IMG/VR virus record: IMGVR_UViG_3300031712_000006
Span: 1-64,000 of that record
Length of the DNA: 64,000 bases
Reading direction: 5' to 3' (one strand)
From: a virus
The notes beneath the pieces were generated by a model. That model made no database searches. It was not told the DNA's origin and saw only the letters and a program-made list of their open reading frames with translations. Made by a program: the position numbers and the translations under genes. Positions 1 through 64,000 of the stretch are shown piece after piece (the stretch's first letter is position 1; each line of letters opens with the position of its first letter).

Positions 1-664
1 CTTTATTGGATCGAACCTCGTCCACCATCGATTGAATGTAGTCAGTGTCGACGAAGTACTTCACGAAACCATATAGAACCCACACGCCCACGAACCGGTC
101 CGTGAACCACCCATTAAGGTTGGCCCCATTCTTCTCTATCTTCTTACCAATCCCAGCCTCGGAGCCAAGATACTCCTCCAATACCCAGTCGATATGGTAG
201 TCATCATCCTCCCTGACGAAACGGTCCTGGATCTTACGAGCGTCCTTGGCTACTTTGAGGATGGATTCAATACTCGGTAGGTCGTAGACAGCCTCAATGA
301 GCCCACCCCTTCGAGGCTTCTTATCTGCAAGATCCTCGATGAGTTGGTCAAATTCACTCTGAGCCTTCTTGAACAGCTTGGCGCCTTCCTGAACTAACGC
401 CATGAGCTGATCCAGCTCCTGAACTCGTTTCTCTATCCGATCTGCAGAGACCAATATCTGGGGGGCTTCTAACGGTTCTGCCAGCCTTCTGAATATCGGG
501 ACTAGGTACAAGCACTTGGCCTTGTACCAACGAACTAGCTTGACATCTTCCCTGATGTATACTTCTGCATCCTCAAGAGGTAGTTGATCACTGGTTTCGG
601 TGAGCCAACTCTCGGCAGCCTTCTTGTAACGGAGCACCACCACCTCAACAATGGGATCTGACAT
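1..664 (-). CDS. Phage protein, 3' end cut by window edge
   Basis: The minus-strand frame is open from ATG 664 to base 1 and runs off the window, so at least 221 residues are present. The product starts MSDPIVEVVVLRYKKAAESW, which resembles the N-terminal motif (M-x-D-x-I-x-x-VA-x-RY) of four other proteins in this window. The middle is charged and helical (EKRVQELDQLMALVQE). I recognise no family. The ATG lies 9 bases after the stop of the next gene upstream, with GGAG ahead of it, so the two are probably co-translated. Confidence 0.75.
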   Translation of the reverse strand, partial: MSDPIVEVVVLRYKKAAESWLTETSDQLPLEDAEVYIREDVKLVRWYKAKCLYLVPIFRRLAEPLEAPQILVSADRIEKRVQELDQLMALVQEGAKLFKKAQSEFDQLIEDLADKKPRRGGLIEAVYDLPSIESILKVAKDARKIQDRFVREDDDYHIDWVLEEYLGSEAGIGKKIEKNGANLNGWFTDRFVGVWVLYGFVKYFVDTDYIQSMVDEVRSNK

Positions 665-673
665 AGCTAACCT

Positions 674-1903
674 CTACTCCTTTGCCACGTCAATGAGAAC
701 GCGCGCTTCTTCTGTCATCGGAAGTCGATATCCAATGGCCCCAGCACCACCTGTCGAGACATTGTTGTTGGACCAATCGTCCCCGTCAGCCCCGTTATTC
801 TTGACATACCAGAAGTAGTTATCACCGGGTTCAATAACTACCCACGTCCCACCCCCATATCCGAGTGCAGTCTTGTCAATCCAGATCTGCTCACCTGGGG
901 GTCGATGTCCTGTACCTTGTACATAGTACTCTGACTTTGCACAAAGCTTATACAAGTTTCCCTGAGCCTCACGCTTCGTATTAGCCTTTTCACGGCGTAT
1001 TCTGGCCGCCTCTTTGACTTCAGCGCAGACACTAGGATCAGAGTGAACCACCTTATAGACTAGCTCGTCCTCATCATTGTCCCAATGGTCTACTAAGTAA
1101 CCATCACCAGCATCTACCCACGCCCCGCAGTTTAAGCAATGATCCCCTCTACGATTAGGCCTCTTCGCTTTCTCGGTAGGTGTCCTCTCCACCTTTTCAG
1201 CCTTCCATTTCTCAGCTCTCGCCCGCTCTTCACTCTCGAGATACTCAATTAGCTTCTTTACTTGAGCTTCCTTAACCTGATGGACTGGAGCCCACCAGAA
1301 ACTCCCTTGACCATTGAATGTTACCGGTACCAGCTTTTTGATATCATCCTTGAAGTCATAGGTCTTTCCAGAGACTACGAACAAGTAGCTCCCGTTATTG
1401 GTCCCCACGTTAATCTGCAAGCTCGGGAACTTGCGCGGAATTATACTAGACAGATCAGCAAGGGACTTGGCCACAAGCCTACCCTGGTCCTCAATCGCGT
1501 CCAGGAGCTTACTAAACTCTACTGGTTTGATATTCTGCACATAGAACTTCGAGAACTCTGGGCCATAATCCCCACCAGACATGTTAATCAACACCCTCAG
1601 ATCAGTAAGAGCTCCTGTCAATTGAGCACCATCGACCCCGATGGGACTAAAGATCAATCCAGTAACCCGTATATGGATCGCTTTACTGAGCAGCTTTTTG
1701 GCTTCCTCAATCCTGACCGCCTTAGCATCCGCTGGCTCTTCCACCTTCACAGGGTTGGGGCCAAATTTCCCATTGACCGCATCAACCTTCTTCTGAAGAT
1801 TCTTAATCTTCAGAGGGGTCATTTTCGCTTTGGATTCCCACCAAGTGTGGTCATGACCGCGATACTCGAATTTCCCACGTAGGTAAGGGATCAAGTCCTT
1901 CAT
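674..1903 (-). CDS. Large phage protein, 5' end displaced by an inserted element
   Basis: A 409-residue frame from an internal ATG. Sequence in the same frame upstream of this ATG also looks coding (VASRFIEASAPISVKEV) until a TGA inside the 138-bp element at 1996-2133. Beyond the element an ATG at 2161 begins MSADLIQRV, which joins cleanly to ASRF if the element and one copy of its 9-bp flanking repeat are removed. The intact protein would therefore have started MSADLIQRVASRFIEA, the same N-terminal motif as the three metallopeptidases. A cysteine pair (CLNC) with later His and Cys residues near residues 260-300 may bind zinc. No family recognised. It may still be translated from 1903, but it would lack its N-terminal motif. 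Confidence 0.75.
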   Translation of the reverse strand: MKDLIPYLRGKFEYRGHDHTWWESKAKMTPLKIKNLQKKVDAVNGKFGPNPVKVEEPADAKAVRIEEAKKLLSKAIHIRVTGLIFSPIGVDGAQLTGALTDLRVLINMSGGDYGPEFSKFYVQNIKPVEFSKLLDAIEDQGRLVAKSLADLSSIIPRKFPSLQINVGTNNGSYLFVVSGKTYDFKDDIKKLVPVTFNGQGSFWWAPVHQVKEAQVKKLIEYLESEERARAEKWKAEKVERTPTEKAKRPNRRGDHCLNCGAWVDAGDGYLVDHWDNDEDELVYKVVHSDPSVCAEVKEAARIRREKANTKREAQGNLYKLCAKSEYYVQGTGHRPPGEQIWIDKTALGYGGGTWVVIEPGDNYFWYVKNNGADGDDWSNNNVSTGGAGAIGYRLPMTEEARVLIDVAKE

Positions 1904-1986
1904 CTTGTCATAAGGCCCAGAGACTTCAATCCTTCCGTCAACTTCCTTTACGGAGATAGGCGCTGATGCCTCGATGAATCTTGACG

Positions 1987-2142
1987 CTACTCTCTCTTTG
2001 CCTCAAAAGTATGAGACCCTCCTAACCGGAGGCTTTAGCGAGTGGTCGTAACCCTCGCTTTTGGTCGAAGGAATGAGACCTGATTCCAGCGTAATAGAAC
2101 TTATTCAAAAGTCAACCCTTTTGAGGCAAAGCCCTACTCTCT
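1987..2142. repeat. 9-bp direct repeats flanking an insertion
   Basis: CTACTCTCT occurs at 1987-1995 and again at 2134-2142, exactly bordering the 138-bp element. This is the pattern of a target-site duplication. The repeat is part of the coding sequence that the element splits. Confidence 0.75.
1996..2133. mobile_element. 138-bp MITE-like structured element
   Basis: The ends are 14-bp perfect inverted repeats, CTTTGCCTCAAAAG at 1996-2009 and its complement at 2118-2131, followed by two extra bases. Inside are three predicted hairpins: CCTCC-loop-GGAGG, a bulged hairpin at 2038-2058 (GCGAG, bulged T, GGT, loop CGTA, ACC, CTCGC), and GGTC/GACC. There is no coding capacity. With the 9-bp flanking duplication and the interrupted frame, a non-autonomous transposable element is the best reading. 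A related, decayed copy lies at 60727-60885. A self-splicing intron is less likely given the terminal inverted repeats and duplication. Confidence 0.7.
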
Positions 2143-2161
2143 GAATCAGATCAGCAGACAT
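2143..2161 (-). pseudogene. Detached 5' end of the 674-1903 gene
   Basis: ATG 2161 begins MSADLIQRV and then enters the inserted element, so the reading frame is broken. By junction reconstruction this is the original start of the neighbouring protein. It matches N-termini such as MTDPIALRVAARY elsewhere in the window. Confidence 0.6.
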
Positions 2162-2230
2162 ACGTACCCGCAGTTATCAATAGATCAAAAGAAGTGTCCT
2201 TCTTGTAAACCCGGTGGTAGTGTACCACCC

Positions 2231-3019
2231 GTGGCCGACGAAGATTACGAATTATTCTGGAAGGTGGTCCGGCCCAATCGTAGGCAAAGCCCGCCCCAGC
2301 CGGACCCACCCAACCCGTGCGCCGAGATCCCCGTATCGAACAGGCGTATGCCACGATGGCCAGTAGACCCTGAGCTACTCACCCGTAATATAGAGTTACC
2401 AATGGAGCATGGGGAATTTGTCCCTGACTTCGAAGGCCCAGAGGGGAACGTGGCTCCTCAAAGTGAATTCGAGAGACAAGCCGTTCTTCGAAGTCAGGTC
2501 TGGCTTGGAGAGATCAGACGCCACCTCTCAAGAACCACTACCGCTGCTGCTATCTGGACTCGTGCGGGAGATGCCATCAGAGTACGAATTAGCGAGTACT
2601 CGAGAACCCCAGGAGCCAACCTAGAGGGTGTCGATGACATCATCCGGCAAGAGCTTGCACCTATCCTAACTCTCATCAGAAGAGATGGAGAGGGGGTACT
2701 ACCTGAAGCTTTGAACCATTTGTTTAGCCCAAGCCCGGTCGCCCAAGCTATTCAACAAGAACGTAATGTTCAGAGTCTCCTGGACCGAGTAGTACCAGGA
2801 TCCCATTTTGAATCTTCCTGGAGGACCCCGGATGCTGGACCCTACCAGCTCAGGAACCTCGTCACCGCCTTCCGAAACCTAGGTATCCCAGTCGACGTCT
2901 ACCTCCAACTTGGGGACCTCCCTGCTTCTGCAGTCTTGACGGTAGTCATCGACGACCAAACCATCCGCCTCGAGACCACCGACGGTGTCACAGAGGTCAG
3001 GATCTTTGATCGATTGTGA
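2231..3019 (+). CDS. Hypothetical protein, proline-rich N-terminus
   Basis: 262 residues from a GTG start. The frame stays open far upstream and reads ...KKCPSCKPGG just before the GTG, so the real start could be further 5' and include a CPSC zinc motif, but no ATG is available there. The product has a proline-rich N-terminal segment, a helical middle (residues about 85-170) and a C-terminal part of alternating strands. A palindrome GGTGGTAGTGTACCACC precedes the GTG and contains GTGTA, like the class B start motif. Function unknown. Confidence 0.7.
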   Translation: MADEDYELFWKVVRPNRRQSPPQPDPPNPCAEIPVSNRRMPRWPVDPELLTRNIELPMEHGEFVPDFEGPEGNVAPQSEFERQAVLRSQVWLGEIRRHLSRTTTAAAIWTRAGDAIRVRISEYSRTPGANLEGVDDIIRQELAPILTLIRRDGEGVLPEALNHLFSPSPVAQAIQQERNVQSLLDRVVPGSHFESSWRTPDAGPYQLRNLVTAFRNLGIPVDVYLQLGDLPASAVLTVVIDDQTIRLETTDGVTEVRIFDRL

Positions 3020-3029
3020 CTTAGTTAGG

Positions 3030-3296
3030 ATGAAAGCAACTGACGCATATGCATACAACCGAGCTAAACCCGGTGACAAGTTCCTAGGCTTCAAGGGGCA
3101 AATGGTAGAGGACCATGAAGCGATATGGGTCACACCTACTATGGTTCGTCTTGAGAATGGAATCTCTATCTCCCGTATTACTGGTAAAGTCATTGGCTAT
3201 ACCAACGGAGCGCTTCGAGATCTACCAAGCTACTTCCCAGCAACCAAACTCAACCTAGAACGAGCCGAGCGTATGCGCCAAGGCAAGACCCGGTGA
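3030..3296 (+). CDS. Small hypothetical protein (88 aa)
   Basis: Starts MKATDAYAYNRAKPGDKFLG, 10 bases after the stop of the preceding gene. The beta-rich first half (PGDKFLGF, VRLENGISISRITGKVIGY) and basic tail give no recognisable family. It sits directly upstream of the ATP-grasp gene, so the two are probably expressed together. Confidence 0.7.
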   Translation: MKATDAYAYNRAKPGDKFLGFKGQMVEDHEAIWVTPTMVRLENGISISRITGKVIGYTNGALRDLPSYFPATKLNLERAERMRQGKTR

Positions 3297-3299
3297 TCC

Positions 3300-4037
3300 A
3301 TGCTCGGTATTGAAAAGGCCTTCATCCAAGCGTCCCTTGAAACCAAGATGCCCATTGATGAGACAGCTTTCGCTGTTTGGTCTGGCTGCAGGATCTTGGA
3401 CATACCCACCCAACTATACACGTTCACCCGTGACATCCAAGGCGAGCTGACCAAGAATACCCTCGTTCACGGAGGGGTCCCCCACGTAGTAGCGGCCCTG
3501 AACCTTCTAGGAGTTCCTCTCCCCGAAGTCCAAGACTACCCACCAAGCCTCCAAGGGATCTTCGGCCGTCACATCAACCCATCTACCATGGGCTACCTAA
3601 GACGGCGCACCAGCTCGCGATCCATCTTTGTTAAGCCCCGGGGCGGGACCAAGCTATTCAATGGCTTCCTCTACTCAGGAAGCATCGAAGACCAGATCCG
3701 ATTGAACACCTTCGACGAAAACACTCCTATCTGGGAATCCAACGTCGTCAACTTCGTCTCCGAGTACCGAGTTCTCATCCACCAAGGCCTCATCTTCGCC
3801 TGCCGACACTACAAGGGGGACTGCTCTATCTTCCCCAACTTGGATGTGGCCACTCAAGCTATCAAGTGCTTCAAGGACGCTCCCGTCGGCTACTCTCTCG
3901 ACCTTGGTGTCACCGACGACGGTCGCACCCTCCTAGTCGAAGTCAACGACGCCTGGGCACTAGGTTGCTACGGGACCCCATCGATACCCTTCACTGAGAT
4001 GATCGTGAACCGGTGGAAGGAGATGGTAGGGGCCTAG
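3300..4037 (+). CDS. ATP-grasp enzyme, R2K clade type
   Basis: 245 residues. The C-terminal VEVNDAWALGCYG motif is characteristic of R2K-clade ATP-grasp proteins, which occur widely in phages. Upstream elements also fit: FVKPRGGTKLFNG as nucleotide-binding lysine region, SEYRVLIHQGLIFACRHYKGD, and VGYSLDLGV before the metal-binding acidic strand. Such enzymes ligate an amino-acid or peptide carboxylate to an amine using ATP; the substrate here is unknown. It follows the 3030 gene by 3 bases. Its last 47 bases overlap an antisense gene end. Confidence 0.8.
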   Translation: MLGIEKAFIQASLETKMPIDETAFAVWSGCRILDIPTQLYTFTRDIQGELTKNTLVHGGVPHVVAALNLLGVPLPEVQDYPPSLQGIFGRHINPSTMGYLRRRTSSRSIFVKPRGGTKLFNGFLYSGSIEDQIRLNTFDENTPIWESNVVNFVSEYRVLIHQGLIFACRHYKGDCSIFPNLDVATQAIKCFKDAPVGYSLDLGVTDDGRTLLVEVNDAWALGCYGTPSIPFTEMIVNRWKEMVGA

Positions 4038-4239
4038 CCCTCTCAATCATCTCGTGCCCTACATGCCTTTTCATCTCGCTGTTGAGCAAGCTAGGAAGGT
4101 CCACCAAGAACGTGTCCCCTACCTGACACATAGGGCATGTACAAGGGAGAATCATGAATACCTTGTATTCTTTCCGGAGACCCTCATCCCGGTAAGTTAC
4201 CTTGTCACCAACAGCTATGGCCCCTCTTGTAATAGTCAT
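3991..4239 (-). CDS. Small hypothetical protein (82 aa)
   Basis: Starts MTITRGAIAVGDKVTYRDEG at ATG 4239, six bases after a TAATA box, the spacing used by most minus-strand genes here. It contains CTCPMC, a possible metal knuckle. A longer in-frame start exists upstream, but the promoter spacing favours this one. The 3' end overlaps the ATP-grasp gene antisense. Confidence 0.6.
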   Translation of the reverse strand: MTITRGAIAVGDKVTYRDEGLRKEYKVFMILPCTCPMCQVGDTFLVDLPSLLNSEMKRHVGHEMIERARPLPSPSTGSRSSQ

Positions 4240-4245
4240 GTAGGC

Positions 4246-4263
4246 TATTACGCACCAGCTCAA
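4246..4263 (-). promoter_or_regulatory. Truncated class A start motif
   Basis: TAATA lies six bases before ATG 4239 with GCG ahead of it, but the TTGAGC that would serve as -35 is only 7 bases away instead of 17-18. It looks like a deleted version of the common promoter and may be weak or inactive. Confidence 0.4.
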
Positions 4264-4266
4264 CGT

Positions 4267-4533
4267 TTAGCAACAAGAAAGTTGAAAAGTAGTAGTCTTA
4301 TAGGTTTCAAGTCGGCCACCCTTAGAAGCAGCGGAAGCGCTGGCTCGAATGTACCCAGCCTCATAAAGACGCGACTGAAGACCCTCTCGGGTCTCAAAGG
4401 CAACGGGCCGTAGGTCAATCCGACTGGCCCCCGCCCACTCCCCCATCCCGTCAGTGAGTTCTACGATGGCCGCATGTTGCCCAACCAAGTACTCGACGGT
4501 CCCGTGAAACTTAGTGGTAGTAGTAGTAGCCAT
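4267..4533 (-). CDS. Small hypothetical protein (88 aa)
   Basis: Starts MATTTTTKFHGTVEYLVGQH, six bases after the TAATA of a class A promoter, which fixes the start. The first half looks beta-rich (HGTVEYLVGQHAAIVEL) and the C-terminus is basic and ends with two cysteines. No family recognised. Confidence 0.7.
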   Translation of the reverse strand: MATTTTTKFHGTVEYLVGQHAAIVELTDGMGEWAGASRIDLRPVAFETREGLQSRLYEAGYIRASASAASKGGRLETYKTTTFQLSCC

Positions 4534-4539
4534 GCTGAG

Positions 4540-4567
4540 TATTACGCGCGAGCTCCGATATTCTCAA
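4540..4567 (-). promoter_or_regulatory. Class A promoter
   Basis: Reading on the minus strand: TTGAGA, 17 bases ending CTCGCGCG, then TAATA, six bases before ATG 4533. Predicted transcription start is at or next to the ATG. Confidence 0.65.
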
Positions 4568-4576
4568 TCAATTAAA

Positions 4577-4613
4577 CCAAATGCGTTCCATGAGCATCAT
4601 GGAACGCATTTGG
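4577..4613. terminator. Perfect 16-bp stem terminator
   Basis: CCAAATGCGTTCCATG pairs perfectly with its complement across a 5-base loop. On the minus strand it follows the lipoprotein gene stop (4629) and is followed by TTTAATT, so it probably ends that transcript. Confidence 0.8.
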
Positions 4614-4628
4614 AAACCACCCTAATTG

Positions 4629-5483
4629 TCAGTAGCAGGTAATGGGGAACGTGTTCGAATAGGCCGGGCAAAGCCCGGGTTGCCCGTTGATGAGAAGGCC
4701 AGGAGTCAGGTCTTGGACAGTCAGGGTAATGGTGAAGTTGCCACTTGCATAGCAATACATCACCTGAGCCGCTGGGTTGCCCGATGTGGCTGGGTCTGTC
4801 GCAGGATTCCCGGTCAGAGTAAAGACATTTGTGTATGTAGCGCCTTGATACCAATAGGCACCGAGGTGGTTACTGGACCATGTGACAGTTTGTGGTGAGG
4901 TTGGGACGGTAACTCCCATGTTCAAGGAAAAGGTATCCCCTACATACTGAATAGGTGACCAAGCTTCTGAACTAGTATACCAGGCAATGCCGCTGCACTG
5001 ATAGGGTGCGCCTTGAGACACCGTGATGTTGGCCGTAACATTCCCTGAGTTTGGTCCAGCAACGTTGTTGTCGGTGCACACCACATTCATTTGAACTACA
5101 GCGCCATCAACTTGTAGCCCGTCTGCTTCGCCTCGACAGTTTTGGATGTTGCCATTGGCTTGCCCCCAAGAGTCTTGAGCCGAAAGCACCAAGGTACAGG
5201 TGTCATTTGGGTCAAGCCCACCAATGGATCCATTCACCTTTGCCCTACCATTGATGTCGGAATTAACCTGCCAAACACCAGTGGCTACTTGGCTGGGCAC
5301 CGGTGTTGGGGTGCAAGCTAGCGTGTATGCGATTTGAGTGATGTCCACTCCGGACGCGATTTGTATGCTTGCTTTGACTTCACCGAGGCCACTTTGCTCT
5401 GAAGATGAATTCTCAGACCCTGATTGCATTACTGAGCATGAGAGTACCAATAGCGCGAAAAAAGTAACGAATTTAGATAACAC
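4629..5483 (-). CDS. Predicted secreted lipoprotein (284 aa)
   Basis: The N-terminus is a lipoprotein signal: a charged start, hydrophobic TFFALLVL, then lipobox VLSC with the acylated cysteine at about residue 16. A Ser/Glu-rich linker follows. The mature part is beta-rich with many cysteines (TLACTP, TCTLVL, QNCRGE, VVCTDN) and Ig-like repeats. It probably coats the host surface after infection, or acts in lysis or superinfection exclusion, but this is inference. No class A motif precedes it. Confidence 0.75.
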   Translation of the reverse strand: MLSKFVTFFALLVLSCSVMQSGSENSSSEQSGLGEVKASIQIASGVDITQIAYTLACTPTPVPSQVATGVWQVNSDINGRAKVNGSIGGLDPNDTCTLVLSAQDSWGQANGNIQNCRGEADGLQVDGAVVQMNVVCTDNNVAGPNSGNVTANITVSQGAPYQCSGIAWYTSSEAWSPIQYVGDTFSLNMGVTVPTSPQTVTWSSNHLGAYWYQGATYTNVFTLTGNPATDPATSGNPAAQVMYCYASGNFTITLTVQDLTPGLLINGQPGLCPAYSNTFPITCY

Positions 5484-5526
5484 TTGTCTTCCCTTTTCTT
5501 GTTTTGAGTTGTTAAGCTAAGAGGTA

Positions 5527-5757
5527 CTAAGTTTTGGCCGTGTAAACAAGCTTGCCATACTTCTTGAGGTGCTTATGTGTGTATTCACCATCAAGATTAT
5601 GATGTGGGTGTCGCGGGTCATCATACTCCAACCGGCATCGCTTTTCATAAGACTTGAACCCAGGGCCAAGAATCACGAACGTAAAGCTCGGTCGCCCCGT
5701 AGCCGAGTTGTCACAATACCAGCGCTGACCAACCGAGAAAGGAGTGATTCTTGCCAT
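5527..5757 (-). CDS. Small hypothetical protein (76 aa)
   Basis: Starts MARITPFSVGQRWYCDNSAT, six bases after a class A TAATA box. A GTG two codons upstream is less likely. The basic, aromatic composition (KSYEKRCRLEYDDPRHPHHN) and FTFVILGPG strand suggest a small beta-fold. No family recognised. Confidence 0.7.
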   Translation of the reverse strand: MARITPFSVGQRWYCDNSATGRPSFTFVILGPGFKSYEKRCRLEYDDPRHPHHNLDGEYTHKHLKKYGKLVYTAKT

Positions 5758-5763
5758 GTCCAC

Positions 5764-5791
5764 TATTACGCGCGAGAGGGGTGGATCTCAA
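5764..5791 (-). promoter_or_regulatory. Class A promoter
   Basis: TTGAGA, 17-base spacer ending CTCGCGCG, TAATA, then six bases to ATG 5757. It also has the TTCTGG extension upstream of -35. Confidence 0.7.
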
Positions 5792-5829
5792 CCAGAATTG
5801 GAGTTAGTCACTCGGTCCAAGTAAGCTCT

Positions 5830-6315
5830 CTATCTCATTTTCGACGAGTACCCCTTCTCGGTCCTCGGCATCAGAATTAGCATTCGATGCTTAGCATAAG
5901 CATACACTGTGTGATGTTCTAGTGTGGTGTCAGCTCTTACTATGTCAGCAAATTTATCAAGGTTTTCGTGGTGATGCGCATTAGTGATCTGAGTGACTGC
6001 AGCGTCGAGGTCACTCACGCTAGCAAATTGAGTGATTGCGCCCTCGAAGTAACACCGCTCCCACGACCCAATCTTTGAGATGCGGTAGCACCCGAATAAC
6101 TCAGGGCTGGTCGGGTAGAACCTCCATTGAGGCTCGTGCCTTACTACCTCGAAGGCCCACGGAGTCCCCTGTTGGCAATCCTTCACCAACCCCTTGCTTT
6201 GCAGCTGACTACAGATGTTCTTGGCAGAAGGCGTAAGTGATGAAGCGTACACGCTAAACACGAAGTCTAGTACCAGGAGTGCTACTACCACTGGGAGGAT
6301 GATCTTTCTTGCCAT
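5830..6315 (-). CDS. Secreted or membrane-anchored protein (161 aa)
   Basis: The first 25 residues form a basic start plus hydrophobic IILPVVVALLVLDFVFSVYA, a signal peptide or membrane anchor ending in AxA-like residues. The rest carries cysteines (NICSQ, DCQQG, GCYRIS, RCYFEG) consistent with disulfides outside the cytoplasm. It is preceded by a class A promoter at the usual distance. Function unknown. Confidence 0.7.
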   Translation of the reverse strand: MARKIILPVVVALLVLDFVFSVYASSLTPSAKNICSQLQSKGLVKDCQQGTPWAFEVVRHEPQWRFYPTSPELFGCYRISKIGSWERCYFEGAITQFASVSDLDAAVTQITNAHHHENLDKFADIVRADTTLEHHTVYAYAKHRMLILMPRTEKGYSSKMR

Positions 6316-6321
6316 GCCCCT

Positions 6322-6349
6322 TATTACGCGCGAGAGGCACAGATCTCAA
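6322..6349 (-). promoter_or_regulatory. Class A promoter
   Basis: TTGAGA-N17-TAATA, six bases before ATG 6315. The -35 overlaps the stop codon of the small membrane-protein gene upstream. Confidence 0.7.
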
Positions 6350-6486
6350 TCAAATAAACGGATAACCCAGTAGGTAAAAATCATCCCGGAGAGTAGGTTC
6401 AAGAGGATTACTTCAACAGTCAGGTACGACTGGGTTATCTTAAGCACCGAGATGGTAAAGACAGTATTAGGCTCGTGGTTAGGCAT
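6346..6486 (-). CDS. Tiny membrane protein (46 aa)
   Basis: ATG 6486 overlaps the stop of the preceding gene (ATGCCTAA), suggesting translational coupling. The product starts MPNHEPNTVFTISVLKITQS and has one membrane helix (VEVILLNLLSGMIFTYWVI) near its end. Function unknown; size and topology fit a phage inner-membrane modulator. Confidence 0.6.
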   Translation of the reverse strand: MPNHEPNTVFTISVLKITQSYLTVEVILLNLLSGMIFTYWVIRLFD

Positions 6487-6724
6487 TCCCAAGTACCTTG
6501 CGGGCCGCTACCCCAATGTCAATGCCTTTGGGCACAGTCAGTGGCAAGCTACCCGAAGGGTTGAGAAGGGATCCGTTTGATACCGACCCTTCGACCTGAC
6601 CACATTCGAGGCATACCCGGAGCGTGGCCTCACCAATGATCTCCTGAGATCCTTCAGCCTTGATTGGAATAGTATGGGGAACGCTTCGGTGAGTATGCCA
6701 ACACGTGCTCTTGTCTTTGGGCAT
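6479..6724 (-). CDS. Small zinc-knuckle protein (81 aa)
   Basis: CWHTH in the first third and CLECGQ in the middle make a plausible four-ligand zinc site. The ATG follows the stop of the 6731-6973 gene by a few bases, and no separate promoter is needed, so it is the second gene of a three-gene operon. Confidence 0.65.
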   Translation of the reverse strand: MPKDKSTCWHTHRSVPHTIPIKAEGSQEIIGEATLRVCLECGQVEGSVSNGSLLNPSGSLPLTVPKGIDIGVAARKVLGNA

Positions 6725-6730
6725 GGGGTA

Positions 6731-6973
6731 TTACCTCGACGAGGTTGACGTCCTGACAAAGTTAGTTTGGAGAACTGTGCGAAGCTTGTTGACTACCAGA
6801 CGACCATCATACAGCTCAGCCATCTTATCCAGGAACTCTATGTTGTGCTCTGGGTCAACCCCATTGAGGGCGTTTTCCAGGATCTTACATGCAGCTTCGA
6901 TTGAGGCTGCATGCTCTCGGGCATCGGAGATAAGGCTCTTCATAGCCTCTTTTGGGTCTTGATTCTTCTTCAT
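6731..6973 (-). CDS. Small helical protein (80 aa)
   Basis: Starts MKKNQDPKEAMKSLISDARE at ATG 6973, six bases after a class A TAATA, and is almost entirely helical. The frame extends further upstream but only through the promoter. First gene of the minus operon 6973-6346. Confidence 0.7.
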   Translation of the reverse strand: MKKNQDPKEAMKSLISDAREHAASIEAACKILENALNGVDPEHNIEFLDKMAELYDGRLVVNKLRTVLQTNFVRTSTSSR

Positions 6974-6979
6974 GGTTAA

Positions 6980-7008
6980 TATTACGCGCGAGGATGGGCT
7001 GAACTCAA
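6980..7008 (-). promoter_or_regulatory. Class A promoter (divergent pair, left)
   Basis: TTGAGT, 18 bases, TAATA, six bases before ATG 6973. It faces the plus-strand copy at 7020-7047, giving back-to-back promoters. Confidence 0.6.
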
Positions 7009-7019
7009 CTAAAATTACG

Positions 7020-7047
7020 TTGAGATCTTTGACCACCGTGCGTAATA
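7020..7047 (+). promoter_or_regulatory. Class A promoter (divergent pair, right)
   Basis: On the plus strand: TTGAGA at 7020-7025, 17-base spacer ending GTGCG, TAATA at 7043-7047, then six bases to ATG 7054. This is the only clear plus-strand copy and shows the motif is not tied to one strand. Confidence 0.65.
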
Positions 7048-7053
7048 CAGGGT

Positions 7054-7296
7054 ATGAGATACCAACCAATTACGAATGCCCTGTTCTTTGCCGAGATTTC
7101 AATCAGGATGTACATGAACAACCAGATGAGCGGGATTCGACATAGCGAACAGGTACTCAGCCAAGTCAAACCAACTGATCGGTACCGTCACAATGGCCGC
7201 TCCTGCAGTCTAGAATCTAGGGTTAGACGATCCATCGCGCGCCGGCAGCAGAAGCTGGTAACCGCCGAGATGAAGCTGAGCGCACTCCTCGCCTAG
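7054..7296 (+). CDS. Small basic protein (80 aa)
   Basis: Starts MRYQPITNALFFAEISIRMY, exactly six bases after a class A TAATA box, which is the main support for the gene. The C-terminal half is arginine-rich (SRVRRSIARRQQKL) and may bind nucleic acid. It is divergent from the 6973 operon. Confidence 0.55.
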   Translation: MRYQPITNALFFAEISIRMYMNNQMSGIRHSEQVLSQVKPTDRYRHNGRSCSLESRVRRSIARRQQKLVTAEMKLSALLA

Positions 7297-7301
7297 TAAC
7301 C

Positions 7302-8312
7302 TCACCAGATGGGGAACACTAGCATGTTCCAAGGGTTAGTGAAGTCTGTACTTGAAATAGAGGCCCCAGCAGTCCAAAGTCCAGTAACCATCGAGTAGCT
7401 GAGCGGAGTCACGATATTACCGTAGAAGTCTGTTGCTAGTGCTGTATTACCAATCCCATCGTTGGCGACAGCAACCGATACAACAGTGTTGAACCCGGTT
7501 ATGACTTGACCCGGGGTGAAGATCTTGGTGACAGGATCAAAGTTGACTGTGCGAATAACTCCAGGCTCATCCTCACCGCCCCCTCCAATTGCGGATAACC
7601 CATCCGGACGCCAACTGACACTTCTAAGAACAACCGGTACTGTAGAATGGTCCCAGGAAGACCCATTCCAAGCAAGACAATCTGAGTGGAAGTTGGAGTT
7701 ACAACTACCAATAATGGCAGCATCACCAGAAGGAGAGATCCCACTACAAAAGAACTTCTCAGCAGCTCCGGTAAGTGGGATGCCAGTGCCTACGGTCCAG
7801 ATCCCTGTACCTGGGTCTCTAAATAGCGGGTAGACGTGAGATTCCCATTTTGGAGTAGCTAACGCTCTCGAACCATCCCTAGTTATACTAACTGAATTGA
7901 AGTGTGCTGACGGAATGCTAACTACAGGCCTCGCTTCCCAAAGATTAGTCCCTGTATTGAAGTCGTAAGGGGTAACACCGCTTGAAAAGTCTCCCCCTGA
8001 TAATGCGTGGAGCCCGTCATCTGACATTGCTACAGCTGCACAGTTTCCACCACCCTGTGGTACTAACGTTCCTGGGACCCAAGTAACTCCATTGTAATCC
8101 AGCGGGACGACACCACCCCCGTAGTTGGCGTACAATACCCGAGATCCCTGAATGTTGGAGGCGAGCGAGGATAGGTTGTTGGAGCTTGGTCCCGCCGTGA
8201 TATTACCAACCACGGTCCAACCTCCAGTCCCCGAACCAACCAAGTGGGTTACTTGGTTGGAACCATAGTTCTCAACTAGTGCATGAAGTGAGTACAGGAA
8301 CTTGCGTGGCAT
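7302..8312 (-). CDS. Beta-propeller-like protein, possible tail or receptor-binding
   Basis: 336 residues with repeated units of about 45 residues that include patterns such as GWTVVGNITAG, VTWVPGTLVP, GIWTVGTGIPL and LWTAGASISS, each with a 'DG..AL' turn (DDGLHAL, RDGSRAL). This is the look of a WD40/PQQ-like propeller with seven or so blades. Such proteins in phages are often virion surface or adhesin parts; that role is inference. No promoter motif recognised upstream. Confidence 0.65.
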   Translation of the reverse strand: MPRKFLYSLHALVENYGSNQVTHLVGSGTGGWTVVGNITAGPSSNNLSSLASNIQGSRVLYANYGGGVVPLDYNGVTWVPGTLVPQGGGNCAAVAMSDDGLHALSGGDFSSGVTPYDFNTGTNLWEARPVVSIPSAHFNSVSITRDGSRALATPKWESHVYPLFRDPGTGIWTVGTGIPLTGAAEKFFCSGISPSGDAAIIGSCNSNFHSDCLAWNGSSWDHSTVPVVLRSVSWRPDGLSAIGGGGEDEPGVIRTVNFDPVTKIFTPGQVITGFNTVVSVAVANDGIGNTALATDFYGNIVTPLSYSMVTGLWTAGASISSTDFTNPWNMLVFPIW

Positions 8313-8405
8313 AAAACCTAACTAGGCCAGCTATAAGCAAGTTATCCAGCCTCTCATAGCCTAGGAGTAATCCTTCTGTCCCGGGGTAGTTAGTGAAGCC
8401 CGAGC

Positions 8406-9206
8406 ATGGCCAACTTCTCTGACCCCAAACGCCTTGACGAAGCCGCACGACTTCGCAACCAAGGGTTTAGCCTGCGCCAGATCTCAAAGATGACTGGGCT
8501 TCACCGGGAAACCGTCATCACCCACACAGGGAAGATTTCTCGCTCCGACTCGATGAAGATTTACCACTCCCGCCGTAAGGGCTTGGTAATCGATATGAGT
8601 GAGTTCAAGGTCCAGGCTATCGTCCACCCTGCTAGGTTCATCACCATCGGCGCCCCAGAACCCATCAAGCCCCGAGATCCACTCCAGGAACGCTTCCAAG
8701 CTAACCTGCACCTGGTCAACCTCGAAGCCCGAATCCTCATCCGCAAGCTGTGCCACAGCTACGACCTCAAGACCCTCGAACACTTCGGGACCATCGGCCT
8801 ATGGGACGCCTGCACCCGCTTCACCGGCGAGGAGGCATCATTCCCCGGTTACGCCCGCCTCCGTATTCGAGGTCAAGTATGGGATGAGATCCGAGTCGAG
8901 TCCAAGATCCCCCGCCGATTGATGAAGGCCGATGACAAACCTAGGTTTGAGGACATTGAGTACACTGTTATCCAGTCCAACTCACCCACTCAAGACAAAA
9001 CCCTCCACTTCCGGAACATTCTCCAACAAGTCGACTCAATCCCCTTCAGCGACCGAGAACGACAAGTCATCGAGGCCCTAGCCTCCGGTGACAAGTTCGC
9101 GGATCTCGCCACCTCCTGGGGCGTCTCAGAACCTCTAGTCAGTCAAACTAAAGCCCGAGCACTCCTGAAGATGACTAGACTCATCCGGGAAGCAGATCTC
9201 GAATAG
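8406..9206 (+). CDS. Phage RNA polymerase sigma factor with N-terminal HTH
   Basis: 266 residues. Residues about 8-40 form a resolvase-type helix-turn-helix (GFSLRQISKMTGLHRETVIT). Residues about 95-165 match sigma region 2 (LEHFGTIGLWDACTRF, SFPGYARLRIRGQVWDEIR), as in FliA-type factors. Residues about 205-260 are region 4 (PFSDRERQVIEALASG, WGVSEPLVSQTKARALL). It would direct RNA polymerase to phage promoters, plausibly one of the two start-proximal motifs found throughout this window. The extra N-terminal HTH is unusual. The gene is convergent with the 9209 gene. Confidence 0.85.
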   Translation: MANFSDPKRLDEAARLRNQGFSLRQISKMTGLHRETVITHTGKISRSDSMKIYHSRRKGLVIDMSEFKVQAIVHPARFITIGAPEPIKPRDPLQERFQANLHLVNLEARILIRKLCHSYDLKTLEHFGTIGLWDACTRFTGEEASFPGYARLRIRGQVWDEIRVESKIPRRLMKADDKPRFEDIEYTVIQSNSPTQDKTLHFRNILQQVDSIPFSDRERQVIEALASGDKFADLATSWGVSEPLVSQTKARALLKMTRLIREADLE

Positions 9207-9208
9207 AC

Positions 9209-9427
9209 TCACACTACCGCCCCACGCCCCTCAACCGTCGGCACTAGAGCCATCCGGTACTCGTCACCTAACCCCTCGACCTTCTTCACATAACCAAGCT
9301 TGAGAAGGGCTTGCGCCGGCTTGTACTCAACGACACAGTAATACCTGCGAGACCCCTCATCAGCTAGCTTGATAATCTCACTGAGGGTACGAACTTGCGC
9401 CGATGTTAACTTGGTCTTGGTAGCCAT
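9209..9427 (-). CDS. Small winged-helix-like protein (72 aa)
   Basis: Starts MATKTKLTSAQVRTLSEIIK with a class A promoter. The pattern helix (SAQVRTLSEIIKLAD), helix (PAQALLKLGYVKKVE) and then a beta hairpin (EYRMALVPTVEG) resembles a compact winged helix, so it may bind DNA. No named family. Confidence 0.65.
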   Translation of the reverse strand: MATKTKLTSAQVRTLSEIIKLADEGSRRYYCVVEYKPAQALLKLGYVKKVEGLGDEYRMALVPTVEGRGAVV

Positions 9428-9433
9428 GCTCTC

Positions 9434-9462
9434 TATTACGCGCGAGGGTTAGGTCCTCTCAA
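9434..9462 (-). promoter_or_regulatory. Class A promoter
   Basis: TTGAGA, 18-base spacer with CTCGCGCG, TAATA, six bases to ATG 9427. Confidence 0.65.
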
Positions 9463-9471
9463 TCAGTTTTT

Positions 9472-9627
9472 TCAGAGAAACTTCAGGGCGAGGCCATTAC
9501 AGATCAGGTGAAGCGTGTTGTCAGCAATGATCATCAACCAGACCGCTAACCACACTGGACGATCCTGATGATATCCAGTCCCACTACACTCGGCCCAAGA
9601 GTAGTTCCTACGAGACCCCTCCAACAT
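9472..9627 (-). CDS. Possible small membrane protein (51 aa)
   Basis: Starts MLEGSRRNYSWAECSGTGYH and has a hydrophobic stretch (VWLAVWLMIIADNTLHLI). It lies downstream of the 9668-10000 gene on the same strand. Start and reality are uncertain because no promoter or ribosome-binding site is evident. Confidence 0.4.
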   Translation of the reverse strand: MLEGSRRNYSWAECSGTGYHQDRPVWLAVWLMIIADNTLHLICNGLALKFL

Positions 9628-9667
9628 CGTTAGTGACCCTAGACTTACCAACAAGGAACTTTTTCAT

Positions 9668-10000
9668 TCAAGGCTCCAAGTACTTCCACCCCCATCGACC
9701 CCACATAGATGGGTACCCAAACATACCACTCCAACTCGGATAGGACGCGTACCGCATCCGGTCAGGTACCTCCAACCCAGTGGCCATCGTCATCACCTTG
9801 CACACCACCGCCTTCCCCTCTTCTGGTAGCTCGAACCCTGGCCCGTCGGACCACAACCAGTCCACCAGAACCACGTACTCATGAACCTTACCACCAGTCG
9901 TCTCCCACGACACCGGTGCCTCCGTCCTGGCATCCAAGAGACGTCCGTCAGGAGCTAGGTGCGCATAGACAATAGGCAGATTCTTCGCTTCAATGGGCAT
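9668..10000 (-). CDS. Hypothetical protein (110 aa)
   Basis: Starts MPIEAKNLPIVYAHLAPDGR, 10 bases after a GGTGTA motif (class B start signal), which favours this ATG over a GTG 11 codons upstream. The C-terminus is Trp/Gly/Tyr-rich (YPSWSGMFGYPSMWGRWGW). Function unknown. Confidence 0.65.
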   Translation of the reverse strand: MPIEAKNLPIVYAHLAPDGRLLDARTEAPVSWETTGGKVHEYVVLVDWLWSDGPGFELPEEGKAVVCKVMTMATGLEVPDRMRYASYPSWSGMFGYPSMWGRWGWKYLEP

Positions 10001-10040
10001 GGGCTCTGGATACACCACCTGAATCGAGCACACTACCTTG

Positions 10041-10496
10041 GAATTATGGGCCTGTCAGAAAAAATATCCGCCCCATAGAAAATTTAAGGTCGCACACCCT
10101 CCCTTTGGGTCCCCTTTTAGGGGGGTGGGGGTCTGTTTGGATACTTTCCCTGTCCTTCATCGCGCCGAAGGCGCCCTGAGAGAACCCCGGAAATATCCTT
10201 CTACCTCACCTCCATCGTACGTAAACTGAATACGCGGTTAAGCCCCCTGTCCGGACGACCGAAAAGATAATGGATCGAATTTACACTATACACACAACCC
10301 ACACACAACAGGCGCTCAGCGCAGGTTAGGTGTGGGTATACACACAATACACTGTGTTACTCACTACTCACTCACACTAACCACACAATACACTGAAGGA
10401 GTGCAGGGCTCATCACACAACTACAATAGAACACGGGCGTTATAGTAGGTGAGTAGTGTTGTAGTAGGTAAAGTATGTACTTAGGTGATGGTGTGG
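10041..10496. other. Non-coding AC-rich region
   Basis: No convincing gene. From about 10285 to 10480 the plus strand is rich in short CACACA/ACTCAC units interleaved with GTGTG complements (e.g. ACACACAACCCACACACAAC). A G-run block (ccccttttaggggggtggggg) lies at 10113-10135. The composition differs sharply from the flanks and would suit a regulatory region or replication origin, which the sequence alone does not prove. Confidence 0.5.
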
Positions 10497-10787
10497 TCAC
10501 TTATCTTCGAGTAAGGAGGCCGGGTCAAAGTACATGGGATCTTTGGTTAGGGTAGCCGGTGGGGGTACTAGGGTGCAGGACACCTCCTGTACCTTGATGG
10601 GCTGCCAGCAAGGCCTGATGTCTTCCATGGAAGCGGCCTGGCTCAATCGCATCCTGAATATTGAGCCGTCTTCCTTCTTGTACACCCACAGGCCTTGGTA
10701 TGCGAAGGCGGGCCCGCAGGGCTTCCCATCAACTAATGACTGCATCCAGTTCAACTTGAGCAGCTTGGGAATACTACTGTTGTCCAT
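10497..10787 (-). CDS. Hypothetical protein (96 aa)
   Basis: Starts MDNSSIPKLLKLNWMQSLVD; a GTG 15 codons upstream is an alternative. It has a beta-strand-rich middle (GLWVYKKEDGSIFRMRL). A class A promoter lies about 130 bases upstream, leaving an unusually long leader that contains a hairpin (GGGCGTC...GACGCCC near 10827-10857). Confidence 0.6.
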   Translation of the reverse strand: MDNSSIPKLLKLNWMQSLVDGKPCGPAFAYQGLWVYKKEDGSIFRMRLSQAASMEDIRPCWQPIKVQEVSCTLVPPPATLTKDPMYFDPASLLEDK

Positions 10788-10919
10788 GTAACCCCCGAGG
10801 GTAAGTGGTCCAGGGTAAACCAAGGGCGTCACAACCCACCATGGTCATGACGCCCCTGGGGCCTGTCAACCAACTAAGAGCTTAGCCCGCCATGGGTGGG
10901 GGTATCAGCTCACATCAGG

Positions 10920-10947
10920 TATTACGCATGGGGGGTGTCGTTCTCAA
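10920..10947 (-). promoter_or_regulatory. Class A promoter with long leader
   Basis: TTGAGA, 17 bases, TAATA. No gene begins at the usual six-base spacing; the next start is ATG 10787. The untranslated leader can fold, so this site may be regulated differently from the other copies. Confidence 0.5.
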
Positions 10948-11198
10948 CAAGAATCTTCGTCTAGGAGCTCTTCTTCGTAGCCCTTACCGTCGGAGGTGAT
11001 CTTGGTGATACGCTTGCCGGCATCGTCTGTGAGGTAGAGCGTAGCGCCTTGGTCAAGAGCCGCTTCCACCCCTTCGCACTGACGGGCGAAGTCGGAGCCG
11101 TCTAGGACGATGCACTTGCCATTACGGTCCCGCTTCAGGAGCGTCCCTTTGGACCACTCGATGAAGAGCCGACGGTTCAGTTCGATGATTTGGGGCAT
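10944..11198 (-). CDS. Hypothetical protein (84 aa)
   Basis: Starts MPQIIELNRRLFIEWSKGTL with a good GGAAG ribosome-binding site 7 bases upstream. Acidic C-terminus (EEELLDEDSC). Last gene of a four-gene minus operon that begins at 11906. Confidence 0.65.
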   Translation of the reverse strand: MPQIIELNRRLFIEWSKGTLLKRDRNGKCIVLDGSDFARQCEGVEAALDQGATLYLTDDAGKRITKITSDGKGYEEELLDEDSC

Positions 11199-11365
11199 GG
11201 TATCTTCCTTCGGTACTCGAACCCTGGGTACGGGTGGAGCCCTACCGTATGGAGTGAGCCTGTAGCGGGTCCGTGGACCTTCATCCACATCCTCTCGGGG
11301 TATGGACGGTACTCGTCATCCCACCGGAGGATGTCTCGCTCTGAGAGCTTACGGTACTTCACCAT
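11177..11365 (-). CDS. Hypothetical protein (62 aa)
   Basis: ATG 11365 overlaps the stop of the upstream gene (ATGGTGA), so translation is probably coupled. Product MVKYRKLSERDILRWDDEYR... with an aromatic/basic middle. A longer frame exists upstream but would overlap the previous gene by 85 bases. Confidence 0.55.
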   Translation of the reverse strand: MVKYRKLSERDILRWDDEYRPYPERMWMKVHGPATGSLHTVGLHPYPGFEYRRKIPCPKSSN

Positions 11366-11646
11366 GTCTTGGCTCTTACGACCCAGCTCTTGGAGTCGAG
11401 CCAAGCTCGGAGTGTCTCCCAGGAGCCTTGGGCGTCTGGGCATGCATCGAACATCATCCGGTAGACGTCGTCGAAGGTGAGGTCCCGGGGCGTACCACGT
11501 CCTCGGCCGTCGACATCATGGACCTTGAGCGGGGGCTGGGGATCGGACAGGTCTAGGATGCCTTCAGGGGTCCGCTTCTCCAGGATGACCCTCTGACTAC
11601 CGGTGAAGGGCTGGGCGTTGTTCTCGGTGGTCGGGTTCAAGGTCAT
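11359..11646 (-). CDS. Hypothetical protein (95 aa)
   Basis: Starts MTLNPTTENNAQPFTGSQRV; the ATG overlaps the upstream stop (ATGA). The C-terminal half is helical (FDDVYRMMFDACPDAQGSWE). Second gene of the 11906 operon. Confidence 0.6.
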   Translation of the reverse strand: MTLNPTTENNAQPFTGSQRVILEKRTPEGILDLSDPQPPLKVHDVDGRGRGTPRDLTFDDVYRMMFDACPDAQGSWETLRAWLDSKSWVVRAKTW

Positions 11647-11906
11647 GGGTTTGATGTGAGAGTGGGTTGGACCTTCTCAACTCCGAACATGGGTGTACCG
11701 TCCGTGTCCCTGGTCATTCGAAGCACAAGGCCATTGGGCATGACCTTGTCTACGTGAGGAAGGAGGGCTGCCTCTAACTCCTCGGGCGTAGGTAGTGGAT
11801 CTGTATCCTTCAACCCCATAACCCCTCTGACTGCGCGGGCTAAACTCTCGGGTGATGGTGGGCGTCTACGGGTACTTCTCATCGTGTATGCTCGTTGATG
11901 TCTCAT
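11643..11906 (-). CDS. Hypothetical protein (87 aa)
   Basis: Starts MRHQRAYTMRSTRRRPPSPE, six bases after a class A TAATA. Basic N-terminus, then a helical region (TPEELEAALLPHVDKVM) and a beta hairpin. First gene of its operon. Confidence 0.65.
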   Translation of the reverse strand: MRHQRAYTMRSTRRRPPSPESLARAVRGVMGLKDTDPLPTPEELEAALLPHVDKVMPNGLVLRMTRDTDGTPMFGVEKVQPTLTSNP

Positions 11907-11912
11907 GATCCC

Positions 11913-11941
11913 TATTACGCACGACAGGGACCGGATCTCAA
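11913..11941 (-). promoter_or_regulatory. Class A promoter
   Basis: TTGAGA, 18 bases, TAATA, six bases before ATG 11906. The element before -10 is GTGCG instead of CGCGCG. Confidence 0.6.
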
Positions 11942-11954
11942 CGACTAATATGGG

Positions 11955-12251
11955 TTAGACGTCCTTATTGACTTCCCCATCATGGTGGTACTTGCAAATA
12001 CCGAACCCATGTGCAGCATCGTGCTCTAGTTTCGCCACTCGAGGCTCTAAGTTCAAGAAGGAGTTCACCAGGTCCTTGACGAGTTGTCGCATATCACCCA
12101 AGGCGGATAGATCGGCTCGTATACCCCTCAGCTCGTCAACTACAGTTCGAAGCAGCTCCTCGGGGATAGCTTGTTGGACCTGTCCTTCTGGTATGGGAGC
12201 AGGGCAAGGGTTAGTTGGGTGCTCAGAAGCTAGTTCTTCGTGGTTTTCCAT
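11955..12251 (-). CDS. Coiled-coil protein (98 aa)
   Basis: Starts MENHEELASEHPTNPCPAPI. The central part is heptad-like (LLRTVVDELRGIRADLSALG, LVNSFLNLEPRVAKLEHDA) and the tail carries a Cys/His cluster (GICKYHHDGE). TTGGGGGT precedes the ATG; an alternative start at 12299 adds 16 residues. Confidence 0.65.
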   Translation of the reverse strand: MENHEELASEHPTNPCPAPIPEGQVQQAIPEELLRTVVDELRGIRADLSALGDMRQLVKDLVNSFLNLEPRVAKLEHDAAHGFGICKYHHDGEVNKDV

Positions 12252-12286
12252 ACCCCCAAGATTGAGTAGAAACGGATTATTAAAGG

Positions 12287-12325
12287 GAACGACCTCCATC
12301 GGTGGTTAGCCCGAGGAGGTCGTTC
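12287..12325. repeat. 10-bp inverted repeat, possible attenuator
   Basis: GAACGACCTC at 12287-12296 pairs with GAGGTCGTTC at 12316-12325. It lies just upstream of the 12251 start. A related direct copy (TTAAAGGGAACGGCC) occurs at about 12390. Confidence 0.5.
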
Positions 12326-12660
12326 GAAGGCGTCATTGTGAGGTAACGCAAGAGGTAGAGTATCCCAATCCAGGGCGAATAGCAACAAGCTTAAAGGGAA
12401 CGGCCCCCTCCAGCGCCAACTGAAGAGGGCCACTCAACCTGTCCACGAAAGGAAACAATCAGGAACTAGTACGAGTTAGATAGTACACCAATCGGGGCCG
12501 AGTATCAACGAATACTTTATGGATCACATGTAGTTTTCGTTACCATTGGTGCTTATCGCGATGAACGTGCGCCAAAACTACATGTATGCAGAGTACAGAT
12601 CCATTCTTATAGCTATGAAAGCATGGTTTGCGCACATGGTTATACAGTAGAAGGATCCTA
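12326..12660. other. Intergenic region with ACATGTAGTTTT inverted repeat
   Basis: No convincing gene. A perfect 12-bp inverted repeat, ACATGTAGTTTT at 12526-12537 and its complement at 12574-12585, encloses 36 bases. A similar core (AACTACATGT) occurs in the 18.3-kb control region. This may be a binding site shared by the two regions. Confidence 0.5.
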
Positions 12661-13452
12661 TCAACGAACTACAAGCTGAGCGTCCTGAATGAACTCATCG
12701 AGAGTTCGAGTCACCTCTGCTGGTGACAGCTCTTGAGCCTTGGTGGGTTGATCTAGCCCGTCGAAGTCTGACCTCCACATGGTCACGAGCTTGAATCCAG
12801 CCTCTGTGATGAGGCGCTCCTTAGCGAGTGTCCGTTGGTACAACTCACCGTAGGTCGTGTGCGAGAGTGAACTGTGAAGCTCTGGAGAGTACAGTCGGGG
12901 GTTACCGTGAACCTCGTCTCCGTAGAACTCGTAGACTGTGTTGGTGTCCGGATCGAACCCATCCACAGTGAAGCGGCGACCTGGTATAAGCCCCCTGACT
13001 TCTCTGTGCCTAGTATCATCAGGCAGTCCAATGGAGTCGAGCCACCTGTTTGCAATCTTAGAGGGGTGATAGAAGGGAGGGTTGCACAGGGGACACCCAC
13101 TACCCTTTAGGTGACTGTACTTGCTCTGTTCAAAGTCCCCATGCTTGCTGCAGGTGATTAGTACTGATGGGAACTGGGCGTCTCCTACTCTCGAGTAACT
13201 GTATAGATCCTTGTGTACCTTACGAGCTTGTTGAACGAACCTGTCCAACACCTCTTGGTGCTTCTTCTTGGCATCACAGGGTGGGCACCCTCGCCCCTTC
13301 AGATGATCACGAGTGCTCCTATCAAATGCACCATGCTCTGGACATACGAGAGCCACCGTCGCCCCCAACACTGCCGGGAGCTGTGAGTAGTCGTACTGCC
13401 CCCCATGAACCCTACTGGCCCTTGAGATGAACATCTTGCGACTCACCTTCAT
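12661..13452 (-). CDS. Homing-type endonuclease with DUF723 zinc repeats
   Basis: 263 residues. Two tandem repeats of the form F...A..VH...YDYS...V.C..HG.F......HLKG.GCP.C occupy residues about 8-60 and 70-130, each with CPEHG or CSKHG and CPPC or CPLC zinc ligands. The C-terminal domain (RFTVDGFDPDTNTVYEFYGD..HGNP) resembles the Vsr/EDxHD-like nuclease part of phage homing proteins, with D/E residues in position for metal binding. It would nick or cut DNA and promote its own spread. A GGTGTA motif lies 10 bases before the ATG. Confidence 0.8.
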   Translation of the reverse strand: MKVSRKMFISRASRVHGGQYDYSQLPAVLGATVALVCPEHGAFDRSTRDHLKGRGCPPCDAKKKHQEVLDRFVQQARKVHKDLYSYSRVGDAQFPSVLITCSKHGDFEQSKYSHLKGSGCPLCNPPFYHPSKIANRWLDSIGLPDDTRHREVRGLIPGRRFTVDGFDPDTNTVYEFYGDEVHGNPRLYSPELHSSLSHTTYGELYQRTLAKERLITEAGFKLVTMWRSDFDGLDQPTKAQELSPAEVTRTLDEFIQDAQLVVR

Positions 13453-13760
13453 ACTCTTGCCCTACACCGAGAGGTACTTAGATACTCTTGAGACATTTGT
13501 AACTACTACTCACCCCCAGATTAGGCCGCAAGAACAAACCTCGACATGTGGGATGTTAGCACCTTGCTCCACGCCCTAAACTTTGCGCGCCCAAATTCAT
13601 CAATTGTTCTTTTTGGTGTTTCGTTCTTGCCACTATAAGACAAGCCCTGTACCATCACGTACGTTCAGTTATATCGGCAAACAAGCCTATTGATACTGAG
13701 CCTAACCTGTGGTAACCCTTACCGATTGTTTGTAACCGGTATTCAAGAGAACCTTCCACC
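13453..13760. other. Intergenic, divergent promoter region
   Basis: No gene found. It separates the divergent endonuclease and RHH-type genes. An AT-rich part around 13606-13645 (TTGGTG ... TATAAG) could be a sigma70-like promoter for the plus-strand cassette. TTGTTC/GAACAA inverted motifs are present. Confidence 0.35.
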
Positions 13761-14264
13761 TTGTCAACTCGTAGGAACGCAGTACTAGACCTGAGCAATA
13801 CCATCGAGAGTGTTGAGATCCTGAACACGATTTATGAAGCCTCCAAGGGCAAAGGTGAGGGCCGGATCAAGTGTACCGTTACAAAGCATAGGATAGCTAA
13901 GACAGCGATACTATTGGGGATAGCACTACTATCAAAGAAGCCTACGAGTATCATCCTGAAGATGGTCAACCAGTGGGCACCCCTACGGACACCGTTACCA
14001 CGGGGGGTCAAGAGCCACAAGAAACAGATCAAGGCTGAGCTGGTACTCGAGTGTTCATCGACACAGGGGTTACTCGATGGTGTGGATCTGATCTGGAGGC
14101 GGGTCCAAGGGGCGGTATCTCACCGGCGTGTGACGAAGGCAGCCTTGACAATCGGGCTGGATTCGTTGAATAAGGTTGACCCAGGAAAGGTGCGACAGTT
14201 AGTGTCCAAGGTGTGCCCGGTGCCCAAGAAGTACTTTGACTCTGAGCTTCAAGTATGGCTTTAG
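13761..14264 (+). CDS. Protein with two ribbon-helix-helix-like repeats (167 aa)
   Basis: Starts at TTG 13761; no ATG is available. The protein contains two similar halves: IKCTVTKHRIAKTAILLGIA...LLSKK and VSHRRVTKAALTIGLDSLNK, each followed by a helical segment (IILKMVNQW, KVRQLVSKV). The strand-helix-helix pattern suggests an internally duplicated RHH DNA-binding fold. It heads the plus cassette 13761-16701 and could regulate it. Exact family not recognised. Confidence 0.6.
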   Translation: MSTRRNAVLDLSNTIESVEILNTIYEASKGKGEGRIKCTVTKHRIAKTAILLGIALLSKKPTSIILKMVNQWAPLRTPLPRGVKSHKKQIKAELVLECSSTQGLLDGVDLIWRRVQGAVSHRRVTKAALTIGLDSLNKVDPGKVRQLVSKVCPVPKKYFDSELQVWL

Positions 14265-14491
14265 TTCTCAGACACAACCTCATCCTGTACTTTTCGGTGG
14301 GCCTAATGGTCCTCTTTGGGTTCGGGATACTATTCTGGGCTGGATCGAAGCGCACTCAAGTGTCGTGGGACACTCCCCAGTACCATCGGGATTCTCGTGT
14401 TCACAACATGTGCATGTGCTACTGGATGGGTTCAGCTTTCCGAGTGCCTTGTGAGAACGTACCCCCTGAGCTGTTGAAGGAAGAACGATGA
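14255..14491 (+). CDS. Small membrane protein (78 aa)
   Basis: Starts MALVLRHNLILYFSVGLMVL inside the end of the previous gene. One membrane helix (LILYFSVGLMVLFGFGILFW), then a short exterior part with MCMCYWMG. Coupled to neighbours by overlaps at both ends. Confidence 0.65.
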   Translation: MALVLRHNLILYFSVGLMVLFGFGILFWAGSKRTQVSWDTPQYHRDSRVHNMCMCYWMGSAFRVPCENVPPELLKEER

Positions 14492-15027
14492 AGTACCTGA
14501 AAAGATTGAAGAACGAGCTACTGGACCTGAGTACCAAGCTGTCTGTAAAGGGCCATCTACCTGAGTATGTGGAATCAGAGAAGATGAACCGGCGGGTGGT
14601 CGTTCGCAGGGTCATTGAGTTGGTCAAGAGAGCTCGCGCGCTTGACTTTGCGACAGATACTTGGAACTCAAAGACCGCGGCGGCCTGGGCGAAGTTCAAT
14701 ACTGAGATGGGGCATTGGCTGGCCTCTATGCCCCAAGCCCCCAAAGCAGACGAAGTGAGCGCGCCAACGAACAACAAAGAAGTCACAGAAAACCCGAAGT
14801 GCAAGATCGTGATAGCTGACGAGGGTTATGGGGTAACCTTCTGGGGGATCACTGAACAAGAGTTACTCTCTGTGCGCAATGCCATGGCAATCCATGCAGC
14901 CACTACCCAAGAGGGAGAGGATATTCTTCAGAGCATGATCGATGCCCTGAAGTGTGCAGGTATCAACTTGGGCGACTGCAGCTACCCTCTCCGACCTTGG
15001 GAGCGGAAAAAGCCTGATGCAGCCTAA
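14488..15027 (+). CDS. Hypothetical helical protein (179 aa)
   Basis: Starts MKYLKRLKNELLDLSTKLSV, ATGA-overlapping the previous gene. Residues 1-75 are basic and helical, a linker follows, and residues about 105-165 form a second small domain (KCKIVIADEGYGVTFWGITE...MAIHAATTQEGEDILQSMID). No family recognised. Confidence 0.7.
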   Translation: MKYLKRLKNELLDLSTKLSVKGHLPEYVESEKMNRRVVVRRVIELVKRARALDFATDTWNSKTAAAWAKFNTEMGHWLASMPQAPKADEVSAPTNNKEVTENPKCKIVIADEGYGVTFWGITEQELLSVRNAMAIHAATTQEGEDILQSMIDALKCAGINLGDCSYPLRPWERKKPDAA

Positions 15028-15047
15028 CTTCCGGTGTACTAGCCCTC

Positions 15048-15269
15048 ATGCATCTCAATACCTACAAGCGCTTCAAGGCCTCGAATCGTGAAAACCGAAG
15101 AACCCGTCGGATGGACCTCAAGCTCAGGGCTGCTGAGCGCCGGAGAGAGTTTGCGCATCATGTGCGCCTCTTCACTCAAGAGGGCCACCTCGATATGCCT
15201 CGGTTCAGCACCAAGTACTACGAGGCCATGAAGGTACTTCGATTGGCACGATTCAGCATTCTCCCCTAG
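15048..15269 (+). CDS. Small basic protein (73 aa)
   Basis: Starts MHLNTYKRFKASNRENRRTR, 9 bases after GGTGTA (class B). Very rich in Arg and Lys, so nucleic-acid binding is possible. Function unknown. Confidence 0.65.
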   Translation: MHLNTYKRFKASNRENRRTRRMDLKLRAAERRREFAHHVRLFTQEGHLDMPRFSTKYYEAMKVLRLARFSILP

Positions 15270-15278
15270 AGTGGATCT

Positions 15279-15584
15279 ATGGCAACCCATGTGAGTGATG
15301 AGACGTTGGGTGACTTCCTTCAAGAGCTTGGTGAGAAGAAGGAAGTCGACGCACTCACCCAAGAGAAACTGATGGCAACTGATCCAGCCCTTGATGCAGC
15401 TACCTCGCGCGTCACAGCGTTCAACACGTTTGAACAGCTGGTTAATGCCTGTCGAGAGTATGGGTATGTGCCAACACTGATCCCCCGTGGGCCTCGTCAG
15501 CATGCCCACGACATCGCTACTGTCACTGGTGCGTTGAGAGCCTTGGGCTACCGAGTGTACTCGGGAGAGAACAACACGACATGA
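15279..15584 (+). CDS. Hypothetical protein (101 aa)
   Basis: Starts MATHVSDETLGDFLQELGEK. Helical and acidic N-terminus, with a C-terminal alpha/beta part (IATVTGALRALGYRVYSGEN). Overlaps the next start by four bases. Confidence 0.65.
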   Translation: MATHVSDETLGDFLQELGEKKEVDALTQEKLMATDPALDAATSRVTAFNTFEQLVNACREYGYVPTLIPRGPRQHAHDIATVTGALRALGYRVYSGENNTT

Positions 15585-15883
15585 ACTGGAAGCTCACAGA
15601 CACTGAACGATGGGCTGAGTCCCACCCCAATACGTTCGAGATCCCACCGGTTGAAGAACGTACAGCTCTCCATGTGGGGGATGTGGCAAAGGTCATCTTC
15701 GAGTCCAAGGCCTCAGAGGTAATGTCCGAGCGTATGTGGATCGTGGTCACCGAGGTTCATGAGCCCGGGAAGTACACTGGGGAGGTCGACAGCCATGCCA
15801 TGTGCAACCCAGAGCTACCTCGCCTAGGTGACCTCATCCAGTTCGAAGCCAAGCACATCATGCAGATGATAAGGATGACATGA
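15581..15883 (+). CDS. DUF2314-like protein (100 aa)
   Basis: The pattern F.IP..EER..L.VGD.AK.IFE, then SERMWIVVTEVHEPGKYTGEV and LGDLIQFEAKHI matches the DUF2314 layout: a GD-containing beta-barrel with the conserved ERMW motif. The family's function is unknown. Overlaps both neighbours by four bases, so it is part of the cassette. Confidence 0.7.
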   Translation: MNWKLTDTERWAESHPNTFEIPPVEERTALHVGDVAKVIFESKASEVMSERMWIVVTEVHEPGKYTGEVDSHAMCNPELPRLGDLIQFEAKHIMQMIRMT

Positions 15884-16113
15884 CCTTCTTACTCCTACTC
15901 GTTATCGCGGCCCTACTGCTCATCATCGGACTCCTCGTCCATGGGGTGAACTCACTTGGGAAGGAGTGCTCCGGCCTCCTCAGCTGGCTCACAACGAATA
16001 TGGGGCCGGGCGTAGCCCTCAAGCCTGAGAAGTTCTTCCCAGGCCACTACGTGTGGTACGGGCTCTCGGTAGCGGTGGTCATCCTCGCCTTCATCCTCAA
16101 GGGCCACCGGTGA
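15880..16113 (+). CDS. Two-helix membrane protein (77 aa)
   Basis: Starts MTFLLLLVIAALLLIIGLLV, a membrane helix at once, and ends with a second helix (YGLSVAVVILAFILKG). The central loop is about 30 residues. Could be a holin or other inner-membrane protein by topology, but nothing specific shows it. Confidence 0.65.
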   Translation: MTFLLLLVIAALLLIIGLLVHGVNSLGKECSGLLSWLTTNMGPGVALKPEKFFPGHYVWYGLSVAVVILAFILKGHR

Positions 16114-16268
16114 TACTGATCATCCTCCGTGTCATTGCTTGCACACTAACCTCCATTGCTATGGGCTACCTCCTGGGGTTCAGTAGAGAGGTAATCCTTT
16201 CGACTATTCTGCTGAGCATACTCCTAGCATCCGTTATTACTGAGGTACTGAAGGCCAAGTGCCCATGA
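16110..16268 (+). CDS. Small membrane protein, paralogue A (52 aa)
   Basis: GTG start overlapping the upstream stop. Two hydrophobic helices around a conserved LGFSRE motif, which is also in the 16567 gene. The two are likely a duplicated pair separated by one soluble gene. Confidence 0.55.
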   Translation: MILIILRVIACTLTSIAMGYLLGFSREVILSTILLSILLASVITEVLKAKCP

Positions 16269-16570
16269 CTGTTGAACAGTTCGAGCTGACCGGAGGAGCT
16301 AACTCCTACCAAGCCAGGGTCTATCACAGCTTCCCCGACGACCCGACCTGGGGCGTCTACATCACTCTGGTCAATGTCACCGGCGACCAGGTTGAAGTGG
16401 GAGCTCCCCTCGCGTGCGCTTTCCCTATGAGCGTCATCGAGCTGCAGGCAGTGGTCCAGCTCATCTCGGGCAAGATACCGAAGATGCTGGGCGACCCCTC
16501 TGATACTGTGGACAACGTCAATGGGGATTGCCCCAGGTGCTGGAAGACGTACCAGCTCAACTGGGTATGA
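16265..16570 (+). CDS. Hypothetical protein (101 aa)
   Basis: Starts MTVEQFELTGGANSYQARVY, overlapping neighbours on both sides by four bases. Beta-rich (WGVYITLVNVTGDQVEVG) with CPRCW near the C-terminus, a possible metal site. Confidence 0.65.
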   Translation: MTVEQFELTGGANSYQARVYHSFPDDPTWGVYITLVNVTGDQVEVGAPLACAFPMSVIELQAVVQLISGKIPKMLGDPSDTVDNVNGDCPRCWKTYQLNWV

Positions 16571-16701
16571 TCACTCGAGCTCTTGTCATAGGACTCTTGT
16601 CCATCTCCCTGTGTAGCATCCTCGGGTTCAGCAGGGAGCAAGCTGTCTTCCCGGTGCTGATGGCCATGGCCTTCACCTTCGTGATCCGCTACATACCGTA
16701 G
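16567..16701 (+). CDS. Small membrane protein, paralogue B (44 aa)
   Basis: ATG 16567 overlaps the upstream stop. Two hydrophobic segments around LGFSRE (LLSISLCSILGFSREQAVF), like the 16110 product. Last gene of the plus cassette. Confidence 0.6.
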   Translation: MITRALVIGLLSISLCSILGFSREQAVFPVLMAMAFTFVIRYIP

Positions 16702-16721
16702 CGCGCTACCCCTAAATAGGA

Positions 16722-16760
16722 GTCGGGCCAGCCCCCGACGATGAAAAGGGAGACTGGCCC
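16722..16760. terminator. Intergenic terminator between convergent genes
   Basis: GTCGGG pairs with CCCGAC, and a competing GGGCCAG pairs with CTGGCCC. It lies between the end of the plus cassette (16701) and the end of the minus cassette (16790), so it probably stops both. Confidence 0.6.
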
Positions 16761-16789
16761 GGTCAGGGACAAACGCAGAAAAACCCGAA

Positions 16790-17086
16790 CTACCCTGACT
16801 CACACAAGGTACACGGTAGTGCGCTACCGGTCAAGTCCCATCTCAAACCCTGCAAAGCCTGCGGAGAGGGCACCGGTATGGTGTCCGGTGTCTTGTCAAT
16901 CTCGATGAGGGCATCTTCTTGACCTACGCCAAGAACCGGACCCCAATTCGAGAGTGACTTGAGAAGGACGAAGGCATCCTCCTTGGAGTACTCGCGCGCC
17001 TGCTCACGAGGCCCCCAGTACCAATGAAGGCCCTCATGGCAGAGGTAGACGCCGTTGACTTCCCGGTGCTTGATTACGAAGCTCAT
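16790..17086 (-). CDS. Hypothetical protein (98 aa)
   Basis: Starts MSFVIKHREVNGVYLCHEGL and has the look of a small domain with a strand and two helices (EYSKEDAFVLLKSLSNWG). A C-terminal CTLCESG is a half zinc-site. ATG overlaps the upstream stop. Confidence 0.65.
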   Translation of the reverse strand: MSFVIKHREVNGVYLCHEGLHWYWGPREQAREYSKEDAFVLLKSLSNWGPVLGVGQEDALIEIDKTPDTIPVPSPQALQGLRWDLTGSALPCTLCESG

Positions 17087-17679
17087 GTCTTCTTCCCTGG
17101 GTGGAAAAACTGGTACCCGGCGTTCTCGTTGCTCAGGTTCGGTAGTAGGGTGCGCTTGTAGAACCGCATGATGCGTTGTTCAGCGCTATCAACGTTCTCG
17201 GTACTCTGACCGCGCTGACCAACGTCATGGGGTTTGAATGGCTCTGGTAGTGGTTCCTCACCCATGATGCTGTACCCAGTCAGTACGTTGAGACCATCAA
17301 CGATGACAACCGGCTTCATACCTGCCTTCGGTCCACTGGCACAACTGTCGTCTAACATATTCGGTCCACTCAGTCCATTGACATCTTGGATGCGCTTGAA
17401 GGCATGCCGCTCACAAGCCAAACCGGGTTCCGGTATAACCTCCCCGTCGTGGAGAGTCGGTTGCTCCGAGCGCGGTATGCGAGTCACCAGACAGTACTCC
17501 GAACACGAGTCCCTAGTCCACTCCCCAAGACGTACATTGAACTCAGCCAAGAGAGCCGCCTCGCTCTTCACAGGGTCTGCCCACGAGCGCCACCCACCCT
17601 CTTGACGGTTCATGAGCCAGAGGTCCCCCTTGGGATCCCGTCGAAGTACGCAGTCGCCTAGTAGATTACGCTTTGCCAT
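17083..17679 (-). CDS. Hypothetical protein (198 aa)
   Basis: Starts MAKRNLLGDCVLRRDPKGDL. Several cysteines (SCSEYCL, LACERH, DDSCASG) are spread over the first 120 residues, and a hydrophobic strand precedes DGLN (PVVIVDGLNVLTG). No family recognised. Third gene of the 18291 operon. Confidence 0.65.
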   Translation of the reverse strand: MAKRNLLGDCVLRRDPKGDLWLMNRQEGGWRSWADPVKSEAALLAEFNVRLGEWTRDSCSEYCLVTRIPRSEQPTLHDGEVIPEPGLACERHAFKRIQDVNGLSGPNMLDDSCASGPKAGMKPVVIVDGLNVLTGYSIMGEEPLPEPFKPHDVGQRGQSTENVDSAEQRIMRFYKRTLLPNLSNENAGYQFFHPGKKT

Positions 17680-17895
17680 CTATATCACCTTTGAATTGAC
17701 CAAGTCTATCCTGTCCTGAATCACCCTCACCAGCATATCCGGGCAGCCATAACTCACTGCTGAACACAGCTTGTCCCGGTTGTCACTCCTGAGGTCGAGC
17801 GCATCCAGTAGTACTCGAGCCTGCCCCCACTGCTGACTCACGAGGGCCCTGTGGGTCACCGCGAACAGCTCCGAGGTCTTGAGCGTACACGTCAT
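17680..17895 (-). CDS. Small helical protein (71 aa)
   Basis: Starts MTCTLKTSELFAVTHRALVS; almost entirely helical, with repeat-like QARVLLDALD. It is packed between its neighbours without gaps. Confidence 0.6.
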   Translation of the reverse strand: MTCTLKTSELFAVTHRALVSQQWGQARVLLDALDLRSDNRDKLCSAVSYGCPDMLVRVIQDRIDLVNSKVI

Positions 17896-17898
17896 GTC

Positions 17899-18291
17899 CT
17901 ACCCCTTCACGCTTGCACGCCTCATCTCCCCCTGTAGGAGATCGACTGCGTTGTTCACCTGAGTAGCCAGCTCACGGAGCTGGGCCGGCGTAGCGCGCTT
18001 GGCTACCGCTTGAAGGTTGTCGAGAGCCTGCAGGTAGTGAGTCTGGGCAGCCGCTTTCATCTGCTCGGCCTCGTAGAGCTCAACCATCTCAGGTGTAGGT
18101 GGGAACCAAACCCGACCACCACACTGCCTAGAAGCCTTCGGGACCCGTTCTCCTGTAGTCATGATGACCACGGTCTTGGTCACGCGCTCAACGGTGACCT
18201 CATGCCATCCACTGATGCTTCGGTAGTACCAGGTTGCACCGGGTACCGTTGACCTGATCATCTCTTCTTGCTCAGGAGTGCTGATTGTCAT
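17899..18291 (-). CDS. Hypothetical protein (130 aa)
   Basis: Starts MTISTPEQEEMIRSTVPGAT, six bases after a class A TAATA; GGAGG also lies between TAATA and ATG. Beta-rich N-terminal half (TWYYRSISGWHEVTVERVTK), helical C-terminal half. First gene of the minus cassette 18291-16790. Confidence 0.7.
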   Translation of the reverse strand: MTISTPEQEEMIRSTVPGATWYYRSISGWHEVTVERVTKTVVIMTTGERVPKASRQCGGRVWFPPTPEMVELYEAEQMKAAAQTHYLQALDNLQAVAKRATPAQLRELATQVNNAVDLLQGEMRRASVKG

Positions 18292-18297
18292 GCCTCC

Positions 18298-18325
18298 TAT
18301 TACGCACCACTCGCTCTGATCTCAA
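18298..18325 (-). promoter_or_regulatory. Class A promoter
   Basis: TTGAGA, 17 bases, TAATA, six bases before ATG 18291. Unlike most copies, GGAGG sits between TAATA and the ATG. Confidence 0.65.
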
Positions 18326-18344
18326 CAAGAATTGATACTTCTGA

Positions 18345-18456
18345 TGTAGGCATAGTATCTGTTCATACTTTTACGGGCACGAACGTCACCGATAACTACA
18401 TGTGGTTTGGACAATACTTCAGAGCGGTATCGTCACGAACCGATACTCTGCCTACA
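18345..18456. repeat. 20-bp imperfect inverted repeat
   Basis: TGTAGGCATAGTATCTGTTC at 18345-18364 pairs with 18437-18456 at 18 of 20 positions. Between them lie GAACGTCACCGATA and CGTCACGAACCGATAC direct-repeat fragments and AACTACATGTGG. It looks like a regulatory or origin module. Confidence 0.55.
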
Positions 18457-18521
18457 TATCCAACCCTAACCCGGCGCTCCGCGCCTAGTTCTGGTGTGAC
18501 TATCCTACCTCAACACTTTAC

Positions 18522-18577
18522 ACAGTGAATCACAAGGCGCCAGAGGCGCAGTGTCACTTCCTTGTGTGATTCACTGT
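18522..18577. repeat. Inverted repeat ACAGTGAATCACA-AAGG
   Basis: ACAGTGAATCACAAGG (18522-18537) pairs with CCTTGTGTGATTCACTGT (18560-18577) with a two-base bulge. GGCGC/GCGCC blocks lie in the loop. It could extrude as a cruciform. Confidence 0.55.
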
Positions 18578-18776
18578 GAATGTGAATGGTGCTGCACTGA
18601 ACTCACATGAATTGCAAGACAACTGTGTGTGGGGGCTGCAGGTAGGTGTGTAATCCATCACAGGTCACTTGTGCGAAGCACCGTGAATTGTGTGGTATTA
18701 TAGTGTGTGTAGTTATTTAGGAAAATTGGGCCGGGTGGGTTTGGTATTTGCGGCGGTTGTCCGTCTGTTCAGCCTG

Positions 18777-18950
18777 CCACTTTCCGTGTACCACACTTGG
18801 AATGTACCACACGGAAAGTGGCGGGCCTTCCAGCCAGCCTCCCACTTTCCGTGTGGTACATTCCAAGTACTTGATATTACTAACCTATTAGCGTGGTACA
18901 AAGAATGAGGCGGGCCAGGCGTCCGCCCTGCCACTTTCCGGTGTACCACA
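18777..18950. repeat. Four iterated copies of a 19-20 bp motif before GIY-YIG gene
   Basis: Copies of CCACTTTCCGTGTACCACA lie at 18777-18795 (direct), 18803-18821 (inverted), 18842-18860 (direct, variant) and 18931-18950 (direct, with GGTGTA). Copies two and three sit in a perfect 26-bp inverted repeat (18796-18821 and 18842-18867). The last copy overlaps the class B start motif of the nuclease gene, which suggests autoregulation or a recognition site. Confidence 0.75.
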
Positions 18951-18955
18951 GAGGG

Positions 18956-19687
18956 ATGCCCGCGTACGGAATCATATACTTAGTACGGAACAAGACTACA
19001 GGGAAGGTCTACATCGGGCGTACTACTCAGCCATTAGCACTACGGTGGGCTGGACATGTGCATGATAGCAAGGGTAATGTTTCTACTGGGCTTCATGGAG
19101 CTATCAAGAGGCAAGGGCCTGATGCCTTTGCAGTTGAGGAGATAGAGGCCTACCCTGATCGAGCCACACTGTTGGTAGCTGAGAGGGATGCTATTGACCG
19201 ATACAAATCTCGTGACCCGAATGTTGGTTACAACATTGTGGCTGGGTATAAGGAAGGTGGGGACGCATACATTGGGACTGGGAGGGGTGGTAAAGAGTTA
19301 CGGAACAAGGTATTGAAGGTTCGGGTAACAGGGACACAGCTTGAAGCGATGGTTACTCGAGCTTGTGCAGATGGTCGTACTGTATCGGACTGGGCTCGTA
19401 TCCAACTAGAGAAGGCGTTGTCAGGTACGACTACTATGGTAGCAACTGAGTCTGTAGCACCTGTCGTAGTCGCAACTGAACCCTCGCTGAGCTCATCTGG
19501 GGGCGCTGATGCCTATCTGCAGGTATTGGAGGGTGGCACGCCTGAGCCTGGGGACGAGCATGCTTCGGTCTTACCTGAGCTTGTACCATTGCACTCGTCT
19601 GAGGGTGCCTCTCCCTCTGCTCCGGTGTCATCGTCTATAGGTGATGACATGTCGTGGTTGGATGAGATGACGTTTGACCTGGGGTGA
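18956..19687 (+). CDS. GIY-YIG endonuclease with C-terminal DNA-binding region (243 aa)
   Basis: Residues 1-90 are a GIY-YIG domain: GIIYLVRNKTTGKVYIGRTT, then LRWAGHVH, AIKRQGPDAFAVEEIE and ERDAIDRYKS, with the usual catalytic Tyr, Arg and Glu. Residues about 115-165 (KVLKVRVTGTQLEAMVTRAC...VSDWARIQLEKAL) resemble a ribbon-helix-helix domain, and the tail is Ser/Pro-rich. This ATG is 9 bases after GGTGTA and is preferred over one 21 codons upstream. It probably acts as a homing or restriction-like nuclease; the repeats upstream may be its binding sites. Confidence 0.8.
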   Translation: MPAYGIIYLVRNKTTGKVYIGRTTQPLALRWAGHVHDSKGNVSTGLHGAIKRQGPDAFAVEEIEAYPDRATLLVAERDAIDRYKSRDPNVGYNIVAGYKEGGDAYIGTGRGGKELRNKVLKVRVTGTQLEAMVTRACADGRTVSDWARIQLEKALSGTTTMVATESVAPVVVATEPSLSSSGGADAYLQVLEGGTPEPGDEHASVLPELVPLHSSEGASPSAPVSSSIGDDMSWLDEMTFDLG

Positions 19688-19696
19688 CGGCTCTGG

Positions 19697-20272
19697 TCAC
19701 AACTTCAGGGTACTTCTCTTGCGCAGAGCCTTTCTTGTGAGGTTGTGTGTCCCTCGGCAGGGGTGATTGAACAAGTCTCGGCGAAAGCTAAGGACGTTGC
19801 TCACTGAGGACTTTCGTTCGGGCATCCAATTGTATTCGGATAGGCGAGTACAGATGCTGGCGAATGTAAGTGTTTGGTCACCGAGGAGGTAGATGAGGTG
19901 GTTGATCAGGGTATGGTCCCCTTGGTTCCGGATTCCTCTCGGGATGGGTGTGAGTTTGCTTTCCAGGGGGTCCAGGTTGATGAGGGGGAAGGCTTCCTGA
20001 ATTCTTCTCTCGTAGTAGTCCAGTATTTCGTGCGTTCTATCTAGGCCTACTGAAAGGAACAAGTCATACAACTCGTGCTCGTGGGTGGTTATGGGGGCAC
20101 CTTCATCAGGGGGCGGCTCAGCGGGGTTTCTCTTCATTCCGTTCTTCTCATTGGACTTGACGACGCTCACCAGGTTCGAGGAAAGGCCATTCACCCCTTG
20201 TTTTCTGGCCATCCTCAAGATTTCAAGGGTAGGTTTTTTCAGGTTAGCTCGAACGAACTCAGATTTGTTCAT
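19697..20272 (-). CDS. Winged-helix-type protein, paralogue of the 43284 product (191 aa)
   Basis: The C-terminal domain (LINHLIYLLGDQTLTFASIC, then PERKSSVSNVLSFRRDLF) is clearly related to the end of the 43284-44036 product (ICTRL...RRSSVSNTLSGRRDIF). This helix-rich, R-S-S-V-S-N-containing module looks like a winged helix of the HARE-HTH type, but I am not certain. The N-terminal half is basic and helical. Class A promoter 10 bases upstream. Confidence 0.65.
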   Translation of the reverse strand: MNKSEFVRANLKKPTLEILRMARKQGVNGLSSNLVSVVKSNEKNGMKRNPAEPPPDEGAPITTHEHELYDLFLSVGLDRTHEILDYYERRIQEAFPLINLDPLESKLTPIPRGIRNQGDHTLINHLIYLLGDQTLTFASICTRLSEYNWMPERKSSVSNVLSFRRDLFNHPCRGTHNLTRKALRKRSTLKL

Positions 20273-20282
20273 AACACTTGAC

Positions 20283-20311
20283 TATTACGCGCGGCTAGGT
20301 GTGAATCTCAA
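20283..20311 (-). promoter_or_regulatory. Class A promoter, offset
   Basis: TTGAGA, 18 bases, TAATA, but ten bases rather than six before ATG 20272. Confidence 0.6.
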
Positions 20312-20346
20312 CCAGAAAGGTGAGGTTTCCGGTGTATTCCTCGGGC

Positions 20347-21000
20347 ATGTTCGCAGTACCAGTGAATAAGCCACTTTGGAAGGGTGCCCAGATAGTGAGT
20401 AAGGAGCCGCTCACTATCAGTGACGGTGAAGGGGGTGAGGTAGAGATACCGGTGGGGACACTTGGGCGGATTCATTCGTTTGAGGGGTCGGAGGTGAACA
20501 TTGAATTGGAGTCGATACCTGGCACGAGGTATATGCATCAGCTTCGGTTGGACTTCGTTTATTACTGGGGGGTAATGGCGGGGAGTGAGCCACCTGTTCT
20601 GGGTGACCATGGGATTGTACCGATGGTAGTTGAAGGGCATCCGGATGGTGGGGAGGGTGCTTCGGTCAAGTGCATTGGGTATTGGGCTACTGCTGAGAAC
20701 CCATTAGTTGACTGGTATGCGCAGAAGGGTATCGTGTTACCGTGGCCTGGTCAGCATGTGGACCTGTCGTGGGATGCTGATGAGAGGGCGATGGTTCTTG
20801 GTTATCTCCGGTCATGTCCTGACGTGGAGTATTGGCGTGGGTGGTCTATGTGTCGTCTCTGTTCTGCTGATCTTGGTTCGACGGACAAGGGGGATGGTAT
20901 TTACATGTGGCCGGATGGGTTTGACCACTATGTTGAAGCCCATGGTGTCAGGCCGCCGAAGGAGTTCATTGACCACGTTTACGCTCGAGTAAAGGCGTAG
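20347..21000 (+). CDS. Hypothetical protein with C-terminal Cys/His domain (217 aa)
   Basis: Starts MFAVPVNKPLWKGAQIVSKE, 10 bases after GGTGTA. Residues 1-75 form a beta-rich domain (IPVGTLGRIHSFEGSEVNIE). Residues about 165-215 hold WSMCRLCSADLG, YMWPDGFDHYV and HGVRPPKEFIDHV, a recurring short module in phage and bacterial proteins that likely binds a metal. Function unknown. Confidence 0.7.
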   Translation: MFAVPVNKPLWKGAQIVSKEPLTISDGEGGEVEIPVGTLGRIHSFEGSEVNIELESIPGTRYMHQLRLDFVYYWGVMAGSEPPVLGDHGIVPMVVEGHPDGGEGASVKCIGYWATAENPLVDWYAQKGIVLPWPGQHVDLSWDADERAMVLGYLRSCPDVEYWRGWSMCRLCSADLGSTDKGDGIYMWPDGFDHYVEAHGVRPPKEFIDHVYARVKA

Positions 21001-21078
21001 GTTGAGTTGGAATGACCAAGCACTTCATGAGCTTCCAAGAGGGAGCCGGTGATCTTCCCCGGTGTAGCAGTCTACCCT

Positions 21079-21846
21079 ATGACAGACTATTACTTTGACA
21101 CTAGCGCCTTTTCAGACCTTTGGAGATCTAACTCAACGTTGGATCAAAGTTACAAGGAACGTGTACTAAGTCACTTACAAGACCATAGTAATTCAATCGT
21201 TCTAAGCTCGACCTTTCTTGATGAGCTGGTACCCCCACTTCAGGCTGCTGGTAGGGTAGACCAACTTCGAGAGAGACTTGCTTTTCTAGAGAAGTGTAGT
21301 CTAAAAGCATACTCTTATTCAGAGTCACTAATCAGGGTTCCATTGTCGAGGGTTGACATCATGGAAGCCTTCCATTCGGCTCTGTATAGGCCAGAAATCT
21401 ATAGGACCCAGGGTTCTCGTCTTAGTATATCAAGGAGTCATAGTTTGGTTAGTCAGAATGATCTAATTCGTCGATACCAAGAGATTCCTAGTCGTCACAT
21501 TCCTGAGCTAATAGACACATTATTCAATGAAGAGCACAGGGTGAGGTGTGCTACTAACCTACTTGAGAGATTTCACCTGACCTCACAGGTAGACCCAAGA
21601 ACAATTAGGTTCCTTTGGGTCTACAGTGGTGCAAGTATAGCCTATCAAAGCCTACATATACAAGGGTTTGTGAATGGTGAGAGACCAGACATCAACGACA
21701 CAACCGACCTTCTTCACGTGACAAGTGCATCAGAAGCCGAATTATTCATTACCAGTGATGCAGATCAATTTAGACTGGCTGAAGCTTGTCTTCCTCCTGA
21801 GACTAAAGTTGAGTTATTCAGGACCTGGGTTGAACGAATTGTATAG
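21079..21846 (+). CDS. PIN-domain nuclease (255 aa)
   Basis: Starts MTDYYFDTSAFSDLWRSN: a hydrophobic strand followed by the first catalytic Asp, as in PIN domains. The C-terminal end has NDTTDLLHVTSASEAELFIT and SDADQF, the other acidic positions. PIN proteins are Mg-dependent RNases, often toxins, but no antitoxin-like partner is adjacent. It is longer than VapC (about 130 aa), with a helical insertion. GGTGTA lies 12 bases before this ATG. Confidence 0.75.
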   Translation: MTDYYFDTSAFSDLWRSNSTLDQSYKERVLSHLQDHSNSIVLSSTFLDELVPPLQAAGRVDQLRERLAFLEKCSLKAYSYSESLIRVPLSRVDIMEAFHSALYRPEIYRTQGSRLSISRSHSLVSQNDLIRRYQEIPSRHIPELIDTLFNEEHRVRCATNLLERFHLTSQVDPRTIRFLWVYSGASIAYQSLHIQGFVNGERPDINDTTDLLHVTSASEAELFITSDADQFRLAEACLPPETKVELFRTWVERIV

Positions 21847-21867
21847 CGGTGTACTACATCCATTACT

Positions 21868-22284
21868 ATGTGGAGCAATCAAGATCCTCGGGAGAGCATC
21901 AACAAGCGGGCTGACATCCTGATTCTCAGGCCTACTGGAGGGGCAAGTTACCGGGTGGGGCAAGGACAGGTTGAGACGAAGAACGCATGGTCTATCTGGA
22001 CGACGTTCGAGGACCACAAGCACATAGATGAGTGGGACCCTCTTTGGTGGTGGGACTGGGCTAGGTTCCCTGGTGCGGCTGTTTCGGGTGCTGGTGATAC
22101 GGTTGACGGTGTCCGAGCGGACCAGCTTGTTGAGACGCTTCACACGCTAGCGGGGCCTGACTGGTCCTTGGTTCAGGAGCGGGATCGCCTTGGGTTCAAC
22201 TCGGGTGTGGCTTTGATAGACTATCGTGGCGCCCATGTTGCTTTATTCGACCAAGTAGCGTATGAGGAGCTGATTCAGACCTAA
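21868..22284 (+). CDS. Hypothetical Trp-rich protein (138 aa)
   Basis: Starts MWSNQDPRESINKRADILIL, 14 bases after GGTGTA. Eight tryptophans, clustered at residues 40-70 (WDPLWWWDWARFPG). Alpha/beta appearance with no recognised family. Confidence 0.65.
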   Translation: MWSNQDPRESINKRADILILRPTGGASYRVGQGQVETKNAWSIWTTFEDHKHIDEWDPLWWWDWARFPGAAVSGAGDTVDGVRADQLVETLHTLAGPDWSLVQERDRLGFNSGVALIDYRGAHVALFDQVAYEELIQT

Positions 22285-22307
22285 TTTACTACAGGACCTC
22301 TACCTAC

Positions 22308-22748
22308 ATGAAGCTATACTCTGAGTTTTTCACCACTTTGCATGATGAAGACCCAATACTGGGTAATGGTATTCACTATTCGGTACTACGGGCTCTTGTA
22401 TGGGTACCTCAGATGAGCAATCACGACTTTGCTATCATCTGGGGTGCGGATCATGATTCGCGGATCTTGTGGGTAGCGGAGCAGCTCTATGTTCGTCTTC
22501 TACTTCACCATGTCTTGTTCATCTCTGAGAGTGCTTCTCGGGTTACGGTCTTGACATCGGGACCGGTGGCGATGGAGTTTGAGCGTGGGTTCAGGGAGAT
22601 TGCGGGTCGGGTTTCGTGTTATTGCTCCGAGGTCTGTATCGAGCCTTTTCGGAGTGGTACTGGGTACATAGCTGACGATACGGTTGAAGTATCGTCATAC
22701 CTGAATGGGATCAATGAGCGTTGGTCTTTGGGTACCCGGGGGGCGTGA
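22308..22748 (+). CDS. Hypothetical protein (146 aa)
   Basis: Starts MKLYSEFFTTLHDEDPILGN. Hydrophobic central strands (HHVLFISESASRVTVLT) suggest an alpha/beta fold. It precedes the first of the tagged genes. Confidence 0.65.
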   Translation: MKLYSEFFTTLHDEDPILGNGIHYSVLRALVWVPQMSNHDFAIIWGADHDSRILWVAEQLYVRLLLHHVLFISESASRVTVLTSGPVAMEFERGFREIAGRVSCYCSEVCIEPFRSGTGYIADDTVEVSSYLNGINERWSLGTRGA

Positions 22749-22749
22749 T

Positions 22750-23040
22750 TTGGCTTTACCGCCTTCATGTGATGGTTGTCGGTATTGTCCCTTGACGTAT
22801 CCCTCTCAGGGTGTTGTAGGCACGGAGGCTATTGGCCGGATACCGGTTGCTGACTTTGTTTGGAGGGCGGCTTGTTCTCGGGGTCATGAGGTACGGGTCT
22901 GTTGGGTATGGGATGGTCCATTGGAGGATGTGAAGACTATCCATCTGTATCGTTCGGTTCTTTGGTTGAATTGTCCTGACCGAGACGTCAAGTATGCTGG
23001 GCTTCGGAGGAGTCGTTACTCGCGGGAGTGGGTGATTTGA
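22750..23040 (+). CDS. Small Cys-rich protein with C-terminal SRYxRxxVI tag (96 aa)
   Basis: Paralogue of the 24242 product: both start near CDGCRYCPLTYPSQGV or CDSCRHCPSTYPSQGV and end LYRS...CPD...SRY. The CxxCxxC and CSRGH residues probably bind zinc. The C-terminus is RRSRYSREWVI, the tag shared by at least eight proteins here. TTG 22750 aligns best with the paralogue start; ATG codons at 22705 and 22714 are alternatives. Confidence 0.65.
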   Translation: MALPPSCDGCRYCPLTYPSQGVVGTEAIGRIPVADFVWRAACSRGHEVRVCWVWDGPLEDVKTIHLYRSVLWLNCPDRDVKYAGLRRSRYSREWVI

Positions 23041-23073
23041 TGCCTAGATATGAGCGGGATCCGGTCATCTGAT
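23041..23073 (+). pseudogene. Free-standing tag mini-ORF, MPRYERDPVI
   Basis: A ten-codon frame between two tagged genes encodes nothing but the C-terminal tag. It may be the remnant of a deleted tagged gene, or a free tag peptide. It directly abuts the stop of the preceding gene. Confidence 0.4.
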
Positions 23074-23088
23074 GGTGTACTCTTTGAT

Positions 23089-23589
23089 ATGCCTGTACGA
23101 AAAAGTTTTGCTAGTCAAAAGCTAATGGGGTGTTCTGAAGTACCGGTTGAACTGCAATTGGAGGCAGCTCGGTATCTTTTGGCGTGGGCTGATAGCAATC
23201 GAAGACCCTCCTTAGTCTACTCTACCTCAGCCTTCATATTCCAACACAGTACGGATCAAGACGAGCGACTTTCGAGAGCGCAATACTTGATAGGGGAGAG
23301 GTCTCCCCTATACGTCGTTGAGAGTACCCAACTCGATGTGGCTAAGTGGGTGCTTCAGAATCTAGAGGAGGGTACTGTCGATTATGACCTCGCTTGCATT
23401 TTTATTGTCAGGTTAGATCCCACATCACAGTTAGCTGGGCAAGCGGGTCAATACCTATACCGTACGGCGTTTGCTGATCCTGTCGAGGAAGAAGTTCAGG
23501 ATGATCCATCGTTACCTGCTGAGCCATCGGAAGAGAGTTCCAATTTACTTGAACGAGTCTCGAGATACGAGCGGGAACCGGTCATTTGA
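23089..23589 (+). CDS. Tagged hypothetical protein (166 aa)
   Basis: Starts MPVRKSFASQKLMGCSEVPV, 9 bases after GGTGTA. A helical body (residues 20-130), then an acidic Pro/Ser linker, then the tag LERVSRYEREPVI at the very end. The linker-tag arrangement suggests that the tag is exposed for recognition. Confidence 0.7.
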   Translation: MPVRKSFASQKLMGCSEVPVELQLEAARYLLAWADSNRRPSLVYSTSAFIFQHSTDQDERLSRAQYLIGERSPLYVVESTQLDVAKWVLQNLEEGTVDYDLACIFIVRLDPTSQLAGQAGQYLYRTAFADPVEEEVQDDPSLPAEPSEESSNLLERVSRYEREPVI

Positions 23590-23782
23590 CTTCCGGAAGC
23601 CATCCGATTACCTCCCAGTTGAAGTCTATCTCTGAGTTGTCGTCAGCGGTTCTCCAGTAGCAGTCATCTTCGTCGACGTGGACAAGAACGGACTCGACGA
23701 GCTTCCCAGTGGTAGCCCCTCGGAGGAGGGCTCTGACGGGTACTCCGACCGCGGGGTTTTGCTTCTTTGGGTCAATCCACAT
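23582..23782 (-). CDS. DUF551-like small protein (66 aa)
   Basis: Starts MWIDPKKQNPAVGVPVRALL and ends with FNWEVIGWLPEVK, the W.P..G..V and I.GW.PLPE layout of phage DUF551-type proteins. It lies antisense between two tagged plus-strand genes and overlaps the first by 8 bases. Confidence 0.6.
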   Translation of the reverse strand: MWIDPKKQNPAVGVPVRALLRGATTGKLVESVLVHVDEDDCYWRTADDNSEIDFNWEVIGWLPEVK

Positions 23783-23801
23783 TTGGTGTAATCTCGGGTA
23801 T

Positions 23802-24242
23802 ATGCCAACGATTGAAGTGGACGAGAGCGATCAGGTATTCGTGGTCAAGGGGCGTACGGGTCGTGGTGGGTATCACGAGTTTGGGCCGAGCGATCTTATC
23901 ATAGCGGTACAGAGTCTTCGTAGTGTTATTGACGAGGTGGGCTTTGAAGACCCTGGAGTACCGGAGAACGACATTTATACTCGTGTTTGGATAGGTGGTA
24001 CATACTGGGGTGGCTGGGGTGGGTTTACCCTCACGAATTTGGGGGGCCCTCGGAACACCCATGTTGAGTTCACCTTTCAGAGGGGACAAGCTCCAGTACT
24101 ACAAGAGAGGATTCTGGGTCTTGGTCCATGGGCAACGATTCGATACCTAGGTGACCCCACTGGCTCATCGGAACCACCCGTTGAGGAGCCATTGACACCG
24201 GTTGACAGGGTCTCGAGGTACAACCGGGATCCGGTCATCTGA
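23802..24242 (+). CDS. Tagged hypothetical protein (146 aa)
   Basis: Starts MPTIEVDESDQVFVVKGRTG, 11 bases after GGTGTA, in preference to an in-frame ATG 31 codons earlier. Beta-rich with many Gly and Trp (YWGGWGGFTLTNLGG). Ends in a Pro/Glu linker and the tag VDRVSRYNRDPVI. The stop overlaps the next ATG. Confidence 0.7.
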   Translation: MPTIEVDESDQVFVVKGRTGRGGYHEFGPSDLIIAVQSLRSVIDEVGFEDPGVPENDIYTRVWIGGTYWGGWGGFTLTNLGGPRNTHVEFTFQRGQAPVLQERILGLGPWATIRYLGDPTGSSEPPVEEPLTPVDRVSRYNRDPVI

Positions 24243-24754
24243 TGCCTAACCCTTGTGACAGTTGCCGGCACTGTCCCTCTACGTATCCCTCTCAGGGTGT
24301 TACGGGGGACGCGGTAGGGCGGTCCCCAAACTTTGGGTGGGAGGGCACTTGCTTACTGGGGCATCCGGTCGGCATCCTATGGGAGTGGGTTACTGAGAAC
24401 TTCGTGAGTGAGGACTCGTTGGTGAAATCCTCTTTGATGTTCAACATCTGGGAGCGTGAGTCAACACTACACGTCACGAACTCAACTAGATTCCCGGCTC
24501 AATCGAGGTTTAAGGTTCAGGTTGACCAAGAGATCATACTGGTTACTAGTGTCGATACTGGCGTTGGGGGTAACACTTGGAGGGTAACTCGAGGGGTTGA
24601 TGGTACTATCGCTATCCCTCATGCCGCTGGGGCGATTGTTACAGGCGCAACGATAGCGGCTATTCGACTTTACCGGTCGAACACCCTTGGTTCATGCCCT
24701 GACTGGGCTGAACCTATTCGGGTGAGTCGGTATCATCGTGCGTGGGTGATCTGA
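24242..24754 (+). CDS. Tagged protein: zinc-knuckle shell with inserted virion-type domain (170 aa)
   Basis: The first 40 and last 35 residues match the 22750 product (CDSCRHCPSTYPSQGV; IRLYRS...CPDW). Between them about 75 extra residues match a phage structural motif: TNSTRFP..., ILVTSVDTG, TWRVTRGVDGTIAIPHAAGA. The same motif occurs in the 58357-58856 tail gene. It ends with the tag PIRVSRYHRAWVI. The arrangement indicates a domain insertion into a duplicated gene. Confidence 0.7.
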   Translation: MPNPCDSCRHCPSTYPSQGVTGDAVGRSPNFGWEGTCLLGHPVGILWEWVTENFVSEDSLVKSSLMFNIWERESTLHVTNSTRFPAQSRFKVQVDQEIILVTSVDTGVGGNTWRVTRGVDGTIAIPHAAGAIVTGATIAAIRLYRSNTLGSCPDWAEPIRVSRYHRAWVI

Positions 24755-24778
24755 GATCCTCTCGGTGTACTGGGTGGC

Positions 24779-25123
24779 ATGTCCGATGTAACAGACCTGA
24801 TTGGAAAGCCTCTCACTGATTTCCGTGTGATTCAGATGACTGAGGTTTATCGAACCAATGAGGACGGTTGCTGTACCAAGTCAGAGGGTTGCTTCACGAG
24901 TGATGTGGTAGCTCTGGCCTATTCGAAGGGGTTGGGTGATTCTTCCTACACGGGCACGCGCAAGGTACTTGTCTTGACCAACGGGGTTGTAGGTTACTTA
25001 GTTGACTTGCCAGTGATTCTGGCTGATGCAGACTCTGCGCTAGAGTCTATCCGTACTAGAGCACTCTCCAAGTTGACTCCCGAGGAAGTCCAGTTACTAG
25101 GCCTATCTAATTTAGTTACATGA
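24779..25123 (+). CDS. Hypothetical protein (114 aa)
   Basis: Starts MSDVTDLIGKPLTDFRVIQM, 9 bases after GGTGTA. Contains a Cys cluster (DGCCTKSEGCFTS) and a helical C-terminus (SIRTRALSKLTPEEVQLLGL). Overlaps the next start by four bases. Confidence 0.65.
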   Translation: MSDVTDLIGKPLTDFRVIQMTEVYRTNEDGCCTKSEGCFTSDVVALAYSKGLGDSSYTGTRKVLVLTNGVVGYLVDLPVILADADSALESIRTRALSKLTPEEVQLLGLSNLVT

Positions 25124-25308
25124 AAAACGTACAACTACCGAATGGGCATGGGAGGCTTATCTGCAAGTATTGCAGGAATATCATTCACCAATGCGCGTGT
25201 TCCAACCATCTGAAGGAGACCTTCGGGGTCTGTTCGACTTGTGAGAGCAAGGAGGGGCTATCCCCTCGGGACAAGTACATGCACTTATCAACTCGATTAG
25301 GGCTATAA
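25120..25308 (+). CDS. Small zinc-finger protein (62 aa)
   Basis: Starts MKNVQLPNGHGRLICKYCRN. Two CxxC pairs (CKYC, CSTC) plus CACSNH form a likely zinc site. Translationally coupled to the 24779 gene. Confidence 0.6.
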   Translation: MKNVQLPNGHGRLICKYCRNIIHQCACSNHLKETFGVCSTCESKEGLSPRDKYMHLSTRLGL

Positions 25309-25412
25309 CTCAAGGTCCGTTACCTCCGGGTAGTCCTAGTTCCAGTCAGACTATGGTCCCTGTGGGGACAACTTACTTCTGGATTGACTGATCACTCGGT
25401 GTAACACGAAGC

Positions 25413-25805
25413 ATGCCAAATCCGTTTGCTGAGTCTTTGGTCAAAGCCATCCGCATTGATACCCAAAACCCTGGGTACGAGGCTGTAGTAGCCTTACTAC
25501 ACGAGTTCGTTGCGGGTTTGAACACTCTTGATCCTAGTCGCAAGTGGGTTCACTTCGAGATCGAATCTGGGGGCATTCTCGAATCAGGTCTGGCGTTCGT
25601 GGTCTTTGACTCCAGGTCGAGGGAGGTTTGGTTCACGTTCGAGGTGTCGGACGAGGGTTATCCGGTAATGGTACGTTGCTGGGGCTTCAAGGCGAAGCGT
25701 AACTCCAAGGAGGGCCTTGTCGACCTGCTTGTTGGTATCTGCCGTAGGTCTTCGGTCCGTGAGAAGTTTAGGGATTTACTGAGCCCACTAGATAATCTAG
25801 GGTGA
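25413..25805 (+). CDS. Hypothetical protein (130 aa)
   Basis: Starts MPNPFAESLVKAIRIDTQNP, 9 bases after GGTGTA. Mixed alpha/beta with no family recognised. Followed 7 bases later by the 25813 gene. Confidence 0.65.
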   Translation: MPNPFAESLVKAIRIDTQNPGYEAVVALLHEFVAGLNTLDPSRKWVHFEIESGGILESGLAFVVFDSRSREVWFTFEVSDEGYPVMVRCWGFKAKRNSKEGLVDLLVGICRRSSVREKFRDLLSPLDNLG

Positions 25806-25812
25806 CCCCTTC

Positions 25813-26364
25813 ATGGCATCCTGCGTTGAATGGTACTTGGATCAGATCTCGGAAGCGGAGCTGGTCGATGATTGCACTGACCCTGTTCTACGGGGGCGCA
25901 TCCAGTGGTACATCGACTTCCTGATGGCTCAATCGGGGCCGTCGCATACGAGTCGCGAGGTGAAGCGAAGCATACTGAACGAGTACTTGTTCAGTCGTGA
26001 GGGTAGGGGTCGGTATGTGATCGCGGTGGCCAAGCCAGCTCGGGTCAGGTACGAGCACTATCGTGAAATACTAGAAACACGTTCACAGTTCTTCGATTGG
26101 ACCTGGAATAAGTTCTTGAAGAACCTTGAGGGGTTCACTATCGAGCACGAGAACTTCTTCTCTATACTTCCGGATGACGAGCGGTTCACCCCTGCGGTCT
26201 GCGAGCTACGGGAGTTGGTGGCGCTTGAGTATGTTCTCTACCAGAATGCGATTGAAGCTTGTGCTAACCTTGACCGTGATGCGCAGATTCGTGGGACTGG
26301 GGTGGCAGCTTTCGACCAGTTACCCTTGAGTATTCTTCCTCCTGACGGTCCATTCAAGTACTGA
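25813..26364 (+). CDS. Hypothetical protein, paralogue of the 27691 product (183 aa)
   Basis: Starts MASCVEWYLDQISEAELVDD. It aligns along its length with the 27691 product: WYL.Q.......VD.CT....R.RIQ.YID, then EYLF..EGR and FFDWTW. The two copies flank the metallopeptidase gene, so the trio probably works together or arose by local duplication. All-helical; function unknown. Confidence 0.7.
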   Translation: MASCVEWYLDQISEAELVDDCTDPVLRGRIQWYIDFLMAQSGPSHTSREVKRSILNEYLFSREGRGRYVIAVAKPARVRYEHYREILETRSQFFDWTWNKFLKNLEGFTIEHENFFSILPDDERFTPAVCELRELVALEYVLYQNAIEACANLDRDAQIRGTGVAAFDQLPLSILPPDGPFKY

Positions 26365-26388
26365 AAGTACTTATACTTTCCTGACGGT

Positions 26389-27666
26389 ATGTTCGACCTG
26401 ATTGCTCGCAATGTCGCCCGACGTTATGCGGCAGTGATAGACCAGAAGACTCTCGATAAGTGGGCAAAAGACCTCAAGATCATGACCAAGATCTATCGGG
26501 ACATCCCCTTGGATTATGAGTGGGATGACACTGCAGGGCGCGAGAAGGGGTATGAGCACTTCAATGAGGCGCAGAAGCTGTTTCGCACCTTTCGGGACGG
26601 GTTTGAGGCTTGGGTATACAAGGTCATACTGCCCAAGATGGACAAGGAAGAGGCCCATCTCATCAAGGAGCTTCGCACGAGCACTTGGAACTTTATTCAC
26701 GTGCTTAGGGACTTGTTTCCGACCCGATGGGATGGGAAAGACAGCCATACGGTAACATACAGCCCTGACCTAAATGAGTTGAAAAAGAAGCGCGAGGGGT
26801 GGATCAAACGGTACCAAGTAGCGTTCACCAAGGTTTACAAGCAGCTGACTGAGTACATAGCCTCTCAGGGCGGGACGATGGTTCGCTATGATGCTGTGGA
26901 CCATCTTGAGGTAGCGGGCGTCCCTGTGACCATTGAAAACGTTGGTCGGAAGGAGGATGACGACTACGCTGCTGAGATCTTGAACCTATTGGGCAAGCAC
27001 TTGAAGACGGTTCGGAGGGCTGGATTCTCGATAGCGCTTGATGGGTTGAATGTCCTGTTGAAGTTTGATACCCGTGAGTTCGATGTAGCAGGGATGTACA
27101 ATCCTTCGACAGATATACTTACCTTGTACCCACTGGGTATGCTAGCGGCCCCTGATGGGCATACCTTGATTCACGAGATCGGGCATCGGTTCTGGTTCAA
27201 GTGTCTTCCGGGGCAAGCTCGAACTGAGTGGGAAGAGATTCTCGGTGACCGAGGGGTGACTATCTCTGATAGGGACATAGAGCACTTCTACCGCATTGTT
27301 GTGGACAAGCTTCCAAAGGACTGGGCCTTCATGGATGCCAAGGACATACTGAACTTGACTCTACCTGCTGCAAAGAGTCGAGCTGATGAGATCAAGTTCA
27401 GGGAGCTTTCTGAGACCTACATCAGGTCTATCAGTGCTAAGCCTAGTGAGCCTTTTGATCCGGATGACTACCTACGTCGCCTCAAATTCAAGGACAAAGA
27501 AGTAGTTCAAGTTGAGGAGATCTCTGACTATGGTGATACGGAGCCAATAGAGGGTTTTGCTGAGGCGTTCCGTCTGTGGGTGACGAAGGGGCCGCGGGCT
27601 CTCGGGCCTTTCACTCGAGAGCTATTCGTCCAAGTTTGCCAAGCGGGTGGCGCTCGGATTCGATAG
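26389..27666 (+). CDS. Zinc metallopeptidase-like protein (425 aa)
   Basis: HTLIHEIGHRFW near residue 265 is an HExxH zinc motif, and PIEGFAEAFRLWV near residue 390 supplies a downstream Glu, as in gluzincins. The N-terminus MFDLIARNVARRYAAV matches the motif of four other proteins. The 55714 and 56958 products share both features, so the window encodes three related enzymes of 415-452 residues. The role (virion maturation, cell-wall or host-protein cleavage) is not shown by sequence. Confidence 0.75.
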   Translation: MFDLIARNVARRYAAVIDQKTLDKWAKDLKIMTKIYRDIPLDYEWDDTAGREKGYEHFNEAQKLFRTFRDGFEAWVYKVILPKMDKEEAHLIKELRTSTWNFIHVLRDLFPTRWDGKDSHTVTYSPDLNELKKKREGWIKRYQVAFTKVYKQLTEYIASQGGTMVRYDAVDHLEVAGVPVTIENVGRKEDDDYAAEILNLLGKHLKTVRRAGFSIALDGLNVLLKFDTREFDVAGMYNPSTDILTLYPLGMLAAPDGHTLIHEIGHRFWFKCLPGQARTEWEEILGDRGVTISDRDIEHFYRIVVDKLPKDWAFMDAKDILNLTLPAAKSRADEIKFRELSETYIRSISAKPSEPFDPDDYLRRLKFKDKEVVQVEEISDYGDTEPIEGFAEAFRLWVTKGPRALGPFTRELFVQVCQAGGARIR

Positions 27667-27690
27667 TACTATCCATGGTGTAGGCAGAGT

Positions 27691-28194
27691 ATGGCCCCAG
27701 ATCTCAAGTGGTATCTGACTCAGCTTGAATCCTCGAACCTAGTGGACAGCTGTACTAAAGAGAGCATAAGGGCTCGGATTCAATTGTATATTGACCGTGA
27801 GGTGGATGGTCAATCTGAGCCGACGCACGTGACCAGGAGCCAGAAGCGCGAGATCTATCAAGCGTACCTGTTCAATGAGGAAGGGCGCGTGAAGTTTGCC
27901 CAGTCGATGGTTAGGCCAACTCACGATAGGTACCATGAGTATCAAATAATACTTGACAATCTGAGTCAGCCTATTGACTGGACCTGGGGTGAGGTCATCC
28001 AAGGCATCAGGGAAGTCATCATTGATACCGAGAACTTCCTCAGCATCTACCCTGAAGAGGAGCGGTTCATAGAGCCTTTGGGAAGTATCCGAGTTATTAT
28101 GGAGCTCTTATACGGGGTCCATCGGGAGGCCTTATTCGCTTCAGCTGGAATGGACCTTGAAGCTATCATTCCTGGTACGGCTGTAGCAGAATAG
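27691..28194 (+). CDS. Paralogue of the 25813 product with an amber stop near its end (167 aa)
   Basis: Starts MAPDLKWYLTQLESSNLVDS, 8 bases after GGTGTA. The last codons read GTAVAE, TAG, then DRFPLD; the paralogue reads GTGVAAFDQLPLS in the same place, so homologous coding continues past the TAG (to TAA 28231). This is one of three such in-frame UAG codons in the window. Confidence 0.7.
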   Translation: MAPDLKWYLTQLESSNLVDSCTKESIRARIQLYIDREVDGQSEPTHVTRSQKREIYQAYLFNEEGRVKFAQSMVRPTHDRYHEYQIILDNLSQPIDWTWGEVIQGIREVIIDTENFLSIYPEEERFIEPLGSIRVIMELLYGVHREALFASAGMDLEAIIPGTAVAE

Positions 28195-28243
28195 GATCGG
28201 TTCCCCCTAGACAGGTCATCTTCCACGGTGTAACCAGTCACCT

Positions 28244-28738
28244 ATGGCTGTTGACACGGTTTGGGATACTGCACAGGGCCTATTGACTTCATTGAACGCG
28301 TATCAATCCGTGCGCCCCGAGGTATCGATAGGGTACGCGGATGGTCGAGTTCCTGAGCCCACCTTGACCTGGGTGGCGTCTGAGGAGGGGGCGATACGTC
28401 AGACGTGGTCGATACCACTTCGATTGTTTGAATCGACCCTGAGCATGGTACGGGATAGGTCTAGTCAAGAGAGTCGTAAGGAGCTCTGGAATCGGATTCA
28501 AGCCCTTAAGAACAACCCGATTCGAGTGCTTGACTTGAGGGCTCGAAGCGGATCAGTCCGTAGTTCGGATCCGCTCGTATCGTTTCTCTATACCTTGATG
28601 CGGGACCACATGACCCCGGGTGAGGTGGAAGCCATCCTCCAAGAGGACGTAGAGAAGTGTGCTGGGAAAGAAGTGGAATACTCGAACGGGTGGCTAGCCA
28701 ACTATGCAAAGGACCTGGCCAAGCGCTTGACGGTGTAG
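28244..28738 (+). CDS. Hypothetical protein (164 aa)
   Basis: Starts MAVDTVWDTAQGLLTSLNAY, 11 bases after GGTGTA. Mostly helical with a strand-rich first third (TLTWVASEEGAIRQTWSIPL). No family recognised. Confidence 0.65.
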   Translation: MAVDTVWDTAQGLLTSLNAYQSVRPEVSIGYADGRVPEPTLTWVASEEGAIRQTWSIPLRLFESTLSMVRDRSSQESRKELWNRIQALKNNPIRVLDLRARSGSVRSSDPLVSFLYTLMRDHMTPGEVEAILQEDVEKCAGKEVEYSNGWLANYAKDLAKRLTV

Positions 28739-28746
28739 GTATTGGC

Positions 28747-29019
28747 ATGGCTGACGATAAAGAGAACCCAAACAGGGCCACCTACAAGGGGGAAGTGGTT
28801 GATGGTCAGGTCACACTGACTTCAGTTCAGTACCCCTCCGAGTTCGTGGGCGAAGATGGAAATGTTGCTATGACCTGCGAACCTGTTGAGGTTGTTCATG
28901 AGTACCCGTTTGCTACTTCACCCTTCTGTGATGAGCCTCGGCCTCCTGAGATCGCTCGGGACGTCACGGTGATGCATAAAACGGTTGGTGGTCGTGGCGT
29001 GGTGGGTAGGATTAAGTAA
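28747..29019 (+). CDS. Hypothetical protein (90 aa)
   Basis: Starts MADDKENPNRATYKGEVVDG, 9 bases after GGTGTA; an in-frame ATG 30 codons earlier would overlap the previous gene. Beta-rich (TYKGEVVDGQVTLTSVQYPS) and acidic. Confidence 0.65.
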   Translation: MADDKENPNRATYKGEVVDGQVTLTSVQYPSEFVGEDGNVAMTCEPVEVVHEYPFATSPFCDEPRPPEIARDVTVMHKTVGGRGVVGRIK

Positions 29020-29022
29020 GTC

Positions 29023-29445
29023 ATGTTGATTCAACTTTCAGGCAAGTTTATCATTGATCCTGGTCAGTACTCTCATCGAGTTGTAGTAGAGCTGGAGACC
29101 AGGGACGGTTCCACTAGGGATAACCATCCTGAGTGTGGAGTGTTCTCTGGTCAATATGATGGATTTGAAGAGACTAAAGAGATGAATCAGCGGGTTGCTG
29201 TTCTATCTGTTCATGAGGATACTCCTTGGATCCAACGGTTCGAACTCTGTGCTCCTAATCGCTCTCAACCGAGTCGATGCAGTAGGTACCACTATGTGGC
29301 TATTGGCTGGCATGGTGGGGTTTATATAGCTTACCCTGTCCCTACTGAGATCTTACTTGAGGACTCGGCTGGGTCTTGGAGCGTATCCGTAGGGCGAGGC
29401 ACTGGGGTGACAGTGCTCATGCCTGACTATTCACCGTGGAACTAG
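29023..29445 (+). CDS. Hypothetical beta-rich protein (140 aa)
   Basis: Starts MLIQLSGKFIIDPGQYSHRV, 3 bases after the previous stop. Alternating strands throughout, ending in MPDYSPWN. No family recognised. Confidence 0.65.
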   Translation: MLIQLSGKFIIDPGQYSHRVVVELETRDGSTRDNHPECGVFSGQYDGFEETKEMNQRVAVLSVHEDTPWIQRFELCAPNRSQPSRCSRYHYVAIGWHGGVYIAYPVPTEILLEDSAGSWSVSVGRGTGVTVLMPDYSPWN

Positions 29446-29458
29446 ATGGGTAACCACC

Positions 29459-29620
29459 ATGAGAAGTAAAGCATCTACCGAGACTGACCAGAAGTTTGCT
29501 CAATTACTCCTGGATACCGTTGACAATCAGTCTAAGAGGCGCTGTTTGAAGCCTGACCCTGCAGATCTGATAGCAATTCAAAAACTATTTGGGGTGGAGC
29601 TCAAAGGGAAGCGAAAGTAG
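29459..29620 (+). CDS. Tiny basic protein (53 aa)
   Basis: Starts MRSKASTETDQKFAQLLLDT and ends in a Lys/Arg-rich tail. It fills the gap between two genes and its stop is 2 bases before the next ATG, which supports it as real. Confidence 0.55.
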   Translation: MRSKASTETDQKFAQLLLDTVDNQSKRRCLKPDPADLIAIQKLFGVELKGKRK

Positions 29621-29622
29621 CA

Positions 29623-30423
29623 ATGCTTGATAAGCTGGTCTATGACCCAGAGGATGGGTACTACGATGAGAATGGGGTCGTCTGGGCTACTCGGGCGGCT
29701 TACCTCAAGCAAGGTGTTCTACCCCTCTGTGACTGCGGGGACTCGGATGCGATCCTCCGGTACATCGTCGAGATGTTTAGACTCCATGTTGGGCAGTCGA
29801 CATGGGATACCAACAGGTACGAGGACATGCCCACGATGTTCTTCCTCTCATGGGCCAGCAACCAGGACTACATCGAGCATGGGGCGACAATTCGTTGCTC
29901 CTGGATTACCTCCAAGGGTGAGGAGCTTCTCAAGGACATCGAGACCGTGCTCAGTGAAGGTGTAGTGTACCCCATGATTGAACATCTGGATGCAAACCAA
30001 ATACGAGAGCTCCAAACAAAGATTGAGAAGGCTCATGAGGAGATGCTAATCAATCAACACAAGGAGTCTCAGATCCGTGATCTTGAGAATACAAGCCATG
30101 TGTTGGTTGAGTTGAAGCAAACCTGGAATGGCTTAGTTCAAGAAGCTGCATCCGATCAGTTATCGTCCTATCGTGGGGTTGTACTAGCTAAGGTCAAGAT
30201 ACCAGAGGACTTCTTTTTGCCAAGCCTGGGAGAACTGATCAGCTCGATAAGAGCTGATGGATTTCAATGTGAACTGATCTCATCTGGTAGACTGACCTCA
30301 CCTACTTTAGTAATGGATGGGGGGTCTCGCTTCTATCTGAAGGAAGGCACCCCTGAACTTTACTGTGGGTCAGGGCCTCGCATTGAGAAATTACTAGTCG
30401 CCTCGTGGATACCATTGCCGTGA
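29623..30423 (+). CDS. Hypoth. protein with coiled-coil middle (266 aa)
   Basis: Starts MLDKLVYDPEDGYYDENGVV. Residues about 115-165 are heptad-like (IRELQTKIEKAHEEMLINQH). The first 100 residues carry CDCGDSD and Trp-rich strands; the last 80 look alpha/beta. No family recognised. Confidence 0.65.
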   Translation: MLDKLVYDPEDGYYDENGVVWATRAAYLKQGVLPLCDCGDSDAILRYIVEMFRLHVGQSTWDTNRYEDMPTMFFLSWASNQDYIEHGATIRCSWITSKGEELLKDIETVLSEGVVYPMIEHLDANQIRELQTKIEKAHEEMLINQHKESQIRDLENTSHVLVELKQTWNGLVQEAASDQLSSYRGVVLAKVKIPEDFFLPSLGELISSIRADGFQCELISSGRLTSPTLVMDGGSRFYLKEGTPELYCGSGPRIEKLLVASWIPLP

Positions 30424-30426
30424 TGT

Positions 30427-30684
30427 CTAGTCCTGAGACCCAGGACCCAAAACCACGCACCGAATGAATTCAGGTCCATTGTCAACATCACTCTCGGTCC
30501 ACCCATGCTCTTCCAGCTCTGGGGTTAAGTGATGTAAGCGAGCCTCATGGTCATCGTTGAAGACGAAGTTGTCGTCGATATCACCCAACTTGTCGTAACC
30601 ATTACCCTCTTCATCTTGGGCGAGTACAACCAACAGCTCAGGGTCAAGCTTCGATAGGGCTTCAATCAGGTCTTTGACTCTCAT
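30427..30684 (-). CDS. Conserved small phage protein (85 aa)
   Basis: Starts MRVKDLIEALSKLDPELLVV, the common phage pattern (V.dLIe.L...dPd..V) followed by an acidic middle and a short beta end. GGTGTA precedes the ATG by 13 bases and overlaps the stop of the upstream gene. Function unknown. Confidence 0.7.
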   Translation of the reverse strand: MRVKDLIEALSKLDPELLVVLAQDEEGNGYDKLGDIDDNFVFNDDHEARLHHLTPELEEHGWTESDVDNGPEFIRCVVLGPGSQD

Positions 30685-30696
30685 AGTGACCCGAGG

Positions 30697-31383
30697 TTAC
30701 ACCTTGTGCTTGAGGACTTCAATTCTATCGTGGGTCTTCTGAATGGTCTCAGGGCTCATGTAGTCCAGGTTGATCTTGAGCTGAGTCCGTAGTGACTCGA
30801 GTTCGAGTCGTGCGAGGTACTTCTTCTCGGCGGGGGCGCTACGGGGCTTGATGAGGTACTGGACTGTTGGGCCTAGCTTGCGCTTACCCACAATGGTTCC
30901 CGTTGGTGTCTCGGTACCGATTGGGGTTGTTTTCAGAACGAAGGTGGGTTGTGGATCCTTGTCCCATCCTCGTCCTTCGATTCGGGCGCCTTCCTCTTGG
31001 ATGTGGCAGCCGGGCTTCCACGGCTTGTCGGTATCTTCTTTGGGGATACGCTCAGGCTTCTTTAGCTTTCCGTTCTTATCCAAGTAGGTGACTTCGACGG
31101 TTGCATCGAGGTATCGTTGTCTGACCCTACGCGCCTGCTCTCGCTTGTAGGTGTCATCCCACTCTTGGAACAACCGAGTCAGGCTGACCTTCTCATCCTT
31201 CTTGGGGCCGAGAGCTATCGAGATACTCCGAGTCAGGCTACTAGGACCCCCTTGATAGATAGGGCCAGTGACATCATAATCGCACTCCCGGATGGCATCT
31301 ATGAAGGCTGGCCAGTTGTCCCCCTGGGAGGGCATGTGCTCTGCGCGCTCGACCAGTTCCTTGACTACCGGATCGTGGGTCAT
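30697..31383 (-). CDS. Hypothetical protein (228 aa)
   Basis: Starts MTHDPVVKELVERAEHMPSQ with GAGG upstream; the longer frame to 31467 overlaps another gene. Basic middle (KREQARRVRQRYLD) and a helical C-terminus. No family recognised. Confidence 0.65.
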   Translation of the reverse strand: MTHDPVVKELVERAEHMPSQGDNWPAFIDAIRECDYDVTGPIYQGGPSSLTRSISIALGPKKDEKVSLTRLFQEWDDTYKREQARRVRQRYLDATVEVTYLDKNGKLKKPERIPKEDTDKPWKPGCHIQEEGARIEGRGWDKDPQPTFVLKTTPIGTETPTGTIVGKRKLGPTVQYLIKPRSAPAEKKYLARLELESLRTQLKINLDYMSPETIQKTHDRIEVLKHKV

Positions 31384-31411
31384 ACTGGGTAGGTCCTCAT
31401 AGGTAGAAGTT

Positions 31412-31546
31412 TCAGGTGATCCGTTTGGGAGTACCAAACTCTGGGACGGTATAGGATTCCTCTGCATCAGAAGGGGTGAGCCTTGAAGCGCTGGCCCAAT
31501 GAAGGAAGACTTCCCCTCGGTCGGTTACAATAATGGCGGTGGTCAT
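31412..31546 (-). CDS. Tiny hypothetical protein (44 aa)
   Basis: Starts MTTAIIVTDRGEVFLHWASA. It fits between the 31865 and 31383 genes with short gaps. Small and without recognised family. Confidence 0.45.
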   Translation of the reverse strand: MTTAIIVTDRGEVFLHWASASRLTPSDAEESYTVPEFGTPKRIT

Positions 31547-31559
31547 GCTACCCTGTGGC

Positions 31560-31865
31560 CTATTGCTTCGAGACTTCCTTGTAGGCCTTGTCGTAAAGGT
31601 GTTCTCGACCACTGCGCCAGCTCTCGAGGGTGCAGGCGTCGCACATCCAGTGGTAGTCTGACTTATGGTTGTTGTTCGCGTAGGCAGAGAGCCAGATGTA
31701 CTTCTTGCAGGCCTCGAAGAACTCGTCATCAGTCATGGTAGCGAGCTTGTCGGCATACTCTTGACGAAGCGGGCCGTCATTGCTCTTACCGGGAATAGTG
31801 ACCTTGCCGTTTTCAAGTACCAGTTCAACACCACAGGCAAACAGACATCGTCGTTCAGTAGTCAT
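31560..31865 (-). CDS. Hypothetical zinc-binding protein (101 aa)
   Basis: Starts MTTERRCLFACGVELVLENG. Cysteines at both ends (CLFACG, WMCDACTLE) may share a zinc. Class A promoter six bases upstream. Confidence 0.65.
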   Translation of the reverse strand: MTTERRCLFACGVELVLENGKVTIPGKSNDGPLRQEYADKLATMTDDEFFEACKKYIWLSAYANNNHKSDYHWMCDACTLESWRSGREHLYDKAYKEVSKQ

Positions 31866-31871
31866 GATTCG

Positions 31872-31899
31872 TATTACGCGCGAGGATGACGATTCTCAA
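31872..31899 (-). promoter_or_regulatory. Class A promoter
   Basis: TTGAGA, 17 bases with CTCGCGCG, TAATA, six bases before ATG 31865. Confidence 0.7.
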
Positions 31900-31961
31900 C
31901 CTAAAACTGGCCATTGTCCAGCTTGACTTGGAATAGCCGTTTCTGGTATGGCTGTCACACC

Positions 31962-32261
31962 ATGATGTTCATAGTGACCGGACCTGTAAATTCAAAAGAA
32001 CAACGGATGGTACTCATCGAAGCGCCGACTATTGACGCTGCTGCTCTTGGGGCCGGGGCTCACCTCGGGATTGAGGTAGACGGTCACGCCCAGATAGTAG
32101 ACTTCAGGTTTGCTGATTCAGCTCGTGAGTACCGTTACATACGGGGTACAGAGGTTTCTGGGGACTACGAGTACTACAAGATCACCCCCAAAGTGACGGT
32201 TCAGGTGAACGGTGATGGGGTTATCCTTGCCGAACCAGGGGTAGCATGCCCTCAGCAGTAG
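31962..32261 (+). CDS. Hypothetical protein, paralogue of the 32912 product (99 aa)
   Basis: Starts MMFIVTGPVNSKEQRMVLIE and aligns with 32912 (LVTGP, VLVVEAST, VADF...SPREYQYVR). The two flank three small genes, so this stretch arose partly by duplication. Beta-rich; function unknown. Confidence 0.65.
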   Translation: MMFIVTGPVNSKEQRMVLIEAPTIDAAALGAGAHLGIEVDGHAQIVDFRFADSAREYRYIRGTEVSGDYEYYKITPKVTVQVNGDGVILAEPGVACPQQ

Positions 32262-32497
32262 ATAAGAGACGGTTGGACGATGGTGCACGGGCAAAGGCGC
32301 GCGGGGAAGCTAACCCAGACAACCTGAATGATCTCATATCATTACGAGACGAGCTCCACTCGGCTATCTGTGCTCTTCAGTCTCTAGACGACCTCGGGAG
32401 CGAGGAAGCGAACCAAGCTGCGTGGGATGACATGACCTTGCTTCAGGGGCGGTATGACAAAGTGGTGTCTAGGATCAAGGAGTTGAAGAAGCCATGA
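32246..32497 (+). CDS. Small helical protein (83 aa)
   Basis: Starts MPSAVDKRRLDDGARAKARG; long helices with a possible coiled coil (ALQSLDDLGSEEANQAAWDD). Overlaps both neighbours. Confidence 0.6.
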   Translation: MPSAVDKRRLDDGARAKARGEANPDNLNDLISLRDELHSAICALQSLDDLGSEEANQAAWDDMTLLQGRYDKVVSRIKELKKP

Positions 32498-32709
32498 GTT
32501 ACGAAATTCGGTACACGGACAAGTATACAGGTAAGCGTGAGGTTCACACGTATCGTGGTAACGATGCTGGGGCAGAGGGCTGGGCAAGGTCTCTGGCTCA
32601 GAGTCATAGTTGCAAGGCTGAAGCTGTCCACGTCTCAGATGGGCCCTACGACTTCTCGGGGACGGTAACTCACCTTGTCACGGTGGGTGATGATCACAAG
32701 AAACCATGA
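32494..32709 (+). CDS. Small hypothetical protein (71 aa)
   Basis: Starts MSYEIRYTDKYTGKREVHTY; strand-helix-strand pattern resembling a small ferredoxin-like fold. Four-base overlaps with both neighbours. Confidence 0.6.
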   Translation: MSYEIRYTDKYTGKREVHTYRGNDAGAEGWARSLAQSHSCKAEAVHVSDGPYDFSGTVTHLVTVGDDHKKP

Positions 32710-32915
32710 GTCGACCAAGTGCCGGGGAGCTCGAGACCTTCATCGTCACGGACCGTACCGGGGCGCCCCCTGAAGCGATTGAACTCTTCACGAGTGAAAA
32801 CGGTGACGGAGTACCAACCGCGATAGCTCACCACCCAGAAGCGGGATGGTTCGTGATTCAAACGTCGGGTCAGGGTCCGTACATCATCTGGCCCGTTGAG
32901 GAGATAAAGTCGTGA
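32706..32915 (+). CDS. Small hypothetical protein (69 aa)
   Basis: Starts MSRPSAGELETFIVTDRTGA; beta-rich with PEAGWFVIQTSG. Packed by overlaps in the 31962-34429 operon. Confidence 0.6.
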   Translation: MSRPSAGELETFIVTDRTGAPPEAIELFTSENGDGVPTAIAHHPEAGWFVIQTSGQGPYIIWPVEEIKS

Positions 32916-33187
32916 GTTTATTCTTAGTTACTGGGCCGAAAGGCCACATTGACTCTCAGGTTCTGGTAGTTGAAGCTTCGACGGTGGATGTGGCCGCTGT
33001 TGGGGTTGGCAATTTTATGGGTTTCCTGGCTGACGGTCAGGTGGTAATTGCGGACTTTGGTGACCCCAATTCCCCTCGTGAGTATCAGTACGTGCGCACG
33101 GTGAATGGTCAGGAGCATCTTGTTCACATGAATGTCCAGCCTACCAAGATCCTTCGCATTACTGGTGACGGGGGAGTACAGAGATGA
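32912..33187 (+). CDS. Hypothetical protein, paralogue of the 31962 product (91 aa)
   Basis: Starts MSLFLVTGPKGHIDSQVLVV. Aligns with the 31962 product over most of its length. Overlaps the Thg1 start by four bases. Confidence 0.65.
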   Translation: MSLFLVTGPKGHIDSQVLVVEASTVDVAAVGVGNFMGFLADGQVVIADFGDPNSPREYQYVRTVNGQEHLVHMNVQPTKILRITGDGGVQR

Positions 33188-33936
33188 AAAGCGACACCCT
33201 AGAAGCGAGGATGCGCCGGCTTGAGTACTACCACTCATTGGAGGTTCTCCCCGATACTTACACGATCATCCGCGTTGATGGGCGGAGCTTTACGAAGCTG
33301 ACTCGTGGGATGGATCACCCATTTGACGTGAAGTTTCACGAGTCTATGGTCGAGACAGCGGCGATTCTCTTGGTCGAGCTTGGAGGGTTGTATGCGTTCA
33401 CGGAGAGTGACGAGATTTCTGTTCTATTGCCTCGCGATACGGATCTATTTGGCCGCGAGGTGGAGAAGCTGGTGTCGGTCTCTGCAGGGATAGCTTCCTC
33501 GACCTTCTCGATTCAACTAGGTCAGGCGGCTCACTTCGACAGTCGGTTATGGGTTGGGCCGTTGACATCCAATGTGCTGGACTACTTCCGTTGGAGGCAG
33601 CTGGACGCTTCCCGGTGCTGTATCAACTCCTGGTGCTACTGGACAATGAGGAGATCCGGGCATACCGCCAAGCAGGCGACGGAGGGGCTCGAAGGGGCCA
33701 CCTTCTCTACCAAGAACGAAATACTGCACAAGAACGGGATCAACTTCAACAACGTTCCTCTATGGCAGAAGCGTGGGACCGGGCTCTATTGGCATGGTTT
33801 CGAGAAAACTGGATTCAACCCCAAGACCAAGACATCCAGTATTGCTCAAAGACGGAAGATCTACATCGACCGGAATCTACCCTATGGGGACGAATATGTT
33901 GATCTTGTGACTCAAATACTGCAGAATCTCAAGTAG
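33184..33936 (+). CDS. Thg1-like tRNA-His guanylyltransferase / 3'-5' RNA polymerase (250 aa)
   Basis: The N-terminal half has YTIIRVDGRSFTKLTRG and HPFDVKFHESM, then TESDEISVLLP, the two metal-binding motifs of Thg1 and Thg1-like proteins. Length fits the family (about 240-270 aa). These enzymes add nucleotides 3'-5' to the 5' end of tRNA, either G-1 on tRNA-His or repair of truncated 5' ends. With the polynucleotide kinase next door and the RNA ligase at the window end, a tRNA-repair role is likely. Confidence 0.85.
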   Translation: MKSDTLEARMRRLEYYHSLEVLPDTYTIIRVDGRSFTKLTRGMDHPFDVKFHESMVETAAILLVELGGLYAFTESDEISVLLPRDTDLFGREVEKLVSVSAGIASSTFSIQLGQAAHFDSRLWVGPLTSNVLDYFRWRQLDASRCCINSWCYWTMRRSGHTAKQATEGLEGATFSTKNEILHKNGINFNNVPLWQKRGTGLYWHGFEKTGFNPKTKTSSIAQRRKIYIDRNLPYGDEYVDLVTQILQNLK

Positions 33937-33940
33937 TTCG

Positions 33941-34429
33941 ATGGATCTCATCATTCTTGTTGGCCTGCAGGCATCGGGAAAGAGCACCTTTCAAAAGGTG
34001 CTCTTTCCCGACTATGTCCTTGTGAGCAAGGACTTGATGACTCGTAGTCGCAAGAATCGGACTCCAAAGTCTGTGAGACAGACTCTGCTCATTCGGGAGG
34101 CTCTCGAGGCAGGGAAGTCCCTAGTAGTGGACAACACGAACCCGAGTGTTGAAGAACGGGCTGAGTTGGTAGCTCTGGCGCGTTACTACTCCGCACGGGT
34201 CATCGTATACCATTTCAGATCCAATGTTCAGCAGTCTATGGAGAGGAATGCTCAACGGACAGGGAAGGCATTCGTCCCGCGCGTGGGCATCCTCATCACG
34301 GCTCAAAGGTTCGTGGACCCAACCCTGGCGGAAGGCTTTGACGAGCTCTACGAGGTGATGTGGGGCCCCCTTCAATACCACCTACTCAGAATCAGATCAA
34401 CACCTGGCCCTTCAAACCCCACCTACTGA
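33941..34429 (+). CDS. Polynucleotide kinase-type P-loop kinase (162 aa)
   Basis: LIILVGLQASGKSTFQKV is a Walker A of the T4 Pnk / AAA_33 type. SKDLM, LVVDNTNPSVEERAELV and the Arg-containing lid (MERNAQRTGK) match the 5'-kinase family. It probably phosphorylates 5' RNA or DNA ends in the same repair pathway as Thg1. Two oddities: a perfect 17-bp palindrome (33975-34010) covers the Walker A codons, and the last 20 or so codons lie inside the CRISPR array. Confidence 0.8.
   Translation: MDLIILVGLQASGKSTFQKVLFPDYVLVSKDLMTRSRKNRTPKSVRQTLLIREALEAGKSLVVDNTNPSVEERAELVALARYYSARVIVYHFRSNVQQSMERNAQRTGKAFVPRVGILITAQRFVDPTLAEGFDELYEVMWGPLQYHLLRIRSTPGPSNPTY
33975..34010. repeat. Perfect 17-bp palindrome in the kinase Walker A coding sequence
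   Basis: CGGGAAAGAGCACCTTT is followed after two bases by its exact complement. Coding constraint makes a perfect 17-bp stem unusual here. The transcript would fold into a very stable hairpin inside the P-loop codons. Confidence 0.8.
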
Positions 34430-35662
34430 TAATGGGGTCAGAACTTGGCTATTGCGGGTTGCTGGTCGTAGTCAATGCATCCTTCAAGCACCACCTACTC
34501 AGAATAGGATCAACCACGCATTTGGGCCGTTGTGCTCGAACTCTCCGACGAACCTTCAAGAACCACCTACTCATAATCGGATCAACACAAGAAGTCGACT
34601 AGCAATGGTTCCAATCGATAGATTGCCTTCAAACCCCACCTACTCAGAATCGAATCAACACCTATTGGCGAAAATTGACTATGCCAAGCGAGGCGACCTT
34701 CAAGAACCACCTACTCAGAATCGGATCAACACAATCCCACCCGCGCCGACATCCTAATGCTCGTGAGCCCCTTCAAACCCCACCTACTCATAATCGGATC
34801 AACACGCGAAATCCGGCCCCCTTTTCCTCCCTTTGCCGAATCCTTCAAACCCCACCTACTCATAATCGGATCAACACGCGAGAACGGGCCACGTTGGCGT
34901 GTGGCTGACATAACCCTTCAAACCCCACCTACTCATAATCGGATCAACACAACCCTAGTCACTATGCGATGGGGCTAGCTAACGGCCCTTCAAGCACCAC
35001 CTACTCAGAATCGGATCAACACGTTCATGCCCGGCGTAACACCTTCATCGGGCTTGATCCCTTCAAGAACCACCTACTCATAATCGGATCAACACAACGC
35101 GCTAGCCAAGATTGACGGCCTCAAAATCGAACCTTCAAACCCCACCTACTCATAATCGGATCAACACCGTAAGTGAGGTCTACGGCGAGGCCGCTTGTCG
35201 GATTCCTTCAAACCCCACCTACTCATAATCGGATCAACACCTGGACTCTGATGACCTGCCTTCAAACCCCACCTACTCATAATCGGATCAACACTGACCA
35301 AGTACCTGACCGAGTCCCAACCGAGTTCAGACCTTCAAACCCCACCTACTCATAATCGGATCAACACTCGAGATCAACGACATAACGTCGTTGTCGTCCT
35401 CGCCCCTTCAAACCCCACCTACTCATAATCGGATCAACACCGCCAAGTGCCGAGACGACCGGGAATAGCAGCGAGTCACCTTCAAACCCCACCTACTCAT
35501 AATCGGATCAACACCCCGCCTAGCCCTCCCAGAAGGGACTGACGAGCAACTCCCTTCAAACCCCACCTACTCATAATCGGATCAACACCTACGAATGCGT
35601 TGAGCACGCTTCTCTGCGTCGACAGTCCTTCAAACCCCACCTACTCATAATCGGATCAACAC
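34369..35662 (-). CRISPR. CRISPR array, 19 repeats of 36 bp, 18 spacers
   Basis: Plus-strand repeats begin CCTTCAAACC and end GGATCAACAC; on the likely transcribed (minus) strand they begin GTGTTGATCC and end GTTTGAAGG. Repeat starts are 34369, 34409, 34481, 34553, 34626, 34697, 34770, 34842, 34915, 34987, 35060, 35132, 35205, 35259, 35332, 35405, 35479, 35553 and 35627. Spacers are 35-38 nt, except a 5-nt one at 34404 and an 18-nt one at 35241. Repeats at the low-coordinate end are degenerate (AAGAACC, AAGCACC and CAGAATC variants), so the leader is at the high end, next to the cas-like genes. The repeat has no strong internal hairpin. No cas1 or cas2 is present. Confidence 0.97.
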
Positions 35663-35887
35663 ACGTTACTGCAGTAATCAATCAATTCCACCACTTCACA
35701 TGCTTCTTGCGAGAGGGTACTAAAAGCACCTTTTGATTCCCAAGTATGTTAGGGAAGGAGCCCCCATTACGGGTAAGTACCCTTCTCGCTTTCCGCACTC
35801 AATTTGTCAAGGATCATGGACTTACTCGCTCAAGAATAGTCCTGCGAGCGAGTAAGGGGTGAAGCTAAGCACCTCACCCCTCGTAAA
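35663..35887 (-). promoter_or_regulatory. CRISPR leader with two hairpins
   Basis: Lies between the coiled-coil gene stop and the first repeat. On the minus strand it has hairpin GGGGTGA...TCACCCC, then an 11-bp perfect hairpin CTTACTCGCTC/GAGCGAGTAAG, then TTGACA (35805-35810) and an AT-rich ATTGATTGATTAC before the array. The hairpins may end the cas transcript; the rest is the likely leader. Confidence 0.6.
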
Positions 35888-36598
35888 TCAAGCGGCCTTC
35901 CTTGATACCTTGCTGGTCCGTGGTACAGGTTTCTTAGTGATTAGGTTTTGGGGGTCATATTCGGCCAGTCGTTTTTTAAGGTCGTCCCGCTCTTTCTTGA
36001 GTTCTCGGACTTCTTCTTTCAGCTGGCAGATCCTCTCCCGGGCTTCGTCGAGTTGAGTTGCTAGGTCGCTCTTCGGGTTTCGTGGTACATTACTGACTAA
36101 ACCATGAGCCTTACGGTACTCCTTAACACGACTACCAACGGTGACGTCACTTAGTGGAAACCTACGGGTTTCCACTCCCGGTTCAAGTTCCTCCTTGACG
36201 AAGGTATGCCGATGCACTTTTGGTAGGCTAACCACTTTGGACAGCGCTCGAATGCTGTAGACCAAACAAGCTTCAACCCCAAACTCGAGTAGGGCCTCCT
36301 TGCCGTTGTTATACCTGCTCACATCAGGGAGCGATGTTTGATAGTACTTCAACCACCCATTGAAGGTATGGCACTGGACTGCCGACTTTTTCCAGAGCTC
36401 GCTTTTCTCGTAGGCGGTAAGATAGGCTATTAGCCGCATCTCACCCTGATCAGCATCGGCCTTAAGCCTTCGAATTAGGTCCAAAGCTTGGTCTTCGTCT
36501 GGAAAGTCCTTCGGCTTGAGTTTGAGTAGCCTAGTTATGATCTGTTTAGTACTTCCAGTGACCTTGTAAGGATCAACAAATGTGGGCTTGGTTGGCAT
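35888..36598 (-). CDS. Coiled-coil partner of the type V-like effector (236 aa)
   Basis: ATG 36598 is 8 bases after the effector stop, so the two genes form an operon that reads toward the array. Residues 1-110 are helical and basic; residues about 120-160 contain VHRHTFVKEE and a short beta part. Residues about 170-215 form a strong coiled coil (ICQLKEEVRELKKERDDLKK), followed by a basic Lys/Arg tail. I recognise no Cas family, and it is not Cas1, Cas2 or Cas4. It may dimerise, bind DNA, or help the effector repress targets. Confidence 0.75.
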   Translation of the reverse strand: MPTKPTFVDPYKVTGSTKQIITRLLKLKPKDFPDEDQALDLIRRLKADADQGEMRLIAYLTAYEKSELWKKSAVQCHTFNGWLKYYQTSLPDVSRYNNGKEALLEFGVEACLVYSIRALSKVVSLPKVHRHTFVKEELEPGVETRRFPLSDVTVGSRVKEYRKAHGLVSNVPRNPKSDLATQLDEARERICQLKEEVRELKKERDDLKKRLAEYDPQNLITKKPVPRTSKVSRKAA

Positions 36599-36606
36599 TG
36601 TAACCT

Positions 36607-38466
36607 CTATTCAGCTGCATCTGCGGTATCAGGTTGTTCACCCATAAGGTTCATACTTTCAGGTGAGTTGTTTCGTGTACGAATATGCATTAGACCCTCA
36701 ACCTTATTTCTGAAGCCCTGATCAACTACCGCCAGGCTATCGGCATCAGTGACCAGAAGAACCTTGAACAGTCTCCAGGCTCTGAATAGGTTCTTTGGGG
36801 CTACGGCTCCACAACCAGTCCTGCACCACTGTTCGGGACGACCATCATAGTTAGCAGAGTCAACTAGGGTCTTCTCCCCGCCGCACATGGGGCAGTCTTT
36901 GACTCCAGAGTGTTTGATTACCTTGGTTGGGACCCCATGTTTCTTGCAAGCCCATGCGATCTTGTCACGGAAGGTACACCAGGGAAAACGTCGTAGGAGA
37001 CGTTCTATCTTGCGATCCGGAGCAGTAGGGACTGAAACCATATCGTCGATCCCGACGATAGCACCGATACTATTGGCGTACCTGGCTAGATGGGAGGCCT
37101 GCTGCTCCATCCAGGTGTTGGTCCTATCGGTCTCTTTACCCTCGACTACTTCTAGTGATAGTCGGAATCTCTTCTGACCATGCCCTCTCGCACCTCGACC
37201 AACGAAGTTCAAGTGGCGCGCTCGGGCTGACCTCATGGAGTCATACATTTTCTTGAGGTGGATGAAACCCGAGGAGTCTATCCCCTTCGGAAGGACCTCC
37301 CCAGCCCCCTTGTACTTGCCGCGAAGGTAATCACCTTCATGTGAGTAAATCATCGCCAAGTCATTGAGCGCCGGGATTACTACCAGCGCAGTCTTGACCT
37401 TTGAAGGTTCGGGTCGGGGTTTCTTGAACCCCAGCTTGAACACCCACTTCCCTTCATCAAGAACCAATCTACCTTGAGTTGTCTTGTACCCCTTCGTACC
37501 ACTTATGGCCCTCTTGAGGGTTGCCCAGTCAGAGCTACCTCGAACTTGGACTCGGGCAACAAGAGGTGCTACTCGTTGACCCTTGCTCGCCCCAGCTAGT
37601 ACTCTGAGACTAAGCATGACGATTTCTTTGGGTAATTCGGCCGGGGCAGAAGGACAACGCTTTCGGTAGGCTTCTGGGGTAGTGATCTCGATACTAAAGC
37701 AGTCGGTTTTGATTGGGAACCCAGTCACCTTCGGCCATGGTGGGGACTTATCCTGTGAATTTCTAGCCTCCCAGTTGCCATACCTGGTGGAGTAGTCCTT
37801 ACTGGCAGTCGCTACTATGTTTGACGATGGCCGCATCAACCTCAGAAGCGGGTCATCTAGACTTTCTAGATACTCATCCATCCCTTCATTGCAGGTTCGA
37901 TACGCTGCAGTCTCCAAGTTCCCTTCGATTGGACCCTGGAACCGACGTCGGTACACGGCTTGGAGGCCCATAGTGAGCGTCCTGGCTACCCCGTAGAACT
38001 GGTTCTTTAGGGTGGCCGCCTCCTCCTTAGGAAGATCCGAGAATACTATGGGGAGCGTTAGTGCACCTGGAAGGTTGAACAGAGCTTCCTCGACCCCTTC
38101 AAGGTTACGATCTTGGATGATCTCAAGAGGGATTCGTCCTAGGGTATCTCTTCCATACTTGGCCATTGGACAACCGCAGTACAGGTATACTGAAACTTTT
38201 GGTTGCTTCTTGGGTTTCAGACCTAGTTGATCCGCCGTCTGATAGTACTTTACAAGGAGCTTGTAAACTTCCCCACTGGCCCACTCCTTATCAGCGTCGG
38301 TCAGCTCAGGTTTCTTGATCTCCTCTATTTTCTTCTTGGTTGCCACGTAGGCTACCTTTCCAGCGAGTGGTCGTAACCCTCGCTTTATGCTTATTCCCAC
38401 TATGTTGTAGAGTTGTTGCCACCAATCGTCCATCGAGACTTGACCGAGTAAGTGGGGCCGTATCAC
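36607..38466 (-). CDS. Type V-like CRISPR effector with degenerate RuvC (619 aa)
   Basis: The C-terminal half follows the Cas12/TnpB plan. A strand before RuvC (KWVFKLGFKKP, about residues 340-350) is followed by RuvC-I around 360-372 (ALVVIPALNDLAM). An arginine-rich bridge follows (KKMYDSMRSARARHL, GRGARGHGQKR, 403-433), then RuvC-II at 470-476 (IVGIDDM). The zinc knuckle is C525/C528 and C548/C552, and the RuvC-III region is CGAVAPKNLFRAW. The expected Asp-Glu-Asp appears as Pro365, Asp474 and Pro557 by my alignment, so nuclease activity is probably lost. GTG 38466 and ATG 38433 are both possible starts; ATG gives 608 residues. A hairpin copy of the 2038 element lies inside the first codons. 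It likely binds crRNA and target DNA without cutting. Confidence 0.85.
   Translation of the reverse strand: MIRPHLLGQVSMDDWWQQLYNIVGISIKRGLRPLAGKVAYVATKKKIEEIKKPELTDADKEWASGEVYKLLVKYYQTADQLGLKPKKQPKVSVYLYCGCPMAKYGRDTLGRIPLEIIQDRNLEGVEEALFNLPGALTLPIVFSDLPKEEAATLKNQFYGVARTLTMGLQAVYRRRFQGPIEGNLETAAYRTCNEGMDEYLESLDDPLLRLMRPSSNIVATASKDYSTRYGNWEARNSQDKSPPWPKVTGFPIKTDCFSIEITTPEAYRKRCPSAPAELPKEIVMLSLRVLAGASKGQRVAPLVARVQVRGSSDWATLKRAISGTKGYKTTQGRLVLDEGKWVFKLGFKKPRPEPSKVKTALVVIPALNDLAMIYSHEGDYLRGKYKGAGEVLPKGIDSSGFIHLKKMYDSMRSARARHLNFVGRGARGHGQKRFRLSLEVVEGKETDRTNTWMEQQASHLARYANSIGAIVGIDDMVSVPTAPDRKIERLLRRFPWCTFRDKIAWACKKHGVPTKVIKHSGVKDCPMCGGEKTLVDSANYDGRPEQWCRTGCGAVAPKNLFRAWRLFKVLLVTDADSLAVVDQGFRNKVEGLMHIRTRNNSPESMNLMGEQPDTADAAE
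38363..38383. repeat. Covarying bulged hairpin, copy B (inside effector gene)
   Basis: Twenty-four bases around this site (AGCGAGTGGTCGTAACCC followed by TCGCTT) are identical to the core of the element at 1996-2133, although here they encode part of the effector N-terminus (RGLRPLAG). Chance identity of this length is very unlikely. Confidence 0.7.
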
Positions 38467-38545
38467 TGAAGATTCGGCAGTTAGCGAGTGAACTTGTTCC
38501 TCGCTTTAGGGGTGGACCCCGTACATGACGGGTTGAAGGTCCCCT
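38434..38545 (-). ncRNA. Candidate tracr-like leader RNA of the effector operon
   Basis: The promoter at 38552-38581 predicts a start near 38545. The RNA then begins GGGGACCUUCAACCC; CCUUCAACCC (38530-38539) can pair with GGGUUUGAAGG at the spacer-side end of the CRISPR repeat with one bulged U. A CCCGU/ACGGG hairpin and the covarying hairpin C (38484-38504) follow. It may be a tracrRNA or scoutRNA, or just a regulatory 5' leader. Confidence 0.45.
38484..38504. repeat. Covarying bulged hairpin, copy C
   Basis: GCGAG, bulged T, GAA, loop CTTG, TTC, CTCGC. The three inner base pairs differ from copies A/B (GGT/ACC) and D (GAT/ATC) while pairing is kept, indicating selection for structure. Confidence 0.7.
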
Positions 38546-38551
38546 GATAAA

Positions 38552-38581
38552 AGTCTAGAATCGGTGGACGATTGGTGTCAA
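38552..38581 (-). promoter_or_regulatory. Sigma70-type promoter of the effector operon
   Basis: On the minus strand: perfect -35 TTGACA (38576-38581), 18-base spacer, -10 TAGACT (38552-38557). This is a host-type promoter and unlike the class A and B motifs of other genes here, so the CRISPR operon may be expressed independently of the phage programme. Confidence 0.6.
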
Positions 38582-38673
38582 CTACTTCTCCAACACCGTT
38601 GATACTCGCATACTCTGGAAAACCAGTCAACTACTTTCCATATAATTCGTCAATATCGGTGTACCGGATGGGC

Positions 38674-38931
38674 ATGAAAGTCCTCCTCAACCTAATATCG
38701 ATCATCATTCTCATTCTTTGGATGATGCCCTGGACAAACGAGGCTGATACCCGACGTGCACTCAGGTACAGTGGTTTCACCGATATTCAGACCCGCGGGC
38801 ATGGTTTCTTTGCATGCATGAGCGATTGGTCGGCGACGGAGTTCGAGGCGACCAATCCAGTAGGTATGAAGCAGGTTCCCGGAGTTGTCTGTTGCGGGCT
38901 ATTTATGAAGGCCTGCACAGTTCGATGGTGA
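38674..38931 (+). CDS. Small secreted or membrane-anchored phage protein (85 aa)
   Basis: Starts MKVLLNLISIIILILWMMPW, a signal anchor, 10 bases after GGTGTA. The rest (ALRYSGFTDIQTRGHGFFAC, EFEATNPVGMKQVPGVVCCG, KACTVRW) matches a widespread phage and plasmid family of small proteins with a conserved FF.C...D..ATxF.A.NP pattern. Function unknown. Confidence 0.75.
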   Translation: MKVLLNLISIIILILWMMPWTNEADTRRALRYSGFTDIQTRGHGFFACMSDWSATEFEATNPVGMKQVPGVVCCGLFMKACTVRW

Positions 38932-38963
38932 TCTGAGGTAGTGCTGGTGTAACTGAGTGGACT

Positions 38964-39227
38964 ATGCCAGAAGATACTCCAAGTTCTACGGGGCCGGTTC
39001 TTCCAGTTATTGCCACCCTCGAAGTGATTGGGTTCAACGAGGCTCGTGAGATTGCTTCTGTGAAGGAACCTGGGTCGGATCGTGTTATTTACCTTGCTCC
39101 GGTGAGTGGCACCGCTCGGTCCTATATCGACGTGAGGACTTTAAGAGGACAGATCTTCAGGTTGCCAGTAGATGAGTCCATCCTTGACGCTATCTGTGGG
39201 GACCTCACTCATGTCAAAGAAGAGTAG
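38964..39227 (+). CDS. Hypothetical protein with UAG readthrough extension carrying the C-terminal tag (87 or 127 aa)
   Basis: Starts MPEDTPSSTGPVLPVIATLE, 12 bases after GGTGTA. The annotated stop is TAG at 39225-39227. The same frame then stays open for 40 codons and ends LLSRYERPWVI, stop 39350: exactly the C-terminal tag of other proteins here. The tag can hardly arise by chance, so the TAG is either read through or a recent nonsense mutation. Confidence 0.7.
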   Translation: MPEDTPSSTGPVLPVIATLEVIGFNEAREIASVKEPGSDRVIYLAPVSGTARSYIDVRTLRGQIFRLPVDESILDAICGDLTHVKEE

Positions 39228-39350
39228 CCGAAAGATCAAGAACATCTTGATATTCAACAACGCGAGATAGATCTGCTCAGGGACACACTCGGGAAGTCCC
39301 GAGGTCCTCGGAGATTACTGTCCCGATACGAGCGCCCATGGGTGATCTAG
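39228..39350 (+). other. In-frame extension after UAG, ending in the tag
   Basis: Forty codons (PKDQEHLDIQQREIDLLRDT... to LLSRYERPWVI) continue the 38964 frame after its TAG. There is no start codon inside it in this frame, so it can only be made by suppression or as part of an ancestral longer protein. Confidence 0.6.
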
Positions 39351-39679
39351 GCTGCTCGTCGAACATAGATGATCTCTACTTGAGCCAGACGAGACTTCTT
39401 GGCTTGGGCGCGACCCACTCTAACCTTTCGGAGAGCCTTGTCTGGTTCTAGTCCAGCTCGAACCCACATCCAATACTTCCGAGAATCTTTGCAGTCTGAG
39501 AGTAGTTCTCGAATACGCTCGACCTCTGAGATTGGAACCCCTATAGTGAGTTGCTCCTCACTGTAACTCCTGAAGTGGAACGATCTGTCACTCAACTGAG
39601 CAAAGTCATTGAATGTCAGAGCATCCATGGGCATCTGATTAACTTCCTCTAGTGTTAGTTGGGCATCATTGTAGGTCAT
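39347..39679 (-). CDS. Hypothetical protein (110 aa)
   Basis: Starts MTYNDAQLTLEEVNQMPMDA, six bases after a class A TAATA. Alpha/beta first part, basic C-terminus (ALRKVRVGRAQAKKSRLAQV). Its end overlaps the tagged extension of 38964 by 4 bases. Confidence 0.65.
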   Translation of the reverse strand: MTYNDAQLTLEEVNQMPMDALTFNDFAQLSDRSFHFRSYSEEQLTIGVPISEVERIRELLSDCKDSRKYWMWVRAGLEPDKALRKVRVGRAQAKKSRLAQVEIIYVRRAA

Positions 39680-39685
39680 GCCCAG

Positions 39686-39714
39686 TATTACGAGCGAGGA
39701 TACTCAGATCTCAA
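39686..39714 (-). promoter_or_regulatory. Class A promoter
   Basis: TTGAGA, 18 bases with CTCGCTCG, TAATA, six bases before ATG 39679. Confidence 0.6.
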
Positions 39715-39724
39715 CTTGAATTTG

Positions 39725-40012
39725 CTACTCTGAGAGCAAATAGTCCTCAGCACCACGACTCGGGTCGAAGGGTAACTCGAGTTGAGGCGTCTTCAAGCGC
39801 TTGAGGTGCCTCCTGGCGCGTTTGGTGAGGGGACGGGCTACGTCGGCCTGGACACTAATGAAGGTCCTGTTCGGTACGAACCATGAGCCTGGAGGGACAC
39901 AGGCGAGCTTGAGAAGACGGATGACATCCTCGCGACTGAACAAGGCTAGGTCGGTCTCCGAGTGTATATCCACGTACAGCAAGAAGCCCTCGTCGCTGTT
40001 GTCGTCGTCCAT
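39725..40012 (-). CDS. Hypothetical protein (95 aa)
   Basis: Starts MDDDNSDEGFLLYVDIHSET, 12 bases after GGTGTA on the minus strand, showing class B also serves this strand. Acidic start, then a helix and basic segment (LTKRARRHLKRLK). Confidence 0.65.
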   Translation of the reverse strand: MDDDNSDEGFLLYVDIHSETDLALFSREDVIRLLKLACVPPGSWFVPNRTFISVQADVARPLTKRARRHLKRLKTPQLELPFDPSRGAEDYLLSE

Positions 40013-40079
40013 GGTGAGGAAGTCTACACCAAATCACTACAATTGACAACAATTGTCGCACCATGGTACGACTCGCTCG

Positions 40080-40682
40080 ATGCCCCTGCCCATTCACATC
40101 AAGTGGTACGTGACTTCGGTGAACCTGGATGAGTTAAATGTCGTTCGGTATTCCAGGCCGGACGTTAGTAAATCAGTGGTCTCGGCTGCGACTGGTGGCA
40201 TCCTAGTTGACTGGGAGGATAATTGCGAGACCTGGCACATCCAATGGGAGAAGGTTGATAGAAAGTTTGTATCTCACTTCGAGTTTAGGGTTAAAAATAA
40301 GCTCAATGACCCGTCGAAACCTTCAATACCTGTTGCGAGGTTCACGGACAGATGGTTCAAGTCTCGCGGGATGGAGTTCAACCTTGCCCACAGGATCGAC
40401 ACTCGGGTGAATCAGCTTCTACGGTTCGTCCATGAGAAGTTAGTTATTGTACCCAACGGGACCTTGTTCTTCGTGACGCGAGCGGGGATCAGGGAGGCAC
40501 TAGCCAATAATAGCTCCTGGAAGTTGATTATTGGATACTCGGAGGTCGAACCTCAACCTGAGTTCTCTTGCACTCCACTGTACTTCGGTATCCCTGAGCT
40601 GAAACTACCAAAGAGCTTGGAGGTGCTGATGGCTCTTGAACCCCCTAGGTTGTCACGGTACGAGCGACCTTGGGTGATCTAG
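40080..40682 (+). CDS. Tagged hypothetical protein (200 aa)
   Basis: Starts MPLPIHIKWYVTSVNLDELN; an in-frame ATG 9 codons earlier is an alternative. Alpha/beta body and the tag PPRLSRYERPWVI at the C-terminus. Its last 38 bases overlap the end of the antisense 40645 gene. Confidence 0.7.
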   Translation: MPLPIHIKWYVTSVNLDELNVVRYSRPDVSKSVVSAATGGILVDWEDNCETWHIQWEKVDRKFVSHFEFRVKNKLNDPSKPSIPVARFTDRWFKSRGMEFNLAHRIDTRVNQLLRFVHEKLVIVPNGTLFFVTRAGIREALANNSSWKLIIGYSEVEPQPEFSCTPLYFGIPELKLPKSLEVLMALEPPRLSRYERPWVI

Positions 40683-41085
40683 TTCGGGTTCTCTTGGACT
40701 TCTCTGGCCACTCGAAGGAGTCCAGGAGCACCTTGTAAGCTGCGGGGATAACTGTATCTTTGAGAACTACAGTACGATCAGGGTATAGAAGGGTACCAAG
40801 TTTACTGAGCTTTGGTGGGTACTTAGCTATCTCGGCTTCGCGATCAGCCCAGACAAGGTCGTCATCGACTCCTACAACAGTCAAGCGGTGGGGCGAGGAT
40901 GAGTAGGTAAGAGGGTCCAGGGGCTTCGAGGTTAGTTTCAGGACGCGTCCTATCTTGATGGCTGCACAACGACCAAGGGCGTGCCCATAGGCGATGTACG
41001 AGCCAACCCTGATGTCCTGACCCAACTTGTCCTTCAGGCAGTCAATCTCTTCTCGCGGAGCGCTATCCTTGTGTCTTGTAGCCAT
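40645..41085 (-). CDS. Hypothetical protein (146 aa)
   Basis: Starts MATRHKDSAPREEIDCLKDK, 9 bases after GGTGTA. The middle has a barrel-like pattern (IRVGSYIAYGHALGRCAAIK, KIGRVLKLTS). Basic Ser/Arg tail. Confidence 0.65.
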   Translation of the reverse strand: MATRHKDSAPREEIDCLKDKLGQDIRVGSYIAYGHALGRCAAIKIGRVLKLTSKPLDPLTYSSSPHRLTVVGVDDDLVWADREAEIAKYPPKLSKLGTLLYPDRTVVLKDTVIPAAYKVLLDSFEWPEKSKRTRTRSPKVARTVTT

Positions 41086-41186
41086 GCCCTCAAATACACC
41101 ATTTGTGGGTGCTACAGCCCATGATATCAGTACTGTGAGCCAATATTAGTTAGAACTCCCACATTGGCTCACTAATTGCTGACATT

Positions 41187-41573
41187 ATGTCCATGCCAGC
41201 AAAGATACAAGTAGAGTACCAGGACCCCACTGAAGAACCAGCTGTACGGCCCTCGCTACGAGTGGTTGGCAAGGCTAAGCCAAAGCCCCGGTATGCGGTC
41301 TTGCTGCCTCGGGTTGATCCAATCTTCCGTGTTTGGGTCAACCCTGCGGATACAGACAAGATACTCACTTTTGCCATCATGTTTGGTGAGGGTAACGTGA
41401 AGCTACTGCCTTCACCAAAGCGAGGGGTAATCGCACTAGAGTCGGGCTGTGAGTACAGATTAAACTCTAACATCCCGGTGGGTTATGTGTATGTGTCCAG
41501 TGCTTACGCGGATGAGGCAGACGAGCTACAGTCTGGGTTCATTCCGAACGTAATAGACCTGTTCAAGATCTAG
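41187..41573 (+). CDS. Hypothetical protein (128 aa)
   Basis: Starts MSMPAKIQVEYQDPTEEPAV (second ATG two codons later is possible). Basic N-terminal region, then a beta-rich domain. No family recognised. Confidence 0.6.
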   Translation: MSMPAKIQVEYQDPTEEPAVRPSLRVVGKAKPKPRYAVLLPRVDPIFRVWVNPADTDKILTFAIMFGEGNVKLLPSPKRGVIALESGCEYRLNSNIPVGYVYVSSAYADEADELQSGFIPNVIDLFKI

Positions 41574-41927
41574 ATCCGGGGCTGCGCCATATAGGCCAGA
41601 TCAGCTATACATTCAATGAGGGTGTAACCAAGGCGGTGGTGCGCCTACTTTTCTTAATAGTTTCCAAGTTGCTTCTTGAACTTGGTGTCATATTGGTGTA
41701 TCATTTTGCCACTTGATTCGCAAAATGCCACAAGTTGGTGAGGTAGACAGACCTGAATAGGCGGAGTGCAGCAGCGCTAACACGGAGGGTCCAAAGACCG
41801 TCAGTGCCCCTATCCAGGCCCGTCCCCTCGTTTTGGGTTGGCCAACCCTGGACGAGCTGTTTATACCAATACAGCTAAAAAGTCAATACTAGATGCGAAT
41901 CAGAGCTCAGTTTGGGCGGTAGGTTGA
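41574..41927. ncRNA. Gene-free region with several hairpins, possible structured RNA
   Basis: No open frame of note. Hairpins: CATTTTGC/GCAAAATG (41702-41727), CTCGT...ACGAG enclosing the perfect palindrome GGGTTGGCCAACCC (41827-41856), and AGCTGT/ACAGCT (41855-41876) followed by AAAAAG. The density of stems suggests an RNA gene, strand undecided. It does not look like a tRNA. Confidence 0.35.
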
Positions 41928-42176
41928 TTACGTCCTGTCATTCCCCTCGGGTCCGTAGAACCAAACCTCACCCTCCTCAGGGTAGTCTGGATCAACGCGT
42001 TTCCTAGCCAGGCCGAACTTCTCGAGTGCCTCATTGGCCCGCATCTCGCTCCAGTGAAAGTCCAGTTCTTCCATGCACTTCCACATCGTTAGAGCGAAGT
42101 CGTTCTTACTGATGTCATCCCGGGCAAACTCCCGGAATAAGTCCCCAAATATGTATGCACTTCTGTGATCACCCAT
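41928..42176 (-). CDS. Small hypothetical protein (82 aa)
   Basis: Starts MGDHRSAYIFGDLFREFARD; helical, then an acidic Pro-rich tail. A GGTGTA motif lies 17 bases upstream, slightly further than usual. Confidence 0.6.
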   Translation of the reverse strand: MGDHRSAYIFGDLFREFARDDISKNDFALTMWKCMEELDFHWSEMRANEALEKFGLARKRVDPDYPEEGEVWFYGPEGNDRT

Positions 42177-42263
42177 TGGTCTGGTGTAGTACTTACACCG
42201 GGGTAATGGTTGCTTGACTAGAGTTTTTGGTTCAAGTAGCGTATCCCGTCGAAGGAATCGAGT

Positions 42264-42617
42264 ATGAGAACCAAGTTACATCGTGGATTCACCCTTATTG
42301 AGCTGATCATAGTAGTGTCAATCATCGGGATCTTGGCGGCCATAGCAATTGGCTTCGTGTTCCACGGCTGTTCACCCTCGCGCAGTACCGCTGAAGAGGA
42401 GGCGAGAGCCTATGCCAGGTCGATGAGTATCGAGATCTTTGGGGTCGAGTGCATGAATCGGGACACCGACGGTGACGGGTATGTCTCCTGCAGCCTATCC
42501 ACGAAGGACAAGAACGGCAACCAGACGGTGACTCCTATCGAGTGTGCGGCTCGTTGGTCGTACAACAACGATGGGTGCAAGGTTCCGATGATGAGGACTC
42601 GTGGGTTCTTGCAATGA
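42264..42617 (+). CDS. Type IV pilin-like (pseudopilin) protein (117 aa)
   Basis: The N-terminus RGFTLIELIIVVSIIGILAA is a textbook class III signal: prepilin peptidase cleaves after Gly, leaving methylated Phe and Glu5, followed by the hydrophobic spine helix. The C-terminal part holds DTDGDGYVSC, which looks like an EF-hand-type calcium loop, and four cysteines. Host pilin or type II secretion machinery could assemble it. A pilin gene in a phage is unusual. Confidence 0.8.
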   Translation: MRTKLHRGFTLIELIIVVSIIGILAAIAIGFVFHGCSPSRSTAEEEARAYARSMSIEIFGVECMNRDTDGDGYVSCSLSTKDKNGNQTVTPIECAARWSYNNDGCKVPMMRTRGFLQ

Positions 42618-42775
42618 CAGACCGAGGCCAACTCATAATCTCTGGGCTCAATATCCTGTCGATAGCTCTATCTTTGGTGGCTATCCTCATATCAACAAGG
42701 TCACTTAGGCGTTCTGGCAGGGTACTTCGTGAGATTGATGAGCGTAAGCACACTGTATTGGAGAAAGACGTATGA
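42614..42775 (+). CDS. Small membrane protein (53 aa)
   Basis: ATG 42614 overlaps the pseudopilin stop. Starts MTDRGQLIISGLNILSIALS with one membrane helix (LNILSIALSLVAILIST) and a basic tail. Coupling suggests it works with the pseudopilin. Confidence 0.6.
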   Translation: MTDRGQLIISGLNILSIALSLVAILISTRSLRRSGRVLREIDERKHTVLEKDV

Positions 42776-42972
42776 GTTCCATAGCTTACAGTAGGGTATT
42801 TTACGGGTACCTGTTGAACCACTTAGTGTCGAAGACAGCTAATGGGACAATATTCGAGTGCTGTTCGAACTCTCTCCATGGGGTGGTCAGTGGGAAGGAT
42901 TACTGTCCTTCTTGCGGGTCGCACATAAGAGTAGTCCCAAAACTGGACTACTCAGAGGTACTCAGGGAGTAA
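42772..42972 (+). CDS. Small zinc-ribbon protein (66 aa)
   Basis: Starts MSSIAYSRVFYGYLLNHLVS; ECCSN and YCPSCGSH give a likely zinc ribbon. Overlaps the 42614 gene by four bases, third gene of this operon. Confidence 0.6.
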   Translation: MSSIAYSRVFYGYLLNHLVSKTANGTIFECCSNSLHGVVSGKDYCPSCGSHIRVVPKLDYSEVLRE

Positions 42973-42994
42973 TGCCTCCAAGCACAGTATCCCG

Positions 42995-43225
42995 TTGGTG
43001 GAGGCCTATGCTGTATTATCCAGGTATGAGCACAAGGCCCCTCTCAAGTACAATGACAGGGATAAGGACCAGAGTTGGCTCTTCGGAGGCTTGATAGCTG
43101 AGGGCGGAACTAACACGTGTGGAGCATTCACCCTGATGGACCTTGGTGCTCTAATCGACTTCTTCAAGGAGCTGAAGCTCGACTTAGCGAAAGCAAGCTA
43201 CTACTTGATGGTGGAGCTAAACTAG
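42995..43225 (+). CDS. Hypothetical protein (76 aa)
   Basis: Non-ATG start (TTG 42995 or GTG 42998). Product VEAYAVLSRYEHKAPLKYND... with a helical C-terminus. Reality supported by its fit between neighbours. Confidence 0.5.
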   Translation: MVEAYAVLSRYEHKAPLKYNDRDKDQSWLFGGLIAEGGTNTCGAFTLMDLGALIDFFKELKLDLAKASYYLMVELN

Positions 43226-43283
43226 AATATTCCTAATTATACTTGAAAAGTATCAACTACTCTGATACTTTTCAAGTGCACCT

Positions 43284-44036
43284 ATGATTAATGCCGACTT
43301 CATCACTGAGATTAAGGCTGAACTTGGGGAGTTCCAGGTAACAAAGACCGCGGTGAGGGCGTTTTTGGTGGCCCAGCAGACAGTACTTGAACGGTCCTTG
43401 AAGAGAGATGGGGTGGTTAACATCCCGAATGTACTAAGGATTCGTCTTGTAGATACCCCACCAAGAGAGGAGAGGCTCGGTAGGAACCCTGTGAACGGAG
43501 AGGTGATGGTTATATCTCCTCGACCCGCCTCGAAGAAGCTTAGGGCTTCTTTCTTAGTTGGGTTCAAGCTTGATGTGGGTGTAGTGGGGTCTATTTCAGA
43601 CCTGAAGTCGTTGGAGAGACGCAAGGCGAAGGAGCCGCTAAAGGCTAAAAAGGCGGCTCAGGAGCGGGCATTATCCAAACTAAGTGTTGAAGAGCTTGAG
43701 GCATTGGGCTTGGAGGAGCTAGCAAGTAAGCTACCAAAGAAAAAACGCGAGCAGGCTGTAGTTGTCTTGGACCCGCCACCACCGCCGCCGCAAGCAACTC
43801 CACCTAGGGCTGGTAGGTTTACTCCACGACCAAGGACACCTAACTCTGAGCCACAGACTCTTGTCGAACGCATCATCTATGTTATGGGGGGTGACACAAT
43901 TGACTTCGATACTATCTGCACTCGACTTGATGTAAACAACCTGGCACCTCAGCGCAGGTCATCAGTCTCGAATACCCTGAGTGGTAGGAGAGACATCTTT
44001 TCTAGCCCCAAGCGATGGTGGTATAAAGTCAAGTAA
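43284..44036 (+). CDS. Winged-helix-type protein with Pro-rich linker (250 aa)
   Basis: Starts MINADFITEIKAELGEFQVT. Residues 1-105 form a basic beta/helical domain (LRIRLVDTPPREERLGRNP), followed by a long helix with charged repeats and a PPPPPPQ linker. The last 60 residues match the 19697 product (ICTRL, RRSSVSNTLSGRRDIF), a likely winged-helix DNA-binding module. The first domain has a histone-like or HU-like feel, which I cannot confirm. A palindrome ACTTTTCAAGTG-like repeat precedes it. Confidence 0.65.
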   Translation: MINADFITEIKAELGEFQVTKTAVRAFLVAQQTVLERSLKRDGVVNIPNVLRIRLVDTPPREERLGRNPVNGEVMVISPRPASKKLRASFLVGFKLDVGVVGSISDLKSLERRKAKEPLKAKKAAQERALSKLSVEELEALGLEELASKLPKKKREQAVVVLDPPPPPPQATPPRAGRFTPRPRTPNSEPQTLVERIIYVMGGDTIDFDTICTRLDVNNLAPQRRSSVSNTLSGRRDIFSSPKRWWYKVK

Positions 44037-44037
44037 G

Positions 44038-44376
44038 ATGTCTATTAATGTTGTGATGCGCGAGTCCGAGGATGACTTCGAGGTCTTCAGTGTGGCAAGC
44101 ACTCATGACCTGGATGACCTGAATGGGTTTGCACACGACCTAAATGAAGTGCTGAATGAAGGCGGGTCAAACAGGCAGATCCTATTGAATGTGGCAGCCC
44201 ACATGTTCAATAACTACCAAGGCTCTTCTTGGGCTATCAAAGTTGAGCAATGGAATGGAGGGGTCTATTGGTTTAGCTTCGAAGGGGTTGCGCTATCCGA
44301 GTCGAGTCGTCCTTCATCGCCTATCCCTGAATCAATCAAGAGAGTGTCGCGTTACGAAAGGGATCCGGTCATATAA
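44038..44376 (+). CDS. Tagged hypothetical protein (112 aa)
   Basis: Starts MSINVVMRESEDDFEVFSVA right after the previous stop. Alpha/beta body and Ser/Pro linker, then the tag IKRVSRYERDPVI. It converges on a minus-strand tagged gene with an 8-base overlap. Confidence 0.7.
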   Translation: MSINVVMRESEDDFEVFSVASTHDLDDLNGFAHDLNEVLNEGGSNRQILLNVAAHMFNNYQGSSWAIKVEQWNGGVYWFSFEGVALSESSRPSSPIPESIKRVSRYERDPVI

Positions 44377-44695
44377 CTGGATCTCGTTGGTAGCGATTCT
44401 TGATCTTCTTGGGCTTGGTCAGTACAGGCTCGCCCTTGACTCCTACCGGCGGTGAGATCCACTTTCCATGACATCGAGAGCAGGTCTTGTGAAGGTGCGG
44501 GTCCTTTAGCCAACACCAGCGTATGAGCCGCACCCAAAAGCCGATGAGTGGCCCGCACGCTTTCGGAGGTAGAACCCCAGCGTGCTCGTGGGAACCACTT
44601 CTTTGACAGAGGTGACACCCACTAATCCCGCTCATTATACTGTAGTAGTAATAATCCCCCACTCCACAGTAAGGACAGGGTCCGTTAAGCGCCAT
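44369..44695 (-). CDS. Tagged zinc-ribbon protein (108 aa)
   Basis: Starts MALNGPCPYCGVGDYYYYSI, 10 bases after GGTGTA. Three Cys pairs (CPYC, CHLC, CSRC) make zinc-ribbon sites. It ends KKIKNRYQRDPVI, the tag, directly overlapping the end of the convergent tagged gene. Confidence 0.7.
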   Translation of the reverse strand: MALNGPCPYCGVGDYYYYSIMSGISGCHLCQRSGSHEHAGVLPPKACGPLIGFWVRLIRWCWLKDPHLHKTCSRCHGKWISPPVGVKGEPVLTKPKKIKNRYQRDPVI

Positions 44696-44767
44696 CGAAC
44701 CCACCTACACCTAATTGTTGCCCCTAATCAAGGGCTATGATACCCTTGGCCGCATTGGGAGACATTC

Positions 44768-44932
44768 ATGCCATTTTCAGACTGCGAAGTAGCGGGGCTA
44801 CTCATCAACGTTGGAACCGGCTTGGATCGGATATACCAACTCACCTCATTTGGTCAGAAGGTTGCCTCAGACTTGCGCGTCCACAAGCAAAACAGAGGAA
44901 CGTTCGAGACCTTTGAGCTTGGTGGACTTTGA
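44768..44932 (+). CDS. Tiny hypothetical protein (54 aa)
   Basis: Starts MPFSDCEVAGLLINVGTGLD. A short amphipathic protein. Its stop lies 6 bases before the end of the convergent 44939 gene. No family recognised. Confidence 0.5.
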   Translation: MPFSDCEVAGLLINVGTGLDRIYQLTSFGQKVASDLRVHKQNRGTFETFELGGL

Positions 44933-44938
44933 CAGGCT

Positions 44939-45259
44939 TCAACCGGCAAGTGGGGGCGGTTCAACATCATCGAATAGGACTCGCTCAGCTTGACTACTCC
45001 AATGCAGGCAAGCGGCACCATTCGCAATGAACTCTCCCCACTTGACCCATACATAGAACCCAGGCTTGAGGTCCTCGTGGTGATGGCGCCCTCCCGCCCT
45101 CGTTGTGAACATCTGCTTTGGCCTTACAAATAGGTTGAAGTCAGGGAATATGAGCATTGTCCCATCTTGGCTTGTAGGGTCGGGAACCATGTCAACGAGA
45201 GGCTCACAGAGTAGATCCCCGTTGGCGTATACTCGTACTTTAGGCTTGTCATTGGGCAT
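44939..45259 (-). CDS. Hypothetical protein (106 aa)
   Basis: Starts MPNDKPKVRVYANGDLLCEP, 11 bases after GGTATA, a class B variant. Beta-rich with a His cluster (RHHHEDLKPGFYVWVKWGEF). No family recognised. Confidence 0.65.
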   Translation of the reverse strand: MPNDKPKVRVYANGDLLCEPLVDMVPDPTSQDGTMLIFPDFNLFVRPKQMFTTRAGGRHHHEDLKPGFYVWVKWGEFIANGAACLHWSSQAERVLFDDVEPPPLAG

Positions 45260-45322
45260 GGAGCCCCCAGTATACCCTATTTTGACATACTCAGATCTGT
45301 TTTATGATACAGTTGCCACGTT

Positions 45323-45535
45323 ATGGCCAGACTGGAGGCCAGGGTCAGAGTATGTGTGGCCAACGGAATGATGGCCCTCATCGCTCAGGTGTACTTAGAG
45401 AACGGTCAGTCGGCAGCTGAAGCGATGATGGACTTCTCTACAATGCTTCATCACGTGGAAACCGGCTGGTCTGGACCGGACGACGGCAAGAAGCCGACCA
45501 ACCTGATAGTTATCCGCGGCGAGAAAAAGACATGA
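45323..45535 (+). CDS. Small hypothetical protein (70 aa)
   Basis: Starts MARLEARVRVCVANGMMALI; mainly helical. Overlaps the next start by four bases. Confidence 0.55.
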   Translation: MARLEARVRVCVANGMMALIAQVYLENGQSAAEAMMDFSTMLHHVETGWSGPDDGKKPTNLIVIRGEKKT

Positions 45536-45642
45536 AAGAGGTAGCTCTGTTCTTTGGGTGCTTGGTTTCAGCAGCATTACTTGGTATAGGCTTGGCCAAG
45601 CTGGAAGTGCGTCGTCGAAGAAAGCGGGGGTACTGGGCATGA
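45532..45642 (+). CDS. Tiny membrane protein (36 aa)
   Basis: Starts MKEVALFFGCLVSAALLGIG: one membrane helix and a very basic tail (VRRRRKRGY). Four-base overlaps with both neighbours indicate coupling. Confidence 0.6.
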   Translation: MKEVALFFGCLVSAALLGIGLAKLEVRRRRKRGYWA

Positions 45643-46370
45643 ATTTTCAGATTGTAGTCTATCGTAATATCAAGTACTTGAACCAACCTGGCGAGGATGC
45701 TTGGGTAGCTTCCTGCAGGCCATTCCCGTGGACAGAGGACGCTCCCCTTCGGGTATGCGGTCCAACTCCCCGTGATGCACAACAGAGGCTGAAACAGGTC
45801 ATCCAACAGCGTCTGGACGCGTCCTATCCTGACTTGGTGACCAATGATATATGGCTCACCCCCAGCGAGCACGCGATGAGTGATGACTCCGTTCGATCTG
45901 GAGACCTGAACAGTCTGAAGGTGCGAGTGGTTGCCTACAAGGGATTGATCATCATCGAGCCCATCGAACCCGAGAATAATGTAGGCAAGGAGTTCGGTTG
46001 GGTGCCGATGGGGCAGACGCGCATCGGGAGTGTCATCTGTGACACTAACAAGTACCTGGGCGTATCGAGAGAAGCCTTCGAACTAATGAAGCAGATCAAG
46101 CAGGGGAGCGATTGCATCGGTGACATCAGCTGGTTTTTGTGCAGTGACGGTACTTGGGCCTTCTCATGGTTTGGGCCAATCTATCGAGTCATCAACCCAG
46201 ACACTGCAATAGGGGATCGGGACTTCAAAGTCACTGATATCCTACTCAGTACTTGCACAATCATACCCAACGAGGTCCCCGCTGAGGCGACCGAACTGAT
46301 TGATGCGCAAGGTTCTACTACTATTTGGAAGAACCAAGACGGGATTGAGATACCCGCCAATCTGGTGTAG
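45639..46370 (+). CDS. Hypothetical protein with HicB-like N-terminus (243 aa)
   Basis: The first 70 residues (MNFQIVVYRNIKYLNQPGED, ASCRPFPWTEDAPLRVCG, PTPRDAQQRL) resemble the partial RNase H fold of HicB-type proteins, and the 46863 product has the same pattern. The remaining 170 residues are beta-rich and unrecognised. No DNA-binding or HicA partner is visible nearby. Confidence 0.6.
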   Translation: MNFQIVVYRNIKYLNQPGEDAWVASCRPFPWTEDAPLRVCGPTPRDAQQRLKQVIQQRLDASYPDLVTNDIWLTPSEHAMSDDSVRSGDLNSLKVRVVAYKGLIIIEPIEPENNVGKEFGWVPMGQTRIGSVICDTNKYLGVSREAFELMKQIKQGSDCIGDISWFLCSDGTWAFSWFGPIYRVINPDTAIGDRDFKVTDILLSTCTIIPNEVPAEATELIDAQGSTTIWKNQDGIEIPANLV

Positions 46371-46381
46371 AAGCTGGCATC

Positions 46382-46852
46382 ATGCAAGTTTCTGAAGCCT
46401 TGAGGTTGATCTGGAGCAAAGTGGATCGTCCCAACTCATGCTGTCCTGATATCGAGATCGGATACGTCCGTCGGGTCTTAGGCGAGGTAATGGCAACCGA
46501 GGTTGAAAGCCTCGGAGTCTTCCCAATCGAGAGCGACCGATTCGTACTCGGCCAAGCTTTGATCGGTCCTGTCTACGCCAGTGGGTTAGCTGATGACTGG
46601 TACGAGTCGAAGCACGTGTACCAAGAACACCCCCAGCCCCCTAACAATGACTTCGAAGATGAAGGCTATCAGAAGGCCATTGAAGACTTCTTTGCAGCTG
46701 AGGACCTAGAGCGCGCCCAACGAACTACAGAGGTCTCTGAGGCCATCGCAAGGCTCAAGGAGCGTGGGTTTCTCAAGGAGCAAATCTCTGCTGCAGATGA
46801 CCCAGTAAAGTACCACGTGGACCCGGTCACGATGAGTGCTTTGCCGGTGTAG
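46382..46852 (+). CDS. Hypothetical acidic protein (156 aa)
   Basis: Starts MQVSEALRLIWSKVDRPNSC, 12 bases after GGTGTA. Two helical halves joined by a Pro/Glu region. The GGTGTA box for the next gene overlaps its stop codon. Confidence 0.65.
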   Translation: MQVSEALRLIWSKVDRPNSCCPDIEIGYVRRVLGEVMATEVESLGVFPIESDRFVLGQALIGPVYASGLADDWYESKHVYQEHPQPPNNDFEDEGYQKAIEDFFAAEDLERAQRTTEVSEAIARLKERGFLKEQISAADDPVKYHVDPVTMSALPV

Positions 46853-46862
46853 TTCAAGGACC

Positions 46863-47138
46863 ATGAAGTTCCAGATCGTTACCTATGACTTGCCAGAACC
46901 TGAAGCCATTGCAACTGGGCATACCCACGTGGCTCACTGCACACCACCTTCTTGGTTAGGATCCAGACTGCGAATACTGGGGGACTCTAAGGAAGACGCC
47001 AAGGAACGAGTGGTACGCTACCTCCAGATGCACTTGAACACACTTCAATCAGAGGGTGGCGAGCTCACTGAAGTCGATCTGGAACCACCAGCAATGAATA
47101 CTAAGGACACAGGTGTAATCACTGGGCATGAAGACTGA
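46863..47138 (+). CDS. HicB-like small protein (91 aa)
   Basis: Starts MKFQIVTYDLPEPEAIATGH, 11 bases after GGTGTA, rather than the TTG 9 codons upstream. Similar to the first third of the 45639 product (FQIV.Y, CTPPSWLGSRLRILG, EDAKERV). Confidence 0.6.
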   Translation: MKFQIVTYDLPEPEAIATGHTHVAHCTPPSWLGSRLRILGDSKEDAKERVVRYLQMHLNTLQSEGGELTEVDLEPPAMNTKDTGVITGHED

Positions 47139-47173
47139 TGATCTGAACCTATAAAGCGTTTTTCCGAAATGGC

Positions 47174-47419
47174 GTGAAGCCCGTCCCTGGTCAGGTCTGG
47201 GTATCTAACCAGTCTCAGGACGTGTTCTTCATGGTGTTCGAGTCCTATCTAATAGCTCTCGGCTCGATGGGGCATGCTTCCTGGTTCAAGACGTCACAGG
47301 GTAGCTGTATCGATCCACCAAGCGATCAGGAACGAGACAGTCTTGACACTGTACGGTCCGCGCTTGTGGAAGATCTGACCAATCAGCATGGGGTCAGGCT
47401 TGCGTCGAGTACTGGGTAA
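47174..47419 (+). CDS. Possible small protein (81 aa)
   Basis: GTG start, VKPVPGQVWVSNQSQDVFFM, a typical small-barrel opening. The last 40 codons overlap the antisense 47294 gene, so the C-terminal half is doubtful. Confidence 0.45.
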   Translation: MKPVPGQVWVSNQSQDVFFMVFESYLIALGSMGHASWFKTSQGSCIDPPSDQERDSLDTVRSALVEDLTNQHGVRLASSTG

Positions 47420-47965
47420 GATCCCAATGGCATCGAATAGCTTGAGCTTTTGAGCCCGGTCGAGGTCCTCAAGAATCTCGATACGAGCTAGGCTCGCCGG
47501 GAACGTAACCTCTCGGAAGTAATCCGCATGGCGAACCCTCTTGGTCTTCTCGCCTTCGGTTTCGACTCGAGTGGACATCTTCGGAATAGGGTCCACGTAC
47601 CGACCCTCGCCGGGTGCAAGCATCATTGCCTTCTGCTCATTGGTGTGCTCCCTCAGAGTAGGCTCAGTCTTCTTCGTACGAATGGCAATGAGCTCGATGG
47701 GGAAGTTTGGGACAATGCAGTACCCAGCCTGCAGAGCCAACTTGATCTTCTCGTAGTACTGCACGCTCCCTCGGGCTACCATAACGCGGTTGGCGTAGGT
47801 GGTGGTTCTCTGCTTCATGTCCTTGGCTTTGGCAAGCTTGACCTCAGCCTCGGCAAGTAGCGCCTTCTCGACTTCAATCCTAGCTTCAACCCAAAGGATG
47901 AGCTTCTGCTGGGCTAGGGCCATCTCACTTGAGTTACGCGCCACTACGACCAAGTCTGTACTCAT
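47294..47965 (-). CDS. Hypothetical helical protein (223 aa)
   Basis: Starts MSTDLVVVARNSSEMALAQQ. Residues 15-90 are a long helix or coiled coil (LILWVEARIEVEKALLAEAE). The C-terminal half is basic and mixed alpha/beta, including a LARIEILEDLDRAQKLKLFD segment. No family recognised. Confidence 0.7.
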   Translation of the reverse strand: MSTDLVVVARNSSEMALAQQKLILWVEARIEVEKALLAEAEVKLAKAKDMKQRTTTYANRVMVARGSVQYYEKIKLALQAGYCIVPNFPIELIAIRTKKTEPTLREHTNEQKAMMLAPGEGRYVDPIPKMSTRVETEGEKTKRVRHADYFREVTFPASLARIEILEDLDRAQKLKLFDAIGILPSTRRKPDPMLIGQIFHKRGPYSVKTVSFLIAWWIDTATL

Positions 47966-48018
47966 AGGAAGTGGAAGCTCCACCCCGGGTGCACTCTCAA
48001 CGACTTCTAGCTATCCTC

Positions 48019-48981
48019 GTGTCGGAGCACCATCGGGCAACCCTAGGGGAGGCAACGTGTGACTACTCGTCGAAGTACTTGCCCAGAACATTCCCAGTAC
48101 AAGGAACCTATAACGATTACGGAAGGTTGGATGACGTCAAGGATGACGTGTTCAAGCGTCTTTGGGTCCAAGGGCTGCATACGGACATGTTTGAGCTGAG
48201 TGTCGGGGAGAACCATTGGCATGACATCGCGGTGACTCGGGATATGGACTTTGACCAGCTCTGGGAAGCCACTTGGGAAGAGCGCCTCCTTGTTCCCGGG
48301 CACTGGTGCTACGGAGAGGAGAAACGGCACGTCAAGGAGGCACCTACGGCCTCAAAGCCAGAAGACCTTCCTCGTACATCTGGGATACGGAATGTGCGAG
48401 TTCAGGTGGCCATGATCCGGGAGGACGTGTGGCAGTCGGTACTGGTCAGCCCCTTCAAGTCTTGGAGTGGTGACTTCCCTACAACCCTAGATAGCTTGAA
48501 GAGCCTCTTGTGCGACTATTGGGTCGAATGCCGGAAGGTATTAGAATCGGCAATCTCCCTCGACACCCTCACAACGGTCCATGATAGGTCAGAGGCGATG
48601 CTCAATGGGGATGACCTATACTCGATTCGGAGCTTGATTCAAGGTGCGTCTTCTATGACCCTTCGTCGATGGGACCACCACTTATCCCGATGCATTAGAG
48701 ATGAGTGCGGCCTCGGGTTAGGGTCCCACTGGCTCATGGCACTCGAAGGAGCGGTTCAACTTAATGAGTTACCTGGGTTCCTGTCGGGCGTAGCCGAGAT
48801 GGTCTGGTTTGATCTCGTGAACGGGTACCGTGGTCGGGGTAACCTATGGAAGCCTTCATACGCGGGTGGTCAAGACCGCCCCTGGAAGAACTGGCTGAGG
48901 TACCACCAAGATATGGCTGGCATCCTCACCGGGATCATCAATAAGGCGACCGAAGAAGGCGACTATGACGGAGAAGAGTGA
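48019..48981 (+). CDS. Conserved large-phage protein with FPVQGTYNDYG motif (320 aa)
   Basis: Contains CDYSSKYLPRTFPVQGTYND near its N-terminus, a motif I associate with a recurrent phage protein family of unknown function. The rest is largely helical and Trp-rich. The start is uncertain: GTG 48019 fits the family length, while the frame stays open up to 47971. Confidence 0.65.
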   Translation: MSEHHRATLGEATCDYSSKYLPRTFPVQGTYNDYGRLDDVKDDVFKRLWVQGLHTDMFELSVGENHWHDIAVTRDMDFDQLWEATWEERLLVPGHWCYGEEKRHVKEAPTASKPEDLPRTSGIRNVRVQVAMIREDVWQSVLVSPFKSWSGDFPTTLDSLKSLLCDYWVECRKVLESAISLDTLTTVHDRSEAMLNGDDLYSIRSLIQGASSMTLRRWDHHLSRCIRDECGLGLGSHWLMALEGAVQLNELPGFLSGVAEMVWFDLVNGYRGRGNLWKPSYAGGQDRPWKNWLRYHQDMAGILTGIINKATEEGDYDGEE

Positions 48982-49193
48982 TGCCTGAAACCCCTAAAGT
49001 ACTCAAAGTCATTAGAGATTCTGTCAAGTGCCCTGGCACTACGTCATTTCAATGTGACGCAAACGGGAGGCCCTACCTGTGCATCAGCATAAGTAAGGGT
49101 GAATCGATGCAGATCCCCACGGACAACTTCACGGTAGACTGCATGCGAGCGGTCATCGAAGCCTTCGAGGTTCAGCGTAAATTTATAGGTTGA
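48981..49193 (+). CDS. Small hypothetical protein (70 aa)
   Basis: Starts MPETPKVLKVIRDSVKCPGT at ATG overlapping the previous stop. Three strands then a helix (FTVDCMRAVIEAFEVQRKFI). Ends in 22 bases of overlap with the antisense 49172 gene. Confidence 0.6.
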   Translation: MPETPKVLKVIRDSVKCPGTTSFQCDANGRPYLCISISKGESMQIPTDNFTVDCMRAVIEAFEVQRKFIG

Positions 49194-49444
49194 CTCTGAA
49201 GCTCGTCTTTGGCTAGCTTGGCCAAGTATCGCATGACGAGCCAGTCCTCGACTGAGTTCCCGGATGCCTCGTACCATTTGTCATCTTCTTGCATGAACAT
49301 CAGGAATCCTTCCTTGAAGCTCTTAATCTCGTCAGCAGTCAGCCCTTGCTTGGTCAGGTTGAAGTCATTGCACCCATGATTGCTGAACTCACTGGCCGAT
49401 AAGTCCAATACTCGAGCTAAAACCTTCAGTTGTGCCTTGTCCAT
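49172..49444 (-). CDS. Small helical protein (90 aa)
   Basis: Starts MDKAQLKVLARVLDLSASEF, 9 bases after GGTGTA on the minus strand; that box sits in a small palindrome (CGGTGTACACCG). Helical throughout. Confidence 0.65.
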   Translation of the reverse strand: MDKAQLKVLARVLDLSASEFSNHGCNDFNLTKQGLTADEIKSFKEGFLMFMQEDDKWYEASGNSVEDWLVMRYLAKLAKDELQSQPINLR

Positions 49445-49588
49445 TCACCGGTGTACACCGATTATGCACTTTTGCGGAAACCCGTTTCACGATTTACCGT
49501 TCTATCTGGTGACAGTGCTGCCATTCTTGAGTACAATCTCCGCTTGGGTTAGATCAATGAAGATTCGAGCCCAAGTAGTTCTTAGTAA

Positions 49589-50035
49589 GTGGGTATTGAA
49601 GTAGAGGTAAGTGAAGTGTCCTGGTTCGAGTACGGCACCCCAGAGAAACGGTCTTGGCGCAAGGGCGTAGCTCTACGGGTACGGGATCTCCCTCCTGAGT
49701 TGTTGGCCTATGTCAACAGGTACAAGGGGCGGTTCCAGCAGATCTTCTACGTCCTTGTCTTAGAGATTCAGGACGACGGGTACGTACTTCTCGAGTACCA
49801 TTGCGGCCGCAAGCTGATGTCACCGAAGCAGACGGTGATTACCCAGCACGTCAAAGAGAACCCAGCATGGATCTGTGAGGGGGACCTAGGCCGAGGGTAC
49901 GTCGAGGAGAATAGAAAGAAGCGGGCCCCCTCTAAGCTCCAAGTCGTTCAAGCTGAACTTGATGCCTTGAAAGATCAGGTCCTCTGCCTCCATGGTCATA
50001 TTCGGCCCTGCTATATCTGTGACAACGATGAGTGA
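49589..50035 (+). CDS. Hypothetical protein (148 aa)
   Basis: GTG start, VGIEVEVSEVSWFEYGTPEK. The first 80 residues are beta-rich, then a basic helix and a final Cys/His cluster (CLHGHIRPCYICD) that may bind zinc. Confidence 0.6.
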   Translation: MGIEVEVSEVSWFEYGTPEKRSWRKGVALRVRDLPPELLAYVNRYKGRFQQIFYVLVLEIQDDGYVLLEYHCGRKLMSPKQTVITQHVKENPAWICEGDLGRGYVEENRKKRAPSKLQVVQAELDALKDQVLCLHGHIRPCYICDNDE

Positions 50036-50053
50036 GAAGGGTTTTAGTACCTG

Positions 50054-50617
50054 ATGCCTAAAGTATATGTTTTTGATTCAGAGATCCCGGCTTACATTGT
50101 TAAAACAGAGAAGCCAACTGGATACAAAACCGATGAAGTTGAACTGACTGACGAGGAGTTGAGCTCCATCTTGGCTGCCGAAGAAGCAATGCTAGACGCT
50201 CAAGAACTATTGAGAGCCAGGTTATTCACCATCTACACGGAGGCTCGATTTAGTGAACTAAAGCCGATAATCCAGACGGCTCTGAAACGAGTGGCCTCTC
50301 AAGTTGGTATTCCGTACTTAGGGTTTAGTACAGGGGGTGCAGTTGACTTATTGCATGAGTATTGCACCTTCACAGTTCCTGGTGTTGAACCCGTGGTTCT
50401 CGGGGTGACAATTAGGGCGGTGGATGGGCTGTTCAACCTCTCTGTTGACATTACGGGTGAAGACTCTGGGACTATCCATTGGAGATTGCTTAGTCGTGTG
50501 AAGATACCAGGGGCCGCCCTTCGTCAAAAAGTGGAGGAAGAGCTGTTGAAGCTCCCTGAGCCAAGTGCAATTCAGGGGATTCTAACCCAAAAAGAACCCA
50601 ATGCCCCAGCCACCTAA
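50054..50617 (+). CDS. Hypothetical protein (187 aa)
   Basis: Starts MPKVYVFDSEIPAYIVKTEK. Helical first half, beta-rich second half (EPVVLGVTIRAVDGLFNLSV). No family recognised. Confidence 0.65.
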   Translation: MPKVYVFDSEIPAYIVKTEKPTGYKTDEVELTDEELSSILAAEEAMLDAQELLRARLFTIYTEARFSELKPIIQTALKRVASQVGIPYLGFSTGGAVDLLHEYCTFTVPGVEPVVLGVTIRAVDGLFNLSVDITGEDSGTIHWRLLSRVKIPGAALRQKVEEELLKLPEPSAIQGILTQKEPNAPAT

Positions 50618-50646
50618 CCTCTTGAACCCTCCGATCAGGGTCGCGC

Positions 50647-50751
50647 ATGGCTTTGCCCAAGAAGGCTCCTAGTCCAACCTTTTTGTGGGCAACTCTCATT
50701 TCTGCCCAAGAAGGCCACTTCGAGCCAGCTCCGCAGTTTGATAGCCGCTAA
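50647..50751 (+). CDS. Possible tiny protein (34 aa)
   Basis: MALPKKAPSPTFLWATLISA... in the gap between two genes. The DNA here has a direct repeat TGCCCAAGAAGGC at about 50655 and 50703, so the frame may be incidental. Confidence 0.3.
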   Translation: MALPKKAPSPTFLWATLISAQEGHFEPAPQFDSR

Positions 50752-50774
50752 ACCTTTTGTAACCTCGGTTGGGT

Positions 50775-51107
50775 ATGAACAGGATCGCCACAGCCGAAGA
50801 TCTACAAGCCGAACTCAGAACCTTGTGGGCCATGACCGAAGAGCCTAATCCCAGCAGGGAAAAAATGGCCGCTGCTCTCAATGGTCTAGCTACGCGACTG
50901 GCAGGTACAAAAAGTCAACCTGAGCTACTCAAAAAGATCAACGTGATGAGGACTCAAAAGACTCAACCGCCGAAAAAGCCGATTGAGGCCGCTGCCTTGG
51001 CCAAGGTTTGTAGTGAAGTAGAAAAGTTGGAGAAGCTTATCAGGGCTACATTCGACGATGATTACCGAATAACCATCATGTGTAACGGCTACGCTATAAC
51101 GGATTAG
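50775..51107 (+). CDS. Hypothetical helical protein (110 aa)
   Basis: Starts MNRIATAEDLQAELRTLWAM. Helical bundle with a C-terminal strand pair. Similar short 'MNRIA' proteins are frequent in phages. TTG two codons upstream is less likely. Confidence 0.65.
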   Translation: MNRIATAEDLQAELRTLWAMTEEPNPSREKMAAALNGLATRLAGTKSQPELLKKINVMRTQKTQPPKKPIEAAALAKVCSEVEKLEKLIRATFDDDYRITIMCNGYAITD

Positions 51108-51134
51108 GGGCCGTTGTTTGGGTTCTCGTCCTTG

Positions 51135-51587
51135 CTAAGTTAGATTGCCGTTTGAGTCCACTTCAACGGTATCGTAACCGATTGGCCCGGCTAGTTTTGG
51201 GGGTTGTAATCTCGTAGCCAGCCCCCATTGACTCTTAATAATATGTGTCGGGGGAACGTACTTACGCCCACCCTGTGGGTCATCTGGCGGATTGTGGGGC
51301 ATGATCGGCCACGATTCAACCGGAACATTGACCTCGTAAGCAGACACTACCTTCTTATCAAAAACACCAAATATGAACTTTACATCCTTGGCCTCGTTGC
51401 AATCAATATGCCACCAGCCACAAGTTGCGTTCAAGAGGCCGTCCGAATCACAATCGACAGCTATTTGAGCGTGATCCTTACCGAGAGATTCAACCAAGTC
51501 CGAGCACTTCGTTCTGAGGCTGATCACTAGCTGCGGGTAACTATCGTTCAGACAGACAAACAACGCTCTTGCTTTGGCCATATCCAT
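51135..51587 (-). CDS. Hypothetical protein (150 aa)
   Basis: Starts MDMAKARALFVCLNDSYPQL; a TTG 12 codons upstream is possible. Mixed alpha/beta with a Cys/Trp centre (ATCGWWHIDCNE). Downstream of the 51666 secreted-protein gene. Confidence 0.6.
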   Translation of the reverse strand: MDMAKARALFVCLNDSYPQLVISLRTKCSDLVESLGKDHAQIAVDCDSDGLLNATCGWWHIDCNEAKDVKFIFGVFDKKVVSAYEVNVPVESWPIMPHNPPDDPQGGRKYVPPTHIIKSQWGLATRLQPPKLAGPIGYDTVEVDSNGNLT

Positions 51588-51665
51588 TTCTAACGGCCCT
51601 GTTGATTGCCTGATAAGCTTCAAGATGTCCCGCGGAGGTTGCCGAGTATCTGGCGTCTTAGAAAC

Positions 51666-52607
51666 CTAGTGTGGAATCTTTGAACACAGGCGAGCAGAGA
51701 ACTGTTGGCCCGTCTCTTTGGCGAAGGTTGCTTTGAGCTTTGCCACTTCTGCCCAGGCGAGCTGAATCCTCTCCCTGGTTGCATCTAAGTTGTATTTGTC
51801 AGCCCTGCCAGATGGCGTACTCTGGAGACTAATCAGTCTTTGTTGGGATAACTTAATGTCTTCAAGATCACCACAAATATTTGGAACACTATCAGTCATC
51901 GCCTCAGCCAGAGCCCGCTCACGCTTACATTTATGGCTGGCCCTGCATCGAGCTTCATTGGCTACTAGAACGTTTATCTGTGCTTCACGGTCATCAACTT
52001 CTTTAGCGGCCTTTGTGAGATACTCTGAGTCGCAACTTGAATCCTTGATAGCTTGTCGAACTATTGCGACTGCTTGCACCCAAGAGTCATCACGCAGGTC
52101 ACTCAAGTAGAAAAAGTACCCTTCACTGAACACTGGCAAGGCATCGAGTCTTGCACTAACCGCTCGGAGGTCACGGTAGATCTTTCCACGATAGCCACTA
52201 TAGACCAAGTCAGAATGCTCTTTACGCAAATCAGCTAGCTCTTTTAGCAAAGGACTCTTTAGCCCCTCGGCCATTTGAGGGTTATCCTTAGTGGCATTCT
52301 TTATACGGCCTATTATATCAGCCACGATCTTTCCAAGCTCGTTCACTTTTCGCTCTTGTGCTGCGAAATCACTACAGGTCGTTATCTGAGAGGTCTTTGG
52401 ATCTGAACCGAACTCTTCTTTCCAGTGTTGTAAGAGTGCTTGTAACTCGTCGTCCGTCGGCGGTTTGCTTGTCGGCTGCCTTGTGGTTGAAGTCAAAACC
52501 GATGAAGGTTGCCGAATCTCCGAGGCCAGACTCGGTAGAGCCCGTGAGATCCAGGTCAGTAGAATAACCAGCAGGATCATTGGAGTTTTTTGGATTCTGA
52601 AGAACAT
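51666..52607 (-). CDS. Secreted or anchored coiled-coil protein (313 aa)
   Basis: Starts MFFRIQKTPMILLVILLTWI, a signal peptide or anchor. The mature part is helical with heptads (AAKEVDDREAQINVLVANEA and DLRKEHSDLVYS) and several cysteines (TTCSDF, RCRASHKCKR, NICGDL). It probably acts outside the inner membrane; function unknown. Confidence 0.7.
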   Translation of the reverse strand: MFFRIQKTPMILLVILLTWISRALPSLASEIRQPSSVLTSTTRQPTSKPPTDDELQALLQHWKEEFGSDPKTSQITTCSDFAAQERKVNELGKIVADIIGRIKNATKDNPQMAEGLKSPLLKELADLRKEHSDLVYSGYRGKIYRDLRAVSARLDALPVFSEGYFFYLSDLRDDSWVQAVAIVRQAIKDSSCDSEYLTKAAKEVDDREAQINVLVANEARCRASHKCKRERALAEAMTDSVPNICGDLEDIKLSQQRLISLQSTPSGRADKYNLDATRERIQLAWAEVAKLKATFAKETGQQFSARLCSKIPH

Positions 52608-52684
52608 GGCATTACCACTTATCAAGACTACGGATCTACTCGCTGAATCATAACAGGATACCAATTATACGCCGGTAGAGTCGA

Positions 52685-53917
52685 TTAATGAACTCCGGCC
52701 ATTGCGGGCCTACCCCAGAACTCTGGTTCGATTCCTAGTTCGTACATTTCATGCACCAAGACTGCTAGGTTGTGACAGAGAACCTTGGCTAGTATCTCAT
52801 TCACCTGAGCTGGGTAAAGCTTAGATCGAATCGAGCCCCCGAACTTCCGTTTGATCATCGAGAAGCTGGACTCAATGTTGCTTCGGGGGTGGTAGTGCTG
52901 CTCAAACTCTCGGCGTCGGAACCAGAACAGATGCCAGAGCTTCTGCCACTGCTCTGGACCTTGACCCTGACTGTTGCTCTTGAAGGGGATGTACGGGACC
53001 GCACCAACATTTGCAATGGCCTCTAAGTTGGCGTGTGCAAGATAGGCCTTGTCGGCCGAAACCTCTTTCATATTGAACCGCTGAGCAGTACTATCAACTA
53101 GTCCAGCAAGTTGAGGGGAGTCACCAGAGTCACCATCGGTAATCTCGATGCTAGTTACCACGTTCGTGTTAGTTCCGATCATCGCGTGAGCTTTCACCCA
53201 CTTTTGCAGCTTCATTGGCTTTCCATACTTTTGATCGAACCATCTCAGGTAATTGCAAGTTCCGAATGCCGTAGAGTCCACGGCGAAGTTACTCTCGACC
53301 GCCTTTAGAGGGAGGGCTGACTCCTCTATTAGCATCTTGAACAGAGGGGTGAGTTCAGGCTTTTGAAGGTAGTTGAAGACTGAGTTGTAACACGGAGCGT
53401 GGTCAATGAATCCCTTCTCTTGACAGTCTCTGATGTCAGAGCTTGCCCTTCGACCAGACATCGTGGTGTATACTTTCAAGACAGAGCCATAAACAACATC
53501 GGACAAAAGTAACCGGCGCCGACCCTTCTCTTGGGGTGGCTGAGTGATCCCATCACAGAGGCCTTGAAGAAGAGTAAGGACATGTTCCTTCTCCATGGTC
53601 TGGGCCTTGTTATATGCAGGCCAATCTTGAGAGTAAGTTACATGCATTGAGTCGTGGGTGGTCACAGTTCCGTCGGGCTCAGTTGTCTGAAGACGGACGA
53701 ACGTCACCGCATGGATATGTTTGCAGAGCCCATGTGTCGCTTCATGATCTGGGCAAGTACAAGTCTTCTCACCGAAGTCGACCAAGTAGTGGCCGGCGTG
53801 ACTCTGACTTGGAACGATCCACAGGTTGTCCTTGGCCTGAGTCAATCGAGTGCTGGCAGCAATCTGACGACCACGTTCCTGTCTTGCCAAGAGTCCAGCA
53901 GTTACGTTCTCATCCAT
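52685..53917 (-). CDS. SWIM-zinc-finger DDE transposase (410 aa)
   Basis: Residues about 50-72 hold CTCPDHEATHGLCKHIHAV, a SWIM zinc finger. The catalytic region has FAVDSTAFGTCNY (first Asp), EVSADKAYLAHANL (second Asp) and HPRSNIESSFSMIKRKFG (Glu), as in IS5/IS1182-like DDE transposases. I find no terminal inverted repeats or flanking duplication. The gene sits six bases behind a phage class A promoter, so it may be immobile or domesticated. Confidence 0.85.
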   Translation of the reverse strand: MDENVTAGLLARQERGRQIAASTRLTQAKDNLWIVPSQSHAGHYLVDFGEKTCTCPDHEATHGLCKHIHAVTFVRLQTTEPDGTVTTHDSMHVTYSQDWPAYNKAQTMEKEHVLTLLQGLCDGITQPPQEKGRRRLLLSDVVYGSVLKVYTTMSGRRASSDIRDCQEKGFIDHAPCYNSVFNYLQKPELTPLFKMLIEESALPLKAVESNFAVDSTAFGTCNYLRWFDQKYGKPMKLQKWVKAHAMIGTNTNVVTSIEITDGDSGDSPQLAGLVDSTAQRFNMKEVSADKAYLAHANLEAIANVGAVPYIPFKSNSQGQGPEQWQKLWHLFWFRRREFEQHYHPRSNIESSFSMIKRKFGGSIRSKLYPAQVNEILAKVLCHNLAVLVHEMYELGIEPEFWGRPAMAGVH

Positions 53918-53923
53918 ATCTAG

Positions 53924-53951
53924 TATTACGTTTGAGGTTGGCAGATCTCAA
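53924..53951 (-). promoter_or_regulatory. Class A promoter of the transposase
   Basis: TTGAGA, 17 bases, TAATA, six bases before ATG 53917. The spacer ends CTCAAACG, diverged from CTCGCGCG. Confidence 0.65.
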
Positions 53952-53981
53952 CCTACTAGAGGCACCTACTTGGAAAAAGTA

Positions 53982-54012
53982 CCTGGTAACTACCGGAAAG
54001 GTAGTTACCAGG
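53982..54012. terminator. 13-bp perfect hairpin
   Basis: CCTGGTAACTACC, loop GGAAA, then its complement. It starts a 300-base gene-free, hairpin-rich region. Confidence 0.6.
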
Positions 54013-54286
54013 CCGAACGATCAGGCATGAGACTTCGAGTGAGTCCACCACCTCAGCCATCGAAGACGAAGTGGGGACACGAAGTCAGCCCGAAGAGCCC
54101 CATTTTCCATGGCGCCTCCCAATTGGGCTAGGGACAAGAAAAAGTCCTTGCTTGCCCGGCGAAATGGAGGGAAGGTCTGATCACCTCAAACCTTTGCCGG
54201 TTAGGGTGTTGGACAAGCGGGCTGGCCCTGCGAAAGACTGACCGTTAGTCCGGCGAAAGAAAGCCTCCCTCCGAGGCTTTCTTTCG
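54013..54286 (+). ncRNA. Candidate structured RNA with intrinsic terminator
   Basis: No gene on either strand. The region carries several GGCGAAA or GCGAAA tetraloop-like segments and ends in a perfect 14-bp stem (CGAAAGAAAGCCTC ... GAGGCTTTCTTTCG, 54254-54286) followed by TTT. That pattern suggests a discrete plus-strand RNA. It shows none of the conserved cores of tRNA, tmRNA or RNase P RNA that I can recognise. Confidence 0.45.
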
Positions 54287-54289
54287 TTT
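54254..54289 (+). terminator. Intrinsic terminator
   Basis: Perfect 14-bp stem with a 5-base loop followed by TTTA; ends the candidate RNA and may also act against the convergent 54327 gene. Confidence 0.75.
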
Positions 54290-54326
54290 AAGACCGTTGC
54301 ATTACGAGTAAGTTAGCTTGTCATGG

Positions 54327-54800
54327 TCAGGGCTCCGGTGGATCGAATCGTTCGAGTAATGGCCCAGCGGTAAAGCGTCCATCTGGATGCCTCACAATGA
54401 CCTGTTCAGGTGGAAGGCCTACTTTCCTGGATGACTTACTGATGGCGCCAACCATTCCTCCAACAGAATTACCACCCTCACCGAGTTGATGAGCGAGATC
54501 CTGAACCGTTAGGCCCTTGATCCCAGAACCTTTGATCAAAGCCAGCACACTCCTTTGGTTGGAGCGACTCGGATCTCGGAGTAGATCGTAATAGGACTTC
54601 CACGTGGCATCCCAGCGTCCAGAGGGCGGAGCTTCGAGAGGAGCAACCGTTGGCTCCGAGGGACTGGCCTCTTTTTGAACAACCACCAAAGGTACTTCGG
54701 GATGTTCCTTGGTTTCGCTCAAGATCATCTTCTGCAGCTCACGAGCTGCTGCGAGAGAATCTACAACGATCGAACCGTTAGGTAAAACGACGTATCCCAT
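54327..54800 (-). CDS. Hypothetical protein with C-terminal winged helix (157 aa)
   Basis: Starts MGYVVLPNGSIVVDSLAAAR. Residues 1-45 are alpha/beta, followed by a Pro-rich linker. The end (SVLALIKGSGIKGLTVQDLA, GGMVGAISKSSRKVG, RHPDGRFTAGP) has a winged-helix pattern that usually binds DNA. Confidence 0.65.
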   Translation of the reverse strand: MGYVVLPNGSIVVDSLAAARELQKMILSETKEHPEVPLVVVQKEASPSEPTVAPLEAPPSGRWDATWKSYYDLLRDPSRSNQRSVLALIKGSGIKGLTVQDLAHQLGEGGNSVGGMVGAISKSSRKVGLPPEQVIVRHPDGRFTAGPLLERFDPPEP

Positions 54801-54931
54801 GATAGGTAGGTCAAGGTTCCCCTACCAAAGGCTGGCTGTCAAGCGAGTACCTTTCTGTAGGTGGGCTACCGAGTGGGCTACTCACCGGCCAAGGAGTACA
54901 ATTCCGAGCTTTTGGGCAACTACTCTAGCTA

Positions 54932-55375
54932 TTGGGCAAGGTACCTATCTTAGGCAAAGCCGTCGCGCATGCTGAACTCGAACGTTGGGGTGAGGACAGC
55001 GCATATAAGTCAAAGTGTCCTGTGTGTGAGGACGGACTCTTACTCGTCTCTCGGATTGAATCGGATGAACTCAAGCTATCGAGATACGATAACTGTGTGT
55101 CCTGTGGTCAACCCTTCTTATACACAGACGACACAATCAACGGGGAGGGGTTCAGCAAGCTATGTCCTTCCCCCATGTTCGAGCTAGTGGGTCCGCCTTG
55201 CGAGGTCCCCGGATGCAAGGGCGTCTTGGTCAATACCATTCACCTTAAGACTTGGATGTTCTCCAAGAAGTGTGCCACCTGTAAGGCTGAGTTCTACGTG
55301 ATGCCAGTGAAAGAGGCTATGAGGTGGGCTGTTCGAACCATCAAGCGTGTTTTCAATGGTGAAAGGACGAACTAG
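54932..55375 (+). CDS. Zinc-ribbon protein of a recurrent phage family (147 aa)
   Basis: TTG start. Four Cys pairs (CPVC, CVSC, CEVPGC, CATC) make two zinc ribbons. The LSRYDNCVSCGQPFLYTDDT motif is familiar from phage proteins of unknown function. Confidence 0.65.
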   Translation: MGKVPILGKAVAHAELERWGEDSAYKSKCPVCEDGLLLVSRIESDELKLSRYDNCVSCGQPFLYTDDTINGEGFSKLCPSPMFELVGPPCEVPGCKGVLVNTIHLKTWMFSKKCATCKAEFYVMPVKEAMRWAVRTIKRVFNGERTN

Positions 55376-55377
55376 CG

Positions 55378-55656
55378 ATGGCTAGCCGTAGGTCTCGTGA
55401 CAAGAAGTTCTTGGGCTTCGTGCTCAAGGCCAGCCAAAATTTGCGTCATGTTTGGATGAATGAGGATGTACCAGGGGATCCCTTCATCTGCATCACTCAC
55501 CGGGTTGATACCTGGGAGATTAAGGTGGCTGTGAGCAAGTTAAGATTAGAAGGAAAAGGCTCTACAGAGAGTAAGGCCCGTATCGACTTTGCAAACAACT
55601 TTAGCTTGCTTCGTGAGGTTGTTGGCATGGTTGATAGTTGGGCAAGTAGGGGTTGA
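55378..55656 (+). CDS. Hypothetical protein (92 aa)
   Basis: Starts MASRRSRDKKFLGFVLKASQ, just after the previous stop. Strand-rich middle (PFICITHRVDTWEIKVAVSK), helical end. Confidence 0.65.
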   Translation: MASRRSRDKKFLGFVLKASQNLRHVWMNEDVPGDPFICITHRVDTWEIKVAVSKLRLEGKGSTESKARIDFANNFSLLREVVGMVDSWASRG

Positions 55657-55713
55657 TGGCCTTCTCTGTAGCTACTGGGGTTGATGTAGTCTACTTATCG
55701 TGTCGCCTAAGAC

Positions 55714-56961
55714 ATGGTCCTTGATGTCATCGCTCTGAAGGTTGCTGCCCGGTACTTGCGGGCAAAGTCCTTGGGTGATCCCAATGACCTATTGCACAAG
55801 TTCATTGCGGGGGTCGCGCTATTGGAGATCCCTGAGCAGAGTATTGCCAAGGCCCGGAAGGTCATCAACGAGTACATCGAAGCCGAGAAGGTTGGTCCTC
55901 ACACGTGGGAGCGCCAGTGGCCTGGGTACATTGAAGCTGAGGACCTAGCCTACAAGGCTTGGTTCAAGGCAACAAAGGGCTTTGAGGGTCTTGCCAATGG
56001 GGTTCTTGACCCGTTGTTCCTCTCTATCCTGCAGGAGAAGGTCCTACCCGAATCTCTGAGGAAGAAAGTCGAGAAAGCGGCGATTACTTACGCCAAAGTC
56101 GGCCTTCCAAGGGTGAAGCAACGTGGGGTCGAAAGAGACCTTGAAAAGTTTGACATCTACGAGAAGCGGATGGCCCAACTCAAGGGTCACCTTGCGGTTG
56201 CAATACTGGCGGTAGGGACTGGTAAGGCTCACTCAGAGGGGGGTGAGGGGGCAACTCGAATAAAGGTGGGTGACTTCACCTTGGTCAATACTGGGGGCTT
56301 CCCTGGTAAGGTCATGGATACAATTGCTGACCTGGTCCAGAAGGCTCAAGCACATTTGAAGTCAAAGGGTTTCGGCAAGGTCTGTTACGGAGACATTCAA
56401 GTCACCAACAAGCTGATGCGTAACGCTTATGCTTTCTACCATGTAGATTCTGATGAGATGTTCGTTCGAGCTGACGCAAAAGCCTCCCCGGATATCCTGA
56501 AGACCACACTCCATGAGTTAGGGCATCGCTATCAGTACCAGTTCATGAAGGGTCGGGAGTGGGACATTAGACAACTGTATCACGTGATTGAAAATCAAGA
56601 GGATGGTAAGGGGTTATCCGAAACTAAGGCCTTACTCCCCGCTATCGGTGATACTGCGGTCGACAAGGGCAAGACATTCCGTGTCACCCAGACACTACCC
56701 AATGGGCGAGGTTCATGGGTAGTACACGTGGTCACTGAATCCAAGCCAGGTACAAACTACAAGATCGACCTTGAAGGTTGGTTGGCAATGAAAGGCGAGA
56801 ATACTCGTGACTTTACTCAACCTGACTTCAAAGGATTTGTGACGAACTACGCCAAGAAGGGCGGGCCTAGTGAGAACTTTGCTGAGATGTTCGCATTCTA
56901 TTGCCTCGACAAGCTCCCCAGGGCATTGGTCGAACCATTTGAGATATTGGTGAGTAAATGA
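55714..56961 (+). CDS. Zinc metallopeptidase-like protein (415 aa)
   Basis: HELGHRYQYQ near residue 270 is the HExxH site, and PSENFAEMFAFYC near residue 390 gives the distal Glu. N-terminus MVLDVIALKVAARYLRAK matches the shared N-terminal motif. Four-base overlap with the next metallopeptidase gene shows they are made together. Paralogue of the 26389 product. Confidence 0.75.
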   Translation: MVLDVIALKVAARYLRAKSLGDPNDLLHKFIAGVALLEIPEQSIAKARKVINEYIEAEKVGPHTWERQWPGYIEAEDLAYKAWFKATKGFEGLANGVLDPLFLSILQEKVLPESLRKKVEKAAITYAKVGLPRVKQRGVERDLEKFDIYEKRMAQLKGHLAVAILAVGTGKAHSEGGEGATRIKVGDFTLVNTGGFPGKVMDTIADLVQKAQAHLKSKGFGKVCYGDIQVTNKLMRNAYAFYHVDSDEMFVRADAKASPDILKTTLHELGHRYQYQFMKGREWDIRQLYHVIENQEDGKGLSETKALLPAIGDTAVDKGKTFRVTQTLPNGRGSWVVHVVTESKPGTNYKIDLEGWLAMKGENTRDFTQPDFKGFVTNYAKKGGPSENFAEMFAFYCLDKLPRALVEPFEILVSK

Positions 56962-58316
56962 CAGACCCGATTGCCCTTCGAGTAGCAGCCCGATACAAGG
57001 TAGCTGAGGTATCACTCTGGGATGCAGCCATCAAAGAGGTTGAGGCGTTCAACAAGCGCTATGCTCAGACTAAGAAGCTCAAATTGCCCCTCGATGGTAA
57101 AGGGATGAAGGTCTTGATGGGCTTCATGCCTAACAAGAAGAAGCCCTTCGTCAACTGGGTCAAGGTATGTTGCCCTGAGAGCCTCGATAGGCTTGCTGAT
57201 ACCTACATCACAGACTTCATGGTTGGTGAGGTGGTCAATGATAAAACCACCATTGAAGCATTTCTGCAGGATCTAGACAAGTATCGAGCCTGTATTCAAG
57301 ACATTCTGAACAACGTTGCTCCGGTAGCATTCAACTACGGTGGGTTCCCTATCATCAACGAGCACAGGATGTCGGACCACTTCTGTCGAAAGACGCTCGA
57401 AGGGGTCGACTATCTGACTGCATTATTCAAGAAGCGTGGGTGTGAGAAACTCCTCAATGAGGGGGTGAACTCGATTCGAGTAGTACCGAGGAATGAGGAC
57501 CTCAACTCAACACCTAATGCAGCTGGTACCTACAATGATGGTACCAGACAGATTTCACTCTCTGGGAGTATCGCTCGTGGGAGTGGTGGACGGTTCATCG
57601 CGTGGGTGAATGAGGTCTTCCTCCACGAGTTCGGACACTACGTGCACCTCACCTATCTGGCTCCTGAGGCTCGTGAGGAGTGGGACAACGGATGGTTGGG
57701 GCAAGCAGAGGGAGGAGGAGCTCTCACAGTCACCCAGGCGGACCGGCACCGACTATTCGAGATCCTGAAGTCGAACAGTTTCAACCTGCAGGCGGCCTAC
57801 GGTGACCTCGAACCTGATGACAAGGCCAGGTACTTGACATGGTTGGGTCAATGTAGTCTTGGCGCTGCTGTCATAGAGCCGAGTGGGAAGTCAGTGAAAC
57901 CAACCCGCTTGGGTAAAGAAGTCCTTTTCATGGTCAAGCATCCGGATCGCTTTCCTGACTATGGGCCGGCTGGCATGAAACCCTCTGATGTAGAGTTCGA
58001 GCAGAAGAAGATAGACGCCTCCATGAGGCGGATGGGTCTGGATAATCCTGTCGTGCTTAAGGTCCCCAAGGACAAGGCCGAGATGCAGAACCTGGAAATC
58101 GTTTCGGACTATGGGAAGACCAATGCCAAAGAGGACTTTGCTGAGACGTTCGTCGTCTTCATGGGCGCTCCCGAGAAGCTGACCCAGACATCGAAGTTCA
58201 GGATGCAACGAGCCCTATCCCTATCCGGTCTCTATGGGAAGCCCGTGATGAGGCTTGCAGAGGACCCTATGGTAGGTCTAGTTGCTCACCGGTACCTGCA
58301 AGCCTCGAATCACTAA
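56958..58316 (+). CDS. Zinc metallopeptidase-like protein (452 aa)
   Basis: N-terminus MTDPIALRVAARYKVAEV. HEFGHYVHLTY near residue 222 is the HExxH site; AKEDFAETFVVFMG near residue 390 is the distal Glu motif. The last residues, LVAHRYLQAS, resemble the N-terminal motif again. Third member of the family in this window. Confidence 0.75.
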   Translation: MTDPIALRVAARYKVAEVSLWDAAIKEVEAFNKRYAQTKKLKLPLDGKGMKVLMGFMPNKKKPFVNWVKVCCPESLDRLADTYITDFMVGEVVNDKTTIEAFLQDLDKYRACIQDILNNVAPVAFNYGGFPIINEHRMSDHFCRKTLEGVDYLTALFKKRGCEKLLNEGVNSIRVVPRNEDLNSTPNAAGTYNDGTRQISLSGSIARGSGGRFIAWVNEVFLHEFGHYVHLTYLAPEAREEWDNGWLGQAEGGGALTVTQADRHRLFEILKSNSFNLQAAYGDLEPDDKARYLTWLGQCSLGAAVIEPSGKSVKPTRLGKEVLFMVKHPDRFPDYGPAGMKPSDVEFEQKKIDASMRRMGLDNPVVLKVPKDKAEMQNLEIVSDYGKTNAKEDFAETFVVFMGAPEKLTQTSKFRMQRALSLSGLYGKPVMRLAEDPMVGLVAHRYLQASNH

Positions 58317-58356
58317 TAGAGGGTACTGAATCCAGTATAGAAGTCGATTGCTTCCC

Positions 58357-58856
58357 CTAGCACATCAGTCTGGGTGGGTTTTTTGATGTACAACCGGCGC
58401 ATAGAAAAGTCTCCGGTTGAAGCGCCCCCATAGCAGCTGGCAAGTTACCTTGCCAACTAGCCTGAGTACTACTTATGGCAGTCAGGACTTGACCTACAAG
58501 TGGAGCTGCAGCAGACGATACTGAAACCACAGTTGAAGCGGTCCTGATCCCAGAAGCTGTTCGGTCCTCAGCCTCAATCTCGGCTCGAAGCTCATCGAGA
58601 GCTCCCCCAGTAAGAACTGCCACTACGGCAGTTCCAGCTGCATGATGAGCTGCCGTAGTACCCTCTATTCCCCTCGAGACTGTCCACGTGGTCCCAGCGA
58701 CCCCAGTCACCAACATGAGCTCGTTACCAACTCCAATCCTGAACTCAGGTTGAGTTGGGAAGTGAGTCGTACTCTGAACCGTGAGGGTCAGAGTACGACT
58801 TCAATGGATGCGGCTAGGTTGGTCGAACCGCGGGTAACGAAGTGCTCCGTTGTCAT
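58357..58856 (-). pseudogene. Tail or structural protein gene with a -1 frame break
   Basis: ATG 58856 begins MTTEHFVTRGSTNLAASIEV but meets TGA within 23 codons. A -1 shift joins it to SRTLTVQSTTHFPTQ...NELMLVTGVAGTTWTVSRG. That is a common phage structural motif, shared with the 24242 product. The break lies inside a hairpin (58765-58800) with 13 paired bases. It may be a true frameshift, a programmed one or an assembly error. The rest has LDELRAEIEAED and an Ala/Ser-rich end. Confidence 0.55.
58765..58800. repeat. 13-bp inverted repeat at the frame break
   Basis: AGTCGTACTCTGA and its exact complement flank a 10-base loop. It covers the point where the structural gene loses its frame. Confidence 0.7.
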
Positions 58857-58890
58857 GCTGAAGAGGCCTCATAAGAGCTTCCTCAGCATG
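58854..58890 (-). terminator. Hairpin after the tail-fibre-like gene
   Basis: CATGCTGA pairs with TCAGCATG around an inner AGAGGC/GCTTCCT stem. It lies just after the 58903 stop and overlaps the next start codon, so it may end or couple translation. Confidence 0.5.
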
Positions 58891-58902
58891 ACCTGTGCAT
58901 AC

Positions 58903-59580
58903 TCACAACGGGAAGTCAAGGGCTTGATCAAGAGCCCCATTGGTAAGAGTCTCCTCAGGACCACCTGTCGGTTCCGGGATCTCATCTACCGTGTCACAGG
59001 TTTGAGCCCAGGTGATTGAACCATTGAAGGCAAGGTAGTTTAGAACAACTTGACTACCGAGCACCAAGAAGTTTGGTTGGAACAATCCCGGGTCCACTCC
59101 TGGCTCAACCGCCCAAGACTCTTGGTCCACACCATTGACTTGAAGAAGGGCTGTCGAGCTCAAGTGGATTGGCTCACTCAGGTTGTAGCTGAGTCGGACC
59201 TTGATCTGAGTACCCTGGGCATTAGCTGATCCACTCGGAAGGCTTACTCCTAGGATGGTGCCCGCTCCGTCAACTGAGAGGTAGGCTAGGGGGCGATTGG
59301 TGTCATCCAAGGCGATGCCAACGAACTTCGTCGGTTGTGGCCATTGGTCAACTAGGAAGGCTACCGAGCGATTCGACCCAGGTGCCCCAGGAATGAGGAG
59401 TACCTCTATGGTGCCCTTGTCGCTCAAGGCTAGTTGCTTAATCTCGTAGGCTCCGGGACCCCCATTGACTAACAACCCAGGACTCTTCAAGGGCTGGACT
59501 AGGTTACAGTGGAACGGAGATGAGGAGTAGTCAACTACGCCTATCAGGCCCGTTGGGTAGTAAATCTTGAGTTCAGTCAT
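58903..59580 (-). CDS. Beta-rich virion or tail-type protein (225 aa)
   Basis: Starts MTELKIYYPTGLIGVVDYSS. Repeated strands with Gly/Pro turns (LSDKGTIEVLLIPGAPGSNR, TQIKVRLSYNLSEPIHLSST) look like a LamG or jelly-roll lectin domain, typical of phage surface proteins. It lies just upstream of the structural-motif gene at 58856. Confidence 0.6.
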   Translation of the reverse strand: MTELKIYYPTGLIGVVDYSSSPFHCNLVQPLKSPGLLVNGGPGAYEIKQLALSDKGTIEVLLIPGAPGSNRSVAFLVDQWPQPTKFVGIALDDTNRPLAYLSVDGAGTILGVSLPSGSANAQGTQIKVRLSYNLSEPIHLSSTALLQVNGVDQESWAVEPGVDPGLFQPNFLVLGSQVVLNYLAFNGSITWAQTCDTVDEIPEPTGGPEETLTNGALDQALDFPL

Positions 59581-59670
59581 GATGCTTCCTGGTCTCAGTG
59601 TAGGCTCTTGGAATAAAGCTTTAGCTGGCAGTCACAGAGTATACGAGGTTCGTAGGAAGACTCTTGGAAC

Positions 59671-59874
59671 CTATGGCTTTGCGCTCCAGAAGCGAAGTAG
59701 GTTCTTCGCCTCATCAATACTACTGGGGAGTCTTATGGCCAAACGACGTACGTTGGCTATGATTCCATCATTACCAGCGAATCCATTGAGTAAGAAAGTG
59801 TCCAAGCCTGTCAATGGATGCACGCTCGTAGTATCAACACTGCCGAGAGGCACAATCCAAAAGTCTGGAGTCAA
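59671..59874 (-). CDS. Hypothetical protein (67 aa)
   Basis: TTG start a few bases after the previous stop. Product TPDFWIVPLGSVDTTSVHPL..., alpha/beta; ends in FWSAKP. No family recognised. Confidence 0.45.
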   Translation of the reverse strand: MTPDFWIVPLGSVDTTSVHPLTGLDTFLLNGFAGNDGIIANVRRLAIRLPSSIDEAKNLLRFWSAKP

Positions 59875-59877
59875 GTA

Positions 59878-60117
59878 TCAGCCCTTCATGAAGTTGGCGG
59901 GACTGTCTTTCCTTACCTTGTGCTTGATCTCATCCCTGACCTTGCGCACTTCCGCCGGTGGTGGGTGGTCATTGATTGGCGTCGCGGGGGCTCCACAGTT
60001 CCTGCATACGCCACCCTTCACGTGGAGAGGCGCATGACAGTAGAAGCACTTTGGACGGCCCATCCCAGCCTGAAGGGCTCTTGCGGTTACTCGCCGGATG
60101 ATGGGAATGTCTGTCAC
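59878..60117 (-). CDS. Small zinc-ribbon protein (79 aa)
   Basis: GTG start, 25 bases after the previous stop. CFYCHAPLHVKGGVCRNCG is a clear four-cysteine zinc ribbon; basic helical end. Confidence 0.65.
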   Translation of the reverse strand: MTDIPIIRRVTARALQAGMGRPKCFYCHAPLHVKGGVCRNCGAPATPINDHPPPAEVRKVRDEIKHKVRKDSPANFMKG

Positions 60118-60141
60118 TATTTGACCCCGAGTATAAGAGAG

Positions 60142-60414
60142 TTACCAGCGGACGTCCTCAGGAAGCCGCTCGTAGGCTAGCTGGCAGTCTTGCTCATACT
60201 TCATGGCTGTTTCTATCTTCCCTTCAAGTCGGAGGCTTACCGCGCACAACTTGTTGATGGCGTAACAAGCCAATATTTCCACGATGTTACGAGCGTCGGA
60301 TCGATCTCCGACTAGAGTGGCTGCTTTCTTTCTGGTTGTAACATGCCACCTTGACCAAAAGGATCGTAGTTCGTCTTGGGTCATAGCGTCAAAGTTTGGA
60401 ATCTCTTGGGGCAT
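60142..60414 (-). CDS. Small helical protein (90 aa)
   Basis: Starts MPQEIPNFDAMTQDELRSFW, six bases after a class A TAATA, rather than nine codons upstream. NFDAMTQDELRSFW recalls a recurrent motif of small bacterial and phage proteins. Function unknown. Confidence 0.65.
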   Translation of the reverse strand: MPQEIPNFDAMTQDELRSFWSRWHVTTRKKAATLVGDRSDARNIVEILACYAINKLCAVSLRLEGKIETAMKYEQDCQLAYERLPEDVRW

Positions 60415-60419
60415 GTCTT

Positions 60420-60447
60420 CTATTACGCGCCAAGAGTTCAAATCTCA
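60420..60447 (-). promoter_or_regulatory. Class A promoter
   Basis: TTGAGA, 17 bases, TAATA, six bases before ATG 60414. The spacer ends TTGGCGCG. Confidence 0.65.
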
Positions 60448-60491
60448 ACCAGTTGTTGCGCGGGGCGGAACCCTCGTGTAAAGTACCATGT

Positions 60492-60710
60492 ATGTTCGCA
60501 GCTATTGGGAATGACGGGACTAGGGACGTAGTATTGGGGGTAGGCCACACCGAGGATGGGGCCAAGAAGGATGCCGCATTCTTGATCAAATCGATGCGTT
60601 CCCTTCTCCCCAGTGACCCGCTGACAATCCTCCGGTACGCCGTGATCACTCCTCTTCAAGCTGATCGTGTCAAGCAAGGGATTACTGACTGCAAGATGCT
60701 TGGTATCTAA
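60492..60710 (+). CDS. Small hypothetical protein (72 aa)
   Basis: Starts MFAAIGNDGTRDVVLGVGHT; CGTGTA lies 11 bases upstream, a class B variant. Two helices and a strand pair. Confidence 0.6.
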   Translation: MFAAIGNDGTRDVVLGVGHTEDGAKKDAAFLIKSMRSLLPSDPLTILRYAVITPLQADRVKQGITDCKMLGI

Positions 60711-60718
60711 CCCACTAC

Positions 60719-60885
60719 GGTGTACTCTTTGCCCTAAAAGGACTCCCTAACCTGGGACATTAGCGAGTGATCATAATCCTCGCTTTTGGTCGAAAGAACA
60801 AAACCAATAAAATCAAGAACGTATCCTGATTCAATGAGAGCATAACTCACCCAACTTACAAAATCAACCACTTAATAGGTATTGC
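60719..60885. mobile_element. Decayed relative of the 1996-2133 element (copy D)
   Basis: Left end CTTTGCCCTAAAAG (60727), TCCC-TAACCT-GGGA hairpin, the covarying hairpin GCGAG, T, GAT, CATA, ATC, CTCGC (60763-60783), then TTTTGGTCGAA and an AAAATCAACC-like right end. Terminal repeats are no longer perfect and no target duplication is visible. It lies between a GGTGTA box (60719-60724) and the ATG at 60890, which it may have separated. Confidence 0.6.
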
Positions 60886-60889
60886 CGCT

Positions 60890-61228
60890 ATGGATGAAGC
60901 AGTCATGGGTGCCCACCTGAGTATATTTGTAGACTCCGAGTCAGATCTTGGGACTATTGCGCACTTGAACCATGAAGGGGACTCTACCTATTCATGGGAC
61001 CGGAAGAACAAGGCCGAGTGTGACGCGGCCAAGGAGCACTTTGACTCGTTGAGGGCAAAAGGATTCCTCGCCTTCAAAGTCAATCGACTTGGTGGAAAAC
61101 AGAAGAAACCTATAACTGGTGAGTTTGATCCAAAGGCTGGCAAGTACATCTACACGGCTCCAGAAATGGTTACTGAATTCGAGCCAGGGGCCAACTATGT
61201 TGTCACCCCAGCAATGCAAGGCGGTTGA
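60890..61228 (+). CDS. Conserved phage protein with AHLNHEGDS motif (112 aa)
   Basis: Contains GTIAHLNHEGDSTYSWDRKN and FDSLRAKGFLAFKVNR, a pattern of small proteins found in many phages. Its exact role is unknown. GGTGTA is 165 bases away because of the element upstream, so its start signal may be disrupted. Confidence 0.7.
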   Translation: MDEAVMGAHLSIFVDSESDLGTIAHLNHEGDSTYSWDRKNKAECDAAKEHFDSLRAKGFLAFKVNRLGGKQKKPITGEFDPKAGKYIYTAPEMVTEFEPGANYVVTPAMQGG

Positions 61229-61232
61229 CTCC

Positions 61233-61547
61233 ATGTTACGATTCCGAACCATGAACAATCGAGTGTCCGACCACATCCAGAAGGGTGGTCGCGTATTCCT
61301 CCCTCAATGGCGCATGCGTCAGATCCGATGGGAAGAGGCGAGGCTCAACTCGATAGTCAAGCGCGAGGGCCTGAAGGGTGAGCTTCACCACATGAATTGC
61401 ACCTGTGGATCAGTTGCCTGTCTAGGGACCCCGTACATCCCTCAGGGTGATGATGTTCGACCCGAGGGATGTACTGAGACTCCAGTGGTCAAGACTGCTC
61501 CTAAGGTAGATCCCGAGCGAGAGTGTCCTCACTTCGCATCGAGGTGA
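61233..61547 (+). CDS. Hypothetical zinc-binding protein (104 aa)
   Basis: Starts MLRFRTMNNRVSDHIQKGGR four bases after the previous stop. HHMNCTCGSVACLG in the second half and CPHF at the end are likely metal ligands. Confidence 0.65.
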   Translation: MLRFRTMNNRVSDHIQKGGRVFLPQWRMRQIRWEEARLNSIVKREGLKGELHHMNCTCGSVACLGTPYIPQGDDVRPEGCTETPVVKTAPKVDPERECPHFASR

Positions 61548-61571
61548 TCCATTCATCTCTACATCCACTGC

Positions 61572-61844
61572 TTAGAACCAGGAGAGCTTCCTCTCTTTGA
61601 GTTTGGGGTAGAGCGCTCGTATCAGTGGCGTGGGACCGCCGGTGAGGAGCATGGGGGCCATTGGGATATTCGAGGGAGTATCCAGAGGGAACATAAGACC
61701 ATCCTCAGCCTGGAGGTAGATGAGCCTCTCACTCTGTTCGTCGACGAGCTGATGAATCGCCTTCGACAGTTGGAGCTCATTGAGACAGGGTATCATATTG
61801 GGGAGCAGGGCCTTCCGATCATCGACCTTCATCGAACGGGGCAT
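61572..61844 (-). CDS. Possible small protein (90 aa)
   Basis: Starts MPRSMKVDDRKALLPNMIPC. Overlaps the start of the 61752 plus-strand gene by 93 bases, so either this N-terminus or that one is shorter than shown. The second half (YLQAEDGLMFPLDTPSNIPM) looks coding. Confidence 0.5.
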   Translation of the reverse strand: MPRSMKVDDRKALLPNMIPCLNELQLSKAIHQLVDEQSERLIYLQAEDGLMFPLDTPSNIPMAPMLLTGGPTPLIRALYPKLKERKLSWF

Positions 61845-62564
61845 GGACCATTTGATATCGAGGGGACACTGCTAGTAGTTATCAGCTCGGCCTACACTAT
61901 TGAGGGTAACGTCCAGTGGGACGATTACAACGGTGAGCGAGTCCAAGACCGTCATCAAGGGGTACTCATCATCGGGGGCCTGGCCTTCATCGAGGGGGTC
62001 CAAGTGGGGACTAACCTCGAAGGGCGAGATCCTACCCCAGCAATCGAGCAGACCTGTCTTATGCTGGCCGGTAAAGACTTCGATCGGGATACCCCAGATC
62101 TCGAAGCTTGGCGTATTCGCGCTGAGGAGCAACGGCGGGCACGTATCGAAAGAAACAGGATAGCTGAAGATAAACGAAAAAAGGCTGCAGCCAAAGCTCT
62201 GGCTATCTTGACTGAGTACCTCAGTGAGGAGCAACGGGTTGAGTTCGAGACCACCGGAGACTTCACGGTCATTGGCGCGGATGGTTACCAGTACCTCATC
62301 ACAAGTAGTGGACACCACAATGTGTTCCGAATAGAGGACGGCAAGAAGATGTTCATGTACTGCATTGTGTGCAGGGGCTTCATCCCGAAACATGACCAGA
62401 TGCTGGCTCAGATGTTTCTACTGCAGGCCAACCCAACTATGTTTCACGAGACTACGAACACGTGGGGCATGGGCGAGGATGGTACCTGGAAGATGGTGAA
62501 GCGCGGACAGGGGCATGTTATCGAGAACATATTTGAGCAAGCTCTGCAGGACATAGATCTGTGA
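61752..62564 (+). CDS. Hypothetical phage protein (270 aa)
   Basis: The central helix is basic and charged (EEQRRARIERNRIAEDKRKK). The last 110 residues (EFETTGDFTVIGADGYQYLI, YCIVCRGFIPKHDQMLAQMF) match a recurrent family with a YxI...NV...YCI...P..D pattern. The start is unclear because of the antisense overlap; an internal start near 61860 is possible. Confidence 0.65.
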   Translation: MNRLRQLELIETGYHIGEQGLPIIDLHRTGHGPFDIEGTLLVVISSAYTIEGNVQWDDYNGERVQDRHQGVLIIGGLAFIEGVQVGTNLEGRDPTPAIEQTCLMLAGKDFDRDTPDLEAWRIRAEEQRRARIERNRIAEDKRKKAAAKALAILTEYLSEEQRVEFETTGDFTVIGADGYQYLITSSGHHNVFRIEDGKKMFMYCIVCRGFIPKHDQMLAQMFLLQANPTMFHETTNTWGMGEDGTWKMVKRGQGHVIENIFEQALQDIDL

Positions 62565-62595
62565 CCAGGGTTAGTCTCAACTAGAATCTGCCTTT

Positions 62596-62646
62596 AATAC
62601 AGAAGAAGGTGCCGCGGTTCTTAGCCACGGCACCTTCTTCTGTATT
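62596..62646. terminator. 19-bp perfect stem terminator
   Basis: AATACAGAAGAAGGTGCCG and its complement with a 13-base loop, between the plus gene ending at 62564 and the minus gene ending at 62658. Probably bidirectional. Confidence 0.85.
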
Positions 62647-62657
62647 ACCCCTAGGGG

Positions 62658-62768
62658 TTAGCCTAGTGGGTTGAGGTAGATCTCGACGTCAGCAATGTGT
62701 CTGATGTGTGCTCGACTCTCCGTGAGTTGGTAGTTTTGCTTGATGAGTTGTAATAAATGCTTGAACAT
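62658..62768 (-). CDS. Tiny hypothetical protein (36 aa)
   Basis: MFKHLLQLIKQNYQLTESRA..., helical. It lies 14 bases downstream of the 62783 gene on the same strand and ends before a strong terminator, so it fits as the last gene of that operon. Confidence 0.5.
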   Translation of the reverse strand: MFKHLLQLIKQNYQLTESRAHIRHIADVEIYLNPLG

Positions 62769-62782
62769 TGGACCTTCTTTGG

Positions 62783-63076
62783 TTAGAGCTTCAGAGTGAG
62801 AATGTCTCTTTCTACGCTTGAGTTGTTACCCCCGCTAATAGCAATCAGGGTGTAGAGCCCAGCCAGTGACTGTGGGGGCATCTTCCCGATGGTGTCAGTG
62901 TACAACAGCTCCAACTGCTGTAGCTTCCACCTCAGAATGTCGTTATCCATCTCCCTCTTAGCCGAGAGGCGAGCATTGAGTAAGCGGTAGAGCAAGTCGG
63001 TATGTAGTGTACGAGTCTTTAGAACGCTTGACAAACTCAGCTCGTTGCATGATGGTACTACTTGACTAGTTTGCAT
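62783..63076 (-). CDS. Small helical protein (97 aa)
   Basis: Starts MQTSQVVPSCNELSLSSVLK; GAGGG lies ten bases upstream. The class A promoter here is about 40 bases from the ATG, giving a true 5' leader, unlike most copies. Confidence 0.6.
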   Translation of the reverse strand: MQTSQVVPSCNELSLSSVLKTRTLHTDLLYRLLNARLSAKREMDNDILRWKLQQLELLYTDTIGKMPPQSLAGLYTLIAISGGNNSSVERDILTLKL

Positions 63077-63117
63077 AAATATACCCTCTTTCAACCCTTA
63101 TTCCCTGGATTGATCCA

Positions 63118-63146
63118 TATTACGCGCGAGCCCGTCCAGATCTCAA
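63118..63146 (-). promoter_or_regulatory. Class A promoter with leader
   Basis: TTGAGA, 18 bases with CTCGCGCG, TAATA. The next start codon is ATG 63076, with a Shine-Dalgarno-like GAGGG. Confidence 0.65.
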
Positions 63147-63171
63147 CCAGAATTTTAGATTGGGTGTCGAT

Positions 63172-63399
63172 ATGCCTAGACCCGCTAGTACCGAACCACG
63201 GGTCCGTCTGACTATCGAAGTTCTCGAGAGGGTACGAATACGGTTGGACCGTATGAGGGACCTCACCGAAGCCGATAGTGTTACCTAGGTTATCCGACGA
63301 TCGACTTCAGTGTACGAGTCTCTTCTGCTTCTGGTAGCCAATGGCGGGAAACTGGTTCTGAAGCTCCCGGATGGTACTGAACAAGACCTGATCTTGTGA
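63172..63399 (+). CDS. Ribbon-helix-helix protein with in-frame UAG (75 codons)
   Basis: MPRPASTEPRVRLTIEVLER...EADSVT, then TAG (63286-63288), then VIRRSTSVYESLLLLVANGG...KLPDGTEQDLIL to TGA. Both halves together are a typical RHH regulator: strand RVRLTIEVL, helix, SVT-x-VIRRS, helix, and a C-terminal LKLPDGTE strand. The amber replaces a residue that is usually Glu (TEVIRR). Either it is read through or the gene is broken. Confidence 0.6.
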
Positions 63400-64000
63400 T
63401 CACTCTCGGGTTAGCATTTCTCTGTACATTGGGCCTAATACCCGAGATACATTCCCCTTGACGGATACTTCAGAGAGTCCAAGTTCCGTCATCTCCACAG
63501 TACAGTCCTTGGCTAGGTCGGCGCAGACCGCTCCCAGGACTGTAGGCATGTCCTTCATGCTGTTGGTAAGCTCCACACCAGAGTCATTGAGTCTCCCGAT
63601 GGCGTTGGTAACCCTACCTTCAGTGACATACCTGGCTGCAAAGTCGTCGGCTGCCGTCGGCCCCCGTGGGATCTTCTGGACAGCGGCTGTAGCCACCTCG
63701 GCAAACTTTGCGCACTTGTGCTTGCAGATGAGCCACTCCCCAAACACGTTCCTGAAGAGAGGATTCGAACGAAGGACCACCCCTTCAGCAATGTTGTCAT
63801 CGCCAAACCCATTAAGCTTACCGACAGTACTAGGCCTTTCGAGTAGGGAATCGAAGTTATCTTGGGTTGGCTCCCCGCGCCAGACTTCAGGTACTCTTGG
63901 AAGTCCAATCTTGTCACATATCTCACAGAACAGATCGTAGGTGACGAAGTTCTGAGCCACCATGATATCGAAGGCTCGGAATAGAGGCTCCTGGCCATTG
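63400..64000 (-). CDS. RNA ligase, T4 Rnl2 type, 5' end beyond window
   Basis: The frame runs open to the right edge (NGQEPLFRAFDIMVAQNF...). EGVVLRSNPLF and LICKHKCAKFAE match nucleotidyltransferase motifs IV and V of Rnl2-family ligases, which seal nicked RNA with ATP. The catalytic Lys motif I lies outside the window. Together with Thg1 and the kinase it points to tRNA repair against host nucleases. Confidence 0.8.
   Translation of the reverse strand, partial: NGQEPLFRAFDIMVAQNFVTYDLFCEICDKIGLPRVPEVWRGEPTQDNFDSLLERPSTVGKLNGFGDDNIAEGVVLRSNPLFRNVFGEWLICKHKCAKFAEVATAAVQKIPRGPTAADDFAARYVTEGRVTNAIGRLNDSGVELTNSMKDMPTVLGAVCADLAKDCTVEMTELGLSEVSVKGNVSRVLGPMYREMLTRE

Follow-up and report, generated by a model that had tools for sequence, protein, structure and literature searches.

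Within the 64,000-nt window analyzed here, which covers positions 1-64,000 of the 66,340-bp virus record IMGVR_UViG_3300031712_000006 (G000), a leftward gene and a rightward nuclease gene point away from a gap that is crowded with repeats:

17899-18291, minus strand: first of the leftward genes, 130 aa, with no Pfam match at 0.01
18298-18325, minus strand: promoter-like box, TTGAGAT-N13-GCGTAATA, with an ATG a few nucleotides further on
18344-18364/18437-18457: first inverted repeat (21 nt, 90%)
18521-18534/18565-18578: second inverted repeat (14 nt, 100%)
18795-18826/18837-18868: third inverted repeat (32 nt, 94%)
18770-18955, unstranded: box cluster with five GTACCAC/GTGGTAC boxes (starting at 18788, 18804, 18853, 18893, and 18943), three exact CCACTTTCCGTGT cores, and a variant copy at 18931-18950
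18795-18868, plus strand: long hairpin of two inverted box units, lineage-specific
18940-18945, plus strand: GGTGTA start box, within the fourth repeat copy
18956-19687, plus strand: GIY-YIG nuclease, 243 aa, with an RHH-like C-terminal part at about residues 113-160 and the tail DDMSWLDEMTF

Each of the three inverted repeats reported in the first-pass annotation is present, within 1 nt of where it had been placed, and the third contains a 27-bp perfect stem, the longest in the record among stems with a spacer under 40; a competing stem (18772-18789/18809-18826) shares some of its bases. The repeats had also been read as four copies of a 19-mer, and this holds in part: one copy is exact and a 13-nt core, CCACTTTCCGTGT, is exact in three, but the fourth copy (18931-18950) carries one extra G. 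The three exact cores, the only ones in the whole record, all lie in the gap (18777 plus, 18809 minus, and 18842 plus); the first continues ...ACCACA, while the two others continue ...GGTACA. Their count with 2 mismatches allowed is matched in 3 of 100 shuffles, which is weak evidence if taken alone. Five GTACCAC/GTGGTAC boxes are a better description than four copies. G000 has five such boxes and the related contig G001 (see below) has eight of the form GGACCAC, against about 0.05-0.06 expected by density, and one 7-mer occurs five times in 186 bp in 2 of 2134 record windows, which overlap and may both include the module itself.

The GGTGTA start box assigned to the last copy does lie inside it, ahead of the nuclease ATG at 18956. 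Across the record, 26 of 41 GGTGTA occurrences precede, by 5 to 15 nt, a start codon that opens at least 40 codons, and GGTGTA is possibly a non-standard translation start signal. The motif stands 8-12 nt upstream of many starts (e.g., at 15033, 18940, 20331, 25398, and 28732), a habit also seen in G001, G002, and G003. At the other end of the gap, the layout TTGAGA ... GCGTAATA with a nearby ATG is one that precedes many leftward genes of the record and is present in G001 too; minus-strand examples lie at 4547, 5771, 6329, 6987, 9441, 11920, 18305, and 20290. Because the ATG follows GCGTAATA by only a few bases, this arrangement hints at leaderless messages. A sigma-70 promoter in the gap was considered and rejected, none having been found there. 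The record also encodes a sigma-like protein (8406-9206), which matches HTH_23 and GerE above the cut-off and sigma-70 regions below it.

Conserved DNA in related genomes

The strict form of the promoter-like layout, scanned against IMG/VR, led to four stretches in two contigs of metagenome 3300038415:

G001: 98,513 bp
G002: 36,576 bp

Reversed, G001 is co-linear with G000 from about 23 to 82 kb. Protein alignment further uncovered G003, a 512,571-bp megaphage contig that is related to G000, bears a 127-nt end repeat, encodes tail and baseplate proteins, and has homologues of G000 scattered across it. The comparison set consists of three genomes (G000, G001, and G003), two of them from one metagenome. 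Other searches widened it no further: blastn of 17,001-20,300 against 50,697 phage records, the gap against 72,556 plasmid records, and the left twin element of G001 (see below) against phage records gave no match; the GIY-YIG and Thg1 proteins as queries and a scan for the hairpin pattern found no kin among viral contigs; a search with the core pattern and the leftward-gene alignment A3 recovered G001 as the sole relative; and alignment A5 returned the same two contigs from viral contigs and had no match in genome contigs.

Against these relatives, the gap and its surroundings resolve into several conserved features:

18460-18753, plus strand: conserved noncoding core, matching G001:56716-57007 (71%, E 4.5e-30)
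18521-18578, plus strand: core hairpin, with an inner GCGCC/GGCGC stem at 18537-18549 and the GC-skew minimum (18523) inside it
18686-18725, unstranded: AT-rich 40-mer with 11 G+C, the lowest of the gap, aligning with an AT-rich stretch of G001
about 18,342-18,457, plus strand: right copy of the twin element, some 112 bp and self-complementary, corresponding to the first inverted repeat (nhmmer coordinates 18,342-18,455)
12525-12635, plus strand: left twin-element copy (E 5.2e-24 in nhmmer when the profile contains all six)
G001, 57,053-57,163 and 65,019-65,129: twin-element copies
G003, 83,694-83,806 and 91,436-91,546: twin-element copies
10035-10496, unstranded: region A, a second conserved noncoding region, which contains GCGCC-GAA-GGCGC and lies by the other skew shoulder (10434)

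The core is 70-72% identical to its G001 counterpart (205 of 291 aligned positions). That the gap is free of genes, as originally described, is borne out: between 18460 and 18753 the indels relative to G001 are of 1 and 2 nt and of 1, 1, and 1 nt, and with indels this short (1-2 nt), the core is noncoding. In the core hairpin, the outer arms of G001 show one pair changed from T-A to A-T and one from G-C to G-T, with none broken, and all five pairs of the inner stem are unchanged. The AT-rich stretch at 18686-18725 is a possible unwinding element. The core was not recovered in G003, where nhmmer matches only the element part. The box cluster is another matter, in that the CCACTTTCC hairpin has no counterpart in G001 and tandem 25-bp repeats with GGACCAC boxes stand there instead; the CCACTTTCC repeats form a group of GTACCAC boxes beside the GIY-YIG gene that is specific to this lineage. 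Conservation in relatives was a check put forward with the first-pass annotation, and the region proves to be conserved.

The twin element is found by nhmmer in exactly two copies in each of the three genomes, 5.8 to 8.0 kb apart (5.8 kb in G000), and is absent from G002. The second places first surfaced when 18,292-18,770 and its G001 counterpart were used as a search profile, and the six copies were then aligned. A profile built from the four G000 and G001 copies finds both G003 places (4e-11 and 2.7e-7; best match of the reversed-sequence control, 0.72). In the opposite direction, the G003 copies alone find both places in G000 (1.7e-4 and, for the left copy, 0.0024; none in the reversed control) and both in G001 (5e-7 and 0.0013; reversed control, 0.097). 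The genes between the copies correspond between G000 and G001 and differ in G003. Noncoding DNA with repeated sites is conserved as the core in two of the three genomes and as the twin element in all three.

What kind of element is this? Every copy matches itself on the opposite strand, as protein-binding arrays do. In G000 all three occurrences of AACTACATG fall inside twin elements; in G001, five of six fall in the 25-bp iterons and one in the left twin element. Counting against this pattern, one of three in G003 lies inside a twin element. The element is probably an array of protein-binding boxes composed of AACTACATG and inverted arms. We also considered that twin element and core might be a structured RNA, given that individual copies have better folds than shuffled sequences (z -2.5 to -5.2). 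The common fold of the six copies is weak (-3.4 kcal/mol) and shows no covariation gain, however, the self-matching on both strands is not what this explanation would favor, and the window contains no Rfam match. An RNA reading of the two features together is therefore very improbable, and an RNA family for the twin element was rejected on account of the weak common fold, the same observation that leads us to favor a DNA-binding array.

Region A is 69% identical to G001 at about 66.4-66.8 kb, and a profile built from both sequences has its best place in 512 kb at G003:81,986-82,353 (E 9.9e-7). The second T5orf172-type gene of G001 (66,828-67,637) abuts region A, and in G003 a ParB_N gene (80,333-81,073; PF02195, 4.1e-6) lies some 0.9 kb away.

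The skew switch and its nuclease and RHH-like genes

A GC-skew survey over whole genomes had been suggested as a further check. It places the cumulative minimum of G000 within the second inverted repeat, at 18,523. The minimum of G001 (56,944) shares its column of the pairwise alignment with that of G000; calculated from the other strand, the G001 minimum falls at 56,932, and the exactness of the column match is partly luck. For G003 the skew was detrended because its net skew is strongly negative. After this step its minimum (93,096) and its maximum (346,028) are 252.9 of 512.6 kb apart (49.3% of the genome), so that G003 displays the terminus-like maximum opposite the minimum of a closed genome.

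Can transcription alone account for these patterns? The gene strand switches close to the gap, whose left end carries a promoter box; skew and conservation might then both reflect a hub of divergent promoters that separates leftward from rightward operons. Yet third-position skew switches at the site on both gene strands in G000, G001, and G003, the switch persists after strand correction, and the skew extremes of G003 are opposed. We regard the transcriptional explanation as quite improbable. The strand-corrected best break of G000 is at 18.25-18.5 kb. In G003, a strand-corrected scan with an opposed origin and terminus peaks at 91.0 kb (t 6.49), and 93.0 kb ranks third among 1026 positions; in 200 permutations, for which the scan used a coarser 10-kb grid, the largest t is 4.88. 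The best break of G001 is at 64.75 kb (t 6.66), 7.8 kb off, and 57.0 kb scores lower (5.15). A second skew shoulder lies near region A in both G000 (10,434) and G001 (66,407), with near-neutral skew from there up to the gap; between the twin copies of G003 there is no flat stretch (-0.08). Because of this shoulder and the near-neutral skew, the switch spreads over some 8 kb and in G000 and G001 reaches its deepest point at the gap. The second shoulders and the G001 best break are also the reason that a start could sit at region A or between it and the gap. As a sign of replication, GC skew is indirect, and for G003 it depended on detrending.

The nuclease of G000 matches Pfam GIY-YIG at 2.7e-8 (34.4 bits versus a cut-off of 22.6) and a homing endonuclease PHROG at 1.6e-13, and I-TevI ranks first in Foldseek (E 5.9e-3). 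The RHH-like C terminus that the first-pass annotation had proposed receives weak support, from a NikA-like match (0.0012) that is below the cut-off, from DinJ antitoxins as the best PDB matches of a profile (0.027), and from 34% identity over 103 aa with a stand-alone RHH-like protein of G001. That 116-aa protein is encoded directly downstream of the 25-bp tandem repeats, and the next gene of G001 encodes a MUG113/T5orf172-type protein that, by eye, contains another RHH-like stretch; its tail, DDMSWLDGMEF, is shared with the window nuclease (DDMSWLDEMTF). The corresponding place in G001 is occupied by RHH and MUG113-RHH-like genes and is not an empty site. This MUG113/T5orf172 gene has an in-frame stop close to its beginning (L011, around 1399). 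Near 93.1 kb in G003 lies a T5orf172 protein (PF10544, 3.5e-6) with an RHH-like end; the six-frame search missed it, inspection by eye picked it up, and hmmscan confirmed it. Two small RHH-like ORFs lie there as well, one of them too short for the ORF listing and recognized by eye. The RHH assignments, which come from weak matches and a by-eye pattern, are weakly supported; structure models are poor, and that of the G003 protein, built without relatives, has a mean pLDDT of 39.9 and serves here for its strand-helix-helix order alone. The RHH protein of G001 has no match in G003 or phage records, nor does the T5orf172-RHH protein of G003 in phage records.

Taken together, a GIY-YIG-superfamily gene with an RHH-like part stands at the skew switch in all three genomes and is of another nuclease type in two of them. 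This linkage bears on another explanation, namely, an ordinary homing endonuclease that, like I-TevI, has its own operator and hairpin and lies near an origin by chance. The best-matching families are indeed those of homing endonucleases, the last box and the start box overlap, and the available part of PMC2988022 describes both autorepression of I-TevI at an operator and T4 hairpins that hide start sites. Set against this are the recurrence at the switch in three of three genomes and the situation in G003, where one of six GIY-YIG-superfamily genes (including the switch T5orf172) is at the switch and those away from it have no RHH-like part by eye. Unlike a conserved, start-site-hiding hairpin of the T4 type, moreover, the hairpin at 18795-18868 is not kept in G001, where tandem repeats replace it, and core and twin element would be left unexplained. 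We consider the homing explanation unlikely. The window nuclease is like I-TevI and the T4 homing endonucleases in its GIY-YIG catalytic domain and in having sites and a hairpin just upstream, and it differs from I-TevI, as far as the available part of PMC2988022 goes, in its RHH-like C terminus, its origin-like site, and the lack of a visible intron.

A predicted replication-origin locus

The gap, which the first-pass annotation had called a control region upstream of the nuclease, is not a single control unit of that gene, because the stretches 18344-18457 and 18460-18753 are conserved beside another nuclease type; for the same reason, an operator of the nuclease only was rejected. The annotation's alternative suggestion, that the region could also be an origin, fares better, given the skew of three genomes, the conserved noncoding DNA, and the twin element. 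Building on the observed skew switch, conservation, two-copy element, box clusters, and linkage of GIY-YIG-superfamily and RHH-like genes, we think that the gap is probably one part, on the right-hand side, of a bidirectional replication-origin locus that is conserved in a megaphage lineage and accompanied by an RHH box cluster and a nuclease. Replication is predicted to start at this locus. A DnaA-type origin was rejected, as boxes at one mismatch are absent from 18,260-18,960 of G000 (one was found in G001 and three in G003); phage origins need not carry DnaA boxes.

In the model that we propose, the gap would read, from left to right, as leftward-gene promoter, twin element, core, and box cluster. 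An initiator would bind the twin elements, the strands would open at the AT-rich part of the core, which combines a strong hairpin with that AT-rich stretch, and forks would depart both ways. An RHH protein from the adjoining gene is predicted to bind the G[T/G]ACCAC boxes. It would limit its own expression, given the overlap of the last box with the start box, and would also act on the origin. In G000 this RHH domain would be fused to the GIY-YIG nuclease, for which binding or cutting of the box copies is a plausible prediction. Would such a nuclease nick its own origin, attack rival origins as Odn does, or simply home into the origin? Either of the first two would explain why boxes and nuclease type vary while the twin element stays. 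We offer only tentatively, and with more doubt than conviction, the fuller version of this model, in which a two-part origin is bracketed by the twin element and a swappable GIY-YIG-superfamily nuclease-RHH protein reads the boxes and either nicks its own origin, helping replication to begin, or destroys those of co-infecting relatives with boxes that it can read.

A different division of labor would make the boxes and twin elements partition sites, that is, a centromere, with replication starting at region A or nearby and with RHH proteins of the ParG/ParR/omega type, or ParB in G003, as the partition proteins. Partition sites usually lie near the origin. The tandem boxes of G001 directly upstream of a small RHH-like gene, the ParB_N gene beside region A in G003, and the skew shoulder at region A are all consistent with this arrangement. 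The skew minimum of G000 and G001, however, is in the gap and not at region A, no ParA-type partner was found among the proteins scanned (a small part of the genes), and no G000 ORF matched the ParB place of G003. A centromere thus seems to us a rather doubtful alternative to the origin locus favored above.

Known parallels and further features

In NikA/MobA-type systems and in iteron-type replicon or partition loci, an RHH protein is found beside repeated or inverted origin boxes. The present locus appears to work like an iteron-type origin or partition locus: it too sets boxes beside a putative RHH protein, for which the best match, though below the cut-off, is NikA-like. Unlike the NikA/MobA-type loci, it shows no relaxase or oriT, and the gap is without a match in the plasmid records. 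Another parallel is Odn of ICP1. According to the available part of PMC8263062, Odn is a T5orf172 GIY-YIG-superfamily nuclease with a domain like that of an origin-binding protein; it acts via iterons, cuts a satellite's origin, and mimics the satellite's RepA. Here as there, a GIY-YIG-superfamily nuclease is joined to a DNA-binding domain, in this case a putative one related to the G001 RHH-like protein (34%), a predicted origin binder. Compared with what that part of the report describes, the present gene lies at the phage's own origin-like region, its DNA-binding part is RHH-like, and its targets are putative. The literature searched yielded no paper on T5orf172 together with ribbon-helix-helix.

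Bidirectional-replication skew has a precedent, in that the available part of Al-Shayeb et al. (2020; PMC7162821) puts the share of huge phages with such skew at about 30%. The present case is likewise one of such skew in a huge phage genome and, in contrast to the skew patterns given in that part, which come without a sequence-level element, adds a conserved core and a twin element. No sequence-level origin for huge phages was found in the literature searched. A concrete conserved element with an RHH/nuclease pair offers a testable handle on how giant viruses start DNA copying, connects phage origins with warfare of the Odn type, and provides, in the twin-element profile, a means of locating origins in other megaphage genomes.

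Several features elsewhere in the record deserve mention in their own right. A CRISPR-like array in the region of 34550-35690 and 35888-38466 has 13 matches to the repeat TGTTGATCCGATTATGAGTAGGTGG, and beside it is a 619-aa protein that is Cas12/TnpB-like by eye (a zinc ribbon), has a weak Lar match alone in Pfam, and has a 27%-identical relative in G001. Within 33184-34429, a Thg1-type tRNA-His guanylyltransferase (PF04446, 1.4e-27) adjoins a P-loop kinase (AAA_33), whose gene contains a perfect 18-bp inverted repeat at 33974-34011. A SWIM-DDE transposase (52685-53917; PF01609, 3.7e-22) has the phage promoter layout upstream, and 43284-44036 encodes an HU-like DNA-binding protein (PF00216, 9.3e-7). 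A C-terminal SRYxRxxVI tag recurs in 22705-23040, 23050-23589, 23709-24242, 24242-24754, 40053-40682, and 43981-44376 and also in G001, and an N-terminal IAxxVAxRY motif is common to 26389-27666, 55714-56961, and 56958-58316. In G003, several large proteins (SNF2-type, AAA, and ClpX) carry intein or LAGLIDADG domains (e.g., L066:3560-6655, L065:11484-14426, and L064:17074-19446).
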